In this document: positions 1 through 64,000 of the stretch, piece after piece | Layout of the letters: every line of letters starts with the position of its first letter | Numbering within the stretch: position 1 is the stretch's first letter | Source: Brooklawnia cerclae | GTDB taxonomy: Bacteria > Actinomycetota > Actinomycetes > Propionibacteriales > Propionibacteriaceae | Direction of reading: 5' to 3' | Assembly: GCF_011758645.1 (NCBI RefSeq) | Contig: NZ_JAAMOZ010000001.1 | Location: 806,001-870,000 of the forward strand | Length of the DNA stretch: 64,000 nt | Made by a program: the position numbers and the translations under genes | The notes under the pieces: model-generated | Told to the model about the DNA's origin: nothing | The model's database searches: none | Seen by the model: the letters and a program-made list of their open reading frames with translations, nothing else

Positions 1-2103
<2,103 letters not shown>

Positions 2104-2112
2104 GGAGGCCGG

Positions 2113-2778
2113 GTGAACGCGGTCATGGACGATCTGGTGGATGTGCCCGAGAGCTGGCCCGTGGTCTCCCACGAGGTCAAGGCGACCGGCCGGGTGCAGA
2201 ACTTCGTCGAGGAGCGGGTGGTCACTCCGACCGGTGACACGATGGTGCGACAGTGGGTGGGCCATCCCGGCGCCGTGGGCATCATGGCACTGGACGACCA
2301 GGGCCGCATCGCCGTCGTCCACCAGTACCGGCACCCCGTGGGCATGCGGCTGGTCGAGCCACCGGCGGGCATTCTCGACATGGACGGCGAACGGGCGGTG
2401 GAGGCCGCCCAGCGCGAGCTGGCGGAGGAAGCGCAGCTGGCCGCGTCCGACTGGTCGGTGCTGGTCGACCTGTTCACCTCACCCGGTGGGCTGGAGGAGT
2501 CGCTGCGCGTCTACCTCGCGCGCGACCTACGGCCCGCGCCGCGTCCCGACGGGTTCGTGGTCGCCGACGAGGAGACCGACATGGGGCTCGCATGGTTGCC
2601 GCTCGACACCCTCGTCGAACGGGTCTATGCGGGCCAGGTGCAGAACCCCACCATGGTGGCGGGCACACTGGCACTGGCGCTGGCCATTGCCACCGGACGC
2701 GTGGAGCGGCTGCGTCCCCCGACGGCGCCGTGGCCGGCCCGCACGCTGAAGGAGGCGCGCGATCGGAAAGGTGCCTGA
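2113..2778 (+). CDS. NUDIX hydrolase, probable ADP-ribose pyrophosphatase
   Basis: A 221-residue NUDIX protein. The box is at residues 86-109: GILDMDGE followed by REL.EEA, fitting GX5EX7REUXEEXGU except that the final Gly is Gln. The preceding strand with VVHQYRHP and EPPAG is typical of the ADP-ribose pyrophosphatase (NudF/YffH) branch, which hydrolyses ADP-ribose to AMP and ribose-5-phosphate. The start is GTG at 2113, nine bases after the pyrG stop, with GAGGAGG just upstream. The 3' end overlaps xerD by 8 bases, so pyrG, this gene and xerD are probably co-transcribed. In many Gram-positives this gene sits before xerD, as here. The exact substrate is not proven by sequence. Confidence 0.9.
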
Positions 2779-3742
2779 CCAGCCCCCCGATGACCATCCC
2801 GCGCCGCAGCCCCCGATGCTGCGGCTGGTGGGAGAGTTCCTCGATCACCTCGTGGTCGAGCGGGGCCTGTCGGCCAACACGGTGTCGGCCTATCGGCGCG
2901 ATCTCACCCGGTATTGCGACTGGCTCGCAGGCAGGGGCATCGAGGCGCCCGACGAGGTCCATGCCGCGGACGTCGCCGGCTACCAGCTCGCCCTCGCCTC
3001 GGGAGAGGGGGGACGCCGTCCGCTGTCGCCCGCGAGCGTGGCCCGGGCGATCGTCGCCGTGCGGGCGATGCACGCGTTCGCCGCGTCCGAGCACCTGGCT
3101 CCCGACAACCCGGCCGTCGAGATCAGCCCTCCGTCGCCGGGAAAGCGCTTGCCCAAGGCTCTGTCGATCGACGAGGTGCGCCGCCTGCTCGATGCCGTCG
3201 ACCGGACCACCCCCGAGGGACTGAGGGACGCGGCCCTGCTCGAGGTGCTGTACGGCACCGGAGCCCGCATCAGCGAGGCCGTCGGCCTGGACGTGGACGA
3301 TCTGACGCGCGTCCTGGCCGCTCCGGAACTGGGGTTGCGCCTGGTCGGCAAGGGTGACAAGGAGCGGGTCGTCCCCCTGGGCAGCTACGCCGCGCAGGCG
3401 GTGGACGCCTGGCTCGTCCGAGGTCGTCCGGCCTTCGCGCGGAACGCCAGGGCGGCGACGCCCGCGCTGCTGCTCAACACTCGCGGCGCCCGGCTCTCGC
3501 GCCAGAGCGCGTGGGGCATCATCCGCGCCCGGGCGGCCGACGCGGGGATCACCACGGAGGTGTCACCGCACAGCCTGCGGCACAGTTTCGCGACGCACCT
3601 GCTCGACGGGGGCGCGGACGTCCGTGTCGTCCAGGAGTTGCTCGGCCATGCCTCAGTTACGACCACCCAGATCTATACCGAGGTCACCGTCGACCATCTC
3701 CGCGAGGTCTTTCGCAGCGCCCATCCCCGGGCCCTGGGCTGA
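2771..3742 (+). CDS. xerD: Tyrosine recombinase XerD
   Basis: Site-specific recombinase of 323 residues that, with XerC, resolves chromosome dimers at dif. The N-terminal core-binding domain covers roughly residues 15-115 and the catalytic domain follows. The complete catalytic set is visible: Arg166 (GTGARISE), Lys195 (GKGDKER), His267-x-x-Arg270 (HSLRHSF), His293 (LGHAS) and Tyr302 (QIYTEV). The GTG start overlaps the NUDIX stop. XerD is favoured over XerC because of the neighbours: the order xerD-parA-scpA-scpB-rluB is conserved in actinobacteria. It is not a phage integrase: there is no att site, and it lies inside a housekeeping operon. Confidence 0.93.
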
Positions 3743-3841
3743 GGGGTCTGCCACGCGCCTCCAACCGCGCCGCAAAGCGGTCGCGGCAACGCTATGTCGA
3801 CTATTGTGTGGACGACACGGGTGATGGACAGGGAGCATGGA

Positions 3842-4741
3842 ATGGACAATGGGTCGCTGCGGGCCGACGAGGGCCTCTTCGATGATGAGACCGACGACTC
3901 GATGGGCCCGACAGGGCGCCCGCTTCCCGACCTCCCCGAGGTGACACCGCCGGCACCCGGCCCGAAGAACGCGACCATCATCTCGATGACCAACCAGAAG
4001 GGCGGCGTCGGCAAGACCACCACCACGATCAACCTGGGCGCTGCCCTCGTGGAGACCGGCCGGCGCATCCTGCTCGTCGACTTCGACCCCCAGGGATCGC
4101 TGTCGGTGGGGCTCGGAGTCAACCCGCACACGCTGGACGAGTCCATCTACAACCTGCTGTTGTCCCACGACTACACCTTCGACGAGGTCGTCCTGTCGAC
4201 GAGCGTGGAGGGGCTCGACCTGTTGCCGGCCAACATCGACCTGTCGGCCGCCGAGCTCCAACTGGTCAGCGAGGTCGCCCGTGAGCAGTCCCTGAAGCGG
4301 GTGCTGGACCCGATCCGCGATCGCTACGACTACATCCTCATCGACTGCGCGCCCTCGCTCGGTCTGCTGACGGTCAACGCGCTGACGGCCTCCGACAAGG
4401 TGCTCATCCCGCTCGAGTGTGAGTTCTTCGCATTGCGCGGTGTGGCCCTGCTGACCGCCACCATCCAGAAGGTCGTCGACCGGCTCAACCCCGACCTGGA
4501 GGTACTGGGCATCGTCGCGACCATGTACGACTCCCGCACCCTGCACAGTCGTGAAGTGCTCCAGCGCGTGCTGGAGGCCTTCGACGACACCGTCTTCCAC
4601 GCCGTGATCCGCCGCACCGTGAAGTTCCCCGAGACCACGGTCGCCGGCGAGCCGATCACGACGTACGCGCCGACCAATCCGGGTGCGGACGCCTACCGCA
4701 TGCTCGCGAGGGAGGTGCTGTACCGATGCCACGCGATATGA
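3842..4741 (+). CDS. parA: ParA/Soj-family chromosome-partitioning ATPase
   Basis: Deviant Walker A ATPase of 299 residues with KGGVGKTTT at residues 53-61, switch-like DFDPQGSLS and IIDCAPSLG. This is the ParA/Soj/MinD fold, which dimerises on ATP and binds DNA nonspecifically. The ATG at 3842 is selected because GGGAG lies 6 nt upstream; in-frame ATGs at 3824 and 3794 would add 6 or 16 residues. It precedes scpA-scpB rather than parB, so it is the actinobacterial second ParA-like protein linked to condensin genes, not necessarily the oriC-proximal Soj. The final 16 bases overlap the next gene. Confidence 0.9.
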   Translation: MDNGSLRADEGLFDDETDDSMGPTGRPLPDLPEVTPPAPGPKNATIISMTNQKGGVGKTTTTINLGAALVETGRRILLVDFDPQGSLSVGLGVNPHTLDESIYNLLLSHDYTFDEVVLSTSVEGLDLLPANIDLSAAELQLVSEVAREQSLKRVLDPIRDRYDYILIDCAPSLGLLTVNALTASDKVLIPLECEFFALRGVALLTATIQKVVDRLNPDLEVLGIVATMYDSRTLHSREVLQRVLEAFDDTVFHAVIRRTVKFPETTVAGEPITTYAPTNPGADAYRMLAREVLYRCHAI

Positions 4742-4965
4742 ACCCGTCCGACGCCACGGGCCGGGTGCGCCACGACGAGAAGATCACCGTCTACGTGAGC
4801 CGTGACGAACTGCTGGCGCTTGAACAGGTGCGGCTTCGCCTGCGGGCCGATTTCGACATCGCGGTCGACCGGGGGCGCTTGGTACGTGAGGCCGTGGCCC
4901 TGCTCGTCGACGATCTGGCGACCGGGGGCGCTGGGTCGGTCGTGGTCCAGCGGCTGCGACAGTGA
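4726..4965 (+). CDS. Conserved small protein between parA and scpA (RHH-like)
   Basis: 79 residues. After a polar N-terminus it reads as one beta strand (KITVYVSRDEL) followed by two helices (LALEQVRLRLRADF, GRLVREAVALLVDDL), the pattern of ribbon-helix-helix DNA-binding proteins. Similar short proteins occupy this position in other actinobacteria. It overlaps parA by 16 bases and scpA by 4 (GTGA), so all three are translationally coupled. A role with the ParA or condensin partner is inferred from position only; no function is established here. Confidence 0.75.
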   Translation: MPRDMNPSDATGRVRHDEKITVYVSRDELLALEQVRLRLRADFDIAVDRGRLVREAVALLVDDLATGGAGSVVVQRLRQ

Positions 4966-5807
4966 CCGCCGACGCCGGCGTCGCGTCGGCCGACGGCGGC
5001 TTCCTGATCAGGCTCGACAACTTCGAGGGGCCGTTCGACCTGCTGCTGCAGCTCATCAGCCGCCACCAGATGGACATCACCGAGGTGGCGCTGAGCAAGG
5101 TGACCGACGAGTTCATCGCCCATGTGAAGGCCGGCGGTGAGGTGTGGGATCTGGAGCAGACCTCGTCCTTCCTGGTCGTCGCGGCGACATTGCTCGACCT
5201 CAAAGCGGCCCGGCTGCTGCCCAGCGGGGAGGTCGACGACCCCGAGGACCTGGCCGCCCTGGAGGCGCGCGACCTGCTGTTCGCCCGGCTCCTGCAGTAT
5301 CGCGCCTACAAACAGGTCTCGGTGTGGTTCGCCGATGCGCTGGCCCGCGCGGCGCTGGTGCACGCGCGGCCCGGTGGGCTGGAGGACCGGTTCCGGGGAC
5401 TGCTGCCGGAGGTGACCATCCCGGGTGGTGCCGAGCGGCTCGCCCGTCTGGCCGAGAAGGCCCTCACCCCGGACGCCGAGCCCGTCATGCCGATCTCGCA
5501 GCTGCATGTGCCGCACGTCAGCGTGGCTGAGCAGGCCGGGCTGGTGGCCGCCCGGTTGAGACGTGCGCGGGCGTTGACGTTTCGCGCGCTGACGGGGGAC
5601 GCCGACCGCCTGACCACGGTCGCTCGCTTCCTGGCGCTGCTGGAACTGTTCCGGCAGGGACAGGTCGGGTTCGAACAACTCGCGCCGCTGGCCGAGCTGA
5701 CGATCCGGTGGACGGGAACCGAGTCGGGGGAGCTGACCGTCACCGACGAGTTCGACACTCCGCCGGGCGAGGAGCTACCGTCCGACGAGAAGGGGGGACA
5801 GCAATGA
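4962..5807 (+). CDS. scpA: Segregation and condensation protein A
   Basis: The 281-residue kleisin subunit of the SMC-ScpAB condensin, which bridges SMC heads and organises the chromosome. The N-terminal kleisin signature is clear: FLIRLDNFEGPFDLLLQLI near residue 12 and ITEVALSKVTDEFI soon after. A C-terminal winged-helix region (FLALLELFRQGQV) contacts the SMC head. The start is a GTG whose last bases form the stop of the preceding gene (GTGA). The end overlaps scpB through ATGA, keeping subunit stoichiometry coupled. Confidence 0.95.
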   Translation: MTADAGVASADGGFLIRLDNFEGPFDLLLQLISRHQMDITEVALSKVTDEFIAHVKAGGEVWDLEQTSSFLVVAATLLDLKAARLLPSGEVDDPEDLAALEARDLLFARLLQYRAYKQVSVWFADALARAALVHARPGGLEDRFRGLLPEVTIPGGAERLARLAEKALTPDAEPVMPISQLHVPHVSVAEQAGLVAARLRRARALTFRALTGDADRLTTVARFLALLELFRQGQVGFEQLAPLAELTIRWTGTESGELTVTDEFDTPPGEELPSDEKGGQQ

Positions 5808-6460
5808 CCGAACGGGATGCCGGCATGACGCCGGGCAACACCCAGGTGCCGGGCGACGAGCCCGCGGCGACCGACGACCCCCGTGCGCTGGGAGCCGCCC
5901 TGGAGGCGCTGCTCCTGCTGGCCACCGAGCCGCTCGCCGAGGTCGTGCTGGCCGAGGCCGTGGACGTCCCGGTGGCGGCCGTGGGACATGTGCTGCACGA
6001 TCTCGCCACGTTCTACGACGCGACTGGCCGGGGATTCCAGCTGCGCCGGATAGCCGGCGGCTGGCAGTACGCCACGCGTCCCGAGCAGGCCGAACTCGTC
6101 TCGCGCTGGGTGGTCGAGGGCCAGCAGAACCGGCTCACCCAGGCCGCCCTGGAGACGCTGGCCGTCATCGCCTACATGCAGCCGGTGCCCCGCTCCCGCG
6201 TCTCCGCCGTGCGGGGTGTCAACGTGGACGGGGTGGTGCGCACGCTGCTCGCCCGCGACCTGGTCGCCGAGCAGGGGCAGGACGCCGTCACGGGCGCCGG
6301 TCTGCTCACCACGACCGACTATTTCCTTGAGCGACTGGGGCTCGCGTCCCTGTCCGACCTTCCGCCGATCGCCCCCCACCTGCCCGAGGCCTCCGACCTG
6401 GAGGCCGAACTGGCGGCGCTGGCCATCGTCCCCGAAATCAGCGAGGAGAACCATGAGTGA
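5804..6460 (+). CDS. scpB: Segregation and condensation protein B
   Basis: Partner of ScpA in the SMC complex; it forms a dimer of winged helices that wraps the central part of the kleisin. 218 residues. ALGAALEALLLLATEPL opens the first winged helix, and LTQAALETLAVIAYMQPVPRS with VRGVNVDGVVRTLLARDLV is the characteristic ScpB core. The frame is open upstream, but the ATG at 5804 gives the family start, overlaps the scpA stop by 4 bases and follows an AAGGGGGGA purine run. It overlaps rluB by 8 bases. Confidence 0.95.
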   Translation: MTERDAGMTPGNTQVPGDEPAATDDPRALGAALEALLLLATEPLAEVVLAEAVDVPVAAVGHVLHDLATFYDATGRGFQLRRIAGGWQYATRPEQAELVSRWVVEGQQNRLTQAALETLAVIAYMQPVPRSRVSAVRGVNVDGVVRTLLARDLVAEQGQDAVTGAGLLTTTDYFLERLGLASLSDLPPIAPHLPEASDLEAELAALAIVPEISEENHE

Positions 6461-7196
6461 GCATGACTCCCAGAACGAGGGCCTCAGGCTGCAAAAGGCC
6501 CTGGCCCAGGCCGGTGTGGCCAGCCGCCGGGCGTCCGAGGAACTGATCGCGGCCGGCCGCGTCGAGGTCAACGGGCACATCGTCACCGAGCAGGGCACGC
6601 GTGTCGACCCCGAGCGCGACACGATCCGCGTGGACGGCGCCCGCATCCCGCCGCCACGACGCCATCTCTACCTGGCTCTCAACAAGCCGCGTGGCGTGGT
6701 GTCGACGATGGACGATCCCGAGGGCCGCCCCAGCCTCGATCAGTACGTGCCGCGGCACCAGCGCCTGTTCCATGTCGGGCGCCTCGACACCGACACCGAG
6801 GGCCTGATCATCCTCACCAACGACGGCGACCTCGCCAACACCCTCATGCACCCGAGCCACGAGGTTCCCAAGACCTACCTGGCCGAGGTGGAGGGGCTGC
6901 TCGACAACAAGGCGATCCGGCGTCTGGAGAAGGGCGTCACTCTCGAGGACGGGCATATCCGAGCCGACAAGGTGAAGCTGGTCACACGCGCCGAGTCGCG
7001 CAGCCTGGTGCAGCTGACCCTGCACTCGGGGCGCAACCGCATCGTCCGGCGCATGTTCGACGCCATCGGTCATCCCGTGCGGCAGTTGTCGCGCCTGTCG
7101 ATCGGGCCCGTGCGGCTCGGCCAGCTGCCGGTGGGCGAGACCCGCGAGCTCACCCGTGAGGAACTCGGGGCGCTGCTCGACATCATCGGGCGCTGA
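6453..7196 (+). CDS. rluB: 23S rRNA pseudouridine synthase RluB-type
   Basis: Isomerises uridine to pseudouridine in 23S rRNA (E. coli RluB: U2605). 247 residues, with an S4 RNA-binding domain at about residues 9-60 (LQKALAQAGVASRRASEELI) and the RsuA/RluB catalytic domain. The catalytic aspartate is Asp112 in VGRLDTDTEGL, and the later motif SGRNRIVRRMFDAIGHPV is also intact. The gene overlaps the scpB end and completes the xerD-to-rluB run. The target nucleotide is assigned by family, not by direct evidence. Confidence 0.93.
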   Translation: MSEHDSQNEGLRLQKALAQAGVASRRASEELIAAGRVEVNGHIVTEQGTRVDPERDTIRVDGARIPPPRRHLYLALNKPRGVVSTMDDPEGRPSLDQYVPRHQRLFHVGRLDTDTEGLIILTNDGDLANTLMHPSHEVPKTYLAEVEGLLDNKAIRRLEKGVTLEDGHIRADKVKLVTRAESRSLVQLTLHSGRNRIVRRMFDAIGHPVRQLSRLSIGPVRLGQLPVGETRELTREELGALLDIIGR

Positions 7197-7267
7197 TCCG
7201 GACGGGCCGCCGGTCGGTCCCGACGAGGCCCGGATGGGCTCCCAGCTTCGTCGGGTAGTGTGCACGG

Positions 7268-8320
7268 GTGCACAACTTCGTACCGAGCTCCCGGAAGCGC
7301 CGGACGATCCGCCTCATGGGCGTCGCGTCGGTGACCGTTCTCGCACTCCTGCTGGGGGCCTGCGGTGGGGACAGCGGCGATGACGCCAGCACCAGCCCGT
7401 CGACTCCCGCGTCGAGTGACAGTGCGACGGCCACGCCGAGCGAGACCCCGAGCGCGACGCCGACGGTCGAACCCACCACCCTGGGCGACCTGTCGACGAT
7501 CGAGGTCAGCCAGGACATGAGCGTCGAGCCCACCATCACCGCGCCCTATCCGTTCGTGGTGGACCAGACCATGACCAAGGTGATCGTGGAGGGCAGCGGG
7601 CGCACCGTGCCGGACACCAGCGCCACGGTGCAGGTTCAGTACGTGGGCATCAACGCCCGCACGGGTGCCACGTTCGACTCCTCCTGGTCGTCGGGCTCAC
7701 CGGTCGCCTTCCAGCTCACCCAGCTGATCTCCGGCTTCGGCAGCGGTGTGGTCAACCACACCGTCGGCTCGCGGCTGGCGATCGCGATCACCAGCGACGA
7801 CGGGTACGGCGACAGCGGCTACAGCACCATCGGCATCGAGGCCGGCGACACGTTGCTGTTCATCGTCGACATCCTCGACACCGAGCTCTCGGGCCCCTCG
7901 GGCGAGACCGTGACGCCGCCGGACGGGCTGCCGCTGGTGAGCGAGGAGAACGGCGTCCCGAAGATCACCATTCCCGAGGGACTGGCCGAGCCGACAGCCG
8001 TGCAGGTGCAACCGTTGATCCAGGGATCCGGCCGCGAGCTGGGCTCGTCCGACGCCTTGACCTCCCACGCCGTGTGCACCACGTGGGACGGGAACGAGTA
8101 CTACAACGACTACGGCGAGGCCGCCGTGAGCGACGCCTCGTCGGGCAGCGTCCACCAGGCGCTGTTCAACGCGCTGGTCGGCCAGAAGACCGGCAGCCGG
8201 GTGCTGGTGACGATGCCGGGCTCCGTGGCCTACCCGAACGGGAACAGGACGCCCAGCCTCGCCGCGAACACGTCGGTCGCCTGCGTCGTGGACATCCTGT
8301 TCACCTCAACGTATTCGTAA
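7268..8320 (+). CDS. FKBP-type peptidyl-prolyl isomerase, lipoprotein
   Basis: 350 residues. A signal peptide (SRKRRTIRL then a hydrophobic stretch) ends in a lipobox, LLLGAC, so the mature protein is probably lipid-anchored outside the membrane. A Ser/Thr-rich linker follows. The first FKBP domain (about residues 95-205) contains VQYVGINARTGATFDSSW and GSRLAIAI; a second, more divergent FKBP-like copy occupies the C-terminal 120 residues. Such proteins catalyse proline isomerisation and help exported proteins fold. The GTG at 7268 gives a full positively charged n-region; TAGTGT at 7256-7261 lies 6 nt before it and could serve a leaderless mRNA. Confidence 0.88.
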   Translation: MHNFVPSSRKRRTIRLMGVASVTVLALLLGACGGDSGDDASTSPSTPASSDSATATPSETPSATPTVEPTTLGDLSTIEVSQDMSVEPTITAPYPFVVDQTMTKVIVEGSGRTVPDTSATVQVQYVGINARTGATFDSSWSSGSPVAFQLTQLISGFGSGVVNHTVGSRLAIAITSDDGYGDSGYSTIGIEAGDTLLFIVDILDTELSGPSGETVTPPDGLPLVSEENGVPKITIPEGLAEPTAVQVQPLIQGSGRELGSSDALTSHAVCTTWDGNEYYNDYGEAAVSDASSGSVHQALFNALVGQKTGSRVLVTMPGSVAYPNGNRTPSLAANTSVACVVDILFTSTYS

Positions 8321-8354
8321 CCAGATCGTCGGATTCGGGCCGTAGCCTTTGGGC

Positions 8355-8885
8355 ATGAAGCTCCCTGAATCGCTGGAACAGCACTTCAACGACCAGATCA
8401 CCCTCGAGTTCGCATCGTCCATGGCCTACCGTCAGCTAGCCATCGAGATGGACGCCCAGAGCCTTCCCGGCATCGGCGCGTGGCTGCGTCACCAGGCGGA
8501 CGAGGAGATCGTCCATGCCAACAAGTTCATCGACCACCTCGTCGATCGGGACAACCACCCGTCGATCGGGACGGTGGCCGCCCCCGAGGTGAAGCCCGGA
8601 GCCTCCCCGGTCGAGGTCTTCGAGGCGGCCCTGGCACACGAACAGCGGGTCTCGGAGGCCATCCGCGCCCTCTATCGCGCGAGCGAGGAGGCCGGGGACC
8701 TCGAATCCCGTCCGCTGCTCTTCTGGTTCATCGAGGAGCAGATCGAGGAGGAGTCCACCGTCAGCGAGATCATCACCCGCCTCAGCCTTGTGGAGGGCGA
8801 CGGCAACGGCCTGCTGCGGTTGGACTCCGAACTCGGTGCCCGCAAGGCGGGAAGCACCGAGAACACCGGCTCCGAGGTCGGCTGA
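8355..8885 (+). CDS. ftn: Ferritin
   Basis: 176-residue iron-storage protein that oxidises Fe(II) and deposits it in a 24-subunit shell. The four-helix bundle is apparent: QITLEFASSMAYRQLAIEMD, HQADEEIVHANKFIDHLV, ALAHEQRVSEAIRALY and WFIEEQIEEESTVSEII, carrying ferroxidase ligands (E18-type Glu, E-x-x-H, and E-x-x-E-E near the end). There is no haem-ligating methionine pattern distinctive of bacterioferritin. Start ATG at 8355, with TAGCCT at 8343-8348 six bases upstream. The gene is convergent with gluQ, about 30 bases away. Confidence 0.92.
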   Translation: MKLPESLEQHFNDQITLEFASSMAYRQLAIEMDAQSLPGIGAWLRHQADEEIVHANKFIDHLVDRDNHPSIGTVAAPEVKPGASPVEVFEAALAHEQRVSEAIRALYRASEEAGDLESRPLLFWFIEEQIEEESTVSEIITRLSLVEGDGNGLLRLDSELGARKAGSTENTGSEVG

Positions 8886-8916
8886 CCCGAGGCGTCGACG
8901 GCCCGGCGGCCCATGC

Positions 8917-9825
8917 TCATCGCGGTGGGCGTGCCGGGTCGACGACCCACGGACGCCAGATCGCCTCGCTCTGCCACCACGGAGTTCCCCGGACGCGATC
9001 GAGCACCTCACCGGCGGAGCGCACCCGTGGCAGGCCCGCGGACGCGCACAACTCGGCCACGACATCTCCCGCGTCGGCCCCCAGCTCGGCCAGCGCTGCC
9101 AGGCTGACGGCCCCGTCTCGCTTGGCCAGGCGTTTTCCTGCCGTGTTGACGGCCAGGCCGACGTGTACGTACCGCGGAACGGTGAACCCGAGCCGGTCGG
9201 CCAGCCATGCCTGCCTCGGTGAGGAGTCCAGCAGGTCGGCGCCCCGGCAGACCTGCGTCACACCCTGGAGGCCGTCGTCCACGACCACCGCGAGGTTGTA
9301 GGCGGGGGTCCCGTCGGCGCGGAAGAGCACGAAGTCGTCGACGGCGCCGGTGAGTGTCCCGGCATGCAGGTCGGTGATCGTGGCGCTGGCCCCGCCCGAC
9401 CGCACCCTGATCGCCGGGACGCGCGTGGCGCGGCGCTCCGCTCGCTGAGCCTCGGTGAGGTGCGCGCACGTTCCCGGGTAGGGGCGGTAGGAGCCGTGCG
9501 GGGCCCGGGATGCCTCGGCGATCTCGCGGCGGGTGCAGAAACACTCGTAGGTGTCCAGTCCCGCGGCCGCGTCCCGGTAGATCTCGAGCCGCTCGGACTG
9601 CCGGACGACCTCCCCGTCCCAGTCGATCCCCAGCGCCGACAGGTCGGCGAGCTGACGGCGTGCCACGTGTGGTGCGGCGGACACCCGCTGCTGGTCGAGG
9701 TCCTCGACGCGCAGCAGGAAGCCGAGACCCGCGTCCCGGGCGAACAACCACGCGAGAAGTGCGGTGCGCAGATTCCCCAGGTGAAGGTCGGACGTCGGGC
9801 TGGGTGCGAAGCGTCCTGCGGGCAT
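8917..9825 (-). CDS. gluQ: Glutamyl-Q tRNA(Asp) synthetase
   Basis: 302 residues, lacking the anticodon-binding half of glutamyl-tRNA synthetase. It retains the class I catalytic core: FAPSPTSDLHLGN near residue 6 (HIGH-like) and GKRLAKRDG (KMSKS-like). The length and the Cys-rich YECFCTRREI segment followed by a second Cys are typical of GluQ/YadB, which attaches glutamate to queuosine in tRNA-Asp. A queuine transglycosylase gene, tgt, occurs about 4 kb away, which fits a cell containing queuosine. The start is the ATG at 9825, in the divergent gap before pafB. Confidence 0.93.
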   Translation of the reverse strand: MPAGRFAPSPTSDLHLGNLRTALLAWLFARDAGLGFLLRVEDLDQQRVSAAPHVARRQLADLSALGIDWDGEVVRQSERLEIYRDAAAGLDTYECFCTRREIAEASRAPHGSYRPYPGTCAHLTEAQRAERRATRVPAIRVRSGGASATITDLHAGTLTGAVDDFVLFRADGTPAYNLAVVVDDGLQGVTQVCRGADLLDSSPRQAWLADRLGFTVPRYVHVGLAVNTAGKRLAKRDGAVSLAALAELGADAGDVVAELCASAGLPRVRSAGEVLDRVRGTPWWQSEAIWRPWVVDPARPPR

Positions 9826-9960
9826 GAACGGCAGCCTATGACGGGTTGTGGCCGATTGCCGGACGCGGCCGCGAGCCCGACACGCCGCGTACGCCTCATC
9901 CGCATCGCACTAGCGCGAACGCCCCTGTAAAGCCGCTCCGGTGCTGCTAGGTTGTCTGTC

Positions 9961-10962
9961 GTGGCAGCCCGCAAGACCGAACGGCTCGTCAATCTGACGA
10001 TCCTTCTGCTGGTTTCGTCCCGTTTCGTGTCCAAGGAACACATCCGCGACACGATCGAGGGCTATCGCGGCCAGTCCGAGACCGCGTTCCAGCGTCAGTT
10101 CGAACGCGACAAGGACGAGTTGCGTGCACTCGGCGTCCCGATCGAGATGGGGAGCAACGACCCCATGTTCGACGACGAGGTCGGGTATCGCATCCCGCGC
10201 TGTGACTTCGAACTCCCGCCGATCGACTTCACGCCCCGGGAACTGATGGTGCTCGGGCTCGCGTCCACGGTGTGGCAGCAGGCCAGTGTGGCCGATCACA
10301 CCGCCCGCGCGCTCGCCAAGCTGCGAGCGGCCGGCGTCGAACCGGATCCGGCGCGACTGACCGCCCTGGCTCCCCGGCTCAGCGCCCGGGAGGCCGCCTT
10401 CGAGCCGGCCTTCGACGCGGTGGTCGCGCGGCAGGCGATCACGTTCCGCTACCGGGGCACGGACGAGATCCGCACCGTCGAGCCGTGGCGTGTCGCCTGG
10501 CGCAACAACAGCTGGTACCTGCTCGGATTCGACCGGGGACGCGAGGCCCCCCGCGTCTTCAAGCTGTCGCGCATCAGCGACGTGCCGGTTCCCGTCGGGG
10601 AGCCCGATGCCTATGATGCGCCGGACCGGCAGCGGCAGGACGAGCTGCTCAAGGACCTGCGGCCCGCGACCGACACGTGGGCCGTCGTCGCGATCAGGGG
10701 CGATCGTGCTCCGGCTCTCCGCCGGCGCGGTGAGCAGTGGACCACGGACGTGACGTTGCCCTCCGGTTTCCGGGCGTGGCGGGTGCCCCTGAACGACAGC
10801 CTCGCGGCTCCCGAGATCGCCTCTTTCGGAGCCGATGTCCTGGTTCTGGAACCCGCGGACCTGCGGGCTGACGTCGTGGCGCATCTGCGTGGGGTGATCG
10901 GGGCGCACGGTTCCCCGGCGCCGGGATCACAGCCGGCGGATTCGCGGGGGGCCACCCGATGA
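9961..10962 (+). CDS. pafB: WYL-domain transcriptional activator PafB
   Basis: First half of the PafBC pair, which in mycobacteria activates a large LexA-independent DNA-damage regulon. 333 residues: an N-terminal winged helix-turn-helix (LVNLTILLLVSSRFVSKEHI, then QRQFERDKDELRALG), a middle ITFRYRG...RTVEPWRV WYL segment and a C-terminal WCX extension. GTG at 9961 is used because TAGGTT lies 7 nt upstream at 9948-9953. The end overlaps pafC by ATGA. The name recalls the proteasome accessory factor genes, but no pup, pafA or prcBA gene lies in this window. Confidence 0.9.
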   Translation: MAARKTERLVNLTILLLVSSRFVSKEHIRDTIEGYRGQSETAFQRQFERDKDELRALGVPIEMGSNDPMFDDEVGYRIPRCDFELPPIDFTPRELMVLGLASTVWQQASVADHTARALAKLRAAGVEPDPARLTALAPRLSAREAAFEPAFDAVVARQAITFRYRGTDEIRTVEPWRVAWRNNSWYLLGFDRGREAPRVFKLSRISDVPVPVGEPDAYDAPDRQRQDELLKDLRPATDTWAVVAIRGDRAPALRRRGEQWTTDVTLPSGFRAWRVPLNDSLAAPEIASFGADVLVLEPADLRADVVAHLRGVIGAHGSPAPGSQPADSRGATR

Positions 10963-11918
10963 TGACGTCGCGAAGCCAGGTGGCTCGGCTGCTGTCGCTG
11001 GTGCCGTACCTGCAATCGCACGACGGGGTCACTCTCGACCAAGCCGCCGCCGATTTCGGCGTGACGCCCCGGCAGCTGCGCAAGGACCTCGATGTGCTGT
11101 GGATGTGCGGTCTGCCGGGAGGCCTGACCGATGACCTGATCGACTTCGACATGGACGCCGTCGACGGCCAGCGGGTCATCCACATCTCGAACGCGGGTTT
11201 CCTGACCAAGCCGTTGAGGTTCACCCAGCACGAGGCGGTGAGCCTGCTCGTGGCGCTGAACGCCATCGGAGGGATGACGGCGGGCGCGTTGCAGGACGCG
11301 GCGGCCGGTGCCGCCGGGAAGCTGTCGGCTGCGAGCGGTCATGACGACCCGGTCCTGCTGGCCATCAACACTGGCGACGATGCGCTGCGCTCCGCGCTCC
11401 TGGACGCCATCGAGGCCGGGCAACGGCTGCGGCTCACCTACGACGGGGCGGCCCGCGGCGAGACGACCACTCCCGTCGTCGACCCGGGCGCGATCCAGAT
11501 GCGGGACGGAGCGGCCTACCTTCAGGCGTGGAGCCTGGAGCGGGACGGCTGGCGCACCTATCGCCTCGACCGCATCGTCGAGGCGGTCCCGACCGGGGAG
11601 CGGACCGGCGACCACGGGGTCGTCCCCGGTCTGCCGGAGGGCTGGTTCGACACCTCGGGTGGGCGGGTGACGCTGGAGCTGGGACCGGCCTGTTCCTGGG
11701 TCGTCGACTACTACCCGGTGAGCGACGTGCAGGCGTGCGACGACGGGGGACTGCGGGCGACGTTCCCCGTGGCCGATCCGGCCTGGCTCACCTCGTTGCT
11801 GCTGCGACTGGGCGATGGGGCCCGAGTGATCGATCCCACCGACGCCGCGGACGAGGCCGTGCGAGCGGCTCGGGAGGCCGTGGCGCTCGCGGAGGAGGTT
11901 TTCGGCGCTGCCGGGTAG
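10959..11918 (+). CDS. pafC: WYL-domain transcriptional activator PafC
   Basis: Second partner of the PafBC heterodimer, 319 residues with its own wHTH (QVARLLSLVPYLQSHDGVTL, FGVTPRQLRKDLDVLWMCG) and WYL/WCX domains. The exact WYL triplet is not obvious, as is common in PafC. It follows a purine-rich run and overlaps the pafB stop. The pafB-pafC-tatA-tatC order seen here is conserved in actinobacteria. It probably senses DNA damage, proposed for the mycobacterial protein to occur through ssDNA binding by the WYL domain. Confidence 0.9.
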   Translation: MMTSRSQVARLLSLVPYLQSHDGVTLDQAAADFGVTPRQLRKDLDVLWMCGLPGGLTDDLIDFDMDAVDGQRVIHISNAGFLTKPLRFTQHEAVSLLVALNAIGGMTAGALQDAAAGAAGKLSAASGHDDPVLLAINTGDDALRSALLDAIEAGQRLRLTYDGAARGETTTPVVDPGAIQMRDGAAYLQAWSLERDGWRTYRLDRIVEAVPTGERTGDHGVVPGLPEGWFDTSGGRVTLELGPACSWVVDYYPVSDVQACDDGGLRATFPVADPAWLTSLLLRLGDGARVIDPTDAADEAVRAAREAVALAEEVFGAAG

Positions 11919-11958
11919 GGCATAGCATGGAGATCACGCCCGACGTGAAGGAGTTGCT

Positions 11959-12276
11959 ATGGGTTCCCTGGGTTGGCCGGAGTTGCTGATCCTGCTGGTG
12001 GTGGTCCTGCTGATCTTCGGCACCACGCGTCTGGCGGGGTTGGGCAAGGCCGGCGGTCGCGCGATCCGCGAGTTCAAGGAGGAGACGAGGGGACTGAACG
12101 ACAAGGACGCCCAGGCCGCACAGCCGAACGTCCAGACTCAGCCGCCGGTGCCGCCCCAGCAGTCGCAGCCGGCGCCCCAGCCCCCGCAGCAGCTGTCACC
12201 AGGACAGCAGCAGCCGTACCAGGGGCAGGTCTATGACGCCGAGGTCGTTGACCCCGACAACCACAACCAGCACTGA
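11959..12276 (+). CDS. tatA: Twin-arginine translocase subunit TatA
   Basis: 105 residues. One N-terminal transmembrane helix (WPELLILLVVVLLIFG) is followed by the TatA hinge and amphipathic helix (RLAGLGKAGGRAIREFKEE). The C-terminal 55 residues are a Pro/Gln-rich tail of low complexity. TatA oligomers form the protein-conducting element for folded Tat substrates. AAGGAG lies 5 nt before the ATG, so this start is well supported. tatC follows after 9 bases. No tatB is present in the cluster; in actinobacteria it normally lies elsewhere. Confidence 0.95.
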   Translation: MGSLGWPELLILLVVVLLIFGTTRLAGLGKAGGRAIREFKEETRGLNDKDAQAAQPNVQTQPPVPPQQSQPAPQPPQQLSPGQQQPYQGQVYDAEVVDPDNHNQH

Positions 12277-12285
12277 CAAGGCGAG

Positions 12286-13167
12286 ATGTCTGCCGATGTG
12301 GGCAGCCCGAAACGGGAGGGGAGGTTCGCCCGGTTCAGGCCACCCAGGTTCGATGAGAACGGGTCGATGACCCTGTGGGATCACCTGCGCGAGATCCGCT
12401 ACCGCCTCGTGGTATCCGCGGTGGCCATCGTGGTGCTGTTCATCGTCGCGTTCATCTTCTACCCCCAGATCGTCGAGTTGATCCTGCGTCCCTATTCGCT
12501 GGCGGCGGACGTCGTCCGCACCCAGAACCCGGGAGCGAACATCCAGGTCGTCAACTCGGGTGTGGCCGCACCCATGTTGCTCGCCCTGAAGTCGGCGGGC
12601 CTGGCGGCCATCATCGCCGCGTGCCCGGTCTGGATCTACCAGCTCTGGGCCTTCATCGTCCCCGGCCTGCTCACCAAGGAGAAGCGGGTCGCCCGGCTCT
12701 TCCTGCTGTCGGCGATCCCGCTGTTCATCGCCGGGGTGGTGGTCGGCTACCTGATCCTGCCCAAGGCGTTCGAGTTCATGCTGGGCTTCACCGTCGCGGA
12801 CGCGGGTGTGGCCAACCTGCAGGACCTCAACGACTTCCTCGCCCTCGAGATGCAGATGCTGCTCGTCTTCGGGATCAGCTTCCTGCTTCCGGTCGTCCTC
12901 GTGATGATGAACCTCATGGGGGTGGTCAAGGCGAAGGCCCTGGCCAAAGCCCGGCCGATCGCCATCTTCGGCTGCTTCGTCTTCGGCGCGGTGGCCACTC
13001 CGTCCGGCGATCCGTTCTCGATGCTCGCGCTGTCGCTTCCGCTGACGATCATGTACCTCGTGAGCGAGGTCATCTGCTCGCGGCACGACGCCCGGCTGCT
13101 GAAGGAGCAGTTACGCAACGGTGAGATCACACTGGCCGAGGCCGAGGCCCGCGAACGTGGGGAGTGA
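12286..13167 (+). CDS. tatC: Twin-arginine translocase subunit TatC
   Basis: Polytopic receptor subunit of the Tat translocase, which recognises the RR signal peptide. 293 residues with six predicted membrane segments. The signature TLWDHLREIRYRL opens the protein, and the conserved central features are seen (PVWIYQLWAFIVPGLL, EKR, FGISFLLPVVLV). The N-terminus carries about 28 extra charged residues. It overlaps tgt by 11 bases. Confidence 0.96.
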   Translation: MSADVGSPKREGRFARFRPPRFDENGSMTLWDHLREIRYRLVVSAVAIVVLFIVAFIFYPQIVELILRPYSLAADVVRTQNPGANIQVVNSGVAAPMLLALKSAGLAAIIAACPVWIYQLWAFIVPGLLTKEKRVARLFLLSAIPLFIAGVVVGYLILPKAFEFMLGFTVADAGVANLQDLNDFLALEMQMLLVFGISFLLPVVLVMMNLMGVVKAKALAKARPIAIFGCFVFGAVATPSGDPFSMLALSLPLTIMYLVSEVICSRHDARLLKEQLRNGEITLAEAEARERGE

Positions 13168-14431
13168 GGCCTCACCCGGCCCCGATGATGTCGGTTTCGT
13201 CGAGGGGACGCGGCTGGCGAACGGCCTGGGCCGCACCGGTACGATCCACACCCCCCATGGCGACATCTCGACCCCCGCGTTCGTCGTGGTGGGCACCAAG
13301 GCGACGGTCAAGTCGGTGCTGCCCGAGACGGTCGCGGGGCTCGGCGCCCAAGCGGTGCTCGCCAATGCGCTGCACCTGTATCTGCAGCCGGGCAGTGACA
13401 TCGTGGACGAGGCGGGAGGCCTGGGCGCGTTCATGAACTGGCCTGGCCCGACGTTCACGGACTCGGGTGGGTTCCAGGTGATGAGCCTCGGCGTGGGGTT
13501 CAAGAAGGTGCTCGCCATGGACGTCACCGGCCTGCAGGACGACGATGTGATCGCCGAGGGGAAGCAGCGACAGGCGCACGTGGATTCCGACGGCGTCTGG
13601 TTCACCTCCCCGATCAACGGCGACCGGCATCGGTTCACCCCCGAGGTCAGCATGCGGGTGCAGCACCAGTTGGGCGCCGACATCATGTTCGCTTTCGACG
13701 AACTGACGACGCTGATGAACACCCGCGCCTACCAGGAGTCGTCGGTCGAGCGGACGCGGCAATGGGCGGTCCGTTGTCTGGCGGCCCACAGGCAACTGAC
13801 CGCGCAGCGCTCCCATCGTCCCTATCAGGCACTGTTCGGCGTGGTGCAGGGCGCCCAGTACGAGGATCTCCGCCGCATGGCATGCCGTGGTCTGGTGGCC
13901 ACCGAGGTCGAGGGGCAGCGCTTCGACGGCTACGGCATCGGCGGAGCCATCGAGAAGCAGCGCCTTGGCGAGATCGTCGGCTGGTGCTCCGAGGAACTTC
14001 CGGACGACAAGCCGCGACACCTGCTCGGCATCAGTGAGCCGGACGACCTGTTCGCCGCTGTCGCAGCCGGCGCCGACACCTTCGACTGCGTGAACCCCAG
14101 CCGGGTGGCGCGCAACGCGGCGATCTACACCGCACAGGGACGCTACAACGTCAACACCGCCGCCAACCGCCGCGACTTCCGTCCGCTGGAGGAAGGGTGC
14201 GACTGCTACACCTGCACCCACTACACCCGCGCCTACCTGCACCACCTGTTCAAAGCCAAGGAGATGCTGTCGGCGACGCTGGCGACCATCCACAACGAGC
14301 GGTTCACGGTGCGGCTGGTCGACACGATCCGCGAGGCGATCGAGGCAGGCGACTTCGACGCCTGCCGCACGGAGGTGCTCGGGCGGTTCTATGCACGATC
14401 GGGCGCCCCAGGTGGCAGTATCGGTTCATGA
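13157..14431 (+). CDS. tgt: tRNA-guanine (queuine) transglycosylase
   Basis: Exchanges guanine 34 in tRNAs with GUN anticodons for preQ1 or queuine. 424 residues from the GTG at 13157. The substrate-pocket motif FTDSGGFQVMSLG near residue 96 includes the catalytic-pocket Asp, GVVQGAQYEDLR is present, and the zinc site near the C-terminus is intact (CDCYTCTHY...H). The frame is open further upstream, but GTG 13157 has GAGG about 9 nt before it and overlaps tatC only slightly. Together with gluQ, this implies queuosine-modified tRNA-Asp. No queuosine synthesis genes (queC, D, E, F, A) occur in the window. Confidence 0.92.
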   Translation: MGSEASPGPDDVGFVEGTRLANGLGRTGTIHTPHGDISTPAFVVVGTKATVKSVLPETVAGLGAQAVLANALHLYLQPGSDIVDEAGGLGAFMNWPGPTFTDSGGFQVMSLGVGFKKVLAMDVTGLQDDDVIAEGKQRQAHVDSDGVWFTSPINGDRHRFTPEVSMRVQHQLGADIMFAFDELTTLMNTRAYQESSVERTRQWAVRCLAAHRQLTAQRSHRPYQALFGVVQGAQYEDLRRMACRGLVATEVEGQRFDGYGIGGAIEKQRLGEIVGWCSEELPDDKPRHLLGISEPDDLFAAVAAGADTFDCVNPSRVARNAAIYTAQGRYNVNTAANRRDFRPLEEGCDCYTCTHYTRAYLHHLFKAKEMLSATLATIHNERFTVRLVDTIREAIEAGDFDACRTEVLGRFYARSGAPGGSIGS

Positions 14432-14931
14432 GTGAACGAGACGAACCGGGTAGCGAGGCAGCCGAGTTCGCCCCCGATGCCTCGGAGCAGCTCGACCAGA
14501 TCGGCCCAGCCGAGTCCCTGGTCGACCGCGGGGTCGACGACGTGCTGGACGAGGGATACACACCTCCCGACCACTGGTCGCCCGCCCAGGGCTTCGGCAG
14601 CACGCCCGCGGAGATGCGGCAGGGCGAGACCATCGAGCAGCGTGTCGTCCAGGAGGTGCCGGAGGAGGATCCCCGCAAACTCACCGGCCGATGGAACCCC
14701 AACGGGGAGTCGCGAGAGGTCGGCAGCAAGCGCGCCGGCCGGCTGGTCGACACCCAGGGCGGGGTCGGCGAGGACACCGAGTCGGAGGTGCTGGCACGTG
14801 ACGTCGGCATCGACGGCGCGGGCGCCAGCGCCGAGGAGGCCGCGATGCACATCATCGACGAGTCCGATCTCGCGAACCAGTCGCGTGACGACGACGAGGA
14901 CGGCCCCGCTGACGACGCGTCCGAGGACTGA
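14428..14931 (+). CDS. DUF5709-family acidic protein
   Basis: 167 residues, strongly acidic and without membrane segments or Cys. The block LVDRGVDDVLDEGYTPPDHW and the ending region with LARDVGIDGAGASAEEAAMHI are recognisable as the actinobacterial DUF5709 family, of unknown function. The ATG overlaps the tgt stop (ATGA). CAGTAT at 14416-14421 is 6 nt upstream, so it may also have its own leaderless transcript. The acidic tail (DDDEDGPADDASED) is low complexity. Confidence 0.75.
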   Translation: MSERDEPGSEAAEFAPDASEQLDQIGPAESLVDRGVDDVLDEGYTPPDHWSPAQGFGSTPAEMRQGETIEQRVVQEVPEEDPRKLTGRWNPNGESREVGSKRAGRLVDTQGGVGEDTESEVLARDVGIDGAGASAEEAAMHIIDESDLANQSRDDDEDGPADDASED

Positions 14932-15000
14932 TCGTGCGCGGCGCGCGGTCGGCGCCCACGGGCAGTTACACTTGTGTGGCAGATAAGCGAAAGGATCACC

Positions 15001-16083
<1,083 letters not shown>

Positions 16084-16141
16084 ACGACATGGAGCCGCCG
16101 CTCAGACCCGGAACCACTGCCGAGACCCGGAAGGGCGTCCG

Positions 16142-16600
16142 ATGATCGACATCAACAACGAATCAGGCGTGGAGGTCGACGAGCTCGGGCTCGTCCAGCT
16201 GGCCGGGTTCGCACTGTCGGCGCTACGTATCCACCCCGAGGCCGATCTGTCGATCCTGCTGGTCGACGAGGACGTGATGGCCACCTACCACAAGCGCTTC
16301 ATGGACCTCGACGGGCCGACCGACGTCATGAGTTTCCCGATGGACGAACTCCGGGCCCCCGAGCCCGGCCAGGACCCGCCCCGCGGCATGCTCGGCGACA
16401 TCGTGATCTGCCCCCAGTTCACCTCGGCGCAGGCCCCCGAGAACGGCCGGGAGCCGGCCGACGAGATCGAGTACCTGCTGGTGCACGGGCTCCTCCACCT
16501 GCTGGGGCACGACCACGCGGAGCCCGCGGAGAAGTCGGTCATGTTCGGGCTCAACGACCGGCTGATCACCGAATGGCGCCGCGCGAAGGCCTCGAGATGA
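16142..16600 (+). CDS. ybeY: Endoribonuclease YbeY
   Basis: Metal-dependent endoribonuclease needed for 16S rRNA 3'-end maturation and late 30S quality control. 152 residues, carrying the full zinc motif HGLLHLLGHDH with His115, His119 and His125. The middle GPTDVMSFPMDE is also the family signature. The open frame begins upstream within phoH; the ATG at 16142 fits the family length. It sits between phoH and a CorC-type gene, the order known from many bacteria, and overlaps the latter by ATGA. Confidence 0.95.
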   Translation: MIDINNESGVEVDELGLVQLAGFALSALRIHPEADLSILLVDEDVMATYHKRFMDLDGPTDVMSFPMDELRAPEPGQDPPRGMLGDIVICPQFTSAQAPENGREPADEIEYLLVHGLLHLLGHDHAEPAEKSVMFGLNDRLITEWRRAKASR

Positions 16601-17877
16601 CCTCACGGGAGTGGATCATGCTGGCCGTGGCGCTCGTGCTGGCGGCGCTCGCCATGGTCATGACGGTGATCGAGACCGCGATGCACGCGATCACGCCGAC
16701 CCGCGCGGAACGGATGGTGGACGAGAGCCTGCCCGGCGCCGCTGCGCTCAAGGAGATCGTGGACGATCCCGCGCCCGAGTTCACGGCCGCCCGGCTGCTG
16801 AAGGTTCTGGCCGAGGTCTCCTCGGTGGTCCTGGTCACTCTGGTGGTCGTCCAGCTGGTCGGCACGACCGGTGCCCGGCTCACCTGGTCGATCGCCGTCA
16901 TGGTGGTCGTGTCCTTTGTGGCCTGGGGAGTCGCCCCGCGCACGCTGGGACGCCTGCACGCCGAACGGGTGGCGCGTTCCTCCGCTCGCCCCATGTCGAT
17001 CCTCGCGACCCTCCTGTGGCCGGCGTCGCAGTTGCTGATCTGGTTCGGCAACGTCATCACGCCCGGCCCGGGGTATGCCGACGGGCCGTTCAGCCCCGAG
17101 GCCGAGAAGATCGCCGAGGCCAGCGAGGGCGAGCGCGAGATGATCAACTCGGTCTTCGAGCTGGGGGACACCCTGGTGCGTGAGGTGATGGTTCCCCGCA
17201 CCGACGTCGTCTATCTCGAACGCGCCAAGACACTGCGTCAGGGGCTCTCGTTGGCCTTGCGCTCGGGCTTCAGCCGCATCCCGGTCATCGGGGACGATCT
17301 GGACGATGTCGTCGGCATCGTCTACCTGAAGGACCTGATGAAGCGTGTCTACGACAATCCCGATGCCGACAGGCGCGAGACGGTCGACCGGATCATGCGT
17401 TCAGCGTCCTTCACCCCCGACAGCAAGCCCGTCGACGCCCTGCTGCGCGAGATGCAGCTGACCCGCAACCACATCGTGGTCGTCGTCGACGAGTTCGGCG
17501 GCACGGCGGGGATCGCCACCATCGAGGACCTCGTGGAGGAGATCGTCGGCGAGATCACCGACGAGTACGACGCGGAACCCGACCTCGCGGAGGAGGCCGA
17601 GCCCGGTCTGTGGCGCGTCTCGGCGCGTATGCCGGTGGACGACATGGGCGACCTGTTCGGTCTCGACCTGGACGACGAGGACGTGGAGACCGTCGGTGGC
17701 CTGCTGGCCAAGGAGCTGAACATGGTGCCGATCAAGGGGTCCCATATCGAATGGCGGGGTCTCGACATCACCGCCGAGAAGGCCACGGGACGCCGTCACC
17801 AGATCGACACCGTGCTGGTGCGCCAGTTGCCGCCCGAGCCCGAGGACGTCGAGAGCGAGGATGACGACGATGAGTGA
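16597..17877 (+). CDS. CorC/HlyC-type membrane protein with CBS domains
   Basis: 426 residues. The N-terminal region has a DUF21/CNNM-type membrane domain of about three to four segments (MLAVALVLAALAMVMTVIETAM, VVLVTLVVVQLV, IAVMVVVSFVAWG). Then come two CBS motifs (VMVPRTDVVYLE, LLREMQLTRNHIVVVVDEFGGTAGI) and a C-terminal CorC_HlyC/transporter-associated domain. Members are linked to magnesium or cobalt efflux; the old label hemolysin is misleading. The gene overlaps ybeY by 4 bases and era by 8, placing it in the phoH-ybeY-era run. The transported ion cannot be told from sequence. Confidence 0.9.
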   Translation: MTSREWIMLAVALVLAALAMVMTVIETAMHAITPTRAERMVDESLPGAAALKEIVDDPAPEFTAARLLKVLAEVSSVVLVTLVVVQLVGTTGARLTWSIAVMVVVSFVAWGVAPRTLGRLHAERVARSSARPMSILATLLWPASQLLIWFGNVITPGPGYADGPFSPEAEKIAEASEGEREMINSVFELGDTLVREVMVPRTDVVYLERAKTLRQGLSLALRSGFSRIPVIGDDLDDVVGIVYLKDLMKRVYDNPDADRRETVDRIMRSASFTPDSKPVDALLREMQLTRNHIVVVVDEFGGTAGIATIEDLVEEIVGEITDEYDAEPDLAEEAEPGLWRVSARMPVDDMGDLFGLDLDDEDVETVGGLLAKELNMVPIKGSHIEWRGLDITAEKATGRRHQIDTVLVRQLPPEPEDVESEDDDDE

Positions 17878-18826
17878 TGACGTGTCCACCGAGCCGTCGG
17901 CCGACCAGCCCACCTTCCGATCGGGATTCGTCTGCTTCGTCGGGCGGCCGAACGCGGGCAAGTCGACGCTCACGAATTCCCTGGTGGGAAGCAAGGTCGC
18001 GATCACGAGCAGCAAGCCGCAGACCACGCGGCACGCGGTGCGCGGGATCATCTCGCGTCCCGACGCCCAGCTGGTCGTCATCGACACGCCCGGGCTCAGC
18101 AAGCCGCGGTCCCTGCTCCAGGAACGGCTCAACGATCTCGTCCACCAGACGTGGAGCGAGGTGGACGTCGTCGCCGTCGTCTTTCCCGCCAACCAGCATG
18201 TGGGGCCCGGTGACGAGTACCTCGTCGGCGAACTGGCGGCGCTGGCACGCCGCCCCCGGCTCGTGGCGCTTGCCACGAAGTCCGATCTCGTCGGGCCCGA
18301 CCGGCTCGCCAAGCACCTGGTGGAGATCGACGCGCTCCAGGAGAAGCTGGGCGTGCGATGGGAGCACATCATCCCCTGCTCGGCGATGACCGGCGCTCAG
18401 GTGGACGAGGTCGCCGACGTGCTGGTCTCTCTGCTCGAGCCCGGCCCGGCCTACTACCCCGACGGTGAGATCACGGACGAGCCGACCGAGACGTTGGTCG
18501 CCGAACTCATCCGGGAGGCCGCGCTCGAGGGTGTGCACGACGAACTGCCGCACTCGCTGGCCGTCGAGATCGACGAGATGCGTCCCCGGGAGGGGCGACC
18601 GGCCGATCACCCGCTGGTCGACGTGTTCGCGTCCATGGTGGTCGAGCGCGACTCCCAGAAGGGGATCATGATCGGCCACAAGGGGGAACGCATCAAACAG
18701 GTGGGCATCGACGCCCGCCGCCAGATCGAGGCGCTCCTCGGGACGCCGGTGCACCTCGACCTCAAGGTCAAGGTGCTCAAGCAGTGGCAGAGCGATCCCC
18801 GCCACCTGAACCGGTTGGGGTTCTGA
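17870..18826 (+). CDS. era: GTPase Era
   Basis: Essential-type GTPase that binds the 3' end of 16S rRNA and assists 30S assembly. 318 residues with G1 GRPNAGKST (25-33), the switch region TTRHAVRGI, G3 DTPG, G4 TKSD and G5 SAMTG. The C-terminal KH domain shows IMIGHKGERIKQVG. ATG 17870 is chosen over 17861 because GAGG then has a workable spacing. The 3' end of the gene forms the left arm of a terminator-like hairpin. Confidence 0.96.
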   Translation: MSDDVSTEPSADQPTFRSGFVCFVGRPNAGKSTLTNSLVGSKVAITSSKPQTTRHAVRGIISRPDAQLVVIDTPGLSKPRSLLQERLNDLVHQTWSEVDVVAVVFPANQHVGPGDEYLVGELAALARRPRLVALATKSDLVGPDRLAKHLVEIDALQEKLGVRWEHIIPCSAMTGAQVDEVADVLVSLLEPGPAYYPDGEITDEPTETLVAELIREAALEGVHDELPHSLAVEIDEMRPREGRPADHPLVDVFASMVVERDSQKGIMIGHKGERIKQVGIDARRQIEALLGTPVHLDLKVKVLKQWQSDPRHLNRLGF

Positions 18827-18838
18827 GGCCCCAACCGG
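18811..18838 (+). terminator. Hairpin at the end of era
   Basis: Perfect 10-bp inverted repeat, CCGGTTGGGG (18811-18820) and CCCCAACCGG (18829-18838), with an 8-nt loop containing the era stop codon. No T-tract follows on the plus strand, so termination may be weak or Rho-assisted. It lies between convergent genes and could serve both directions. Confidence 0.6.
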
Positions 18839-18878
18839 CCCGATGACGGGTGGCTGTCACGCCTTGCCCGGCGCTCGG

Positions 18879-20351
18879 CTACTTGCCCAGAGCGTCGTTG
18901 GCCGCAGCCTCGACACCGGCGGAGGTGATGATGCCGAGCAGTTCGGCGATGCGGTCGTTGAACTCGGTGCGTGAACCCAGGGATTCGGGGAAGAACCCTC
19001 CGGTCATGATCCGCTCGACGTGGTCACGCACGCCGGTGGCGCCGGCCGTCGCCTTCGCGAGGGCCTCACGCTGCGGCTCCTCCATCTCGGCGGCGATCGC
19101 CCCCGGGTCGAACCCGGCCGGCGGAGCCACGCACGCGATCCACGACGCGGCGGTCAGCGCCATCTCGTGCGGCATCTCGCCGAGGTCGAGCAGGCGGATC
19201 GCCGGCTCGACGATGCGCTGCAGGAGCTTGGCCGAGCCGTCCGACCCGACGCGCGCGGTCTTGTCTCCGAGCGCATGGTTCTGCCAGCGATGGAAGAGCT
19301 GGGCGACGTAGGCGTCGGGGTCGAAGCCGGTCGGCAGATCGATGCTGGGCAGGTACTCGTTGTAGATCGCGGCACGCACGCTCTCGGCGACGAAGTCCTT
19401 GTCGCGGGCCGACGGGATGGTCGGCGAGTCGCTGAGACCGCCCAGGTAGCTGATGAGGGAGTGTGACCCGTTGAGCAGGCGCAGCTTCACGAGCTCGTAC
19501 TTCTCCACCTCCTCCGAGAAGATGGCTCCCGCGGCCTCCCAGGCGGGACGCCCGGCCTTGAAGTGATCCTCCAGCACCCACATGGTGAACTGCTCGGCGG
19601 GCACCGGGGCCTCGTCCCGAAGACCGAGGATCTTCTCGACCTGGGCCTTCGTCTCCTCGTTCGTGCCGGGGACGATGCGGTCGACCATCGCGTTCGGGAA
19701 GCTGACCTGGTTCGTGACGTAGTCGAGCACCGGAGCCTCGACACCCGCGGCCTCCAGGAACTCGAACACCATCTCGCGGGTGGTGGTGCCCGCGGACTGC
19801 ATGTTGTCGCACGACAACACCGTCACCGGTGCCTGCGACTCCCGCGCGCGCTTGACCAGGCCCCAGGCCAACTGCGCCAGCGGTGCCTTGGCGGTGTCGG
19901 GCCCGGCGAGGCTCGCAGCGATGTCGGGATTGCCGACCAACAGCTTCCCGGTGGCGGAGTCCTTGTTGTACCCCTTCTCGGTGATCGTCAGCGTGATGAT
20001 CTTGTGCGCGGGGTCGGCGATCTCGGCGAGCACGTCGCCGGGTTGTTCGGCGGCGACGAGGAGCTTGCGGTGCACGTCCACGAGCTGGACGTCGGTGCCT
20101 TCCGGGCTCAGCTGGAGGATCGAGTAGAGGTAGTCCTGCGCCTGCATGGCGTCGATGATGCGCCGCGACCGGTTGGCGACTCCGACGATGCCCCAGTCGC
20201 CGCCCTTGTCTGCCATGGCAAGGGCGGTGTTGACGGCCGCATGGGCGCGATGGAACTGACCGAGGCCCAGGTGGACGATGCCCGTGGCGTCGGGGGCTGA
20301 CGCGCCGATGCGCCGCTCGAACGGCGCGTTGGACCGATTGAGATGTGGCAT
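18879..20351 (-). CDS. Mannitol dehydrogenase-family oxidoreductase (mannitol 2-dehydrogenase or fructuronate reductase)
   Basis: Long-chain polyol dehydrogenase of 490 residues that interconverts a polyol or aldonate and a ketose using NAD(H). The N-terminal Rossmann region has IVHLGLGQFHRAH. The C-terminal catalytic block carries K-L-R-L-L-N-G-S-H, the Lys, Asn and His set that stabilises the substrate alkoxide. Sequence alone does not separate mannitol 2-dehydrogenase (MtlK) from fructuronate reductase (UxuB). No PTS, kinase or isomerase gene is adjacent. The promoter lies in 20352-20430, which contains the small dyad GATCTGTAGATC at 20406-20417. Confidence 0.85.
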   Translation of the reverse strand: MPHLNRSNAPFERRIGASAPDATGIVHLGLGQFHRAHAAVNTALAMADKGGDWGIVGVANRSRRIIDAMQAQDYLYSILQLSPEGTDVQLVDVHRKLLVAAEQPGDVLAEIADPAHKIITLTITEKGYNKDSATGKLLVGNPDIAASLAGPDTAKAPLAQLAWGLVKRARESQAPVTVLSCDNMQSAGTTTREMVFEFLEAAGVEAPVLDYVTNQVSFPNAMVDRIVPGTNEETKAQVEKILGLRDEAPVPAEQFTMWVLEDHFKAGRPAWEAAGAIFSEEVEKYELVKLRLLNGSHSLISYLGGLSDSPTIPSARDKDFVAESVRAAIYNEYLPSIDLPTGFDPDAYVAQLFHRWQNHALGDKTARVGSDGSAKLLQRIVEPAIRLLDLGEMPHEMALTAASWIACVAPPAGFDPGAIAAEMEEPQREALAKATAGATGVRDHVERIMTGGFFPESLGSRTEFNDRIAELLGIITSAGVEAAANDALGK

Positions 20352-20414
20352 GAAGCGACCAATCTGTCGATGAACGTTGTGTGTCCTTTTCTAGCAGCCG
20401 GACCCGATCTGTAG

Positions 20415-22406
<1,992 letters not shown>

Positions 22407-22436
22407 GGGGCCGGCCAGGGGCGGCATGTGGCTGAC

Positions 22437-22480
22437 CTCCTTCGAGTTGTCCCGTGAGTACGCGGGACAACTCGAAGGAG
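22437..22480. repeat. 44-bp perfect palindromic repeat, copy 1
   Basis: Arms CTCCTTCGAGTTGTCCCG (22437-22454) and its exact reverse complement (22463-22480) flank the loop TGAGTACG. A second copy with identical 18-bp arms lies at 49333-49376. Here it stands between leuA and folP2; its right edge supplies AAGGAG in front of a short open frame. Confidence 0.9.
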
Positions 22481-22485
22481 AACCG

Positions 22486-22521
22486 ATGAGCGGTCGCCGT
22501 GTGGCAGACTCGCAGGGGTGA
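22486..22521 (+). CDS. Possible 11-codon upstream reading frame before folP2
   Basis: ATG at 22486 stands 5 nt after the AAGGAG edge of the palindrome. The frame reads MSGRRVADSQG and stops at TGA 22519-22521, overlapping the GTG start of folP2 (GTGA). It could couple translation into folP2, or be coincidental: CAGACT at 22505-22510 gives folP2 its own leaderless start. Confidence 0.25.
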   Translation: MSGRRVADSQG

Positions 22522-23408
22522 ACCCTCCCCAGCCAGCGGCTCTGGTGTTGCGGGGCCGGCACTTCGGTGCCGCCCAGCCAGCCGTGATGGGCATCATCAA
22601 CCGGACGCCCGACTCGTTCTACCCACCGGCCCGTTACGTCGACGTGGAGGACGCGCTGGCCCGCGCGGACGCAATGGTCGGCGAGGGGGTCGACATCGTC
22701 GATGTGGGGGGCGTCAGGGCTGGCCATCAGGGCGACTGGGTGGAGGCCGACGAGGAGGTCGCGCGGGTACGGCCGTTCCTCGAACGGCTGCGGCAGCGGC
22801 ATCCCGGGCTGCTGGTCAGCCTCGACACGTGGCGCGCTGAGGTGGCGTCCGCCTGCGACGGACTGATCGACCTGGTCAACGACACGTGGGCGGGAGCAGA
22901 CGGCGAGCTCGTCGGTGTGGCCGCGCGGTGCGGTGTGGGCTATGTGGTGTCACACACCGGCGGACTGCCTCCGCGAACCGATCCCAGCGGGGTCGACTAC
23001 GGTCCTGACCCCGATGCCGTCGTGGACAACGTCCTCGCGACCCTGGCGAAGGGTGCGCGGCGTGCGGTGGAGGCCGGTGTCGACCCCGCAGCGGTGCTAG
23101 TGGACCCCACCTTGGATTTCGGGAAAACGACGGAGAACTCCTTGCGGCTGGTGGCGGTCACGTCCCGCATCGTCGAACTCGGTTTCCCCGTGCTCATGGC
23201 GATCAGCCGCAAGGACTTCGTCGGTGAGACCCTCGACCTGCCGGTGGAGGAGCGGCTGGAGGGAACGCTGGCTGCGACGGCGATCGCCGCTTGGCAAGGT
23301 GCGACGGTGTTCCGCACCCATGACGTACGGGCGACCAGGCGGACGCTCGACATGGTTGCGTCCATCCGGGGAGATCGTCCCCCGGTGAGGGCAGTGCGCG
23401 GGCTGTAA
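22518..23408 (+). CDS. folP2: Dihydropteroate synthase paralogue, FolP2 type
   Basis: 296 residues of the DHPS TIM barrel: VMGIINRTPDSFY near residue 28, LVNDTWAG, LVDPTLDFGK and ISRKDFVGE. The second loop reads DVGGVRAG instead of the DIGGESTRPG of true FolP1 enzymes. This form matches mycobacterial FolP2, reported to lack DHPS activity, so a role in folate synthesis should not be assumed. No folB, folK or folE gene is near. The GTG start is 7 nt after CAGACT (22505-22510). Confidence 0.85.
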   Translation: MNPPQPAALVLRGRHFGAAQPAVMGIINRTPDSFYPPARYVDVEDALARADAMVGEGVDIVDVGGVRAGHQGDWVEADEEVARVRPFLERLRQRHPGLLVSLDTWRAEVASACDGLIDLVNDTWAGADGELVGVAARCGVGYVVSHTGGLPPRTDPSGVDYGPDPDAVVDNVLATLAKGARRAVEAGVDPAAVLVDPTLDFGKTTENSLRLVAVTSRIVELGFPVLMAISRKDFVGETLDLPVEERLEGTLAATAIAAWQGATVFRTHDVRATRRTLDMVASIRGDRPPVRAVRGL

Positions 23409-23471
23409 GGCCGAACGACGCCCCGGGCTCAGGCGACCGGGCCCCCAGGAACGGCAGGTTGCGTTGAGGGC

Positions 23472-23636
23472 CTACGGTTCGATCAGCCCGCGCTGAACCG
23501 CACGGACGAGCCTACGGGGGACCTGGACGACGCGTCCCTGGACGCGAACCGGCACCAGATCCACCGGGGCCGCCTTCCATTGGGCCCGCCGTGAGCGGGT
23601 GCGGCTGCGCGACATTCTGCGCTTGGGGACGGCCAT
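23472..23636 (-). CDS. rpmF: 50S ribosomal protein L32, zinc-free form
   Basis: 54 residues starting [20 protein letters not shown], the L32 signature. The four Cys of the usual zinc ribbon are absent, so this is a C-minus paralogue made under zinc starvation. Its ATG overlaps the rpmE2 stop by one base (TGATG) and GAGAGG lies upstream. It is the last gene of a five-gene ribosomal operon behind a Zur-like box. Confidence 0.92.
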
Positions 23637-23899
23637 CAGCTGTTTTCCTCTCGCCGGGTCCGGCCGTAGCGCCGGTTGAACTTCTCCACACGCCCGGCGG
23701 TGTCGACCACGCGGGACGTGCCGGTCCAGAACGGGTGGCTGGCACTCGACACGTCCACGTCGACGACGGGGTAGGTGTTGCCGTCCTCCCACTCGACGGT
23801 GACGGACGAGGTCGCGGTGGAGCGCGTCAGGAACTCCAGGCCTCCGGCGCGGTCCCGGAACACGACCGGGTGGTAGTCGGGATGAATCCCCTTCTTCAC
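23636..23899 (-). CDS. rpmE2: 50S ribosomal protein L31 type B
   Basis: 87 residues from a GTG at 23899: [20 protein letters not shown], with [20 protein letters not shown] and EKFNRRYGR. This is the type B L31, which lacks the CxxC zinc knuckle of RpmE. Replacing zinc-containing L31 releases zinc from ribosomes. It lies in the operon rpmB-rpmG-rpsN-rpmE2-rpmF. Confidence 0.95.
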
Positions 23900-23906
23900 G
23901 GCGCGA

Positions 23907-24212
23907 TCACCAGCTCGATTTCGTGACGCCGGGCAGGACGCCGTCGTGGGCCAATTCGCGCACCTTGATGCGCGAAAGGCCGAAGGCGCGCAGGTAGCCA
24001 CGCGGGCGGCCGTCGATCGCGTCGCGGTTGCGCAGCCGGACGGGACTGGCGTTGCGCGGGAGGGCGTGCAGGGCGGCCATGGCGGCGTCCCGCTCCTCGG
24101 GGGCGAGGTTCGGATCGACGGAGCGGCGTTTGAGATCGGCGCGGCGTTCGGCGTAGCGGGCGACGACGACGCGGCGCTGGGCCTCGCGGGCGATCTTGCT
24201 CTTCTTGGCCAT
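23907..24212 (-). CDS. rpsN: 30S ribosomal protein S14, zinc-independent form
   Basis: 101 residues beginning [14 protein letters not shown] and ending with [19 protein letters not shown]. It is the long S14 type without the CxxC-x12-CxxC zinc finger, the paralogue expressed when zinc is limiting. The rpmG stop and this ATG are separated by a single base (TGACATG), showing coupling. Confidence 0.95.
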
Positions 24213-24213
24213 G

Positions 24214-24384
24214 TCAGCGCGTCTCCCTGAACTCGACGTGGCGCCGCGCGATGGGGTCGTACTTGCGCAGCACAAGGCGCTCGGGGTCGTTGCGACGGTT
24301 CTTGCGGGTCACATACGTGTATCCGGTGTCGGCGGTGGACCGCAGTTTGATCAACGGGCGCAGTTCGGTGCGCTTCGAGGCCAT
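24214..24384 (-). CDS. rpmG: 50S ribosomal protein L33, zinc-free form
   Basis: 56 residues: [20 protein letters not shown], then [20 protein letters not shown]. The CxxC pairs of the zinc-binding L33 are missing. The ATG overlaps the rpmB stop by one base, and the next gene rpsN starts one base after its stop. As in other Zur-regulated clusters it accompanies L28, S14, L31 and L32 variants. Confidence 0.94.
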
Positions 24385-24620
24385 CAGAGGTTCTCCCCGC
24401 GTGCACGAATGCGCCGGACGACCTCGTCGATGCCGAGCCTGTCGATCGTCTTGATGCCGCGGGCGGAGACGGTGAGCGTGACGTTCCTGCCCAGTGACGG
24501 CACCCAGTAGCGCTTGCGCTGGACATTGGGGTCCCAGCGGCGCCTGGTGCGCCGGTGGGAGTGGGAGACCGAGTTACCGAATCCGGGCGAGGTGCCGAGC
24601 ACCTGGCAGCGTGCGTGCAT
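24384..24620 (-). CDS. rpmB: 50S ribosomal protein L28, C-minus form
   Basis: 78 residues: [40 protein letters not shown] and [13 protein letters not shown]. Only one Cys remains of the CxxC zinc ligands (CQVLG), so this is the zinc-independent type. It is the first gene of the operon. TAGGAT at 24627-24632 stands 6 nt before the ATG, so the transcript is probably leaderless. Confidence 0.94.
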
Positions 24621-24626
24621 GGGACG

Positions 24627-24656
24627 ATCCTACATAATGAAAATCGTTATCGTCAA
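24627..24656 (-). promoter_or_regulatory. Promoter of the zinc-free ribosomal protein operon with Zur-like box
   Basis: Reading the minus strand: -35 TTGACG (24656-24651), 18-nt spacer, -10 TAGGAT (24632-24627), then 6 nt to the ATG of rpmB. The spacer contains ATAACGATTTTCATTA; its complement includes TGAAAATCGTTATC, close to the actinobacterial Zur consensus TGAAAATNATTTTCA. Zur bound with zinc would block RNA polymerase here. Confidence 0.75.
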
Positions 24657-24701
24657 ATGGTCGGATCATGCTCCCTGAACACGTCGGGGACGGCAGCCCG
24701 A

Positions 24702-25508
24702 TCAGCCGGCGTTCGATGCGTCGTTCGGTTTCGCGCCGCCGAAGCGCCGGTCGCGTCCGGCGTACTGCTCGACGGCCGCCCATAGATCACGGCGATCCCA
24801 GTCGGGCCACAGCTTGTCGCTGAAGACGAGCTCCGCGTAGGCCGCCTGCCAGATCAGGAAGTTGGAGGTGCGTTGTTCCCCCGAGGTGCGGATGAACAGG
24901 TCGACATCGGGCACCTCCGGCTCGTCCAGGTAGTTGCGGAAGGTCCGCTCGCTGATGTGCTCGGGATCGATCCGCCCGGCGGCCGCCTGGCGCGCGATCT
25001 CGCGTACGGCATCGACGATCTCGGCGCGTCCGCCGTAGTTGACGCACAGTTGCAGGGTGAGGACGTCGTTGTCGGCCGTCTGCCGCTCGGCGAGCTCCAG
25101 CTCCTTGATGACGCTGGACCACAGGCGTGGCCTGCGCCCCGCCCACCTCACCCGGACGCCCAGGGCGTCCAGATGATCGCGGCGGCGATGGAGCACGTCG
25201 CGGTTGAATCCCAGGAGGAAGCGCACCTCGTCGGGGGAGCGTTTCCAGTTCTCGGTCGAGAAGGCGTACGCCGACACGTACTTGACGCCGAGTTCGATCG
25301 CGCCCTCGATCACCTCGAAGAGCACCGATTCGCCCACTCGGTGTCCCTCGGTCCGCGGCAGCCCGCGCTGCTTGGCCCAGCGGCCGTTGCCGTCCATGAC
25401 TATCGCCACATGGCGGGGGAGAACCTCGGCCGGGATCTCGGGAGGCCGGGCACCGCTGGGATGCGGGACCGGGGGATGCTTGGCCGGACGGGCGATCGCG
25501 CGTGGCAT
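24702..25508 (-). CDS. uppS: Isoprenyl (polyprenyl) diphosphate synthase, UppS family
   Basis: cis-Prenyltransferase of 268 residues making the long-chain polyprenyl diphosphate lipid carrier for cell-wall synthesis. [20 protein letters not shown] holds the catalytic Asp; [20 protein letters not shown] and [16 protein letters not shown] are the other conserved regions. ATG 25508 is preferred over the GTG six bases upstream. TAGGGT at 25522-25517 on the minus strand is 8 nt before it. It is divergent from recO, a common neighbour. Confidence 0.95.
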
Positions 25509-25585
25509 GTCCACACACCCTAGTCCCTGTGGCCGATGCGTGTCGCTTGCCGACGGACGGCGGCGAGCGGGGGCACTATGGACAG

Positions 25586-26398
25586 GTGCCGACCTATCGT
25601 GACGAAGCCGTTGTGCTGCGCACGCACAAGCTCGGCGAGGCCGACCGCATCGTCACGCTCTTGTCGCGGACGCATGGCAAGGTTCGCGCCGTCGCCCGGG
25701 GTGTGCGCAGGCCGTCGTCACGCTTCGGCGGGCGATTGGAGCCGTTCAGCCATGTGGACGTCCAGTTCGCCCAGGGGCGCACGCTCGATGTCGTCACGCA
25801 GGTCGAGACCCTGCACGCCTACGACGCGCCTCTTCGCGTCGACTACGGTGCCTTCACCGCGGGCCAGGCGATGGTGGAGACCGCCGATCGGCTCGTGGCC
25901 GAAGAGGGGGAGCCGGCCCTGCAGCAGTACCGGCTGCTCGTCGGCGCGCTGCGCACCCTCGGCGAGGGGACGGGCGACGGGCCGCGTCCTGCCCCGATGG
26001 TTCTCGACTCCTACCTGCTGCGGGCCCTCGCCGTGGCGGGATATGCGCCGGCGGTGCACGACTGCGCCCGATGCGGGCTCGAGGGGCCGCACGAGGCGTT
26101 CGCCCCCGAGGCCGGTGGCATGGTCTGCCGAAGCTGCCGCCCGGCGCGGTCCGTACTTCCGAGCGCGGGGGCGTGGCGACTGCTGTCCTCCCTGCTCAGC
26201 GGTGACTGGCCGGCGACGCAGGGGGTGGAACGCCGGGTGCAGTCCGAGGTGAGCGGCCTGGTGGCGGCTTTCGCGTCCTGGCACATGGAGCGCAGCCTGC
26301 GCTCGCTGCCCTTCGTCGATCGGGGCGAGTGCGCTCCCGTCAGACCGGGTGACGCGGTGCTGGACGGGCGGATCGCGGGCTCGTTGCGCGCGTCCTGA
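25586..26398 (+). CDS. recO: DNA repair protein RecO
   Basis: Recombination mediator of 270 residues that helps load RecA onto SSB-coated DNA with RecF and RecR. The N-terminal OB fold starts [20 protein letters not shown] and continues [18 protein letters not shown]. The C-terminal region has a zinc site, CARCG and CRSC. GTG 25586 is used; CACTAT at 25574-25579 stands 6 nt upstream. uppS is divergent 77 bases away. Confidence 0.94.
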
Positions 26399-26464
26399 GA
26401 TCGACGCGTCCCGGAATCGAGTGGCGCCGCTGCGCGAAGGGAAGGCCGGGCGCGCCGCAGGTTG

Positions 26465-27328
26465 TCAGTGCTCGCCGGCGGGCTGTGGCACGTTCTCGTC
26501 GTCGGGGAGGATCGTGCGCCGCATCCGGCGCCCGATCAGGCGACCTATGGGGAGGGACACGACGAACACGACGATCGCGAGGACGACGATCGTCGCGCCC
26601 GAGGCGGTGTCGAGGTAGTACGACCCGACGACGCCGAGGAAGGCCACCACCAGGCCGATCACCATGGAGAAGAAGATCGTGCGGCGGAATCCCGTGACGA
26701 GATTGTTCGCCGTCGCGACCGGGATCACCATGAGGGCGCTCACCAGCATCAGGCCGACGGTACGCATCGAGACGGCCACCGTCGCGGCTGCCTGGACGAC
26801 GATGAGGAGGCTCAGCAGCCGTGTGGGCAACCCCTGGGTGCGGGCGAAGTCCTCGTCCGCGCACACCGCGAAAAGCTCCGGGGACAATCCGATCGAGACG
26901 ATCAGGACGAAGACGGCCACCACGGCGACGATCACGAGGTCGGTGGAGTTGACCGAGGTCAGCGAGCCGAACAGGAACTGGGTGAGGGAGCCGGAACCGG
27001 CGCCCGCGATGCCCGCCATGAGGACGCCGGCCGCCAGCCCGCCGTAGAACAGGATGGCGAGCCCGACATCGCCCGACGCCCGCCCGGACTGCCGGAGCAA
27101 CTCGATGAGGACGGCGCCGACGATGCACACGACGACCGCCACCGGCACGGGGGACTGGCCGGTGATGAGCGCGAGGCCCACCCCTGCGACAGCGACGTGC
27201 CCCAGACCGTCGCCGAGAAGGCTGAGGCGACGCTGGACGATGTAGGTGCCGACCGCCGGGGCCATGAGACCCGTCAGCAGACCGGCGATGAGCGCGCGCA
27301 CCATGAAATCGAGGGCGAAGGGGCCCAT
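26465..27328 (-). CDS. znuB: Zinc ABC transporter permease ZnuB
   Basis: 287 residues of the ABC-3 metal permease family, with about eight to nine membrane segments. The beginning FMVRALIAGLLTGLMAPAVG and the conserved cytoplasmic LSLLGDGLGHVAVAGVGLAL are typical. It forms the membrane channel of the high-affinity zinc uptake system and is co-transcribed with znuA and znuC; the znuC stop and its ATG are one base apart (TGACATG). Zinc rather than manganese is inferred from the Zur-like box and the His-rich binding protein. Confidence 0.92.
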   Translation of the reverse strand: MGPFALDFMVRALIAGLLTGLMAPAVGTYIVQRRLSLLGDGLGHVAVAGVGLALITGQSPVPVAVVVCIVGAVLIELLRQSGRASGDVGLAILFYGGLAAGVLMAGIAGAGSGSLTQFLFGSLTSVNSTDLVIVAVVAVFVLIVSIGLSPELFAVCADEDFARTQGLPTRLLSLLIVVQAAATVAVSMRTVGLMLVSALMVIPVATANNLVTGFRRTIFFSMVIGLVVAFLGVVGSYYLDTASGATIVVLAIVVFVVSLPIGRLIGRRMRRTILPDDENVPQPAGEH

Positions 27329-27329
27329 G

Positions 27330-28100
27330 TCAGTCCTCCTGTTCCGCGGAGGGGGCGTGCAACTCGGGTTCGAGCAGCGCCCTGCCCGGGGCGGCTTCGT
27401 GGTGGTGGGTGTGCTCGGGCGAGGGTGCGCCTGCCAGGGGGCCGTCGTGGACGACGCTGCCGGCCTGCAGCACGACGCTGCGCTCGAGCAGCGGTTCCAT
27501 CGGGCCCAGTTCGTGGAGGACGACCAGGATGGTCAGGCCCTCCGCGTTCAGGTGGGCCAACAGCCGGGCGAGGCTCGCCTGGGTGCGCACGTCGAGGGCT
27601 GAGAAGGGCTCGTCCAGGACGAGCAGGTCGGCGTGCGCGGCGAGCGCGCGGGCGATGAGTGCTCGCTGCTGCTGGCCGCCCGACAGGTGGGCCATGGCGC
27701 GCGAGCCGAAGCCGGTGAGGTTCACGCGCGCAAGGGCGGCTGCGACCGCCTCGCGGTCGGCGCGGCCGTGTGGGGTGAACGGACGGCGCCGGGACAGGCG
27801 TCCCAGCATCACCACCTCGTCCACGGTCGCGTTCTGCACCTGCAGCCGCCCGCGCTGGGGCACATAGCCGATCCGCGTCCAGGCGCGGAACTTCTCGAGT
27901 GGGGTGCCGAACAGTTCGACGGTGCCTTCCTGGTGGGGCACCAGGTTCAGCAGGGTGCGCAGCAGGGTGGTCTTCCCTGATCCGTTGCCGCCGAGGAGCG
28001 CCACCACCTCTCCTGCCGTGATGTGCAGGTCCACACTGTGGAGGATCTGCACGTCACCCAGCCAGGTGCTGACATCCCGCGCCTCGATGACCGTCGTCAC
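27330..28100 (-). CDS. znuC: Zinc ABC transporter ATP-binding protein ZnuC
   Basis: 256-residue ATPase with Walker A GGNGSGKTT, signature LSGGQQQRALIARAL and Walker B LLVLDEPFSALD. The C-terminal tail is His-rich (EHTHHHEAAPG), as in zinc importers. The GTG start overlaps the znuA stop (GTGA), coupling translation. It powers zinc uptake with ZnuA and ZnuB. Confidence 0.94.
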   Translation of the reverse strand: MTTVIEARDVSTWLGDVQILHSVDLHITAGEVVALLGGNGSGKTTLLRTLLNLVPHQEGTVELFGTPLEKFRAWTRIGYVPQRGRLQVQNATVDEVVMLGRLSRRRPFTPHGRADREAVAAALARVNLTGFGSRAMAHLSGGQQQRALIARALAAHADLLVLDEPFSALDVRTQASLARLLAHLNAEGLTILVVLHELGPMEPLLERSVVLQAGSVVHDGPLAGAPSPEHTHHHEAAPGRALLEPELHAPSAEQED

Positions 28101-29050
28101 TGGCAGGTGTTCGCCGTCTTCAGCGATTCCAGGTTGGATTCCATGACGGCAATGTAATCACTTCCACGGGACTGGTCGCTCAGGGTCTCGAGCGGGTCGA
28201 GCACATCGGTGGCCAGGCCGAGGTCACCGGCGATGCTCTCGGCCACCTTCGGCGAGACTGCGGTCTCGTAGAAGATCGTTGTCACGTTGTGTTCGGTGGC
28301 CTCCTGCTGCACTTCGGCTATGCGGGCCGGGCTCGGCTCTTCCTCGGGCGACAGGCCGCTGATGCCCACCTGCGTCAGGCCGTAGCGGGCGGCGAGGTAG
28401 CCGAAGGCGGCGTGGTTGGTGATGAAGGTGTCGACCTGGCAGTTCGCGAGCCCGGTGGAGAACTCGTCGTCCAGGGCCGACAGGTCGGAGGCCAGCGTGT
28501 CGGCGTTGGCGGAGTATTCCGAGGCGTGGTCAGGGTCGATGCCCGCGAGTTCGGTGGCGACATGGCGTCCGATCTCGGCGAGGTTCTCCGGGTCCAGCCA
28601 CACGTGCGGGTCGTAGGCGCCGTGCTCGTGTTCTTCCTCGGACTCCGTGGACTCGCCCTCGTCCGCATGCTCGTCCTCGTCGGCGGTGCGCAGTTCGAGG
28701 AAGGTGGCCGAGTCCACGATGTGCGCGGGTTCGCCCTGGTCGACGGCCTCGTCGAAAGCGGTCTGGTAGCCGTCCTGGTAGATGACGAGGTCGGCCGTCG
28801 CGACGGCCTCGACCTGCTGGGGAGTGAGTTCCAGGTCGTGCGCCTCCGCGCCGGGATTCAACAGATTGGTGACGTCTGCGAGATCGCCCGCGACGCGCTC
28901 GGCCACGAACTGGAAGGGGTATGCCGATACGACGATGGACGTCCGGGCGTCGGACGATCCCTGTGCGTCGCCGGATGAGCAGGCGGTGACCGCCAGGAGT
29001 CCGGCGGCGAGCGCGGCGGCGCTGAGCCGGCGGATTGACTGGTTCAACAT
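28097..29050 (-). CDS. znuA: Zinc-binding lipoprotein ZnuA
   Basis: 317 residues from the ATG at 29050. The signal peptide ends in LLAVTACSS, a lipobox. It is a cluster 9 metal-binding protein with ligands in [12 protein letters not shown], an acidic/His loop ([20 protein letters not shown]) and [11 protein letters not shown], then [14 protein letters not shown]. It captures zinc for ZnuBC. A second ATG at 29059 is possible, but -10 GATAAT ends 7 nt before the 29050 ATG, so I infer a leaderless mRNA beginning there; a GAGG at workable spacing favours 29059 only if transcription starts further upstream. Confidence 0.92.
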
Positions 29051-29086
29051 GAGATTCATTATCAACCTCACTTCGTGGTCAGCCAA
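29050..29086 (-). promoter_or_regulatory. znuA promoter with overlapping Zur box
   Basis: On the minus strand: -35 TTGGCT (29086-29081), 17-nt spacer, -10 GATAAT (29063-29058). The Zur-like box TGATAATGAATCTCA (29064-29050) covers the -10 element and the predicted start point. Repression by zinc-loaded Zur is expected; zinc starvation would open znuABC. Confidence 0.78.
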
Positions 29087-29188
29087 ATCGGCGGTGGTTC
29101 GCGATCGGGCGCCCAGACGATAGCCTGTCTGGTGGACGTTCGCCGGGTGACCCGCGATGTCGTCCGCACCCGATGCCAGCCAGGTACC

Positions 29189-29211
29189 GGGACACGCGTC
29201 CCAGTGGGGAC
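29189..29211 (+). promoter_or_regulatory. Two mutually exclusive hairpins before glyS
   Basis: GGGAC (29189-29193) pairs with GTCCC (29198-29202), and the same GTCCC pairs with GGGAC (29207-29211); both loops are 4 nt. Forming one excludes the other. The second would occlude GGGGAC just before the possible start at 29219. GGTACCG lies at 29183-29189. This resembles a small translational switch, but the stems are short and no T-box stem I is evident. Confidence 0.3.
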
Positions 29212-29230
29212 CCGAACTATGGGGCAGCAC

Positions 29231-30619
29231 ATGGCTGAGAGCACACTCGACAAGGTCATCAATCTCTGCAAGCGGCGGGGTTTCGTCTTCCCGTGCGGCG
29301 AGATCTACGGAGGCTCGCGTGCGTCGTGGGACTACGGACCGCTGGGCGTCGAGCTCAAGGAGAACATCAAGAGGCAGTGGTGGCGCTACATGGTCACCGG
29401 CCGTGACGACATCGTCGGCCTCGACTCCTCGGTGATCCTGCCGCGCGAGGTGTGGGTGGCCTCGGGGCACGTGTCGGTGTTCAACGACCCGCTGGTCGAG
29501 TGCCTGTCGTGCCACAAGCGCTTCCGGGCCGACCAGTTGCAGGAGGAGTACGCACACCGCAAGGGCCTCGACAACCCGGACGACGTCCCGCTCGCCGAGG
29601 TGCCCTGTCCGAACTGTGGCACGCGCGGACGCTACACCGAGCCGCGCGACTTCAACATGATGCTCAAGACCTACGTGGGCCCGATCGAGGACGAATCAGG
29701 GTTGCGCTACCTGCGTCCCGAGACAGCCCAGGGCATCTTCATCAACTTCCGCAACGTGCTGAACGCCACTCGCCAGAAGCCTCCCTTCGGCGTCGGCCAG
29801 GTGGGCAAGAGCTTCCGCAACGAGATCACCCCCGGCAACTTCATCTTCCGTACCCGTGAGTTCGAGCAGATGGAGATGGAGTTCTTCGTCGAGCCCGGCA
29901 CGGACGAGGAGTGGCATCAGTACTGGATCGATCACCGCAAGGCCTGGTACACCGGTCTCGGGATCACCGAGGAGAACCTGCGCTTCTACGAGCATCCGAA
30001 GGAGAAGCTCTCGCACTACTCGAAGCGCACGGTCGACATCGAGTACAAGTTCGGTTTCGCAGGGTCCGACTGGGGTGAGCTCGAAGGAATCGCCAACCGC
30101 ACCGACTTCGACCTCACGACGCATTCCGAGCATTCGGGTGTCGCGCTGGAGTACTTCGACCAGGCGCGGGGCATTCACTACACGCCGTACGTCATCGAGC
30201 CCGCCGCAGGCCTCACCCGCTCGCTCATGGCGTTCCTGGTCGACGCGTACGCCGAGGACGAGGCGCCCAACACCAAGGGCGGCGTCGACACACGCGTCGT
30301 GCTCAAGCTCGACCCGAGGCTGTCGCCGGTGAAGGTCGCGGTGCTCCCACTCAGCCGCAACGAGCGGTTGTCGCCGAAGGCCCGGGCGCTGGCCGCGGAA
30401 CTGCGCACATGCTGGAACGTCGACTTCGACGACGCGCAGGCCATCGGCAAGCGGTATCGCCGCCAGGACGAGATCGGTACCCCGTACTGCGTGACGGTCG
30501 ACTTCGAATCGCTGGACGACGACGCCGTGACCGTGCGGGAGCGCGACACTATGACGCAGGAACGGGTGCCCATCACCGGTGTGAGGGCATACCTGGCCGA
30601 GCGGCTCGCCGGCTGCTGA
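29231..30619 (+). CDS. glyS: Glycyl-tRNA synthetase (alpha2, class II)
   Basis: Charges tRNA-Gly. 462 residues, the single-polypeptide form of actinobacteria. [17 protein letters not shown] opens the catalytic domain; class II motif 2 is seen in [25 protein letters not shown] and motif 3 in [18 protein letters not shown]. The C-terminal anticodon-binding domain starts around [16 protein letters not shown] 29231 has GGGG six bases upstream; the ATG at 29219 would add four residues. It is divergent from znuA. Confidence 0.95.
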
Positions 30620-30645
30620 GGCCCGTTCGCCGAAACGGAGAAGCC

Positions 30646-32010
30646 ATGACCCAGACTCCTGCCACTCGCGCCGCACTGCCGACCCGGGCCGAGCGCCTCA
30701 ACCGCCTGCCGTTCGGCCGCGAGCACACCAAGCTGCTCGTCGGCTCGGGGATCGGGTGGGCGCTCGACGCCATGGACGTCGGCCTCATCAGCTATGTGAT
30801 GACGGCCCTGGCCAGCGAGTGGAACCTCGGCAACACCCAGCTGAGCTGGATCGGATCGATCGGTTTCGTCGGCATGATGATCGGTGCGTCGGTCGGCGGG
30901 CTGCTCGCCGACCGGCTGGGGCGCCGGAACGTCTTCGCGCTCACCCTGCTCGTCTACGGAGTGGCCACCGGCGCGGCGGCGCTGTCGACCGGCGTCGCGA
31001 TGCTCATCGTCCTGCGGTTCGTCGTCGGGCTGGGCCTGGGCGCGGAGTTGCCGGTGGCCTCCACCCTGGTGAGCGAGTTCGCGCCGCAGAGGATCCGGGG
31101 ACGCATGGTCGTGTGGCTCGAGAGCTTCTGGGCGATCGGGTGGATCATGGCGGCGCTGCTCGGCTACTTCCTCGTCCCGCACTCCCCGGCTGGATGGCCC
31201 GGATGGCGGTGGGCGCTGCTCGTGGGCGTCGTCCCGACGCTGTATGCACTGGTGGTGCGGCACGGCCTGCCCGAGTCGGTCCGGTTCCTGGAGTCGAAGA
31301 AGCGGCTCGCGGAGGCGGAACGGTCGGTGCGGGAGTTCGAACGCCGCTCCGGTGTCGAACCGCAGGTCGACTTCGACATCGCGGTCGAGCAGACCCCGGC
31401 GAGCGTGGAGGCCGACGACAAGCCGGCGTCGGTGTTCTCACCCGAGTTCCGCGTGCGGACGATCGCACTGTGGGCGGTGTGGTTCTTCGTCAACCTCAGC
31501 TACTACGGAGCCTTCACGTGGCTGCCGACCTTGCTGTTCCGCTCCGGGCACTCGCTCGTCCGGTCGTTCGAGTTCACCTTGATCATCACCTTCGCGCAGT
31601 TGCCCGGGTACCTGGTCGCGGGCTGGGTGATCGAGAAGTGGGGACGACGGGCCACGCTCGCCGTGTTCCTGCTGGCGTCCGGCATCGCTGCGGCCTTCTA
31701 CGGCCTGCAGAGCACCCCGGCGGGCATCATCGTCGCCGGATGCGCCCTCAGCTTCTTCAACCTCGGCGCCTGGGGTGCGCTGTACGCGATCGGCCCCGAG
31801 ATCTACCCGACGTCGATGCGCGGGGCCGGGACGGGAGCAGCCGCCGCCGCCGGACGAGTGGCCGGCGTCATCGCGCCACTTCTCGTCCCGCTGCTGCTGA
31901 CCGGTGGCGGGAATCCGCTGGTGTTCGGGGTGTTCGCCGTGTCGTTCGTGATCGCGGCGGGCAGCGCGCTGGCTCTCCCGGAGCGGCGGAACCAGAACAT
32001 GGTGGAGTAG
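30646..32010 (+). CDS. MFS transporter, metabolite:H+ symporter type
   Basis: 454 residues, twelve predicted membrane segments in two halves joined by a charged loop (about 210-270). The MFS loop motif LLADRLGRRNVF lies near residue 86, and GWALDAMDVGLISY is the DxxD-type start of the aromatic acid/sugar-acid H+ symporter branch (YaaU/AaeX-like). CGGAGAAGCC supplies a ribosome site before the ATG. It follows glyS by 26 bases. The substrate cannot be assigned from sequence or neighbours. Confidence 0.85.
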   Translation: MTQTPATRAALPTRAERLNRLPFGREHTKLLVGSGIGWALDAMDVGLISYVMTALASEWNLGNTQLSWIGSIGFVGMMIGASVGGLLADRLGRRNVFALTLLVYGVATGAAALSTGVAMLIVLRFVVGLGLGAELPVASTLVSEFAPQRIRGRMVVWLESFWAIGWIMAALLGYFLVPHSPAGWPGWRWALLVGVVPTLYALVVRHGLPESVRFLESKKRLAEAERSVREFERRSGVEPQVDFDIAVEQTPASVEADDKPASVFSPEFRVRTIALWAVWFFVNLSYYGAFTWLPTLLFRSGHSLVRSFEFTLIITFAQLPGYLVAGWVIEKWGRRATLAVFLLASGIAAAFYGLQSTPAGIIVAGCALSFFNLGAWGALYAIGPEIYPTSMRGAGTGAAAAAGRVAGVIAPLLVPLLLTGGGNPLVFGVFAVSFVIAAGSALALPERRNQNMVE

Positions 32011-32051
32011 CCGCCCACTCGTCGTTCCGGGCTCGGTGACAGGATGGAGAC

Positions 32052-33065
32052 ATGAAGCCACGTGTCCTGTTCATCGGAGGTACTGGGCGGATCAGCACGG
32101 CCTGCGTCCGCCTCGCGGTCGAGCGGGGATGGGCGGTGACCCTGCTGAACCGCGGGCGAACCCATCTGCGGGTTCCGCCTCCCGACGGCGTGGAGGTCGT
32201 CGTCGCCGATGTGCGTGACCTCGACGCGGCCCAGGAGGCGCTCCAGGGGCGCACCTTCGACGTGGTCTGCGAGTTCCTCGGGTTCAACGCGGACGAGGTG
32301 GCGGCCGACATCGAGCTCTTCCGTGGACGCGTCGGCCAGTACATCTACATCTCCTCGGCGTCCGCCTACCACAAGCCACCCACGACGTGGCCGATCACCG
32401 AGGCGTCGTCCCTGGGCAATCCCTACTGGCAGTACTCCCGCGACAAGATCGCCGCGGAATCGGTGCTGCAGGCCGCATGGCGCGACGAAGGGTTCCCGGT
32501 GACGATCGTGCGCCCGAGCCACACCTACGACGGGACGAGTTGCCCGCTCCCGGGCGGCTGGACCGCGATGCAACGGATCATCGAGGGACGGCCCATCGTC
32601 ATCCATGGGGACGGCACGTCGCTGTGGACGCTCACGCACTCCCGCGACTTCGCCAAGGGATTCGTCGGCCTGTTCGGCCGGCGCGAGGCGATCGGCGAGG
32701 CGTTCCACATCACCACCGACGAGGTGCACACCTGGGACCAGATCGCCGGCTCGCTGTACGAGGCCGCCTACAGTCTGGGTGCGATCGCCAGCCGGGAGCC
32801 GCGGATCGTCCATGTGGCATCCGACATGATCGCCGATGTGATCCCCGACCTCGGCCCGGGTCTGGTGGGCGACAAGGCGAACTCCCTGATGTTCGACAAC
32901 TCGCGGATCAAGGCGCTCGTCCCCGACTTCGTCTGCACCACGTCGTGGGACGCCGGGGCCCGTGAGACCGTGGAGTGGTACCTCGCGCACACCGATCAGG
33001 CGACCGCCGACCCTGGGCTGGACGCCGGATTCCAGCGGCTGATCGAGGCGCGCACGTCGTTGTGA
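32052..33065 (+). CDS. NAD-dependent epimerase/dehydratase family protein
   Basis: 337 residues of the extended SDR fold. FIGGTGRIS at residues 7-15 is the nucleotide-binding glycine motif, ISSASAYHKP provides the Ser/Tyr region and WQYSRDKIAAE carries the YxxxK catalytic pair as Y-S-R-D-K. It acts on an NDP-sugar or similar; the specific substrate is unknown. CAGGAT at 32040-32045 stands 6 nt before the ATG, suggesting its own leaderless transcript. Confidence 0.85.
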   Translation: MKPRVLFIGGTGRISTACVRLAVERGWAVTLLNRGRTHLRVPPPDGVEVVVADVRDLDAAQEALQGRTFDVVCEFLGFNADEVAADIELFRGRVGQYIYISSASAYHKPPTTWPITEASSLGNPYWQYSRDKIAAESVLQAAWRDEGFPVTIVRPSHTYDGTSCPLPGGWTAMQRIIEGRPIVIHGDGTSLWTLTHSRDFAKGFVGLFGRREAIGEAFHITTDEVHTWDQIAGSLYEAAYSLGAIASREPRIVHVASDMIADVIPDLGPGLVGDKANSLMFDNSRIKALVPDFVCTTSWDAGARETVEWYLAHTDQATADPGLDAGFQRLIEARTSL

Positions 33066-33123
33066 GTGCGCGACCCCGGCGCACCCGGAGGGGTGTTTCA
33101 CGTGTTCGTCTACGCTTGAGCAG

Positions 33124-34302
33124 ATGACGACGACCACCGATAGGCCCACCCGGCTGCGGCCTGCCTTGCGGCTCGGGTCGCCGTCGAACCCGGACGCGGT
33201 GGTCGTCGACACGCCGGTCGTCCTGGCCCCGATGGCCGGGGTCACGAACGCGGCCTACCGGCAGTTGTGTCGTGAGCAGGGTGCCGGGCTGTACGTGTGC
33301 GAGATGATCACTGCGCGCGGGCTGGTCGTCGGCGATCCGAAGACGGCCGACATGCTCGTCTTCCCACCCGCCGAGACCGTACGCAGCGTCCAGACCTATG
33401 GCGTCGACCCCGTGTCGCTCGAAGTGGCGGTCGACATCCTGTGCGACGGGTTCGGTGTCGATCACATCGACCTGAACTTCGGATGCCCGGTGCCGAAGGT
33501 CACGCGCAAGGGCGGGGGAGGCGTGCTGCCCTGGAAGCTCGATCTCGTTCGCGAGATCATCACGAGCACCGTGCGCACCGCCGACCGGTGGGGTGTGCCG
33601 GTGACCGTGAAGACCCGACTGGGCATCGACGCCGACCACCTCACTTATCTCGACATGGGGCGGCTGGCCGAGGACTGTGGCGCTGCCGCGATCTGCTTGC
33701 ACGCGCGCACGGTCGAGGAGGCGTACTCGGGGCACGCGCACTGGGACGCGATCGCGCGTCTGGTGTCGGCCGTCGACATCCCGGTGCTCGGCAACGGCGA
33801 TATCTGGGAAGCCGCGGACGCGGTGCGGATGGTCGAGCAGACAGGGTGCGCGGGTGTCGAGGTCGGGCGGGGCTGTCTCGGACGACCGTGGCTGTTCCGC
33901 GACATCGCTGCCGCGATGGCGGGGGAGCAGGTGACGACACTGCCCCGGCTGGGGGAGATCTGTGCGATGGTTCGCCGTCACGCCGAGTTGTTGGCCGATG
34001 TCTGGGGCGAGCGGCACGGCATGAAGGACCTGCGCAAGCACATGGCCTGGTACTTCAAGGGCTTCCCGTTGGGCGGGGACTTGCGGCATGCGCTCGGCAT
34101 GGTGTCGAGCTTGGCCGAGCTGGACGCTCTGCTCGCGGACCTCGGTCCCGATCTGGCCTTCCCTGTCGAGGAACTCGGACGACCGCGCGGTCGTCAAGGA
34201 AGTCCGCGCGGCAGGGTGGCAATGCCGCAAGGCTGGCTGGACGACCGCTGTGGCCTCGGGCTCGACCTGTCAGCGGCCGAGTCGGACGTCTCCGGCGGTT
34301 GA
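33124..34302 (+). CDS. dusB: tRNA-dihydrouridine synthase
   Basis: FMN-dependent enzyme of 392 residues that reduces uridines in the tRNA D-loop. The barrel starts VVLAPMAGVTNAAYRQLCRE, and DLNFGCPVPKVTRKGGGG contains the catalytic Cys; LHARTVEEAY and GNGDIW follow. The C-terminal helical domain covers KHMAWYFKGFP. TACGCT at 33111-33116 stands 7 nt before the ATG. DusB is the usual name for the actinobacterial single-copy form; site specificity is not proved. Confidence 0.92.
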   Translation: MTTTTDRPTRLRPALRLGSPSNPDAVVVDTPVVLAPMAGVTNAAYRQLCREQGAGLYVCEMITARGLVVGDPKTADMLVFPPAETVRSVQTYGVDPVSLEVAVDILCDGFGVDHIDLNFGCPVPKVTRKGGGGVLPWKLDLVREIITSTVRTADRWGVPVTVKTRLGIDADHLTYLDMGRLAEDCGAAAICLHARTVEEAYSGHAHWDAIARLVSAVDIPVLGNGDIWEAADAVRMVEQTGCAGVEVGRGCLGRPWLFRDIAAAMAGEQVTTLPRLGEICAMVRRHAELLADVWGERHGMKDLRKHMAWYFKGFPLGGDLRHALGMVSSLAELDALLADLGPDLAFPVEELGRPRGRQGSPRGRVAMPQGWLDDRCGLGLDLSAAESDVSGG

Positions 34303-34349
34303 TCCGGGGCTGTTTTCTCTCACCGGGCGTGACAAAGAACCCTCTCTGT

Positions 34350-34375
34350 CCTAGACTTGTATATACAAGTCTAGG
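34350..34375 (+). promoter_or_regulatory. Perfect GntR/HutC-type operator before the aldolase gene
   Basis: A 26-bp perfect palindrome: CCTAGACTTGTAT followed directly by its reverse complement, ending 7 nt before the aldolase ATG. The TTGTATATACAA core is a known binding pattern of HutC-subfamily GntR repressors such as TreR. The right edge AGGAGG also serves as the ribosome site. The adjacent UTRA-domain repressor gene at 36065-36844 is the likely binder. Confidence 0.88.
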
Positions 34376-34382
34376 AGGCCTG

Positions 34383-35276
34383 ATGAGAATCTCGACACTG
34401 ACCATGGTGGAACATGCCGAGCGCCGCGGCTACGCGGTTCCGGCCGTGAACGTCTTCGACGAGTTCAGCATGCGGGGTGCGGTCCTGGCGGCCGAGCGTT
34501 GCTCGTCCCCGCTGATCGTGCAGATCTCCACGAAGACCGCTCGATCGCTGGGCGTGCGCCTTGTCACCGACCTGTTCGACGCGATCGCGGGGTCCTCGCC
34601 GGTGCCGGTGGCCCTGCATCTCGACCACTGCCCCGACCGCCGCGTCATCGACGAGGTGGTGGAGGCGGGCTGGTCGTCCCTGCTGTTCGACGCGTCCGAC
34701 CGCGAACTCGAGGCCGCGGTCTCGGAGACCTCGGAGGTCGTCCGCCAGGCACATGCGGCCGGGGTGGCGGTCGAGTCCGAGATCGAGAACATCGTGGGCG
34801 TCGAGGACGGGGTGGGCTCGGACGAGGCCGTCCACGCCTACAGCGTCAGCCAGTTGGCCGACATCGCCGCCCGGACCGGGACCGATCTACTGGCCCCGCA
34901 GCTCGGGACCGCTCACGGCCTGTACACCGCGGCGCCCGTGCTGTTGTTCGGACGCGCCGCCGAGGTGCGCCGGGCGAGCGGGCGGCCCGTCGTCCTGCAT
35001 GGTGGCACTGGGCTGTCGGACGACGAGTTCCGGCGCTTCGTCCGCGCGGGGGTGTCGAAGATCAACATCTCCACCCAGTGCAAACGCGCCTACCTGCAGG
35101 CCGGGCTCGTCCACCTTCGCCAGGCCGAGGTGGACGACCACTGGGACCCGCCGGCCTATCTCGACGCGGTCACCGAGGCCGTCGCGGCGTCCATCGCCCA
35201 GTTGCCGCCGGTGTTCGGGTCGGCAGGGCAGGCGATGGATCTGCTGGCGCGAGCGGAAACCCTGGCCCACGCATGA
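34383..35276 (+). CDS. Class II fructose-bisphosphate/ketose-bisphosphate aldolase
   Basis: Zinc-dependent aldolase of 297 residues cleaving a ketose bisphosphate to DHAP and an aldehyde. Catalytic Asp81 and zinc ligand His82 are in ALHLDHCPD; further His ligands are in GTAHGLY and VLHGGTG, and SKINISTQCKRAY closes the phosphate site. It may be a fructose-, tagatose- or sulfo-sugar-type enzyme; the operator shows that it is inducible, arguing for a catabolic role beside the glycolytic aldolase. The frame is open far upstream, but ATG 34383 follows AGGAGG. The next gene overlaps by ATGA. Confidence 0.88.
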   Translation: MRISTLTMVEHAERRGYAVPAVNVFDEFSMRGAVLAAERCSSPLIVQISTKTARSLGVRLVTDLFDAIAGSSPVPVALHLDHCPDRRVIDEVVEAGWSSLLFDASDRELEAAVSETSEVVRQAHAAGVAVESEIENIVGVEDGVGSDEAVHAYSVSQLADIAARTGTDLLAPQLGTAHGLYTAAPVLLFGRAAEVRRASGRPVVLHGGTGLSDDEFRRFVRAGVSKINISTQCKRAYLQAGLVHLRQAEVDDHWDPPAYLDAVTEAVAASIAQLPPVFGSAGQAMDLLARAETLAHA

Positions 35277-36160
35277 GCGCACTGATCCTCGACTGCGACG
35301 GGACGCTCGCCGACACCGAGCGCGACGCACACCTGCCCGCTTTCAACGCGACGTTCGCCGAGCTCGGGCTGGATGTCGTCTGGGGTGTGGAGGAGTACGG
35401 CAGGCTCCTGCGGATCGGTGGCGGCAAGGAACGCATGGCCACACTGCTGACCCCCGAGTTCGTCGCGAGGCATCATCTGCCGAGCGATCCCGGGGCACAG
35501 CGCGAACTGCTGGCCGACTGGCATCGGCGCAAGACAACGCACTACAGGCGGCTCATCGCCTCGGGCCGCGTCCCACCGCGACCCGGGGTCCGTCGTCTCG
35601 TGGCAGAGGCCCGCGAACTGGGCTGGCAGGTGGCCGTGGCGTCCACATCGCAGCCGGCGGCGGTGCGGGCGGTGCTCGACATGGTGTTCGGCCCGGGCTC
35701 GGCGAGCGGGTTCGAACTCTTCTGCGGCGACCAGGTGAGCGCCAAGAAACCGGCTCCCGACATCTACCTGCTGGCCCTGGAAGGGCTCGGGGTCGGCCCC
35801 GGCGAGGCCGTGGCTGTCGAGGACAGCCGTCAGGGGCTGCAGGCGGCGCAGGCCGCCGGGATACCGACGCTCGTCACCGTCTCCAGCTACACGATCGACG
35901 AGGACATGTCGGGCGCGGCCGTGGTCGTGAGCGACCTCGGGGAGCCGGACGCGCCCATGACGGTCATCGCCAACCAGGCGGGTGTGCGTCTGGGACGCTA
36001 CGTCCGTGCCGCCGACCTGGCCCTACTCACGGGCGGACGGAGGCCGCTGCGCGGCGGGCGGACGTCACATGTGGGTAGTGACGTCGTGGCTCACGCTCCC
36101 GCTGGCGATGTCGAACGTGAACCCCAGCCGGATCCGGTCGCCGCGGAACGTGATGCGTGA
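35273..36160 (+). CDS. HAD-family phosphatase, CbbY-like
   Basis: 295 residues. HAD motif I DCDGTLADTE (residues 7-16), motif II ASTSQ, motif III Lys in SAKKPAPDIY and motif IV VEDSRQG are all present, with an alpha-helical cap after motif I, as in CbbY/beta-phosphoglucomutase relatives. It probably removes phosphate from a sugar phosphate in the pathway of the preceding aldolase, with which it overlaps by 4 bases. The last ~32 residues are antisense to the end of the GntR gene and look unlike family sequence, so the natural end may have been lengthened. Confidence 0.85.
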   Translation: MSALILDCDGTLADTERDAHLPAFNATFAELGLDVVWGVEEYGRLLRIGGGKERMATLLTPEFVARHHLPSDPGAQRELLADWHRRKTTHYRRLIASGRVPPRPGVRRLVAEARELGWQVAVASTSQPAAVRAVLDMVFGPGSASGFELFCGDQVSAKKPAPDIYLLALEGLGVGPGEAVAVEDSRQGLQAAQAAGIPTLVTVSSYTIDEDMSGAAVVVSDLGEPDAPMTVIANQAGVRLGRYVRAADLALLTGGRRPLRGGRTSHVGSDVVAHAPAGDVEREPQPDPVAAERDA

Positions 36161-36844
36161 GAACTCGTAGGGCCCCCGCTCCGCAGAACTGGTGTCCTCC
36201 AGCTGCAGGGCGGGGCGCCCGGCGGGCAGACCGAGAAGCGGGGCATCGGCGTCGTCCACCTGCACGCTCTCGAGCTGCTGGCTGACACGGGCGGCCTCCA
36301 GGCCGTAATCGCGCGCGAGGATGGTACACAACTGCTCGCCGACGACGTCCCTGTCGATCAGGTCGGGAGCCAGGGCGACCGGCACCCACGAGCGGTGCAG
36401 GCTGATCGGATTGCCGTCCGCGCTGCGGACGCGCTCGATCAGCGTCACCTGAGTGCCTGCGTCCACGCCCAGGTGACGCGCGACCCGCCGGCCCGCCGGG
36501 ACGACCTGCGCCCGCACCAGCTGTGTGGTCGTCTCGAATCCCTGCGCCTCCAACTGGGCACGGATGCCGTGGAAGGCGGGCGACGAGGTCTCGATCTTGG
36601 GTGCCGCGACATAGGTTCCTTTGCCGGGGACGCGGACGAGCAGGCCCTCGTCCGCGAGGCCGTTGAGCACTCCGCGTGCTGTCATCCGGCTGATGCCGTA
36701 GTCGCGGGCGATCGCGTTCTCGGAGGGAACCATCATCCCGGTGGCCCACTCACCGCTGTCGATGTGACGGCGCAAGATGTCGTCGAGCTGGGCGTAGAGC
36801 GGCACGGGTCCGCGCCTGTCGAGGCCTTCGAATGCCGCGGTCAT
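36065..36844 (-). CDS. GntR-family (HutC subfamily) transcriptional repressor
   Basis: 259 residues. The winged helix at residues 14-80 contains VPLYAQLDDILRRHI, AIARDYGISRMTARGVLNGL and GLLVRVPGKGTYVA. The C-terminal UTRA ligand-binding domain includes LIERVRSADGNPISLHRSWV and LTF-like strands. UTRA domains sense phosphorylated sugars or similar metabolites. It is convergent with, and overlaps, the aldolase-HAD pair; the palindrome at 34350 is the expected target. No copy of that palindrome lies in front of its own gene. Confidence 0.9.
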   Translation of the reverse strand: MTAAFEGLDRRGPVPLYAQLDDILRRHIDSGEWATGMMVPSENAIARDYGISRMTARGVLNGLADEGLLVRVPGKGTYVAAPKIETSSPAFHGIRAQLEAQGFETTTQLVRAQVVPAGRRVARHLGVDAGTQVTLIERVRSADGNPISLHRSWVPVALAPDLIDRDVVGEQLCTILARDYGLEAARVSQQLESVQVDDADAPLLGLPAGRPALQLEDTSSAERGPYEFSRITFRGDRIRLGFTFDIASGSVSHDVTTHM

Positions 36845-36933
36845 CGAGTCGTAACCCTTTCTTCCCTTGATCGTCCACTGTACCGGGGCCGCGGTCGGGG
36901 TGGACGGACCGAGCGGTGTGGCAGGCTGGATTC

Positions 36934-38055
36934 GTGAGCGCGGACGACCTGCGACCCAATCCCCGTGCGGTGAACTGGGCTGCGACGATGCGAGGGCACG
37001 GCGGGGAATTCGTGGCGGCCCATGGTGATTCGTATGCCGGTGTCGCAGCCGGCCCGTCGATCGGCAGGGCGGAGCGGGAGGCTCGCGAGGCCGCGTACCT
37101 GCGTCCCGGAGCTACCCTCGCGGTCGGCGCCGGTGACCGGATGCGCCCTGAGGAACCGGACGACGAACGGACCTGCTTCGAGCGCGATCGCGACCGCATC
37201 GTCCATTCGGCGGCGTTCCGGAGGCTGGCGGGCAAGACTCAGGTCGTCGTCTATCCGACCGACCACCAGCGAACCCGCCTGACACACGCGCTCGAGGTCG
37301 CGCAGGTCGCGACATCCCTGGCCAGGGCCGTGGGCGCCAACGTGTCGCTCGCCGAGGCTATCGCCCTGGGGCACGACTGCGGGCACGGACCGGGCGGACA
37401 TGCGTCTGAGGAGGCGTTCGACGCTTTCCTGCCCGAGGGCTTCGACCACGGCCCCTGGGGTGCCGACGTCGCCCTGGCCGAGCTCAACCTGTGCCGGGAG
37501 ACCCTGGACGGCGTCCGCAACCACTCGTGGTCGCGACCGGCGCCGTCGACCGTCGAGGGGGAACTCGTCAGCTGGGCCGATCGCATCGCCTACTGTGCCC
37601 ACGATCTCGAGGACGCGGTGCACGCTGGCATCGTCCACACCGGAGATCTCCCGGCCGTCGTCCGCGAGCGGCTCGGGACGACCAGGCGCGACCAGCTCCG
37701 CGCCCTCATCCATGCCGTCAGCGCCGCGGTGTGCCAGACCGGCCGGGTGGGCATGGACGAGGAGAGCGCCGGGGCACTGGCGGAGCTGCGGCGATTCAAC
37801 TATGAGCGGATCTACACCCGCCCTGAGTCGCTGGCGCAGTCGCTTGCCGTGATCGACGTGCTGCGCGACCTCGTCGGCTACTACATCGAGCATCCCGACG
37901 CACTGCCGGACGACTTCCGGGCCGGCGACGACCTCGTGCGTCAGGCCGTGACCTATGTGGCGGGGATGACCGACAGGTTCGCCTTCGACCGAGCCGAGGT
38001 GCTGCTGGGGTGGGCGCCGGACCGCCTGCCGAGAGGGATCGGTCACGGGGCCTGA
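36934..38055 (+). CDS. dgt: Deoxyguanosinetriphosphate triphosphohydrolase-like protein
   Basis: HD-superfamily dNTPase of 373 residues, hydrolysing dNTP to deoxynucleoside and triphosphate. The metal site is visible: RTRLTHALEVAQ (His), then LGHDCGHGP (His-Asp pair) and a later Asp in SWADRIAYCAHDLEDA. ERDRDRIVHSAAFRRLAGKTQV is the family entry motif. GTG 36934 is used because CAGGCT at 36922-36927 is 6 nt upstream; the GTG at 36916 would add six residues. In many actinobacteria dgt precedes dnaG, and here dnaG lies 2 kb away on the other strand. Confidence 0.92.
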   Translation: MSADDLRPNPRAVNWAATMRGHGGEFVAAHGDSYAGVAAGPSIGRAEREAREAAYLRPGATLAVGAGDRMRPEEPDDERTCFERDRDRIVHSAAFRRLAGKTQVVVYPTDHQRTRLTHALEVAQVATSLARAVGANVSLAEAIALGHDCGHGPGGHASEEAFDAFLPEGFDHGPWGADVALAELNLCRETLDGVRNHSWSRPAPSTVEGELVSWADRIAYCAHDLEDAVHAGIVHTGDLPAVVRERLGTTRRDQLRALIHAVSAAVCQTGRVGMDEESAGALAELRRFNYERIYTRPESLAQSLAVIDVLRDLVGYYIEHPDALPDDFRAGDDLVRQAVTYVAGMTDRFAFDRAEVLLGWAPDRLPRGIGHGA

Positions 38056-38270
38056 GCGGGGGGTATGGGATGCACGGGCCATGGAAAGACGACGCGAGAT
38101 TCCCGGCCCAAATGCCACAGAAGTGCTCACGCGCGAGATCGAGGGTCTTCCGTGCGGGGCGCGGTATGGGTGCTGGTTGACGATACCGGCATCTGGTCGC
38201 TAGCGAACCAAATTGCCCGTCTGCAGCCCGGGATCTTTGGGCCCTGCCACGTTTCACCTAGTCAAATAGG

Positions 38271-38343
38271 CTCCCCGGACTGGACTCGAACCAGTAACCC
38301 TCTGATTAACAGTCAGATGCTCTGCCAATTGAGCTACCAGGGA
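38271..38343 (-). tRNA. tRNA-Asn(GTT)
   Basis: The minus strand reads TCCCTGG...CCGGGGA acceptor arms, TAGCTCAATTGGCAGAGCA D-arm, CTGTTAATC anticodon loop with GTT anticodon, and GGTTCGAGTCC T-arm. Discriminator base is G. CCA is not fully encoded (CCT follows). Confidence 0.96.
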
Positions 38344-38415
38344 TTGCTCACGTCTGTCGACGCGAGAAGCAACGTTAGCAGATCATACGCGAAGACCCCA
38401 ATCGATGGATTATGG

Positions 38416-38919
38416 CTAGTCAAACTCACGTCGCAGTTCGCCGATCAGCCCGACGACGTGCTTGGCGATCGCGGGATTCCCCAAGTCGGTTCGCCCGAGT
38501 CCCTGGGCCTGCCACGAGATCGGGTCGCTACTGCCGGGCTGGCGTCGTCCCACCAACGTCACTGAACCCAGGCCATCGGGCAGTTGCACCTGACGTTGCA
38601 CCGCGATCGAGGCCTGCACCCGTTCGGCGAAGGTGACGGGCATCTGACCGGGCTCGGTCAGCACGACATCGTCCTTGGTTCCGTCGACGAGTTCCCACCG
38701 CAATCGCCTGGACTCGTAGTCCCAGCTTCCGGTGCGAATGTCGACCCACGCCACCAGGTTCCAGCCGCCGGGACGCCTCACGGCGAACACGTCGTGCAGA
38801 ACCGCTGCCGTCGCCTCGGGGCCGTGAGCCGCCACGAGTACGTCCGGGCGCCTGCCCAGCGCCTCCCGCAACTCGGTTGTCTCTGCCGCGTCGAGCCTGT
38901 TGGGGTTCCGGTGAGCCAT
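38416..38919 (-). CDS. Hypothetical protein, 167 aa
   Basis: Not recognised. It starts MAHRNPNRLDAAETTELREA and has regularly alternating beta-like segments (GGWNLVAWVDIRTGSWDYES, RLRWELVDG). There are no Cys, no membrane segment and no known catalytic motif. Codon use matches the neighbours and the frame is clean, so it is probably a real gene. It lies between tRNA-Asn and the sigma-factor gene, transcribed in the same direction as dnaG, with 72 bases before the sigma stop codon. Confidence 0.65.
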   Translation of the reverse strand: MAHRNPNRLDAAETTELREALGRRPDVLVAAHGPEATAAVLHDVFAVRRPGGWNLVAWVDIRTGSWDYESRRLRWELVDGTKDDVVLTEPGQMPVTFAERVQASIAVQRQVQLPDGLGSVTLVGRRQPGSSDPISWQAQGLGRTDLGNPAIAKHVVGLIGELRREFD

Positions 38920-38991
38920 GTCCCCATTGTTCCACCCGGCCCGGCCGCAGGCCCGAGCGCTCCGGCCTCCGCAGACTCACGGTCAGCCGCA

Positions 38992-39804
38992 TCAGTCCGG
39001 AATCAGCAGGTGCCGCGCGTGATTCAACCCCCTGCGCTCGATGCGTGTCACCGTCGAACGACTGATCCCCAGCCGCTCGGCCAGGGCGGCTCGCGAAACG
39101 GCCGGTTCACCGAGCCCGAAGCGACCACACAGGACGACGCGCTCGTCTCGTGGTAGCCGGTCCATCCACCAGGGTGGTGACGATTCAGCCGATGGACGGT
39201 CGGGATGCGACTCGGCGAGTTGTTCCGCGAGCTCATGCGTCAGAGGGATCGTCCGTGCCTCGCTCGCGACCGTGTGCACGAGAGACATCCCACGCCCCAT
39301 TCGGCCGGCCACCTCCGAGGCACTGACGATCCTTCCCAGCTCGGCTTCCATGGACGCCCAGGTACGCCGGATCTCGAAGGACAGCCGGGCGCGATGATGA
39401 CTCGAGTCGAGTTCGCCGCAGCGCACGAGCGCCGACGCGGCCAGCGCGCGATTGATCATCCCCCACGCCAGGGTGGAGAAGCGTGTGCCTCGAGCGTTGT
39501 CCCACCGCATGACGGCCTCTGCCAGCGCCAAACAGCCCTCTTGGAACAGATCGTCCCAGGGCAGGTTGGTGCGCCCGGCCCAGCGATGCACCAACGCCCG
39601 GACGAGCGGCAGGTTCGCCGTGAAGAACTCGTCGTGGGCGCGTCTTCCCTCGACCACCAATTGCCCGAGTTCCGCGCGCATCGCCCCGGACGGGTGATGG
39701 CCCTCGTCCATGGCGTGCTCAGCGAGCACTCCCGCCTCGATCACCCTGGCGAGCCTCGTCTCGTCCTCGACGGTGAGCAGGCTCTGTTCCTCGGCGATTC
39801 CCAT
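38992..39804 (-). CDS. Sigma-70-family RNA polymerase sigma factor
   Basis: 270 residues. Region 2 is clear at about 75-130: NLPLVRALVHRWAGRTNLPW, DDLFQEGCLALAEAV and GTRFSTLAWGMINRAL. A shortened region 3 follows, and region 4 ends the protein with LPRDERVVLCGRFGL, AALAERLGISRSTVTRIERR. There is no region 1.1, and the core -10 helix is altered from RpoD, so this is a group 2/3 alternative sigma rather than the primary one. It lies downstream of dnaG, where primase operons of other bacteria carry rpoD. Confidence 0.82.
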   Translation of the reverse strand: MGIAEEQSLLTVEDETRLARVIEAGVLAEHAMDEGHHPSGAMRAELGQLVVEGRRAHDEFFTANLPLVRALVHRWAGRTNLPWDDLFQEGCLALAEAVMRWDNARGTRFSTLAWGMINRALAASALVRCGELDSSHHRARLSFEIRRTWASMEAELGRIVSASEVAGRMGRGMSLVHTVASEARTIPLTHELAEQLAESHPDRPSAESSPPWWMDRLPRDERVVLCGRFGLGEPAVSRAALAERLGISRSTVTRIERRGLNHARHLLIPD

Positions 39805-39931
39805 GGGCACAGCCTTTCGGCCGCACGAGGCCTGATCGCACCTGTGCACAGCCCGAAAACGGACAACACCGACTGCTGTGGACGACGGCCGTGCCCGACT
39901 TCGTCGGTGCCTCCGGTTGCCGATGCCGGAT

Positions 39932-41800
39932 TCAGTCGACGCCGAGACTGGCCTGCTCGAGCGTCCGCCGCCGGGACTCGAGCGCGATGAACTCGCTGAA
40001 CGCCTGCTTGTGCGCCGACGGATGCTCCACCGGGTTGATGCGCTGAAGCCGCGACTTCAGCTCGGCGAGTCTCCGGATGGTGGTGAGCAGTTGAAGCCTG
40101 GCCGTGTATCCGGAGGCGTACGCCTCGTCCGGCTCCCGCACGATCGGCTCGACGAGCAACGCCACCTGGAGCTGGCGGACGACCACGTCCGCAGTCCGCT
40201 GCTGCAACAACTCGGTCCACCGATCGGGCTGGAACGGCGTGGCCAGGATCGCCTCGAACGCCGCCCGGTAGGCCGGATGCGAGAAGTCGTCGGGACTCAC
40301 CCCGTTCCATTCGGTGTCGAACAGCGTCGGGTGTTGCAGCATCAGCTTGAGCGTGTCCCGCTCTACGGAGATGTTCCGATCCCCGGCGTCCGGCCAGGGC
40401 AGGGACAGCCCCTCCAACACCGGCCCCTGCTCGGGCACCGGACGCGCGGGCCGACGGCGCTCCTCTCGCGCCGAGGGCACCGGGTGTCGAGTCTGCTGGG
40501 CGACCACCTGCCGCACCTCTTCGACGTCCATACCCACCAGCTGGGCCAGGTCATGCAGGTATCCGCGCACCAGCGAGCCGTCGCGGACACTTGCCAGCAA
40601 CGGTGCCGCAGCCCGCACCGCGGCCAGCCTGCCGTCCGCCCGATCGAGGTCGTACTGCTTGACGACGTTGCTCATCACGAACCGGTACAACGGGACGCGC
40701 CGGCCGACCAGTTCCCGCACCGCGGGCTCTCCCGACTGCAGCCGGAGGTCACAGGGGTCGAGCCCGTTCGGCTCGACGGCCACGTAGGTCTGGGCGACGA
40801 ACGTCCGATCGAGAGAGAAAACCTTTAGGGCGGCGTTCTGCCCCGCCTGGTCGCCGTCGAAGGTGAAGACGACCTCACCGTTGAACGCGTCGTTGTTGCC
40901 CATCAGCCGCTGCAGGGTGCGCGCATGATCGATGCCGAACGCCGTGCCGCACGACGCGACCGCGGTGTCGATGCCCGACAGGTGACAGGCCATCACATCG
41001 GTATAACCCTCGACGACGACGGCCTGTGACTTCTTGCCGATCGGCTGCCGGGCCAGGTCGAGCCCGTAGAGCACATGCGACTTCTTGTACACCGGGGTCT
41101 CGGGGGTGTTGATGTACTTGGCGGGCAACCGGTCGTCCTCGTGGACGCGCCGCGCGCCGAAGCCCAGCACCGACCGCGCGGAGTCGCGGATCGGCCAGAC
41201 GACGCGTCCCTGGAAGTAGTCCCAGCCGTTCTCCCTGATCAGCCCGGCCTTCACGAGCTCGTCGTCGTGGAAACCCGCCTTGTTGAGGCGCCGATGCAGT
41301 GCCCTGCCGTCCTTCGGCGCATACCCCATGCCGAAGTGCTCGGCGGCCTGCCTGTCGAAGCCACGGCCGTCGACGAACTGCCGGAAGATGATCGCCTCGG
41401 ACGTGGTGATCTGTGCCTGGAAGAACTCTGATGCCGCCTCGTTCGCCGCGAGGATCCGCTGCCTCAACCCCGGTTGCGGGGCGGGTTGGCCATCCGAGAT
41501 GAATCGCAACTGGACGCCGACCCGGTCCGCCAACACCTGGACGGCCTCGGCGAAGCCGAGATTCTCCATCTTCTCGATGAAGGTGATGACGTCCCCGCCC
41601 TCGCCGCAGCCGAAGCAGTAGTAGAAACCGCGTGCCGGCGTCACCTGGAAGCTGGGGGTCTTCTCGTCGTGGAACGGGCACAGCCCCTTGAGGGATCCGC
41701 CACCCGCGTTGCGCAACTGCACATAGCTGCCGACGACGTCCTCGATGCGGGCGCGCTCGCGGACGAGCGCGATGTCGTCCTCGTTGATTCGCGCGGCCAT
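39932..41800 (-). CDS. dnaG: DNA primase
   Basis: Makes RNA primers at the replication fork. 622 residues. The N-terminal CHC2 zinc finger is complete (Cys41, His44, Cys62, Cys65 in [11 protein letters not shown] and [10 protein letters not shown]). The TOPRIM domain shows [11 protein letters not shown] and [13 protein letters not shown]. The C-terminal helicase-binding part starts near residue 450 after a Pro/Arg-rich linker. ATG 41800 ([17 protein letters not shown]) fits the family. The upstream frame is open but non-conserved. Confidence 0.95.
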
Positions 41801-41870
41801 GGGTGACAGTTTAGGCCGCTCCCGCCGAGTCGGATTTCCCACTCGCCACCGCCCATGCGAAGGTGGGGAC

Positions 41871-42629
41871 GTGCAGATCGATCCCACGTGGCGTCTCGCC
41901 GTCGCCCTGGTGCTCCTGACCGGGGCAGCAGCGCTGGCGACGTACCTGGGGCGCCTGCGGATGAGCCGGCAGGTCGTCCTCGCCGCCGTGCGGGCCACTC
42001 TGCAGCTGGCGGTCGTTTCCACCATCATCATCGCCGCCATCCAGCAGCTGTGGAGTTCGGTGCTGTTCGTCATGGCCATGTTCACCATCGGGGTGTTCAC
42101 GACCGCCGGACGCGTGGGCACCCGCGCCGTGTGGCCATGGACGGCGCTCGCCATGGCCAGTGGCGTCCTGCCCGTGCTCGCGATCGTCTACCTGACCGGC
42201 ACCACGCCTCTCAACGGGTACTCGCTGATCCCCATCGGCAGCATCATCGTCGGCAACACCATGACGGCCCATACGTTGGCCGGACGCAGGGTCTTCGCCG
42301 CGCTGAGGGACAACATCGGAATCTACGACGCCGTTCTTGCGCTCGGGCTGCCCCGGCGCCGGGCGATCTGGATGGTCGTCGAGCCTGTGGCCGCCGATGC
42401 CCTGATCCCCAATCTCGACTCGACCAGGACGGTCGGGCTCGTCACCCTGCCGGGAGCCTTCATCGGTGTGCTGCTGGGCGGTGGCACCGCGATCCAGGCG
42501 GGCGCCTCACAACTGCTCGTCCTTCTCGGCATCATGACCGGTCAGGCGATCACCGTGGTCGTCGCCGACCATCTCATCTGCCTGGCACGGCTGCTTCCGC
42601 CCGATCTTCGCGAGCGACTGCGCCCCTGA
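41871..42629 (+). CDS. FetB/UPF0014-family membrane permease
   Basis: 252 residues with about seven membrane segments. RATLQLAVVSTIIIAAI, IGSIIVGNTMTAHTLAGRR and VGLVTLPGAFIGVLLGGG are characteristic of the UPF0014/YbbM family, which in E. coli works with the ATPase FetA in iron export and peroxide resistance. The GTG start follows AGGTGGGG. No FetA-type ATPase is adjacent, so a partner must be encoded elsewhere. It is divergent from dnaG. Confidence 0.85.
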   Translation: MQIDPTWRLAVALVLLTGAAALATYLGRLRMSRQVVLAAVRATLQLAVVSTIIIAAIQQLWSSVLFVMAMFTIGVFTTAGRVGTRAVWPWTALAMASGVLPVLAIVYLTGTTPLNGYSLIPIGSIIVGNTMTAHTLAGRRVFAALRDNIGIYDAVLALGLPRRRAIWMVVEPVAADALIPNLDSTRTVGLVTLPGAFIGVLLGGGTAIQAGASQLLVLLGIMTGQAITVVVADHLICLARLLPPDLRERLRP

Positions 42630-43000
42630 GCGCACCCGCTCGACGCCGCCGCGCACGGCCTCCACACGCGCGTGCGACCTGAGCTCATTGGTGCGGTCGG
42701 TCGAAGGGATCGCTCCGCGCCGGTATTCGCCTGAGCTCATGACGACGGGAACCCAGCCGTTCGACGAGAATCTGTTGCGACCGTGCCCGTTGATGGACAA
42801 CGCGGGTGCCTGGCGGGCATGGTGCATCGCTCGGCCGCGCCGCTCGCCGAGCACGCACGGCTCGAAGACGCACGCGTCTAGGGTCCTGTCCGCGGCGAGG
42901 ACGAGCGAGGGACGACCCGCGCGGCTTCCCGGGCAGGTCGAAAAGCCACCGGTTCGTCGGCTCGGGCACCGAAACGCGAAGCCCGGAATAGCATGAAAAG
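42630..43000. other. 371-bp intergenic region with a repeated TGAGCTCA palindrome
   Basis: I see no convincing gene. CCTGAGCTCAT occurs twice, at 42678-42688 and 42730-42740, 52 bp apart; each contains the 8-bp palindrome TGAGCTCA. The right end carries TAGCAT at 42989-42994, six bases before the CHAD gene ATG. Open frames in the area have the biased composition of spurious ones. Confidence 0.4.
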
Positions 43001-43825
43001 ATGTCACGGGCGGCGCGCAGTGTGCAGCGCTACTGGGCCGAGCAGTTCGACCTCATGCGTAGGCTCGTTCCTGCTGTCCGGGCCCGCGAGCCGGAATCGA
43101 TCCACGATCTGCGTGCGGCCGGACGTCGGTTGAAGGCCACGGTGCGCATCTTCAGGCCGCTGCTGCGTCCCCGGCTCGCCGAGCGGCTTCTGCTCGAACT
43201 CGACTGGTACAACGCCGTGCTCGGGCGTGCCAGGGACGCGGAGGTCGTCCACGAACACATGGCCGAACTCCTGTCCGGTCATCCCGGTGCGCAACCACTC
43301 CTGGACGACTTGGCCGCCGAGCGGGAACGCCTGGCCGGAAAGGCCGACGCCATGCTGGCCACCGACCGCGTCGACCAACTCGATGACCTTGTGGAGGAAC
43401 TGACTTTCAAGCCGTGGCGGCGTGCCCTGCGCCGTGGCGGTCGAGACCCTTCACGTCGGCAGATATTGCGGCGCGTCCGGTGGGCCGAGCGGCGCGTGGG
43501 GCTGGTCTGGCGAGAAATCCCTGCTCACGAGGAGGACCGGAGAGAGTGGGAGCACCGGCTTCGTCGCAGGGCAAAGGCGGCCCGCTACGCGGCAGAGGCC
43601 GTGGCGTCGGCCAAGCATGCCGCGGATGGCAAGGCTGAACGCTATGCCCATGTTGCCGATGTACTCGGGATCGTTCAGGACTCCGTCGTCGTGGAGCTCG
43701 TCCTCGCGGGCCGTTCTGACGATCTGGCCGTAACCGCTATCGCCGAACAACGCCGCCGTTCGCAGGAGGCGGAGCGTCAGCTCGCTGACGCCGTGGAGCA
43801 GGCGCTGCCCGCATCCCTGCGGTGA
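43001..43825 (+). CDS. CHAD-domain protein
   Basis: 274 residues, almost entirely helical and rich in Arg, His and Glu. EPESIHDLRAAGRRLKATVR is the CHAD entry motif and RDAEVVHEHMAELL and RRRAKAARYAAEAV are the later conserved helices. CHAD domains bind inorganic polyphosphate and associate with polyphosphate granules. No CYTH domain is fused and no ppk or ppx lies nearby. TAGCAT (42989-42994) 6 nt upstream suggests a leaderless transcript. Confidence 0.85.
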   Translation: MSRAARSVQRYWAEQFDLMRRLVPAVRAREPESIHDLRAAGRRLKATVRIFRPLLRPRLAERLLLELDWYNAVLGRARDAEVVHEHMAELLSGHPGAQPLLDDLAAERERLAGKADAMLATDRVDQLDDLVEELTFKPWRRALRRGGRDPSRRQILRRVRWAERRVGLVWREIPAHEEDRREWEHRLRRRAKAARYAAEAVASAKHAADGKAERYAHVADVLGIVQDSVVVELVLAGRSDDLAVTAIAEQRRRSQEAERQLADAVEQALPASLR

Positions 43826-43932
43826 CAGGAATGCCTTCGCGCGGACGCCCCTGCGGCGTGGTGCGCGCACTACGATCGATATGGCAGTCCCGCCGATCCA
43901 GCATCGGGGGGACGCGGCGTCCAGGCCAGCAC

Positions 43933-43958
43933 ATCGATTCAGCCGTTATTGAATCGAT
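43933..43958 (+). promoter_or_regulatory. Dyad operator candidate before aldA
   Basis: ATCGATTCA (43933-43941) and its exact reverse complement TGAATCGAT (43950-43958) are separated by 8 nt, ending 24 nt before the aldA ATG. The site looks like a dimeric repressor target. No regulator gene is adjacent. Confidence 0.55.
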
Positions 43959-43982
43959 CCATCTGCAATGAAGGAGAAGGAC

Positions 43983-45416
43983 ATGCCCGAACTGACCACC
44001 TACCAGAACTACATCGCGGGTGAGTTCCGCGCCACCGCCGAGACGATCCCGGTGGAGAACCCGGCCACCGGTGAGGTGCTGGCCTACGCCCCCCGTGCCA
44101 CACAGACCGACGTCGACGACGCGCTGCAGGCCGCCCTCGAAGCCAAGAAGAGCTGGGCTCTCACGCCCGCGCCGGAGCGCGCGTCCTACCTGACCAAGAT
44201 CGCCGAGGGCATTCGCGCCAACGAGGCGATGCTGACCGACGTGCTGGTCAAGGAGCAGTCGAAGACTCCGGAACTCGCCAACGTGGAAGTGCTGTTCACC
44301 GCCGACTACCTCGACTACATGGCAGGGTTCGCGCTGCGTGTCGAAGGCAAGGTGCTGAACTCGGCACGGCCGAAGGAGACCATCTTCATGCTGCGGAAGC
44401 CGCTGGGTGTCGCCGTCGGGATCCTGCCCTGGAACTTCCCGTTCTTTCTCATCGCCCGCAAACTCGCCCCGGCGTTGGTGACGGGCAACACCTGCGTGAT
44501 CAAGCCCGCGTCCGTCACACCGATCAACGCGATGGAGTTCGCCCGCATCGCGTCCGGCGTCGGGCTGCCCAAGGGTGTGTTCAGCATGGTCGCGGGCTCC
44601 GGCGCCATCGGCGAGAAGATGGCGGGCGATCCCCGCGTCGACATCGTCAGCTTCACCGGATCAGTGCCTGTCGGGTCGGCGATCATGGCCGCGGCGAGCA
44701 AGAACGTCACGAAGGTGAGCCTTGAGCTGGGTGGCAAGGCACCGGCCATCGTCCTCGACGACGCCGATCTCGACCTCGCGGTGCGCTCCATCAAGGCGTC
44801 CCGGGTCATCAACACGGGGCAGGTGTGCAACTGTGCCGAACGCGTCTACGTCACGCGCGGAGTCGCCGACGAGTTCATCAGCCGGATGACGGACGCCATC
44901 GCCGCGACGAAGTACGGCGACCCGAGCTCGGAGCCCGGTCTCGACATGGGTGCGCTCATCAACGCGGACGCCGTCACGCGTATCGGCGGCATGGTGGACG
45001 CGTCGGTCTCCCAGGGCGCCACGGTACTCACCGGCGGGCACGCCGCCGACCGCGGCAAGGGGTACTTCTTCCAGCCGACGGTGCTCACCGACGTGACGCA
45101 GAGCATGCCGGTGATCCAGGAAGAGGTCTTCGGCCCGGTGCTGCCCATCGTGGTGGTGGACGATTTCGACGAGGCCATCGAGAAGGCCAACGACTCCGAG
45201 TACGGCCTCACCAGTTCGCTGTACACGACCAGCCTCGCCAACGCGACCAAGGGCATGCGCGAGATCGACTTCGGCGAGACCTACATCAACCGCGAGAACT
45301 TCGAGGCCATGCAGGGCTTCCACGCGGGGACGCGCAAGTCGGGCGTCGGTGGTGCGGACGGGCCGCTCGGGGTGGAGGAGTACACGCGCACCCAGATGAT
45401 CTACCTGGAGTCGTAG
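43983..45416 (+). CDS. aldA: Aldehyde dehydrogenase, lactaldehyde/glycolaldehyde type
   Basis: NAD-dependent enzyme of 477 residues. Catalytic Cys282 lies in NTGQVCNCAERVYV and the general-base Glu in SLELGGKAPAIV; GSVPVGSAI is the coenzyme loop. The C-terminus TYINRENFEAMQGFHAGTRK matches E. coli AldA closely, which oxidises L-lactaldehyde and glycolaldehyde in fucose/rhamnose and glycol metabolism. ATG 43983 has AAGGAGAAGGA before it. It appears monocistronic, with a dyad before it and a strong hairpin after it. Confidence 0.88.
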   Translation: MPELTTYQNYIAGEFRATAETIPVENPATGEVLAYAPRATQTDVDDALQAALEAKKSWALTPAPERASYLTKIAEGIRANEAMLTDVLVKEQSKTPELANVEVLFTADYLDYMAGFALRVEGKVLNSARPKETIFMLRKPLGVAVGILPWNFPFFLIARKLAPALVTGNTCVIKPASVTPINAMEFARIASGVGLPKGVFSMVAGSGAIGEKMAGDPRVDIVSFTGSVPVGSAIMAAASKNVTKVSLELGGKAPAIVLDDADLDLAVRSIKASRVINTGQVCNCAERVYVTRGVADEFISRMTDAIAATKYGDPSSEPGLDMGALINADAVTRIGGMVDASVSQGATVLTGGHAADRGKGYFFQPTVLTDVTQSMPVIQEEVFGPVLPIVVVDDFDEAIEKANDSEYGLTSSLYTTSLANATKGMREIDFGETYINRENFEAMQGFHAGTRKSGVGGADGPLGVEEYTRTQMIYLES

Positions 45417-45439
45417 TCACACCGGTTCACGGGACGAGG

Positions 45440-45475
45440 CAGTGTGGCCCCGGCATCGGCGCCGGGGCCACACTG
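45440..45475 (+). terminator. Strong hairpin after aldA
   Basis: CAGTGTGGCCCCGGC (45440-45454) pairs perfectly with GCCGGGGCCACACTG (45461-45475) around a 6-nt loop. There is no T-tract. It probably ends aldA transcription before dedA. Confidence 0.8.
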
Positions 45476-45534
45476 TCCCGGGGGGGAACCGCCGTTAAGG
45501 TTCGTCCAAGGTTCCGGCTCATAACGTGGGTGGC

Positions 45535-46188
45535 ATGCTACCGGTTCCCCTGACTGACCCAGCGGCTCTGCTCGCAGCACTCGGCCCCTACGTGCTGATC
45601 GGTGTCTTCGTGATGGTGTTCATCGAATCAGGCTGCCTGTTCCCGTTCCTTCCCGGCGATTCGCTGCTGTTCACGGCGGCGCTGATGCACGGGCAACTCG
45701 GCATTCCGCTGTGGGCCTTGCTGGCGGTTGCGATCGGTGCCGCGTTCCTGGGCGATCAGGTCGGGTATCTGCTCGGCGCGAGACTCGGCCGGCGTCTGTT
45801 CAAACCCGAGGCTCGGATACTCAAGACCGAATACCTGGAGCGCTCCGAGCGGTTCTTCCGCAGGCACGGCGTCGCGGCGATCGTGCTGGCGCGATTCGTG
45901 CCCATCGTCCGCACGTTCACCCCTGTGTCTGCGGGAGGAGCGGGCATGGACCACCGCCGTTTCTCCATCTGGAACCTGCTGGGGGGAGTGGGCTGGGTCG
46001 TGATCATGAGCCTCGCGGGCCTGACCCTGGGATCGATCCCGTTCGTGGCCAGGCATCTCGATGTGATGGCGACCCTCATCGTCGTCGTGTCCGTACTGCC
46101 GATGGCGATCGGCGCGCTGTCCAAGTCGAGGAAGGCCACGGTGGTGGACGCGGACGATCGGGCGGCCGATGAGACTGTTGGTCGTTGA
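45535..46188 (+). CDS. DedA-family membrane protein
   Basis: 217 residues, four to five membrane segments. FIESGCLFPFLPGDSLLFTA and GAAFLGDQVGYLLGARLG are hallmark DedA regions, and RFVPIVRTFTPVSAGGAGMD holds the conserved Arg-containing loop. Family members are implicated in undecaprenyl phosphate or phospholipid flipping and proton-dependent membrane homeostasis. ATG 45535 is taken; GTG 45526 would add three residues. Its end overlaps the response regulator by 20 bases, suggesting co-transcription. Confidence 0.9.
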   Translation: MLPVPLTDPAALLAALGPYVLIGVFVMVFIESGCLFPFLPGDSLLFTAALMHGQLGIPLWALLAVAIGAAFLGDQVGYLLGARLGRRLFKPEARILKTEYLERSERFFRRHGVAAIVLARFVPIVRTFTPVSAGGAGMDHRRFSIWNLLGGVGWVVIMSLAGLTLGSIPFVARHLDVMATLIVVVSVLPMAIGALSKSRKATVVDADDRAADETVGR

Positions 46189-46861
46189 GGACAACCCCCA
46201 CCTCGCCGCGTCCCTGAAGAAGGGGCTGCAGGCCAGTGGTTTCGCCGTGGACGTGGCGCTGAACGGTGTGGACGGCGCCCACCTGGCAACGAACGAGGCC
46301 TACGACTGCATCGTCCTGGACATCATGTTGCCGAGCATGAACGGCTACGACGTGCTGAAACGAGTACGGGCGTCGGGCTGCGACGCACCGGTGCTCATGC
46401 TCACGGCCAAGGACGGCGACCTCGACCAGATCGATGCCTTCGACCTGGGAGCCGACGACTACGTGACCAAGCCGTTCGGCTTCGTCGTGCTCGTCGCCAG
46501 GATCAACGCTCTCCTGAGACGTGGTCGGACGCACCGTGCCCCCGTGCTCCAGGTCGGCGATCTGCTCCTCGACACGAGCACGAACACCGCGCGGCGGGGT
46601 GACGTCTCGATCGAACTCACCGCGAAGGAGACCTCGCTGCTGGAATACCTGATGCTGCACGAGGGCCGGATCGTCTCCAAGACCGAGTTGCTCGACCACT
46701 GCTGGGACTCCAACTACGAGGGCAGCGACAACGTCGTCGAGGTCTACGTCCACTATCTGCGTCGCAAGCTCGACGAGCCGTTCGGCGTCCACACCTTGTT
46801 CACGCGCCGCGGCGCGGGCTATCAGCTGACGGCGGGCACCGAGCCGGAAGGCGAACGATGA
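46169..46861 (+). CDS. OmpR-family response regulator
   Basis: 230 residues. The receiver domain has acidic residues Glu7/Asp8 (LLVVEDN), phosphorylation site Asp51 (VLDIMLPSMNG), Thr/Ser in MLTAKD and Lys in YVTKPFG. A C-terminal winged helix follows (LTAKETSLLEYLMLHEGRIV, VYVHYLRRKLDEPF). It overlaps its sensor kinase by 4 bases. Overlap with dedA hints that the system responds to envelope conditions, but the signal is unknown. Confidence 0.93.
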   Translation: MRLLVVEDNPHLAASLKKGLQASGFAVDVALNGVDGAHLATNEAYDCIVLDIMLPSMNGYDVLKRVRASGCDAPVLMLTAKDGDLDQIDAFDLGADDYVTKPFGFVVLVARINALLRRGRTHRAPVLQVGDLLLDTSTNTARRGDVSIELTAKETSLLEYLMLHEGRIVSKTELLDHCWDSNYEGSDNVVEVYVHYLRRKLDEPFGVHTLFTRRGAGYQLTAGTEPEGER

Positions 46862-48246
46862 GACCCGGCACGATCCGGCCCAGCGCCTCGGGGCGCATCG
46901 TGCTGGCGGGGGCCGGCGTCCAGGCCGCGATCATTCTGCTGGCAGGCATCGCTCTGGTCCTCGGCCTGCGCGTCGGGTTGGCGTCGGCCACCGAGACACT
47001 CGTGGACGACGTGACCACCAACATCATCTCGACGGCAGGCGGCTCCGGGATGGCCGCCGCGGTCGACGGGGCGGCGCGGGCGTCGACCACATCCATCGAG
47101 GTGTGCGCCCGCGACACGACCGGTCGGACGGTGAGCTCGGCCTCCGACGGGCAATGCGCCTGGCCTCCGGGTGTGCCGCAGTCCCTTCCCCCGGACGAGC
47201 AGCGTGTCTCTCCCGGCGGCACCGGGATGCTCGACTGGAATCTCACCGAGACGATCTGGCAGGTGCGGGGGACCGAACTCGACGGGAACCAGTGGACGAT
47301 CGCGGTGCGGGCGGACATGGGTGAGGACATCAGGCTGCTCAGCCTTGCCAAGCGCCTGCTACTGGTCGGCGGCGTGGCGACGTGGGCGCTGGGGACAGTC
47401 GTTCTGTGGCTCGTCGTGCGGCGATCGCTTCGTCCGGTGGCGGCGATCCGAGCCACGGTCGACCGGATACGTGCGGGCAGCGACCTGGCCGAGAGAGTGC
47501 CGGTGCCCGCGGGCTCCGACGAGATCGCGTTGCTGGCCACGACCATGAACGACATGTTGGCCCGGTTGTCACAGGCCGACACGGAGCAACGGCGCTTCCT
47601 GTCGGACGCGAGCCACGAGCTGCGGACACCGGTGGCCGTGCTGCGTACCGGACTCGAGGTCGAGGCCGAGACGGACGAGGCATTGCCGGCCGGGAGCCGA
47701 CAGGCGATCCGCGAGCTGGCGTCCCAGGCCGCCGGACTCGCGGAGCTGATCCAGTCGCTGCTCACCTTCACCAGGCTGGACGACCCCCACGCGGCGGTCG
47801 TCAGCAAGGAGATCGACCTGGACGATCTCGTCGACGGTGAGGTGAGGGACTTGCGGCTGGTGTCGTCACACCCGATCCAGCTCGTGATCGAACCTGCCAG
47901 GCTGCATGCCGATCCGACCCTGATCGGCCAGGTGGTGCGCAACCTCGTCTCGAATGCCGACCGCTTTGCTCGCACGTCGATACGGATACGGGTGACCAGC
48001 AGGGACAGCGAGTGTCTGCTCCTGGTCGACAACGACGGACCGGTGATCCCGCCGGACGATCGGGAACGCGTCTTCGGCAGGTTCGTCCAGTTGGACGACG
48101 CGCGAACCGGTGGCGGAGCGGGGCTGGGGTTGGCGATCTGTCACCGCATCTGCGAGATCCACGGCGGCGGCGTCCGCGTCACCGAAGCGCCTGACGGGTG
48201 GTGCCGGTTCGCGGTCACGCTTCCCTCCGGGGGAGCCGTCGAGTAG
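46858..48246 (+). CDS. Sensor histidine kinase
   Basis: 462 residues. Two membrane segments (about 17-42 and 160-183) enclose an extracytoplasmic sensor domain of about 115 residues. HAMP follows (LRPVAAIRATVDRIRAG), then the H-box FLSDASHELRTPVAVLR with His253, and an ATPase domain with N-box VVRNLVSNADRF, DNDGP and GGGAGLGLAICH. It phosphorylates the OmpR-type regulator encoded just before it. The input signal cannot be read from sequence. Confidence 0.93.
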   Translation: MRPGTIRPSASGRIVLAGAGVQAAIILLAGIALVLGLRVGLASATETLVDDVTTNIISTAGGSGMAAAVDGAARASTTSIEVCARDTTGRTVSSASDGQCAWPPGVPQSLPPDEQRVSPGGTGMLDWNLTETIWQVRGTELDGNQWTIAVRADMGEDIRLLSLAKRLLLVGGVATWALGTVVLWLVVRRSLRPVAAIRATVDRIRAGSDLAERVPVPAGSDEIALLATTMNDMLARLSQADTEQRRFLSDASHELRTPVAVLRTGLEVEAETDEALPAGSRQAIRELASQAAGLAELIQSLLTFTRLDDPHAAVVSKEIDLDDLVDGEVRDLRLVSSHPIQLVIEPARLHADPTLIGQVVRNLVSNADRFARTSIRIRVTSRDSECLLLVDNDGPVIPPDDRERVFGRFVQLDDARTGGGAGLGLAICHRICEIHGGGVRVTEAPDGWCRFAVTLPSGGAVE

Positions 48247-48292
48247 GGGTGCCGCCAGGGGGACCATGCTCGACGTGCCCAGGCCGGGAGCC

Positions 48293-48841
48293 TCAGCCGA
48301 GTGCCGACAGCGCCTGCTCGAAAGCCCGGTAGGCCGGGTCGTTGAAAAGCCAGAAACGGGCCTCGACGACCTCCGGGTGGTCGCGCAGCGCTTGCGTGAC
48401 CGTGGTGAGCGCGATGCGTGCGGCAGCGTCCAGCGGATAGCCGTAGACCCCGGCCGAGACAGCCGGGAAGGCGACCCTCCGGCAACCGTGCTCGGCGGCG
48501 AGCTGGATGCTGCGCCGGTAGCAGGACGCCAGCAGTTCAGGTTCGCCGTGGCGTCCGTCCCGGTAGACAGGACCGACGGTGTGGATGACGTGGGCGACCG
48601 GCAGGTCGTAGCCACCGGTGATCTTCGCATCACCGGTGTCACAGCCGCCCAGCGTGCGGCACTCGGCGAGCAGACCGGGACCGGCCGCGCGGTGAATGGC
48701 GCCGTCCACTCCGCCGCCACCCAGCAGCGTGCGGTTGGCCGCATTGACGATGGCGTCGGCCTCGGAATCGGTGGTGATATCGCCCCTGTGCAGGGTGATA
48801 CCGATGGCGTCCGGTCGTCCGGAACTGTTCGAGGTGCTCAC
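48293..48841 (-). CDS. Macro-domain protein, O-acetyl-ADP-ribose deacetylase-like
   Basis: 182 residues forming a single macro domain of the MacroD/YmdB type. [20 protein letters not shown] carries the Asn and Asp catalytic region, [10 protein letters not shown] and [20 protein letters not shown] the ADP-ribose loops. It removes ADP-ribose from proteins or deacetylates O-acetyl-ADP-ribose. The GTG start at 48841 has GGAGGAACAC before it; the frame is open upstream on the opposite strand but without conservation. It is convergent with the kinase gene. Confidence 0.9.
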
Positions 48842-48923
48842 GTGTTCCTCCGTCTCGGGATCGTGATCTGCCTCCACGGTACGGCCGAGGATCGGCGGCC
48901 GTACCAGCCCGTACCCTGATGGG

Positions 48924-49313
48924 GTGGACGAAGGAAAGTCGACGACGCGGATCCGAGTCGTGTGGATCGTGTGGCTGGCGGGCTTTCTCGTCGGCACCGG
49001 CTCACACGTCATCGATCTGGTGCTCGGCGGCATGGACGTCTACGCCGGGTTCCCTTCTCTCCTGCGCCTGTTCTGGGTGTCCCTGACACTTGTCGATCCG
49101 CTGACCGTGGTGCTGGTCGGGCTCCGCAGGCGCGCCGGGATCGTCCTCGGCGCCGTGGTCATCGTCACGGACATCGCGGTGAACTGGACCGTGTGGGCGA
49201 CCATCGGCGGCAATCCGCTGTACGGCGCCGTCAACCAGACCATCTTCGCAGCGTTCGTCCTGGTCACAGCGCCGATGCTGTGGCGGTGGTTCGCGGGCGG
49301 AGATTCGATGTAG
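48924..49313 (+). CDS. Small four-helix membrane protein of unknown function
   Basis: 129 residues with four hydrophobic segments ([74 protein letters not shown]). No named family recognised. TACCCT at 48912-48917 lies 6 nt before the GTG start, which supports expression. A copy of the 44-bp palindrome follows 19 bases after the stop codon and could end its transcript. Confidence 0.72.
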
Positions 49314-49332
49314 TGGGGCCTTCCCAGCGGTT

Positions 49333-49376
49333 CTCCTTCGAGTTGTCCCGCGAGTACCCGGGACAACTCGAAGGAG
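49333..49376. repeat. 44-bp perfect palindromic repeat, copy 2
   Basis: The 18-bp arms CTCCTTCGAGTTGTCCCG and its reverse complement are identical to copy 1 at 22437-22480; the loop is CGAGTACC (six of eight bases shared). It occupies the gap between the convergent membrane-protein and ADH genes. Flanking sequence outside the arms is not shared. Confidence 0.9.
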
Positions 49377-49394
49377 TAACCATGACATATGGCC

Positions 49395-50513
49395 CTAGGC
49401 CGACGTGCCGTCGAACAGGATGACCTGCCGCACCGCTCTTCCATCGGCGAGGGCGTCCATCGCCGCGTTGATGTCGTCCAGGGCGATGGTGGACGAGATG
49501 AGCGCGTCGACGGGTAGCTTCCCGTCCCTCCACAGCTGCGCGTAGGTCGGGATGTCGCGTGACGGCACGGCCGATCCCAGGTAGCTGCCCTGGATCGTCC
49601 GGGCTTCCGCGGTGAGGCCCAACGGGCTGATCGTCGAGTCCGCGCCTGGTGCGGGCAGCCCGACGGTGACCGTCTTGCCGCCGACGCCGGTGAGCTTGAC
49701 CGCGGTCTCGAACGCCCGCGGGTGGCCCGCTGCCTCGACGACGACGGGCACTTTCACTCCGGCATCGAGCGCCTCCTGCGGCGTGTAGACGGCAGTCGCC
49801 CCGAGCTCTGTCGCCCGTCGCAGCTTGTCGGGAAGCGCATCGACGCCGATCACTCCGCCCCTGCCGAGCGAGATCGCAGTGATGAGCGCTGCCATCCCCA
49901 CTCCGCCGAGCCCGACCACCGCGACGTCGTCCCCGACGGCCGGCGCGCCGGCGTTGATCACCGCACCACCGCCCGTGAGCACGGCACAACCCAGCACGGC
50001 CGCGACCGCAGGCGGGATATCGCTGCCCACCGGCACGATCGACCGCCGGTCGACGACGGCGTGGGTCGCGAATCCCGAGACGCCGAGGTGGTGGAACACC
50101 TTCTCGCCGTCGCGGTGCAGTCGCTCGCCCCCGGTCAGCAGCCGGCCGGCCGTGTTCGCCTCCGTGCCGGGGATGCAGGGGAGCTTGCCGTCGGTGAGGC
50201 AGTTCTTGCAGACGCCGCAGCGTGGCAGGAATGCCATGACAACGCGTTGACCAGGGTGGATGTCGTCCACACCGTCGCCGAGCTGCTCGACGATGCCCGC
50301 TGCCTCGTGCCCCAGGAGCATGGGCACCGGACGCGGCCGGTTGCCGTTGACCACGGAAAGGTCGGAATGGCATATTCCGGCGGCCTCCATGCGGACGAGT
50401 ACCTCGCCGGGCCCCGGCGGGTCGAGGTCGAGTTGGCTTATGGTGATCGGCTTCGTCTCGGCGTAGGGCCGCTCGCGTCCGATCTCTTCCAGTACCGCTC
50501 CTGTGATCTTCAT
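49395..50513 (-). CDS. Zinc-dependent alcohol dehydrogenase (class III-like)
   Basis: 372 residues of the medium-chain dehydrogenase family. The catalytic zinc ligands are seen as Cys in AAGICHSDLS, His-Glu in GHEAAG and a later Cys in VAAVLGCAVLTGGG. The structural zinc site is CGVCKNCLTDGKLPC. The Rossmann motif is VGLGGVGMAAL. It resembles S-hydroxymethyl-thiol/formaldehyde or aryl-alcohol dehydrogenases. The ATG overlaps the stop of the FmdB-like gene, and an MBL hydrolase precedes that, so the three form an operon. Substrate not assigned. Confidence 0.88.
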   Translation of the reverse strand: MKITGAVLEEIGRERPYAETKPITISQLDLDPPGPGEVLVRMEAAGICHSDLSVVNGNRPRPVPMLLGHEAAGIVEQLGDGVDDIHPGQRVVMAFLPRCGVCKNCLTDGKLPCIPGTEANTAGRLLTGGERLHRDGEKVFHHLGVSGFATHAVVDRRSIVPVGSDIPPAVAAVLGCAVLTGGGAVINAGAPAVGDDVAVVGLGGVGMAALITAISLGRGGVIGVDALPDKLRRATELGATAVYTPQEALDAGVKVPVVVEAAGHPRAFETAVKLTGVGGKTVTVGLPAPGADSTISPLGLTAEARTIQGSYLGSAVPSRDIPTYAQLWRDGKLPVDALISSTIALDDINAAMDALADGRAVRQVILFDGTSA

Positions 50514-50941
50514 CCTTGTCTCTCGCTGTCGTGCGTGTCGTGTTCGGTGGTTGATGAGGCGGCCGATGTGGCCTCGCGTACCGCTGTGGCGATGTCGTCG
50601 CCCGCGCGAAGCGGCCGTCGTGCGAAGACGCCCTCGTGTGCGAGCACGGGGCGCCGGTCTCCGGCCAACTCGGGATGCTTGTCCTCGAGCTTGTCCCGGC
50701 GGGCGGCCAGGTCGTGCCAGTGCCGGAGGGTCTCGCGGTCGCCCCGGTTGGTCTGCACCCAGGTTCTCGGCATCTGGTCCCTGGACGGGCCCGGATCGGC
50801 CAGGCCGCCGATGTTCAGTTTCGACGGCCGTCGCGCCGCGGTTCTCCCGCAAGTCGGGCAGGCGGGATCGTCGTCCGACATCGATCCGATCAGGGCCTCG
50901 AACTCGTGCCCGGACGGGCAGGCGAAGTCGTAGAGGATCAT
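50510..50941 (-). CDS. FmdB-like zinc-ribbon protein
   Basis: 143 residues. The start ILYDFACPSGHEFEALIGSM and CPTCGRTAARRPSKLNIGG form the CxxC-type zinc ribbon of the FmdB/CxxC_CXXC_SSSS family (here the first pair is reduced to C-P-S-G-H). The C-terminal 90 residues are polar and helical. FmdB proteins are suspected regulators or metal-handling factors; none is well characterised. It lies between MBL hydrolase and ADH with stop/start overlap to ADH and 7 bases after the MBL gene. Confidence 0.75.
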   Translation of the reverse strand: MILYDFACPSGHEFEALIGSMSDDDPACPTCGRTAARRPSKLNIGGLADPGPSRDQMPRTWVQTNRGDRETLRHWHDLAARRDKLEDKHPELAGDRRPVLAHEGVFARRPLRAGDDIATAVREATSAASSTTEHDTHDSERQG

Positions 50942-50948
50942 CGCCGGC

Positions 50949-51761
50949 TCACGAGTAGTAGCCGTCGGGTGCGTATCGCAGTGTCTTCTTCTGCTCCGCG
51001 TCATGGCCGAAGATCACCTCGGCACCGGTGGCGTCGGCGATGGCCCGCAGCTTCTCCACGGACTCCAGCCAGACGAGGTTGTCCCATACGATCGCGGCGC
51101 CGACCGCGGGCGGGCCCCAGCTGTCCGAGAGATAGACGGCGTCCGAGGTGAAGATCTTCGGTCCGTCGTTGTCCAGATCGAGACGCAGCGACATCGTCCC
51201 CCAGGTGTGGCCCGGCGTCTGGATCACACTGATGCCCGGCAGGATCTCCTCGTCGCCGGCGATTCCGCCGATCTCGAGCCCGTCGTAGTCCGAGACGATG
51301 TGTGCGCCCTTGCTGTAGCCGGTGATCGTCTTGACCCCCTCCAACTCGGCCGTGCTCGTGAGGATCTTGGTCTTGGCCGGATCGAACATCTTCGCGTTGG
51401 CGGCGTGGTCGAAGTGGAGATGCGACAGGACGAGGATGTCGATGTCGTCGGGCTGCAGGTCGAACTGCGCCAGCGCCGTGTCGAGGTATCCGGGGCCGTC
51501 GACCGGCTCCCGAACCGGGAAGAAGTCATGGAATCCCGTCGGCGCCCAGCGGGTCTCCCAATCGCGTGGAACCCCCGTGTCCCACAGCACCCTGCCGTCG
51601 GGATGCTCGATGAGCACGGCGTGAGTGGGGCAATCGCCCCAGACAACGGGATCGTCGCGGTGGTGGCGATCCCGTATCGTCTTGCCGCCCTTCAGGAGCA
51701 GCCATGTCAGATCCGTCTCCATGACTCCGGTCGACAGGATGTGAACCGTCATCTGTGTCAT
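50949..51761 (-). CDS. Metallo-beta-lactamase-fold hydrolase, N-acyl homoserine lactonase family
   Basis: 270 residues. The dinuclear zinc motif SHLHFDHA is complete (His114, His116, Asp118, His119); further ligands are in [11 protein letters not shown] and FTSDAVYL. The order and spacing match AHL lactonase-family (AttM/AiiA-like) hydrolases, though many members act on other lactones or thioesters. GGGAGG lies 7 nt before ATG 51761. As first gene of an operon with FmdB-like and ADH genes it could process a lactone or ester whose product is then oxidised. Confidence 0.85.
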
Positions 51762-52127
51762 CGCAACCTCCCTGTTGCGTGAGCAGCGCCTCTTCCGGTG
51801 CTGTTCGCCATGACCACGACGCCTGCTGGTGGGCCTGTGAAGACAACGGCCATCGTGGCCATTCCTTGGTCGGATCATAACCGCTGCGGGCGGGGCGAGA
51901 GCCGCATCCGCGAGGAATCGGTTGTGACAGGCCCGGACGAAGGGCAGCCGCACATGATGATCCGGACACGCTGAGTGCATGAGAATCGACGGAGAAGAAG
52001 GGGCGGAGGTGCCGCCGCCCCGCCACCCCCAGAGGGGCAACGGCACCTCCGCTTGAGATGCCTCTCCCGCATTCGGGTATTCCCCCCGTGTTTCTCCTAT
52101 ACGGGAGAGGCTGCTGTTGGCCGGCTG
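51762..52127. other. 366-bp intergenic region between MBL operon and HTH gene
   Basis: No gene seen. It must contain the promoter of the leftward MBL-FmdB-ADH operon near 51762-51880 and the terminator of the leftward HTH gene at 52003-52052. ATAACCG at 51888 is the only A/T-rich patch. Confidence 0.5.
52003..52052 (-). terminator. Composite hairpin after the leftward HTH gene
   Basis: GCGGAGGTGCCG (52003-52014) pairs with CGGCACCTCCGC (52041-52052); an inner CCCC-AGA-GGGG stem lies at 52027-52037. In the minus direction it is followed by CCCTTCTTCTCC, a pyrimidine-rich tract, consistent with termination. Confidence 0.7.
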
Positions 52128-52376
52128 CTAGGCAGCCGGGTCGAGGTTGGTTTCCGTCTCGTCCACGATGAGTTCCACAAGTTGGTCGATCGAGAGGCTG
52201 AAAGCGATGCATGCGCCGGCGATGAAGTTGCTCGTTGGCGACTGCCGACGGTCGCGGACGCGTTGATAGGTGCTTTTCGACACCCCGATCGCACGGGCCA
52301 TCGCGTCGTCGGTGTCGATCCCGCTGGTTTCCTGTGCATCCTGCAGGACTCCGGACCGGACCATCACTCGAGCCAT
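52128..52376 (-). CDS. Small XRE-like HTH regulator
   Basis: 82 residues. The central segment TDDAMARAIGVSKSTYQRVR followed by DRRQSPTSNFIAGACIAF is a helix-turn-helix of phage-repressor style, with a C-terminal helix LSIDQLVELIVDE probably for dimerisation. ATG 52376 has GAGGGGGCGGC upstream. It is divergent from a second HTH gene across a gap with three matching inverted repeats, the layout of a cI/cro-like switch. Confidence 0.78.
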   Translation of the reverse strand: MARVMVRSGVLQDAQETSGIDTDDAMARAIGVSKSTYQRVRDRRQSPTSNFIAGACIAFSLSIDQLVELIVDETETNLDPAA

Positions 52377-52394
52377 GTCTGCCGCCCCCTCGTG

Positions 52395-52483
52395 GTTGCA
52401 ATCGGCAACATCACGTGCTATTTGCAACAATATCCGCGTCGAAATTAGGTGTCAACAGGACAACGCATGTTGCGTTATGCAAC
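52395..52483. promoter_or_regulatory. Array of three GTTGC-N5-GCAAC operator candidates
   Basis: Site 1 is at 52395-52409 (GTTGC-aatcg-GCAAC). Site 2 at 52414-52428 is imperfect (CGTGC-tattt-GCAAC). Site 3 at 52469-52483 (GTTGC-gttat-GCAAC) extends to 7-bp arms ATGTTGC/GCAACAT. Sites 1 and 2 are 19 bp apart centre to centre, near the start of the leftward gene; site 3 overlaps the rightward promoter. Confidence 0.75.
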
Positions 52484-52505
52484 ATAGTTCACTAACCTCT
52501 GGGTC

Positions 52506-52979
52506 ATGAACTCGATTCAGTGGCTCCGTCAGGTGGCGCCGGAGGCGGCGAACGGGGCGATCGCCGCGCGGGCCGGACTCACCAGGTCGACCCTCAACCG
52601 GCAAATTGCGCAGGGCGAACTCAAGCCCGAGGTAGTGGTTGCTGTCGCGCGCGCATACGGCAAGCCGGTCCTTGAGGGTCTGGTCTCCTGCGGGTTCATC
52701 ACCGAGAAGGAGGCCGCACTCAAGGAGCGGATGGGTCTGGAGGAGGTATTGGCGGCGGCGACGGACGAGCAACTGTTGCGCGCCATTCTCGACCGGGTGG
52801 GTGCTGACGGGCAGGTCCATCACCCGCTGTTCGACGAGCCGCTCGACAGCGAGCACATACCCACGATGATGGGCGCTCGTGAGGAACGGCGTCGCCGCTT
52901 GACCGCGGACGCGCAGCCGACCGAGTGGGCTGCGCGGGAGGGCGAGATCCTCCATCCCGCCGATCCCGATTCGGCATAG
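52506..52979 (+). CDS. Phage-repressor-like HTH protein
   Basis: 157 residues. The first 60 residues hold a helix-turn-helix (GAIAARAGLTRSTLNRQIAQ) and KPEVVVAVARAYGKPVLEGL. The rest is a polar helical region of unknown type. It directly precedes an ImmA-like metalloprotease gene, as repressor/anti-repressor pairs of ICEBs1-type elements do. TAACCT at 52493-52498 is 7 nt before the ATG. It is the probable repressor cleaved by ImmA. Confidence 0.78.
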   Translation: MNSIQWLRQVAPEAANGAIAARAGLTRSTLNRQIAQGELKPEVVVAVARAYGKPVLEGLVSCGFITEKEAALKERMGLEEVLAAATDEQLLRAILDRVGADGQVHHPLFDEPLDSEHIPTMMGAREERRRRLTADAQPTEWAAREGEILHPADPDSA

Positions 52980-53010
52980 AACTGTCGGTCCGTCACGACA
53001 GACTGGGGCC

Positions 53011-53424
53011 ATGGTGGACCCTGTTATGCCAGAGGGCTGGCGGCTCGACGTCGAGAGGCTGCCGTCGGGCCTTGGACGTTGCATTTGGTCGCAGCGACGT
53101 ATCGTCCTCGACTCGAGGCTCACGCCTGCCCAACGTCGTTGCACGCTCGCGCACGAGATTCTCCACGCCCGGCGTGGCCCGTTTCCGAACTGGCGGTTGG
53201 CGCGGGAAGAAGCGATCATCAGCGCAACCGTTGCCAGGATGCTGATCCCAATGCCTGCGCTTCTGGACGCCGTCGCATGGTCGCGGCAACCGGTGGAGTT
53301 GGCCGAGGTGCTCGGCGTTGATCTCGATACGCTGCGGCTCCGTATCAGTTCGCTCGCCTCATCGGAGCAGGCGCAGCTAGCGACGGCGCTGGATTCGTGT
53401 GGTCCCGAGCTCATGTGCGCCTAG
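53011..53424 (+). CDS. ImmA/IrrE-family metallo-endopeptidase
   Basis: 137 residues. TLAHEILHARRGPF carries the HExxH zinc motif (His48, Glu49, His52), and EEAIISATVARMLIP supplies the third helix found in this family. ImmA proteases cleave a partner repressor after DNA damage or other signals. The preceding HTH protein is the likely substrate. CAGACT at 52999-53004 is 6 nt before the ATG. No integrase, excisionase or conjugation gene is adjacent, so this is either a domesticated switch or the remnant of a mobile element. Confidence 0.85.
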   Translation: MVDPVMPEGWRLDVERLPSGLGRCIWSQRRIVLDSRLTPAQRRCTLAHEILHARRGPFPNWRLAREEAIISATVARMLIPMPALLDAVAWSRQPVELAEVLGVDLDTLRLRISSLASSEQAQLATALDSCGPELMCA

Positions 53425-53652
53425 GGCCAGGTCGCCGCTCCGATGGGGAGGGGCGACCAAGTGGGAGAGTTCCTCGTTGTATGCGTTCTGGACGCCGGAA
53501 CCGGGAATTATTGAATAACCGGACTTCTCCGGTATATCTCGATCGCTACCGCGCGCCGAGCTGTCGTCCGGAAACGAATCATGCGGTCGGCGCGGACACT
53601 AGAATCAGCGTTCAGGAGGGACCGTTATTCGCTCAATCTCAAAGGAGAGATC

Positions 53653-55677
53653 GTGAATACGAAAACTGAATGGAGGCTGCTTTTCGAGCCTACCCGCGTC
53701 GGCAGCATTGCGGTGAAGAACCGCTATGCGATGGGCCCGATGGGGCCCTTGGGGCTGGCGACGCCCGGGGGTGGCTGGAGCCCTCGGGGAATCGAGTACT
53801 ACGTCCGACGCGCGCAGGGTGGCGTCGGTCTGATCATCACCGGTGTGTGCCAGGTCACGAATCCCGCCGAGCATCTGCCCGCGGGAGCGCTGCCCAATCC
53901 GGTGCTGAACCCCGCGGAGTTTCTCTCGACCTCGCGAGAACTGACCGAGCGCGTGCACGCTTACGGCGCGAAGATCGTGTTCCAGGCGGGTGCCGGGTTC
54001 GGGCGGGTCATCGTCCCAGGCATGGTTCCGCATGGCAGCGCTCCCGTGGCGCCCTCGGCCATCCCGTATCGCTGGGATCCCTCGGTCACCTGCCGCGAGA
54101 TGACCACGGACGAGATCCACGCCGTGGTCGGCAATTTCCGGGCGACGGGCGCACTGGCCAAAGCGGCCGGATTCGATGGCATCCAGGTGCATGCGGTCCA
54201 CGAGGGATATCTGCTCGACCAGTTCGCGATCGAGTTCTACAACCATCGCACCGACGAATACGGCGGATCGCTGGAGAACAGGCTGCGTTTCGCCACCGAG
54301 ATCGCTAGCGCCATACACGCCGGTGCCGGGGACGAGTATCCCGTGCAGCTGCGCTATTCGTTGCGATCGATGGTCAAGGATTGGGGCGTCGGCGCGCTGC
54401 CCGACGAGGATTTCGTCGAGCGAGGGCGTGACACCGAGGAGGGGATCGCTGCGGCGAGAATGCTGCACGACGCCGGCTACGAGGTGCTGGACGTCGACGC
54501 CGGCACCTACGACTCGTGGTTCTGGAACCATCCGCCGATGTACCAGAAGAAGGGCCTCTTCCTGCCGTTCGCCAAAGTACTGAAGGAGGCATGTCCCGAC
54601 ATTCCGCTCATCGTCGCGGGACGCCTCGACGATCCCGACCTCGCGGCTTCGGCCGTGCGCGACGGCATCGTCGACATGGTCAGTCTGGCCAGGCCGTTGC
54701 TGGCGGATCCCGACATCGTGCGGAAGATCGAGAGCGGGCATCCCGAGGCCGTTCGCCCGTGCCTCAGCTGCCAGGAGGGATGCATCGGACGCATCGAGCA
54801 CTATGTGTCGCTGCGGTGTGCGGTCAACCCGATGACCGCGCGTGAGCGCGAGTATCAGCTGGTCGCGGTGCAGCCGCGCAACGCGAAGCGCGTCCTCATC
54901 GTGGGTGGCGGTCTGGCGGGCATGGAGGCGGCGCGCGTACTGGCCGTCCGTGGGCACACTCCTGTCATCCACGAGAAGGCGGAACGCCTCGGCGGCGTCG
55001 TCATCGCGGGCGGGCAGCCCTCGTTCAAGGAAGATGACCTGGCACTGATCGCCTGGTACGAGCGCGAACTGCAGTCGCTGGGGGTCGAGGTGCACCTCGG
55101 CGACGCGGTGCACCCGGGTGACTTCGATCCGCAACAGTGGGATCACGTCATCCTGGCATCGGGCTCGGTTCCCAACCGCTTGCCCGTCCCGGGTGCGGAG
55201 CGCGCGATCGACGCGTGCGATGCGTTGCTGGAACAGGATTCGCTCGGTCACGATGTCGCCATCATCGGCGGGGGACTGACCGGTTGTGAGCTGGGGCTGT
55301 CGCTGCGCGAGAGGAACCACAACGTCACGATCGTGGAGATGCTCGACGACGTGCTGGAGAAGAACAGCCCGCTGTGCATGGCCAACGAGTCGATGCTGCA
55401 CGAGATGGTCCACGCCACCGCGGGCATCGGGGTTGCGACGAAGGCCCGCGTCTCGGCGATCGGGAGTTCCGACATCTCCGTCGACACTCCGGCCGGGCCC
55501 CAGCGGGTCGCGGCGGACTCGGTGGTGACGGCGATCGGGTATCGTCCGAACACCGAACTCGTCGAGGCCATCCGTGACAGTGGCATCCCGTTCAACGTGA
55601 TAGGGGACGCACGTAGGTGCGCCAACATCATGTATGCGATCTGGGACGCCTTCGAGGTCGCTTCCCATCTGGAGTGA
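53653..55677 (+). CDS. Multidomain NADH:flavin oxidoreductase (OYE/2,4-dienoyl-CoA reductase type)
   Basis: 674 residues. The N-terminal old yellow enzyme TIM barrel binds FMN (NRYAMGPMGPLG; GFDGIQVHAVHEGYLLDQF with the active-site His pair in a variant form). A 4Fe-4S ligand set lies at Cys370, Cys373, Cys377 and Cys389 (CLSCQEGCIGR...RC). The C-terminal half is a FAD/NAD(P) domain with VGGGLAGMEAARVL and IIGGGLTGCELGLSL. Such enzymes (FadH, BaiCD, trimethylamine dehydrogenase relatives) reduce enoyl or enone substrates. GTG 53653 follows AAAGGAGAG. A second flavoprotein gene follows after 205 bases. Confidence 0.88.
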   Translation: MNTKTEWRLLFEPTRVGSIAVKNRYAMGPMGPLGLATPGGGWSPRGIEYYVRRAQGGVGLIITGVCQVTNPAEHLPAGALPNPVLNPAEFLSTSRELTERVHAYGAKIVFQAGAGFGRVIVPGMVPHGSAPVAPSAIPYRWDPSVTCREMTTDEIHAVVGNFRATGALAKAAGFDGIQVHAVHEGYLLDQFAIEFYNHRTDEYGGSLENRLRFATEIASAIHAGAGDEYPVQLRYSLRSMVKDWGVGALPDEDFVERGRDTEEGIAAARMLHDAGYEVLDVDAGTYDSWFWNHPPMYQKKGLFLPFAKVLKEACPDIPLIVAGRLDDPDLAASAVRDGIVDMVSLARPLLADPDIVRKIESGHPEAVRPCLSCQEGCIGRIEHYVSLRCAVNPMTAREREYQLVAVQPRNAKRVLIVGGGLAGMEAARVLAVRGHTPVIHEKAERLGGVVIAGGQPSFKEDDLALIAWYERELQSLGVEVHLGDAVHPGDFDPQQWDHVILASGSVPNRLPVPGAERAIDACDALLEQDSLGHDVAIIGGGLTGCELGLSLRERNHNVTIVEMLDDVLEKNSPLCMANESMLHEMVHATAGIGVATKARVSAIGSSDISVDTPAGPQRVAADSVVTAIGYRPNTELVEAIRDSGIPFNVIGDARRCANIMYAIWDAFEVASHLE

Positions 55678-55882
55678 GGACGGGGCGGTCGGCTCGGTGC
55701 GGGGGCCGGCCGCCTCTTCGTCCCTCACCGAGGAGGACAGCGGACCTGTGCCGGGCGCGGGCCTCGCGTCCATGGCGAGCGCGGCTTTCCGCGGGCCCCT
55801 TTCCTCAATTAGCCCGCCCGGGTCGAGCACGACGTATTACGGTTGCTGTGCCGCTGGCATGCCTGATCGATAGGAGAAGCTC

Positions 55883-57264
55883 ATGCGGGTTGTGATCATC
55901 GGTGGCTCGCACGCAGGGATCTCCTGCGCGCTGCGCGTGCGTGAGGAGTATCCGGACGCCGAGGTCGTCATGTACGAAAGCCAGGGCTCGATCGGTTTCA
56001 TCGCGCAGTCAATACCGCTGTACCTGCGCGGGGACAAGCATTTCGAGAAGCTCAAGAGCTACACCGACGTCCCCGCCCTGGAGCGGCATGGTGTCGTCGT
56101 GCGCATCAACACCGAGATCCGCGGCGTCGACACCGATGCCAAGACGCTCGAGGTCGTGCCCGCGGGTGGCGTCCAGTTCACCGACCGCTACGACAAGCTC
56201 GTCCTGGCGACCGGATCCTACCCGTCGATCCCGTTGGCCTTCGGCTCATACCGCGATTCGCTCTATCTCGTGAAGAACTACGAGCACGCCACGCGCATCA
56301 AGGAACTCATGGAGAGCGCGAAACGCATCGTGATCATCGGCGGCGGGGCTATCGGTGTCGAGGTCGCCCGAGCGCTGCTCCACAAGAACGTGCCGACCAC
56401 ACTCCTGCAGTCGCATGCGACCATTCTCGACCGCTACGTCGACGACGAGGTGAACATCGACATCATCGACTCGCTTCGCAGTGCGGGGCTTGACGTCCAT
56501 ACCGAAGCCCTCGTCACGGAGTTCGAAGAGGTGCTGGGCCCCGATGGTCGGCGCCAGGTCATGGCCAAGACCTCCGACGGCCGGGCGTTCAGTGGGGACG
56601 GGATCATCTACGCCACAGGCTTCCGCCCCAACTCCTTCCTCCTCGGGGGCAAAGCCGAGTTGGGCGACAAGGGCGCGATTGTCGTCGACGACTACATGCG
56701 CACATCGATCCCGGACGTGTTCGCCGTAGGTGATTGCTCGACGACGAACCTCACCAACGTCGCCCGGCCCGTGTACGTCCCGCACGCCTCCGACGCGTTC
56801 CGCCAGGGTGAGATCGCCGCGATCAACCTGGTGGGCCCTCGCCAGAAGATCAACCCTTCGCAGGGCACCTACAACCTCAACATCGGTTCGCGCACGATGT
56901 GCATCTCGGGAATCACTTACAAGCGCGCGATCGAAGAGGGGTTGACGCAGAGATTGCCTCCTACCGCAACGAGTTCCTCGACATCGACGACCTCCTGCCA
57001 CGCGCAGACAGCGACGAGGACCCCTACTACAAGGTTTGGCTCGTCTACGAGAAGGGGACTCACAAGGTTCTCGGGTTCCAACTCCGCGGTACGGCGACCG
57101 ACCTGTCACCGTACGCCGATCTCATGTCACTGGCGATCGAGCGCGGTCTGACCGTCGAGGACCTGGAGTTCGTCGATTTCTACTTCAGACAGGGATACGC
57201 GGACCCACGTTCCTTCTCGAAGTACCTGGCCGCGGTCGTCCGCCAGCAGGACCCGAGGGTGTGA
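55883..57264 (+). pseudogene. NADH oxidase/CoA-disulfide reductase-like flavoprotein, frameshifted
   Basis: The first frame (55883 to about 56941) gives a pyridine nucleotide-disulphide oxidoreductase: VVIIGGSHAGISCA at the start, VIIGGGAIGVEVARALL and VFAVGDCST. Homologous sequence continues in the -1 frame from 56942 (VDAEIASYRNEFLDID to the stop at 57264), so one base is missing, most simply from the G-run at 56938-56941. Repaired, it would have about 460 residues, full family length. The redox Cys of Nox/CoADR (S-F-x-S-C-G) is replaced by Gln42 in GFIAQSIPLYL. TGA overlaps the next GTG. Sequencing error, true mutation or recoding are all possible. Confidence 0.85.
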
Positions 57265-57944
57265 TCGCCCTGGCCACGGTACCGACCTCCAGCACGGATC
57301 GCGACTACCTGGTCGCGACCCTGGACGCGTTACGGCGTCTCGAGGACGTCGGCAAGGCTCGCGGCGACCTGGACCGTGATCTCGAGCGCCGGACGCAGCA
57401 CCGCCGCACGCTCGTCTCCGCGCTCGTAGCCGCGGTCATCCCGATCGGTATCTGGGTGTTCTTCGTCGCGGCCCAGGTCGCCGCCGCCCGCAGCCTCACC
57501 GAGGGCCTGAACATGCTCGCGGTGAGGTCCATAGGGCTCGTCGGGGCGACTGTGCTGCTCTTCCTCGTCGTGTACATCATCTGCAACTGGCTGTGGCATT
57601 CGACCGCCGTGACGCGGCTGCGGGCCGTCGTTGAGAAGCCGGTGCGCGCGGACTACCTGCGTCTGCGTGACGCGCTCGACGTGAGGTCGGAGGCGATCCT
57701 CGCCGAACCCGTCTTCGCCGACCCGCGGATCCCGGCGAACTTCATCCACCCGCACACGGTCGCCCTGCTCCTGCGGTTCTTCGACTCGGGTCAGGCGACC
57801 TTCCTCGACGCCGCCCTCTACATGCTCCGCCAAGAGATGGCGAACACCGTCTACTACAGCCAGATTGTGCCGGCCGAAACCGCGGCCGATCGTGAGCGCG
57901 AGCGCATCGCCGTCAACCGGCGGGAGATCGCCGACCATGACTGA
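57261..57944 (+). CDS. Membrane protein of unknown function in the glycosyltransferase operon
   Basis: 227 residues. A charged, probably coiled N-terminal helix (LDALRRLEDVGKARGDLDRD) precedes two membrane segments (about 53-75 and 90-112), and the C-terminal half is a soluble helical domain ending in charged residues. No family recognised. The GTG overlaps the stop of the flavoprotein gene (GTGA), and its 3' end overlaps the PgaD-like gene by 8 bases. Position suggests a part in export or regulation of the polymer made by the glycosyltransferase. Confidence 0.72.
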   Translation: MIALATVPTSSTDRDYLVATLDALRRLEDVGKARGDLDRDLERRTQHRRTLVSALVAAVIPIGIWVFFVAAQVAAARSLTEGLNMLAVRSIGLVGATVLLFLVVYIICNWLWHSTAVTRLRAVVEKPVRADYLRLRDALDVRSEAILAEPVFADPRIPANFIHPHTVALLLRFFDSGQATFLDAALYMLRQEMANTVYYSQIVPAETAADRERERIAVNRREIADHD

Positions 57945-58531
57945 AGACCTTGTGCCGTCCCCGGACGGGTCGCCCGTCAACGACACCGACGCCGTTCGGA
58001 TCAGCCCCGATCCGAGCGGCAAGGACCTGGTGGTCGAGGGCTTCGTCCACGACGCGTTCTTCGAGCGCGGCCACCCGTGGCTCAAGGTTCGCCAGACGTT
58101 GGTGGCCCTGGCGTTCTGGTTCATCCTGCTCGCGCCCATCGTCGTCCTCATCAACTCCGTGGGCCGCGATGTCAGGTGGGGAGGGTATCTACCGCTGGAC
58201 CTACGCCGACGGCTACGAACTGGTCCGGTTCCTCCTCATCGCGATCGCGATCATCTTCGTCGTCGTCCTCGGCTTCAGCATCTACCTGCTGTTGCGCAAC
58301 AACCATCGCGAGAAGAAGGTCTACCCCTATCGCAAAACCTACGACGAGGAGGGCCTCGTCAAGCGCAAGGCGATTCTCGAGACCATGTACGCCGAGCGTT
58401 TCGGCGACGAGGACGCACGGCACGGGACCCGCTACTACGTCGTCGCGCCCGAGCAGAATCTCGACACCGGATACGTACACGACCTCTTCCGCCGGGGCCA
58501 GACCGATGTCGGTGAGGAGGTGCACCGGTGA
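57937..58531 (+). pseudogene. PgaD-like membrane protein, frameshifted
   Basis: Starts MTEDLVPSPDG in one frame with the first membrane helix (TLVALAFWFILLAPIVVLI), then continues in the +1 frame from about 58182 (GIYRWTYADGYELVRF, second helix LLIAIAIIFVVVLGFSIYLL, then a cytoplasmic tail). One surplus base, most simply a G in the run at 58178-58181, accounts for it; repaired, the protein has 197 residues. Two helices with charged tails next to a PgaC-like synthase fit PgaD, the subunit needed for polysaccharide polymerisation. The name is by topology and context, not strong sequence identity. Confidence 0.65.
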
Positions 58532-59883
58532 TCGGTGAGGCCATCGCCGCGTTCGTCGAGTGGGCGCAGACGTTCTTCTTCACCCCTCTGGCCATCGTGC
58601 TGTCGCTGTTCCCGATCATGGGCGCGATCTCCTGGACGATCGGTGGGTGGTTCTACCGCTTCTTCTACGTCGGCAAGTTCACCGAGAAGAGTTTCCGGCC
58701 GGTGCCATCCGAGGAGCAGCCCTTCATCACGATCATGGTTCCCGCGCACAACGAGGAAGTCATGATCGAGGAGACCATCGACTACCTGATGAACGATCTC
58801 AGGTACGACAACTACGAGGTGCTTGTCTGCGATGACGGGTCGAAGGACACGACCCCGGACATCCTCGCCCGCCTGTCGGTGAAGTACGACCGGCTGCGCG
58901 TGCTGCGGATCGACAAGAACAAGGGCAAAGCCCACGCGTTCAACATCGGTGTGGGGTTCGCGCGCGGGGAGTTCATCCTCTCCAACGACGCGGACACTGT
59001 GCCCGAGCCCGACGCCCTGTGGAAGTACATGAACTACTTCTTGGCCCCCGGCGGGCAGGACACGGCTGCCGTCACCGCGAACATGGACGTGCAGAACCGT
59101 TCTCTCATCGTCGAGAAATCCCAGACCGTCGAGTTCTCCTCCATCGTCGGCATCATCAAGCGATCCCAGATCGGGGTGCTCGGCAACATGTACGCCTACT
59201 CGGGCGCCAACACGATGTACCGCAAGGACGCTCTGATCGACGTCGGGCTGTTCCGCCAGGACCGCGCGACCGAGGACATCTCCATCTGCTGGGATCAGCA
59301 GTACGCCGGATGGAAGGCCGACTTCGCACCGGACATCATGTTCTACATGAACGTGCCCAACACGTTCACGATGCTCTACAACCAGCGCAGGCGCTGGGCG
59401 AAGGGCGGCACCGAGTCGTGGGTGACGAACTTCAAACGCGTCGCTAAGCACCCGCTGCTCAACCTGCCGAAGGTCGTCATGCTCCTCGACCAGACCGGGT
59501 CGATCACCTGGAGCTTCTACTACCTCGCCTTCACGCTGTGGCTCGCGTTGCGGATCGTTTTCTTCGTCCTGACAGGTGACACCGAGCAGTTCGAGCACAC
59601 CCTGGACATGGTGTTCGTCTTCAGCGCGTTCATCACCGTCGTCGGGTCGTGGCAGATCGTTGCGGCGCTGTGGCTCGACAACCACGGCGCCAAGATGAAG
59701 TACCTCTTCTTCGCCCCCGCCTACATGGCCTGGTACTGGCAGATGAACGCGATCACCGTGGCGACGACCTTCGTGCCGGCCATCAAGGGCGTCCTCGGGT
59801 TCAGCGCCGAGGGCACCTGGGTGAGCCCGGAGCGGACCAAGATGGGGCAGGGGAAGCCCGCGGGCGAGCTGGTCTCGCGCTGA
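58528..59883 (+). CDS. Processive family 2 glycosyltransferase, PgaC/IcaA-like
   Basis: 451 residues. An N-terminal membrane helix precedes a GT-A domain with all processive-synthase motifs: VPAHNEE, CDDGSKD (101-107), NDADTVPE with DxD-like Asp154-Ala-Asp156, TED (248-250, catalytic base) and QRRRWAKGG (QxxRW at 286-290). Three to four C-terminal membrane helices follow. It is expected to build and extrude a beta-linked polysaccharide, such as poly-N-acetylglucosamine. No deacetylase (PgaB/IcaB) or outer export gene is nearby. The GTG overlaps the preceding stop. Confidence 0.88.
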   Translation: MIGEAIAAFVEWAQTFFFTPLAIVLSLFPIMGAISWTIGGWFYRFFYVGKFTEKSFRPVPSEEQPFITIMVPAHNEEVMIEETIDYLMNDLRYDNYEVLVCDDGSKDTTPDILARLSVKYDRLRVLRIDKNKGKAHAFNIGVGFARGEFILSNDADTVPEPDALWKYMNYFLAPGGQDTAAVTANMDVQNRSLIVEKSQTVEFSSIVGIIKRSQIGVLGNMYAYSGANTMYRKDALIDVGLFRQDRATEDISICWDQQYAGWKADFAPDIMFYMNVPNTFTMLYNQRRRWAKGGTESWVTNFKRVAKHPLLNLPKVVMLLDQTGSITWSFYYLAFTLWLALRIVFFVLTGDTEQFEHTLDMVFVFSAFITVVGSWQIVAALWLDNHGAKMKYLFFAPAYMAWYWQMNAITVATTFVPAIKGVLGFSAEGTWVSPERTKMGQGKPAGELVSR

Positions 59884-59986
59884 TGCCGGGCGTCCCAGGG
59901 GGATGGCTGCGCACCTCGGGCAGGCTGTTGTTCGACCAGGTCTGTCCCCGAGGCCCGCTCGTGCCGAGGACGACGGCGGACCGTTG

Positions 59987-60060
59987 TGGGGCGTGCGGGG
60001 CTCGAACCCGCGACCCAGGGATTATGAGTCCCCTGCTCTAACCGGCTGAGCTAACGCCCC
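59987..60060 (-). tRNA. tRNA with CAT anticodon (elongator Met or Ile2)
   Basis: Minus strand: GGGGCGT/ACGCCCC acceptor, TAGCTCAGCCGGTTAGAGCA D-arm, GACTCATAATC anticodon loop, GGTTCGAGCCC T-arm, discriminator A. CCA is not encoded. It lacks the initiator hallmark pairing. Met and lysidine-modified Ile2 cannot be separated with certainty by eye. Confidence 0.93.
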
Positions 60061-60137
60061 GGAGATGTCGACTCTAGAGCATCTGGGCACCGTTCCGCTC
60101 CGTCGCCCCTTGGTGGCTGTTCCATGGGCCGCTTCTG

Positions 60138-60195
60138 CGGATGAAATCTGTTGTTGCGGACGAGATCTCATCCGCAACAACAGATTTCATCCGCG
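60138..60195. repeat. 58-bp near-perfect palindrome
   Basis: Arms of 24 bp (60138-60161, beginning GCGGATGAAATCTGTTGTTG; and 60172-60195) are exact reverse complements. The 10-bp centre contains GAGATCTC, itself a palindrome, so only one base pair (C/A) is mismatched over 58 bp. It lies between the CAT-anticodon tRNA and a leftward phosphatase gene. It could be a bidirectional terminator or a mobile palindromic element. Confidence 0.88.
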
Positions 60196-60271
60196 GCTGT
60201 GGGTGAGGGGCGGACACGGCAAGGGGTGGGTAGCCTCAGCGCCGGAACGGTCGGCCGGCTGAGGAACGCCC

Positions 60272-61087
60272 TCAGACGCGCGGCGAAGCCCCGTCGAGGA
60301 GCCTCAGGATCGTCCGGCCGACCGCCGCGTCGTTGTTGTCTCCTGCGATCTCGTAACCGGCCCGCCGCAGGGAGTCGTGGGCGGCCGACATGGCGAATCC
60401 GCGTCCGGCGAGTTCGAGCATGGCCAGGTCGTTGGGCATGTCGCCGAAGGCGACCATCCGCCCGGGCTCGATCCCCAGGTCGGTGAGCAACTCGGTCAGT
60501 GCCAGTGCCTTGCTCACACCGGGGGCCGACAACTCGAGCATCCCCGCCTCGGCCACGTACGAGAAGGTGACCGTGAGCCGGTCGCCCACGATGGGGGCGA
60601 CGAGGTCCGCCAGGTCTTCTGTGGGCGTGGTCGGCCCAAGGACGAGCAGTTTCACCACCGCGTCGTGGTCGAGTAGCGATTCCAGCGTCCCGCGATGGGC
60701 CGGATCCTCGTCGCCGCGGGGCGGGTATCCGGTCTCCGCCGCCCACTGCGATGCGTACTCGACGGCGAACAGTGCCTCCGGCAGAGCCTCGCGCACTTCC
60801 TCGCCGACTCGGGAGGCCACATCGGGCGACAGCGGCCGGGCGTGCAGGACGCGTCCCGTCTCCAGTTCCATCGTCACGGCGCCGTTGGAGGCGATCGCCC
60901 ACGGATGCACGTCCGACAGTTCGCGGAGCGGGCCGAGCCAGCGCGCGGGGCGTCCGGTGGCGAACACCGTCGCGATGCCCTGGCGGGATGCCGTGCGGAT
61001 GGCGCGCGCGTTCGCCTCCAGCACCCGCTTGTCGTCGGTGAGGAACGTGCCGTCGAGGTCGGTCGCGATGATATCGAAAGGACGCAT
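60272..61087 (-). CDS. Cof-type HAD hydrolase
   Basis: 271 residues of the HAD IIB (Cof) class: motif I IIATDLDGTFLTDD (nucleophile and acid Asp), motif II FATGRP, motif III Lys in GVSKALAL and motif IV VAFGDMPNDLAML. Members dephosphorylate sugar phosphates, FMN or other small phosphates. ATG 61087 lies three bases after the stop of the preceding gene; a GTG at 61093 overlapping that stop is an alternative. Co-transcribed with the Ser-rich membrane protein. Confidence 0.9.
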   Translation of the reverse strand: MRPFDIIATDLDGTFLTDDKRVLEANARAIRTASRQGIATVFATGRPARWLGPLRELSDVHPWAIASNGAVTMELETGRVLHARPLSPDVASRVGEEVREALPEALFAVEYASQWAAETGYPPRGDEDPAHRGTLESLLDHDAVVKLLVLGPTTPTEDLADLVAPIVGDRLTVTFSYVAEAGMLELSAPGVSKALALTELLTDLGIEPGRMVAFGDMPNDLAMLELAGRGFAMSAAHDSLRRAGYEIAGDNNDAAVGRTILRLLDGASPRV

Positions 61088-61089
61088 GA

Positions 61090-62118
61090 TCACAACCTGG
61101 TGTTGACGGGAGGGGTCGGCTCGGTGGCGGTGGCCGAACCGCTGCCCGAGGCGCCCATCGAGGGCTCCCTGGTGGGCGATCCGAAGTCCCCCGGCGAGCT
61201 GGCGCCGGACGATCCCTCGCTCTGGGAGGGGGACGCGGATGCCGACCCCGACTCGTCCTGCGGAGACTGGGATTCGGAGTCCGATGGAGAACCGGACTGC
61301 TCGGACGGGCTGCCGGACTGCTCAGAGGGGTTGCCTGAACCGCCGGACGGGTCGGACGAGGAGTCCTGGCTCTGGTTGGTCGGCACGGGTGGTTGTGGCT
61401 GCTCGGGTGGGGAGTTCTGGAACAGCAGCACCGCGATCAGCAGCGCGAGCCCGCAGAGCAGCAACGTGAGCAGCCAGGACGCCGCGAAGGGCACCCAGCC
61501 CGCGCGATCGTGCCGCCCTGGCCACGACAACGGCCATTGCCTCCATGCTCCCGGACGCGAGTCGTCCAGCCAGTGCAGGCGGTAGCCGGGGCCGGCGGGG
61601 CGGCCGAGCAGGGGAGTGCTCGACAGATCGACGCTGCGCAGCAGCCGGTCGGACTCCTGCAGTGCCGCCGGCGTCCCGTCGTAGGCCAGGGCCACCCACG
61701 GGGCGATGGGCGGATCCTCGGGCGAGACCGGATCGTCCGCTTCACTACGGAACTTGTGGGCGAGACGACCATCGTCCTGCCCCTGGCCGCCCCGGGCGAC
61801 GACGCTGTCGGCGTGCAGTTTGTTCACCTCACCCGCGAGCCGCTGGCGTGCCGCGGGATCGTGCGACGCGCCCTCCGACAGGACGAGGAGCATCACCGAG
61901 GGCTGGTCGTCGGCATGAGCCAGGTAGACGATGCCCGACTCGCGCGCGGTGAGCCTGGCGTCCAGCCAGAAGTCACCGATCCGTGGCGGGTCGCTCACCA
62001 GCAGGGGGAACGGCTGCGGGGCCGCGCCGACAGCCGGCATGCCGTCGACGGGAGGGGACGACGGCGGATCCGCCGGGCCTTGGGGCGGTTGCTGGGAATC
62101 GGACGAGTAATCAGACAT
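61090..62118 (-). CDS. Membrane protein with kinase-like N-terminal segment and Ser/Gly-rich extracellular tail
   Basis: 342 residues. Residues 40-130 resemble the N-lobe of bacterial Ser/Thr kinases (RIGDFWLDARLTARESGIVY, then VMLLVLSEG), but the glycine loop is poor, the catalytic HRD and DFG are absent and the lobe is short. One membrane helix (WLLTLLLCGLALLIAVLLF) near residue 220 is followed by about 100 residues of Ser, Gly, Pro and Gln. I read it as a degenerate pseudokinase with a surface-exposed tail; the assignment is tentative. It is divergent from the MoxR gene. Confidence 0.7.
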   Translation of the reverse strand: MSDYSSDSQQPPQGPADPPSSPPVDGMPAVGAAPQPFPLLVSDPPRIGDFWLDARLTARESGIVYLAHADDQPSVMLLVLSEGASHDPAARQRLAGEVNKLHADSVVARGGQGQDDGRLAHKFRSEADDPVSPEDPPIAPWVALAYDGTPAALQESDRLLRSVDLSSTPLLGRPAGPGYRLHWLDDSRPGAWRQWPLSWPGRHDRAGWVPFAASWLLTLLLCGLALLIAVLLFQNSPPEQPQPPVPTNQSQDSSSDPSGGSGNPSEQSGSPSEQSGSPSDSESQSPQDESGSASASPSQSEGSSGASSPGDFGSPTREPSMGASGSGSATATEPTPPVNTRL

Positions 62119-62282
62119 CGTCACCCATCTCACCACACCCGTGGTTGAACCTGAAGGCGTGGCCGAACCTGTGTGCTAGCCGTGTGTGGCCGTCCACCAC
62201 TCCGGATGTGGCCGTGGCCACGGTATCGTGGCAGGGACGCGCTTTCCGGGCGTCAGCACCGCCAGGCACACAGGAGACTTGA

Positions 62283-63344
62283 GTGACGAGCACCCCGAGG
62301 GACCAGCGCCCGATGTCGATCCAGGAAGCAGCCAAGGTCGTCGGCGAGGCCATCGCCCAGGTCCAGAGGGTCATCGTCGGCCAGGAGCACATGGTCGAGC
62401 AGTTGATGGTCGGTCTGCTCGCCCAGGGGCACATCCTGCTGGAAGGCGTGCCCGGCACCGCCAAGACGCTCGCCGTGCGCACCTTCGCGACGGTGGTGGG
62501 TGGGACGTTCGCCCGCGTCCAGTTCACCCCCGACCTCGTGCCGTCCGACATCGTGGGCACGCGGGTCTATTCCGCGTCCAAGGAGGAGTTCGACATCGAA
62601 CTCGGTCCGGTGTTCACCAACTTCGTCCTGGCGGACGAGATCAACCGTGCGCCCGCGAAGGTGCAGTCGGCGATGCTCGAGCTGATGGCCGAGAAGCAGG
62701 TCTCCATTGCCGGCACCACCTACCCGATGCCGAAGCCGTTCATCGTGATCGCGACGCAGAACCCGGTCGAATCCGAGGGCGTCTACCCGCTGCCCGAGGC
62801 CCAGCGCGACCGGTTCCTGCTGAAGGTCGACGTGCCCTATCCGAAGGGCAACGAGGAGTTCGAGATCCTGCGGCGCATGTCGGTGAGCCCGCCGACGGCC
62901 TCGCCCGTGCTCAATCCCGAGCTCACGCTGCAGTTGCAGGACATGGCCTCGCACGTGTTCGTCCACAATCTGGTGGCGGAGTACATCGTGCGGCTCGTAC
63001 TGGCCACGCGCAATCCCGCGGAGTTCAACATGCCCGACCTGTCGCGGGTGATCCAGATCGGCAACTCCTCGCGTGCCACGCTCGGCCTCACCGCCGCTGC
63101 GCGGGCTCTGGCACTCATCCATGGACGCGACTACGTGCTCCCCACCGATGTACAGGCCGTTGCCAAGGACGTCATGCCGCACCGGCTCGTCCTCAGCTTC
63201 GATGCCATCGCCGATGACATCAGTGCACCCCAGGTGGTGGAACGGATCCTCGCCATGGTGCCCGCACCGACGCCGGTGTGGAACAAGGAACAGCGCGCGG
63301 CCAGCCACACCCAGCACCGGCACCAGCCCACCTACAACAACTGA
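62283..63344 (+). CDS. MoxR-family AAA+ ATPase
   Basis: 353 residues. Walker A GVPGTAKT, Walker B FVLADEINRAPAK, sensor 1 IATQNP and the arginine region LPEAQRDRFLLKV are all present. MoxR ATPases act as chaperones for enzyme or membrane complex assembly, usually with a DUF58 protein and VWA proteins encoded downstream, as here. AGGAGA lies before the GTG start. The promoter gap includes the palindrome CCGTGGCCACGG at 62212-62223. Confidence 0.93.
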   Translation: MTSTPRDQRPMSIQEAAKVVGEAIAQVQRVIVGQEHMVEQLMVGLLAQGHILLEGVPGTAKTLAVRTFATVVGGTFARVQFTPDLVPSDIVGTRVYSASKEEFDIELGPVFTNFVLADEINRAPAKVQSAMLELMAEKQVSIAGTTYPMPKPFIVIATQNPVESEGVYPLPEAQRDRFLLKVDVPYPKGNEEFEILRRMSVSPPTASPVLNPELTLQLQDMASHVFVHNLVAEYIVRLVLATRNPAEFNMPDLSRVIQIGNSSRATLGLTAAARALALIHGRDYVLPTDVQAVAKDVMPHRLVLSFDAIADDISAPQVVERILAMVPAPTPVWNKEQRAASHTQHRHQPTYNN

Positions 63345-63351
63345 CCGCCCG

Positions 63352-64000
63352 ATGACCTCTCCCGACTTCGCCGCACCGCAGACCGGCAACACGCTGGCCA
63401 ACGGCAGAGGCGACGTGGGTGCCGCCGGCAGCGTCCTGAGGGAGCCGACCGGGCCGACCATCCCCCTCAACCGGCTCGCGCCCGAGGCCGCGTTGCGTCG
63501 GCTGGAGCTCACGATCGTCCGCCGCCTCGAGGGGTTCCTGCAGGGCGATCACCTCGGGCTCATGCCGGGCCCGGGCTCCGACCTCAACGATGCCCGTATC
63601 TACGTCCCGGGGCAGGACGACGTCCGCCGCATGGACTGGGCCGTGACCGCACGCACGACGATCCCGCACGTCCGCGACACCATTGCCGACCGGGAACTGG
63701 AGGTGTGGGCGTTGCTGGACGCCACCCCGTCCATGAACTGGGGGACCGCCGGGGTGACCAAACGTGATCTGGGCATCGCCGCCATCGCGACGCTCGGGTT
63801 CGTCAGCCAGAAGATGGGGGACCGCTTCGGCGGCATGGTGATGCACTCCGACTCGGTGCACAGGTTCCCCGCTCGGTCGGGCCGCCAGGCGCTGTACGGC
63901 CTGCTCGGCAAGTTGCTGGACGATCCCATCGAGCGCGACAACCAACCCTCCCTGCTCACGTTGTCCGACGGCATCGAGGCCATGATCCGTACGCAGCGGC
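63352..64000 (+). CDS. DUF58 protein, 5' part (runs off the window)
   Basis: At least 216 residues, open at the window end. RRLELTIVRRLEGFLQGDHL and YVPGQDDVRRMDWAVTARTT are the DUF58 signature, followed by a VWA-like start (ELEVWALLDATPSMNWG) with a MIDAS-type D-x-S-x-S partly conserved as DATPSMN. DUF58 proteins are the usual partners of MoxR ATPases. The ATG follows the MoxR stop by 7 bases. Confidence 0.9.
   Translation, partial: MTSPDFAAPQTGNTLANGRGDVGAAGSVLREPTGPTIPLNRLAPEAALRRLELTIVRRLEGFLQGDHLGLMPGPGSDLNDARIYVPGQDDVRRMDWAVTARTTIPHVRDTIADRELEVWALLDATPSMNWGTAGVTKRDLGIAAIATLGFVSQKMGDRFGGMVMHSDSVHRFPARSGRQALYGLLGKLLDDPIERDNQPSLLTLSDGIEAMIRTQR

Follow-up and report, generated by a model that had tools for sequence, protein, structure and literature searches.

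In the passages of PMC6123363 that describe it, the gts operon of Lactobacillus acidophilus consists of gtsA-gtsB-pdeB only, and a catalytically dead EAL protein is the c-di-GMP receptor beside GtsAB. A gts-homologous set of genes (GGDEF, GtsA-like, GT2 and EAL) is carried on an L. reuteri plasmid (L082). The PNAG synthases PgaC/PgaD of E. coli and IcaA/IcaD of Staphylococcus likewise consist of a processive GT2 synthase and a small two-helix partner, and the same two components are present in the window, the whole stretch of 64,000 nucleotides that was analysed. As in the gts operon, a two-helix membrane subunit is followed in the window by a GT2 synthase, and both appear to be co-transcribed with a degenerate enzyme that may be a receptor. 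The L. acidophilus receptor is a degenerate, c-di-GMP-binding EAL protein, whereas the window operon has a NOX-type flavoprotein without the redox cysteine (NOX*) and a membrane protein termed MP2. The features of this part of the window are:

52506-53424: HTH/ImmA pair, real
53653-55677: OYE enzyme gene, real
55883-57264, + strand: NOX-type FAD flavoprotein without redox cysteine (NOX*), reading frame broken by a single-base shift near 56940
57261-57944, + strand: MP2, membrane protein of no known family, intact
57937-58531, + strand: two-helix subunit of the synthase, PgaD-like / GtsA-like, reading frame broken by a single-base shift near 58175
58528-59883, + strand: processive GT2 synthase (GtsB / PgaC-like), intact and complete

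The window operon and its surroundings

The earlier note described a four-gene unit joined by overlaps of 4-8 bases. Four starts and genes are present with such overlaps (4, 8 and 4 bases at the three junctions), but two of the four are interrupted, so four working genes are not supported in this genome. The first frame of NOX* (55883-57151) is nonsense beyond about 56940, and the C-terminus lies in a second frame (56899-57264). Similarly, the PgaD-like frame starting at 57937 is broken near 58175, and its second half is in another frame that ends at 58531. DNA alignment with loci L021 and L022 showed a one-base loss in NOX* and a one-base gain in the PgaD-like gene. Programmed frameshifting was rejected, because neither L021 nor L022 has a break at either site. 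The sequence downstream of the breaks is conserved (dN/dS still low at 0.11 and 0.15-0.24), and both breaks are therefore either recent or sequencing errors. A local sequencing error is possible at these positions. An error-ridden assembly is not indicated, since all eight other window genes picked as coding among matches to the ORFs of congeners were covered in a single frame, and each of the 10 neighbouring ORFs searched against Pfam had a family match at E≤0.001 (in one case below the family cut-off). Two matching ORFs were split between frames, both antisense to such coding genes.

The operon is located within a variable region beside tRNA-Met, and its GC content is 63.7%, compared with 65-69% around it. 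No close synthase was found in seven congeners. A 25-base segment of the tRNA gene has no further copy in the window at up to three mismatches; a tRNA-Met island with attachment repeats was therefore rejected, leaving a variable region beside the tRNA gene. The earlier note had the four genes directly following the OYE enzyme and next to an ImmA switch; neither of these neighbours is supported as a part of the system. In tblastn searches of 27 synthase loci, with flanks of up to 10 kb (less for several), there was no HTH or ImmA match and no matching OYE gene beside the synthase. The four OYE matches obtained were all partial and weak; three were the NOX-like genes themselves, and the fourth, in L022, was a different gene, over 6 kb away from NOX.

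The synthase pair and its relatives

The best NCBIfam match of the window GT2 was TIGR03937 PgaC_IcaA, but the score of 295.9 bits did not reach the cut-off of 422.3, and neither did that of the L024 GT2 (305.3 bits). Identity of the window GT2 to annotated PgaC/IcaA was 30-33% (among the 20 best plasmid records), and to the GT2 of the L. reuteri plasmid 53.6%. D103 and the DxD, TED and QxxRW motifs are invariant in 25 sequences, and dN/dS against L021/L022 is 0.08-0.14. For the small subunits, TIGR03940 PgaD gave 17.9 bits with that of L021 (cut-off 31.45) and no match at E≤0.01 with three others, while Pfam PgaD gave no match at E≤0.1 with those of L024, L033 and L043. The GtsA-like protein of the L. 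reuteri plasmid matched the small subunits of L021 and L022 by blastp (E=8e-19 and 2e-19 respectively) and scored 121 bits against a profile of 26 relatives. A model of the PgaD-like protein, itself poor (pLDDT 71), matched no PDB fold at E≤0.001. The dN/dS of its N-terminal part was 0.64-0.67 between the window and relatives and 0.28 between relatives. On sequence similarity, the pair belongs with the GtsA/GtsB-like pairs of lactobacilli and not with true PgaCD or IcaAD, an assignment made through the plasmid homologues.

The polysaccharide deacetylase family PF01522 was found nowhere in the window genome; L024's genome and that of L044 have it, but on contigs other than those with the flavoprotein and MP2. 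The earlier note had pointed to the lack of deacetylase and export genes. A Gram-positive bacterium needs no outer-membrane export. The gts operon as described is also without such genes, and their absence is therefore not odd.

The four genes were found in the same order in 12 of 27 loci, from Actinomycetota and Bacillota, and a 13th genome holds all four split over contigs; these relatives were found through the synthase, so that co-occurrence is conditioned on it. The proposed unit is thus conserved in two phyla, with MP2, synthase and flavoprotein kept together, and the neighbourhood is not a variable one in which the flavoprotein is never conserved beside the synthase. Junction overlaps in L021 and L022 are identical to those in the window, and in the other 10 complete loci the junctions vary, with overlaps of up to 47 bases and gaps of up to 149 bases (with starts as chosen in the analysis). 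The four proteins also diverge together: their distance matrices correlate at 0.86-0.92 over the 12 loci, whose related sequences are not independent. In profile searches, NOX* never occurred in a synthase locus without MP2. Both were present in 12 loci, MP2 alone in three (L032-L034), and neither in the other 11 full genome-contig loci or in two plasmid loci (L044 is cut).

The regulatory gene sets differ between branches of the synthase tree. This unrooted tree of 28 rows (L044 and L046 were left out as partial) splits at 100/100 support into 17 rows, comprising 13 with NOX* and MP2 (window included), three with MP2 and one with neither, and 11 rows, comprising nine with neither and two of EAL type. 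Both kinds occur in Lactococcus taiwanensis, as L030 (NOX*-MP2) and L047 (EAL gene after the synthase). The only other gene that recurs at a fixed place beside the synthase encodes a small membrane protein, in seven Bacillota loci. In viral contigs, no NOX* was found; they hold two GtsAB-type synthases, for which profiles detected neither NOX* nor MP2, plus one weak match. The four genes are carried by certain bacteria from guts and the environment, with unbroken operons in Lactococcus chungangensis and L. reticulitermitis. Among the carriers are termite-gut bacteria by name (L024, L027 and L031), and L023 has a sample code that denotes a termite in PMC7024585. The arrangement was not found described in the titles, abstract starts and passages of the open-access literature, to which the search was confined.

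NOX* and MP2

The window NOX* frame matched Pfam Pyr_redox_2 (178.4 bits, E=2.8e-52), and its C-terminal piece matched Pyr_redox_dim below the family cut-off (E=3.4e-4). By tblastn the pieces are 87-92% identical to L021/L022. Like the H2O-forming NADH oxidase / CoA-disulfide reductase family (PDB 5er0, 2bc0 and 2cdu), which it matches over its whole length (best PDB sequence match of L021 NOX*, 5er0, E=3.5e-62), NOX* has H10 and the FAD aspartate, and the FAD- and NAD-binding fold is predicted to be kept. It differs from that family in its linkage to a polysaccharide synthase, in the replacement of Cys42 by Gln, and in new cysteines at positions 15 and 285 (seven sequences compared). The redox-active cysteine at position 42, which marks NOX, NADH peroxidase and CoA-disulfide reductase, is absent from all 13 operonic homologues. 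All 13 have Gln there, as does the window's own frame, whereas four of four ordinary NOX compared have Cys. A C42A mutant of NOX has <10% activity according to the relevant part of PMC5293585. With the catalytic cysteine lost, a receptor fits better than an ordinary oxidase.

Cys285 was present in 19/19 Gln-type and 0/7 other sequences, and Cys15 in 13/13 operonic and 0/13 other sequences; both are within motifs that hold FAD. H10 and D284 are retained in all 19 Gln-type sequences, the FAD motifs are invariant, and dN/dS of 0.11-0.15 against L021/L022 indicates purifying selection. A second Gln42 branch occurs in 6 of 395 Lactobacillales genomes, adjoining a surface-protein gene and with no synthase beside it, which suggests that flavoproteins of this kind have other partners. 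The two Gln-type branches join with 81/67 support, and a single loss of Cys42 is thus not firmly shown. Bare loci L037 and L045 have a distant Cys-less flavoprotein (Ser at 42; 188 and 140 bits) on the opposite strand, 5-8 kb away. A special NADPH site or a dead nucleotide site, considered because of the residue at the end of the NAD-binding strand (Gln or His), was rejected: ordinary NOX L067 and L068 also have Gln at this position, which makes the changed residue uninformative.

In its AlphaFold2 model (pLDDT 83.4), MP2 combines a long helix with a transmembrane hairpin of two helices and, at the C-terminus, a helical domain. It is encoded in all 12 complete loci as well as in L032-L034, and evolves fast (dN/dS 0.28-0.35). 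Searches with 16 members gave nothing better than E=0.0027 in Pfam. Matches in NCBIfam were below cut-off, the best PDB sequence match had E=0.043, and the model matched no PDB fold at E≤0.001 (Foldseek). Within overlapping genome samples, MP2 was found in 1/394 of the window's class (the window's own genome), in 3/395 of the order to which L024's genome belongs (two strong matches, one weak) and in 5/348 of its phylum (one strong, four weak, the best weak match at E=6.8e-7). None of the four weak matches had a GtsA-like, window-family GT2 or NOX match within about 1.5 kb.

Proposed control of the synthase and its alternatives

Control by c-di-GMP was rejected for the window genome, which has no GGDEF or EAL family match. 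Of the 14 genomes that hold the four genes, 11 lacked GGDEF and EAL matches over cut-off; however, the same was true of seven of nine bare gts genomes and all three MP2-only genomes, so this lack is not specific to the NOX* type, and a strict link between the two was dropped. Three of the bare gts genomes (G052, G053 and G061) have GGDEF matches below cut-off. As to an EAL receptor gene next to gtsB, the L. reuteri EAL protein matched only L047 among the 27 loci. Transcriptional control by Rex was rejected, as 12 upstream regions had no Rex-like site beyond those in shuffles.

We read the operon as a new regulatory variant of an already known synthase. GtsB, the GT2 enzyme, and its small membrane partner GtsA would polymerise and extrude an exopolysaccharide, most likely of N-acetylglucosamine type. 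MP2 would be a membrane adaptor attached to GtsAB. NOX* may still bind FAD and pyridine nucleotide in its retained fold, and as a pseudo-oxidase could sense NAD(P)H or oxygen through the flavin; its signal would pass through MP2 and switch the synthase. NOX* would thereby take the place of the catalytically dead EAL receptor of the L. acidophilus gts operon. The window operon would be a copy of a mobile four-gene operon, probably broken recently in this strain. That a pseudo-oxidase redox receptor acts through MP2 on a known type of synthase, of which the window holds an operon copy, is a reading we put forward tentatively, at somewhat below an even chance. It is supported by the gene order kept in two phyla, the joint divergence of the four proteins, the lost cysteine, the gene sets on the synthase tree and the gts precedent of a dead enzyme as receptor; the other partners of Gln42 flavoproteins, the Cys-less flavoproteins near L037 and L045, the fast evolution of MP2 and the high dN/dS of the PgaD-like N-terminal part count against it. 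A fuller version is more speculative, and we rate it as possible but rather doubtful. Here, the redox pseudo-enzyme that gates the synthase would carry its thiols at Cys285 (in all Gln42-type proteins) and Cys15 (in operonic ones only) on a NADH-oxidase fold lacking Cys42, sense NAD(P)H or oxygen, act through MP2 as a new membrane adaptor family, and be the counterpart of c-di-GMP receptors, with the second branch serving a surface protein.

NOX* might instead be an active enzyme which, lacking Cys42, makes only H2O2 from O2 or uses NAD(P)H as electron donor for quinone or the polymer machinery; the target of the H2O2 or electrons would be the polymer or competitors. H2O2 is formed by NOX mutants without the cysteine, and the invariant H10 and FAD motifs and the purifying selection argue for such an activity. 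Yet no polymer of this family is known to carry a group that needs such an enzyme, and this reading, which we consider unlikely, explains neither MP2 nor how the regulatory genes are distributed over the synthase tree. It also seems improbable to us that NOX* is an oxygen or redox housekeeping flavoprotein merely transcribed with the synthase for micro-oxic, surface-attached life, with no physical or allosteric link. The termite-gut carriers and a NOX*-MP2 gap reaching 102 bases in some loci are consistent with simple co-expression, but NOX-type flavoproteins are common (profile matches at E≤1e-40 in 359 of 395 genomes of the same order) and nevertheless all 13 operonic ones lack the cysteine, with NOX* unseen in any synthase locus without MP2.

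That the locus is an ordinary PNAG operon, PgaCD or IcaAD, with the flavoprotein beside it by chance, is very improbable. The PgaC_IcaA family is its best match, but the family cut-offs and identities speak against a plain PNAG operon, and both the conservation of the flavoprotein neighbour in two phyla and the lack of a deacetylase in the window genome count against it. For the window genome only, we think it probable that the operon is a decaying remnant without present function, a reading compatible with any of the others for the relatives. Two frame breaks in 4 kb, the variable region and the lower GC content point to decay, against which stands the conservation of the sequence past both breaks.

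GGDEF matches over cut-off are absent from 21 of 26 genomes with GtsAB-type synthases, which raises the question of what controls these synthases. The conserved flavoprotein and adaptor beside the synthase, the latter in neither family library searched (Pfam and NCBIfam), are a concrete candidate for a means by which redox state or oxygen could directly control a surface polymer, and several carriers inhabit termite guts, with their oxygen gradient. In such control the NADH-oxidase fold would have a new role, that of a receptor.

Reading frames of the operon and its distribution

The genome analysed comprises 3.79 Mb in six contigs, the window being positions 806001-870000 of contig 1. The four reading frames described in the earlier note (flavoprotein, the membrane protein MP2, PgaD-like protein and GT2 synthase) were confirmed, with overlaps of 4, 8 and 4 bases at the junctions. 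The DNA was compared with that of L021 (Propionicicella superfundia) and L022 (an Actinomyces MAG), the nearest relatives found. Relative to both, the flavoprotein frame shifts near 56940, where one base is missing, and the PgaD-like frame shifts near 58175, where there is one extra base. Neither MP2 nor the synthase is interrupted; two of the four genes are each broken by a single base. Conservation persists 3′ of both breaks (dN/dS 0.11 in the flavoprotein, 0.15-0.24 in the PgaD-like protein), so both breaks are either recent events or local sequencing errors. The PgaD-like part 5′ of its break gave 0.64-0.67, against 0.28 between L021 and L022. Eight other window genes, selected as the coding ones from the congener matches, each run in a single frame.

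A species-genome collection was scanned with the synthase, yielding 27 loci. All four genes occur together and in this order at 12 of them (L021-L031 and L035). L044 starts within the synthase at a contig end, and a different contig of that genome carries the other three genes and the synthase start. L032-L034 contain MP2 and the synthase pair without a flavoprotein of the type lacking the redox cysteine at position 42 (NOX*), and L032 has two copies of MP2. The remaining 11 loci have neither NOX* nor MP2; one of these, L047, has an EAL gene 3′ of the synthase. The old yellow enzyme-type protein and the HTH/ImmA pair, which the earlier note placed beside the four genes, proved on comparison of the 27 synthase loci to be neighbours only. 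Two loci without NOX* and MP2, both from Enterococcus, have a distant cysteine-less flavoprotein 5-8 kb from GtsAB on the opposite strand:

L037, 3088-4383, (-) strand: distant Cys-less flavoprotein, Ser at the Cys42 position; Enterococcus, bare GtsAB
L045, 17477-18832, (-) strand: distant Cys-less flavoprotein, Ser at the Cys42 position; Enterococcus, bare GtsAB

The four-gene carriers bear two sets of recorded names: Propionicicella, Actinomyces, Promicromonosporaceae and Cellulomonadaceae; and Lactococcus, Enterococcus, Pilibacter, Leuconostoc and a Streptococcaceae member. Three have names that mark them as termite-gut bacteria, and the sample code of L023 denotes the termite Neocapritermes taracua (PMC7024585). 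Lactococcus taiwanensis has both a NOX*-MP2-type locus (L030) and the EAL-type locus L047, a natural side-by-side comparison. At seven Bacillota loci (L024, L026-L030 and L044) an extra small membrane protein (~85-135 residues) is encoded 3′ of the synthase; the one scanned gave no family match. In L027 (Pilibacter termitis), ORFs at 102-6677, directly 5′ of the flavoprotein, resemble phage genes for tail and lysis proteins on visual inspection.

Components of the system

In the relatives the flavoprotein is a full-length NADH-oxidase type (best PDB sequence 5er0, E=3.5e-62), with Gln at the redox cysteine position in 13 of 13 operonic homologues. When its profile was run on 395 Lactobacillales genomes, two operonic members scored 765-811 bits and six further proteins, likewise Gln42, 502-521 bits; the rest reached at most 350 bits, with Cys42 in the four read. 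This second Gln42 branch (L070-L075, six genomes) has a homologous large surface-protein gene directly 3′ at all six loci in a tblastn comparison that counts the locus of the query itself, and Pfam detected an LPXTG anchor in three of the four surface proteins scanned. The flavoprotein tree contains three supported groups, operonic (99/98), second Gln-type (98/99) and cysteine-type (96/97), and the two Gln-type groups join at 81/67 support only. Cys285, adjoining the aspartate of the FAD-ribityl motif, is present in 19 of 19 Gln-type proteins, and Cys15, immediately after the first glycine motif, in the 13 operonic proteins; neither occurs in any of seven comparison sequences. In the NADH-oxidase family both are FAD-holding motifs.

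MP2 (~225 residues) gave no match over the cut-off in the family libraries searched. Its model combines a long helix that enters the membrane with another membrane helix and a C-terminal domain made of helices; the first two helices are read as membrane helices from the sequence. MP2 is rare (1/394, 3/395 and 5/348 genomes in three overlapping samples). Strong matches came from only three genomes over all samples, each with the operon, and the synthase pair was absent from the loci of four weak matches.

D103, DxD, TED and QxxRW, the processive-synthase motifs, are invariant in 25 GT2 sequences. The GT2 synthase nevertheless scores under the PgaC/IcaA family cut-off, and the window protein is 30-33% identical to annotated PgaC/IcaA proteins among the best 20 of 708 plasmid records. 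Among described systems, the gts operon of L. acidophilus comes closest. Its GT2 protein GtsB, together with GtsA, which has two membrane helices, increased both EPS and biofilm formation in E. coli, and its degenerate EAL protein PdeB binds c-di-GMP (PMC6123363). On an L. reuteri plasmid, GGDEF, GtsA-like, GT2 and EAL genes are grouped, the GGDEF gene on the opposite strand; the GtsA-like product is similar to the PgaD-like proteins from L021 and L022 (E=8e-19 and 2e-19) and scores 121 bits against the PgaD-like family profile. From gene order and homology to these plasmid proteins, rather than to those of L. acidophilus, the window-type pair is taken as GtsA/GtsB. A synthase-operon survey (PMC7112194) describes icaB clades of Gram-positives, in Bacillus and Lactococcus. 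The window genome has no polysaccharide deacetylase of family PF01522; in the two genomes where one could be placed, it is located away from the operon.

Genomic surroundings

Four congener regions of 19.5 kb each (L050-L053) were fetched. All four share the stretch right of ~60.3-60.4 kb, and none matches the window from ~42.6 kb to the tRNA-Met gene (59986-60060); among them only L052 matches parts left of 42.6 kb, plus the tRNA gene. Window 42600-60000 is a variable region beside tRNA-Met, which also encodes CHAD, aldehyde dehydrogenase, VTT, a two-component system, macro domain, alcohol dehydrogenase, zinc-ribbon and metallo-hydrolase proteins. Three observations point to horizontal acquisition of the operon: its GC content is 63.7%, against 65-69% in the surroundings; no close synthase was found among the matches listed for seven congeners and 13 other family members (their identity was 24-38% and covered only part of the protein); and the window synthase is 92-95% identical to records that carry the names of two separate genera. 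A palindrome with two 18-base arms and an 8-base centre occurs at 22437-22480 and 49333-49376, each a little upstream of an ATG (four arm matches, 0 in shuffles), and is a candidate operator or hairpin.

Proposed regulatory inputs to the synthase

The synthase tree has one branch with MP2 (sole exception L038) and one without, and both EAL-type loci fall on the latter. NOX* beside the synthase was seen on the MP2 branch only, always together with MP2. No GGDEF/EAL match over the cut-off was found in 11 of 14 four-gene genomes; this is permissive evidence only, because such matches are equally missing from most bare gts genomes (7/9) and MP2-only genomes (3/3).

The operon is a real, conserved regulatory variant of a GtsAB/PgaCD-like synthase, undescribed as far as the literature was searched, and the window copy has two frame breaks. 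On the simplest reading, GtsAB has acquired different regulatory inputs; binding, docking and the direction of control are inferred. In some lactobacilli the input would be a dead EAL receptor for c-di-GMP; here it would be MP2, with or without the cysteine-less flavoprotein.
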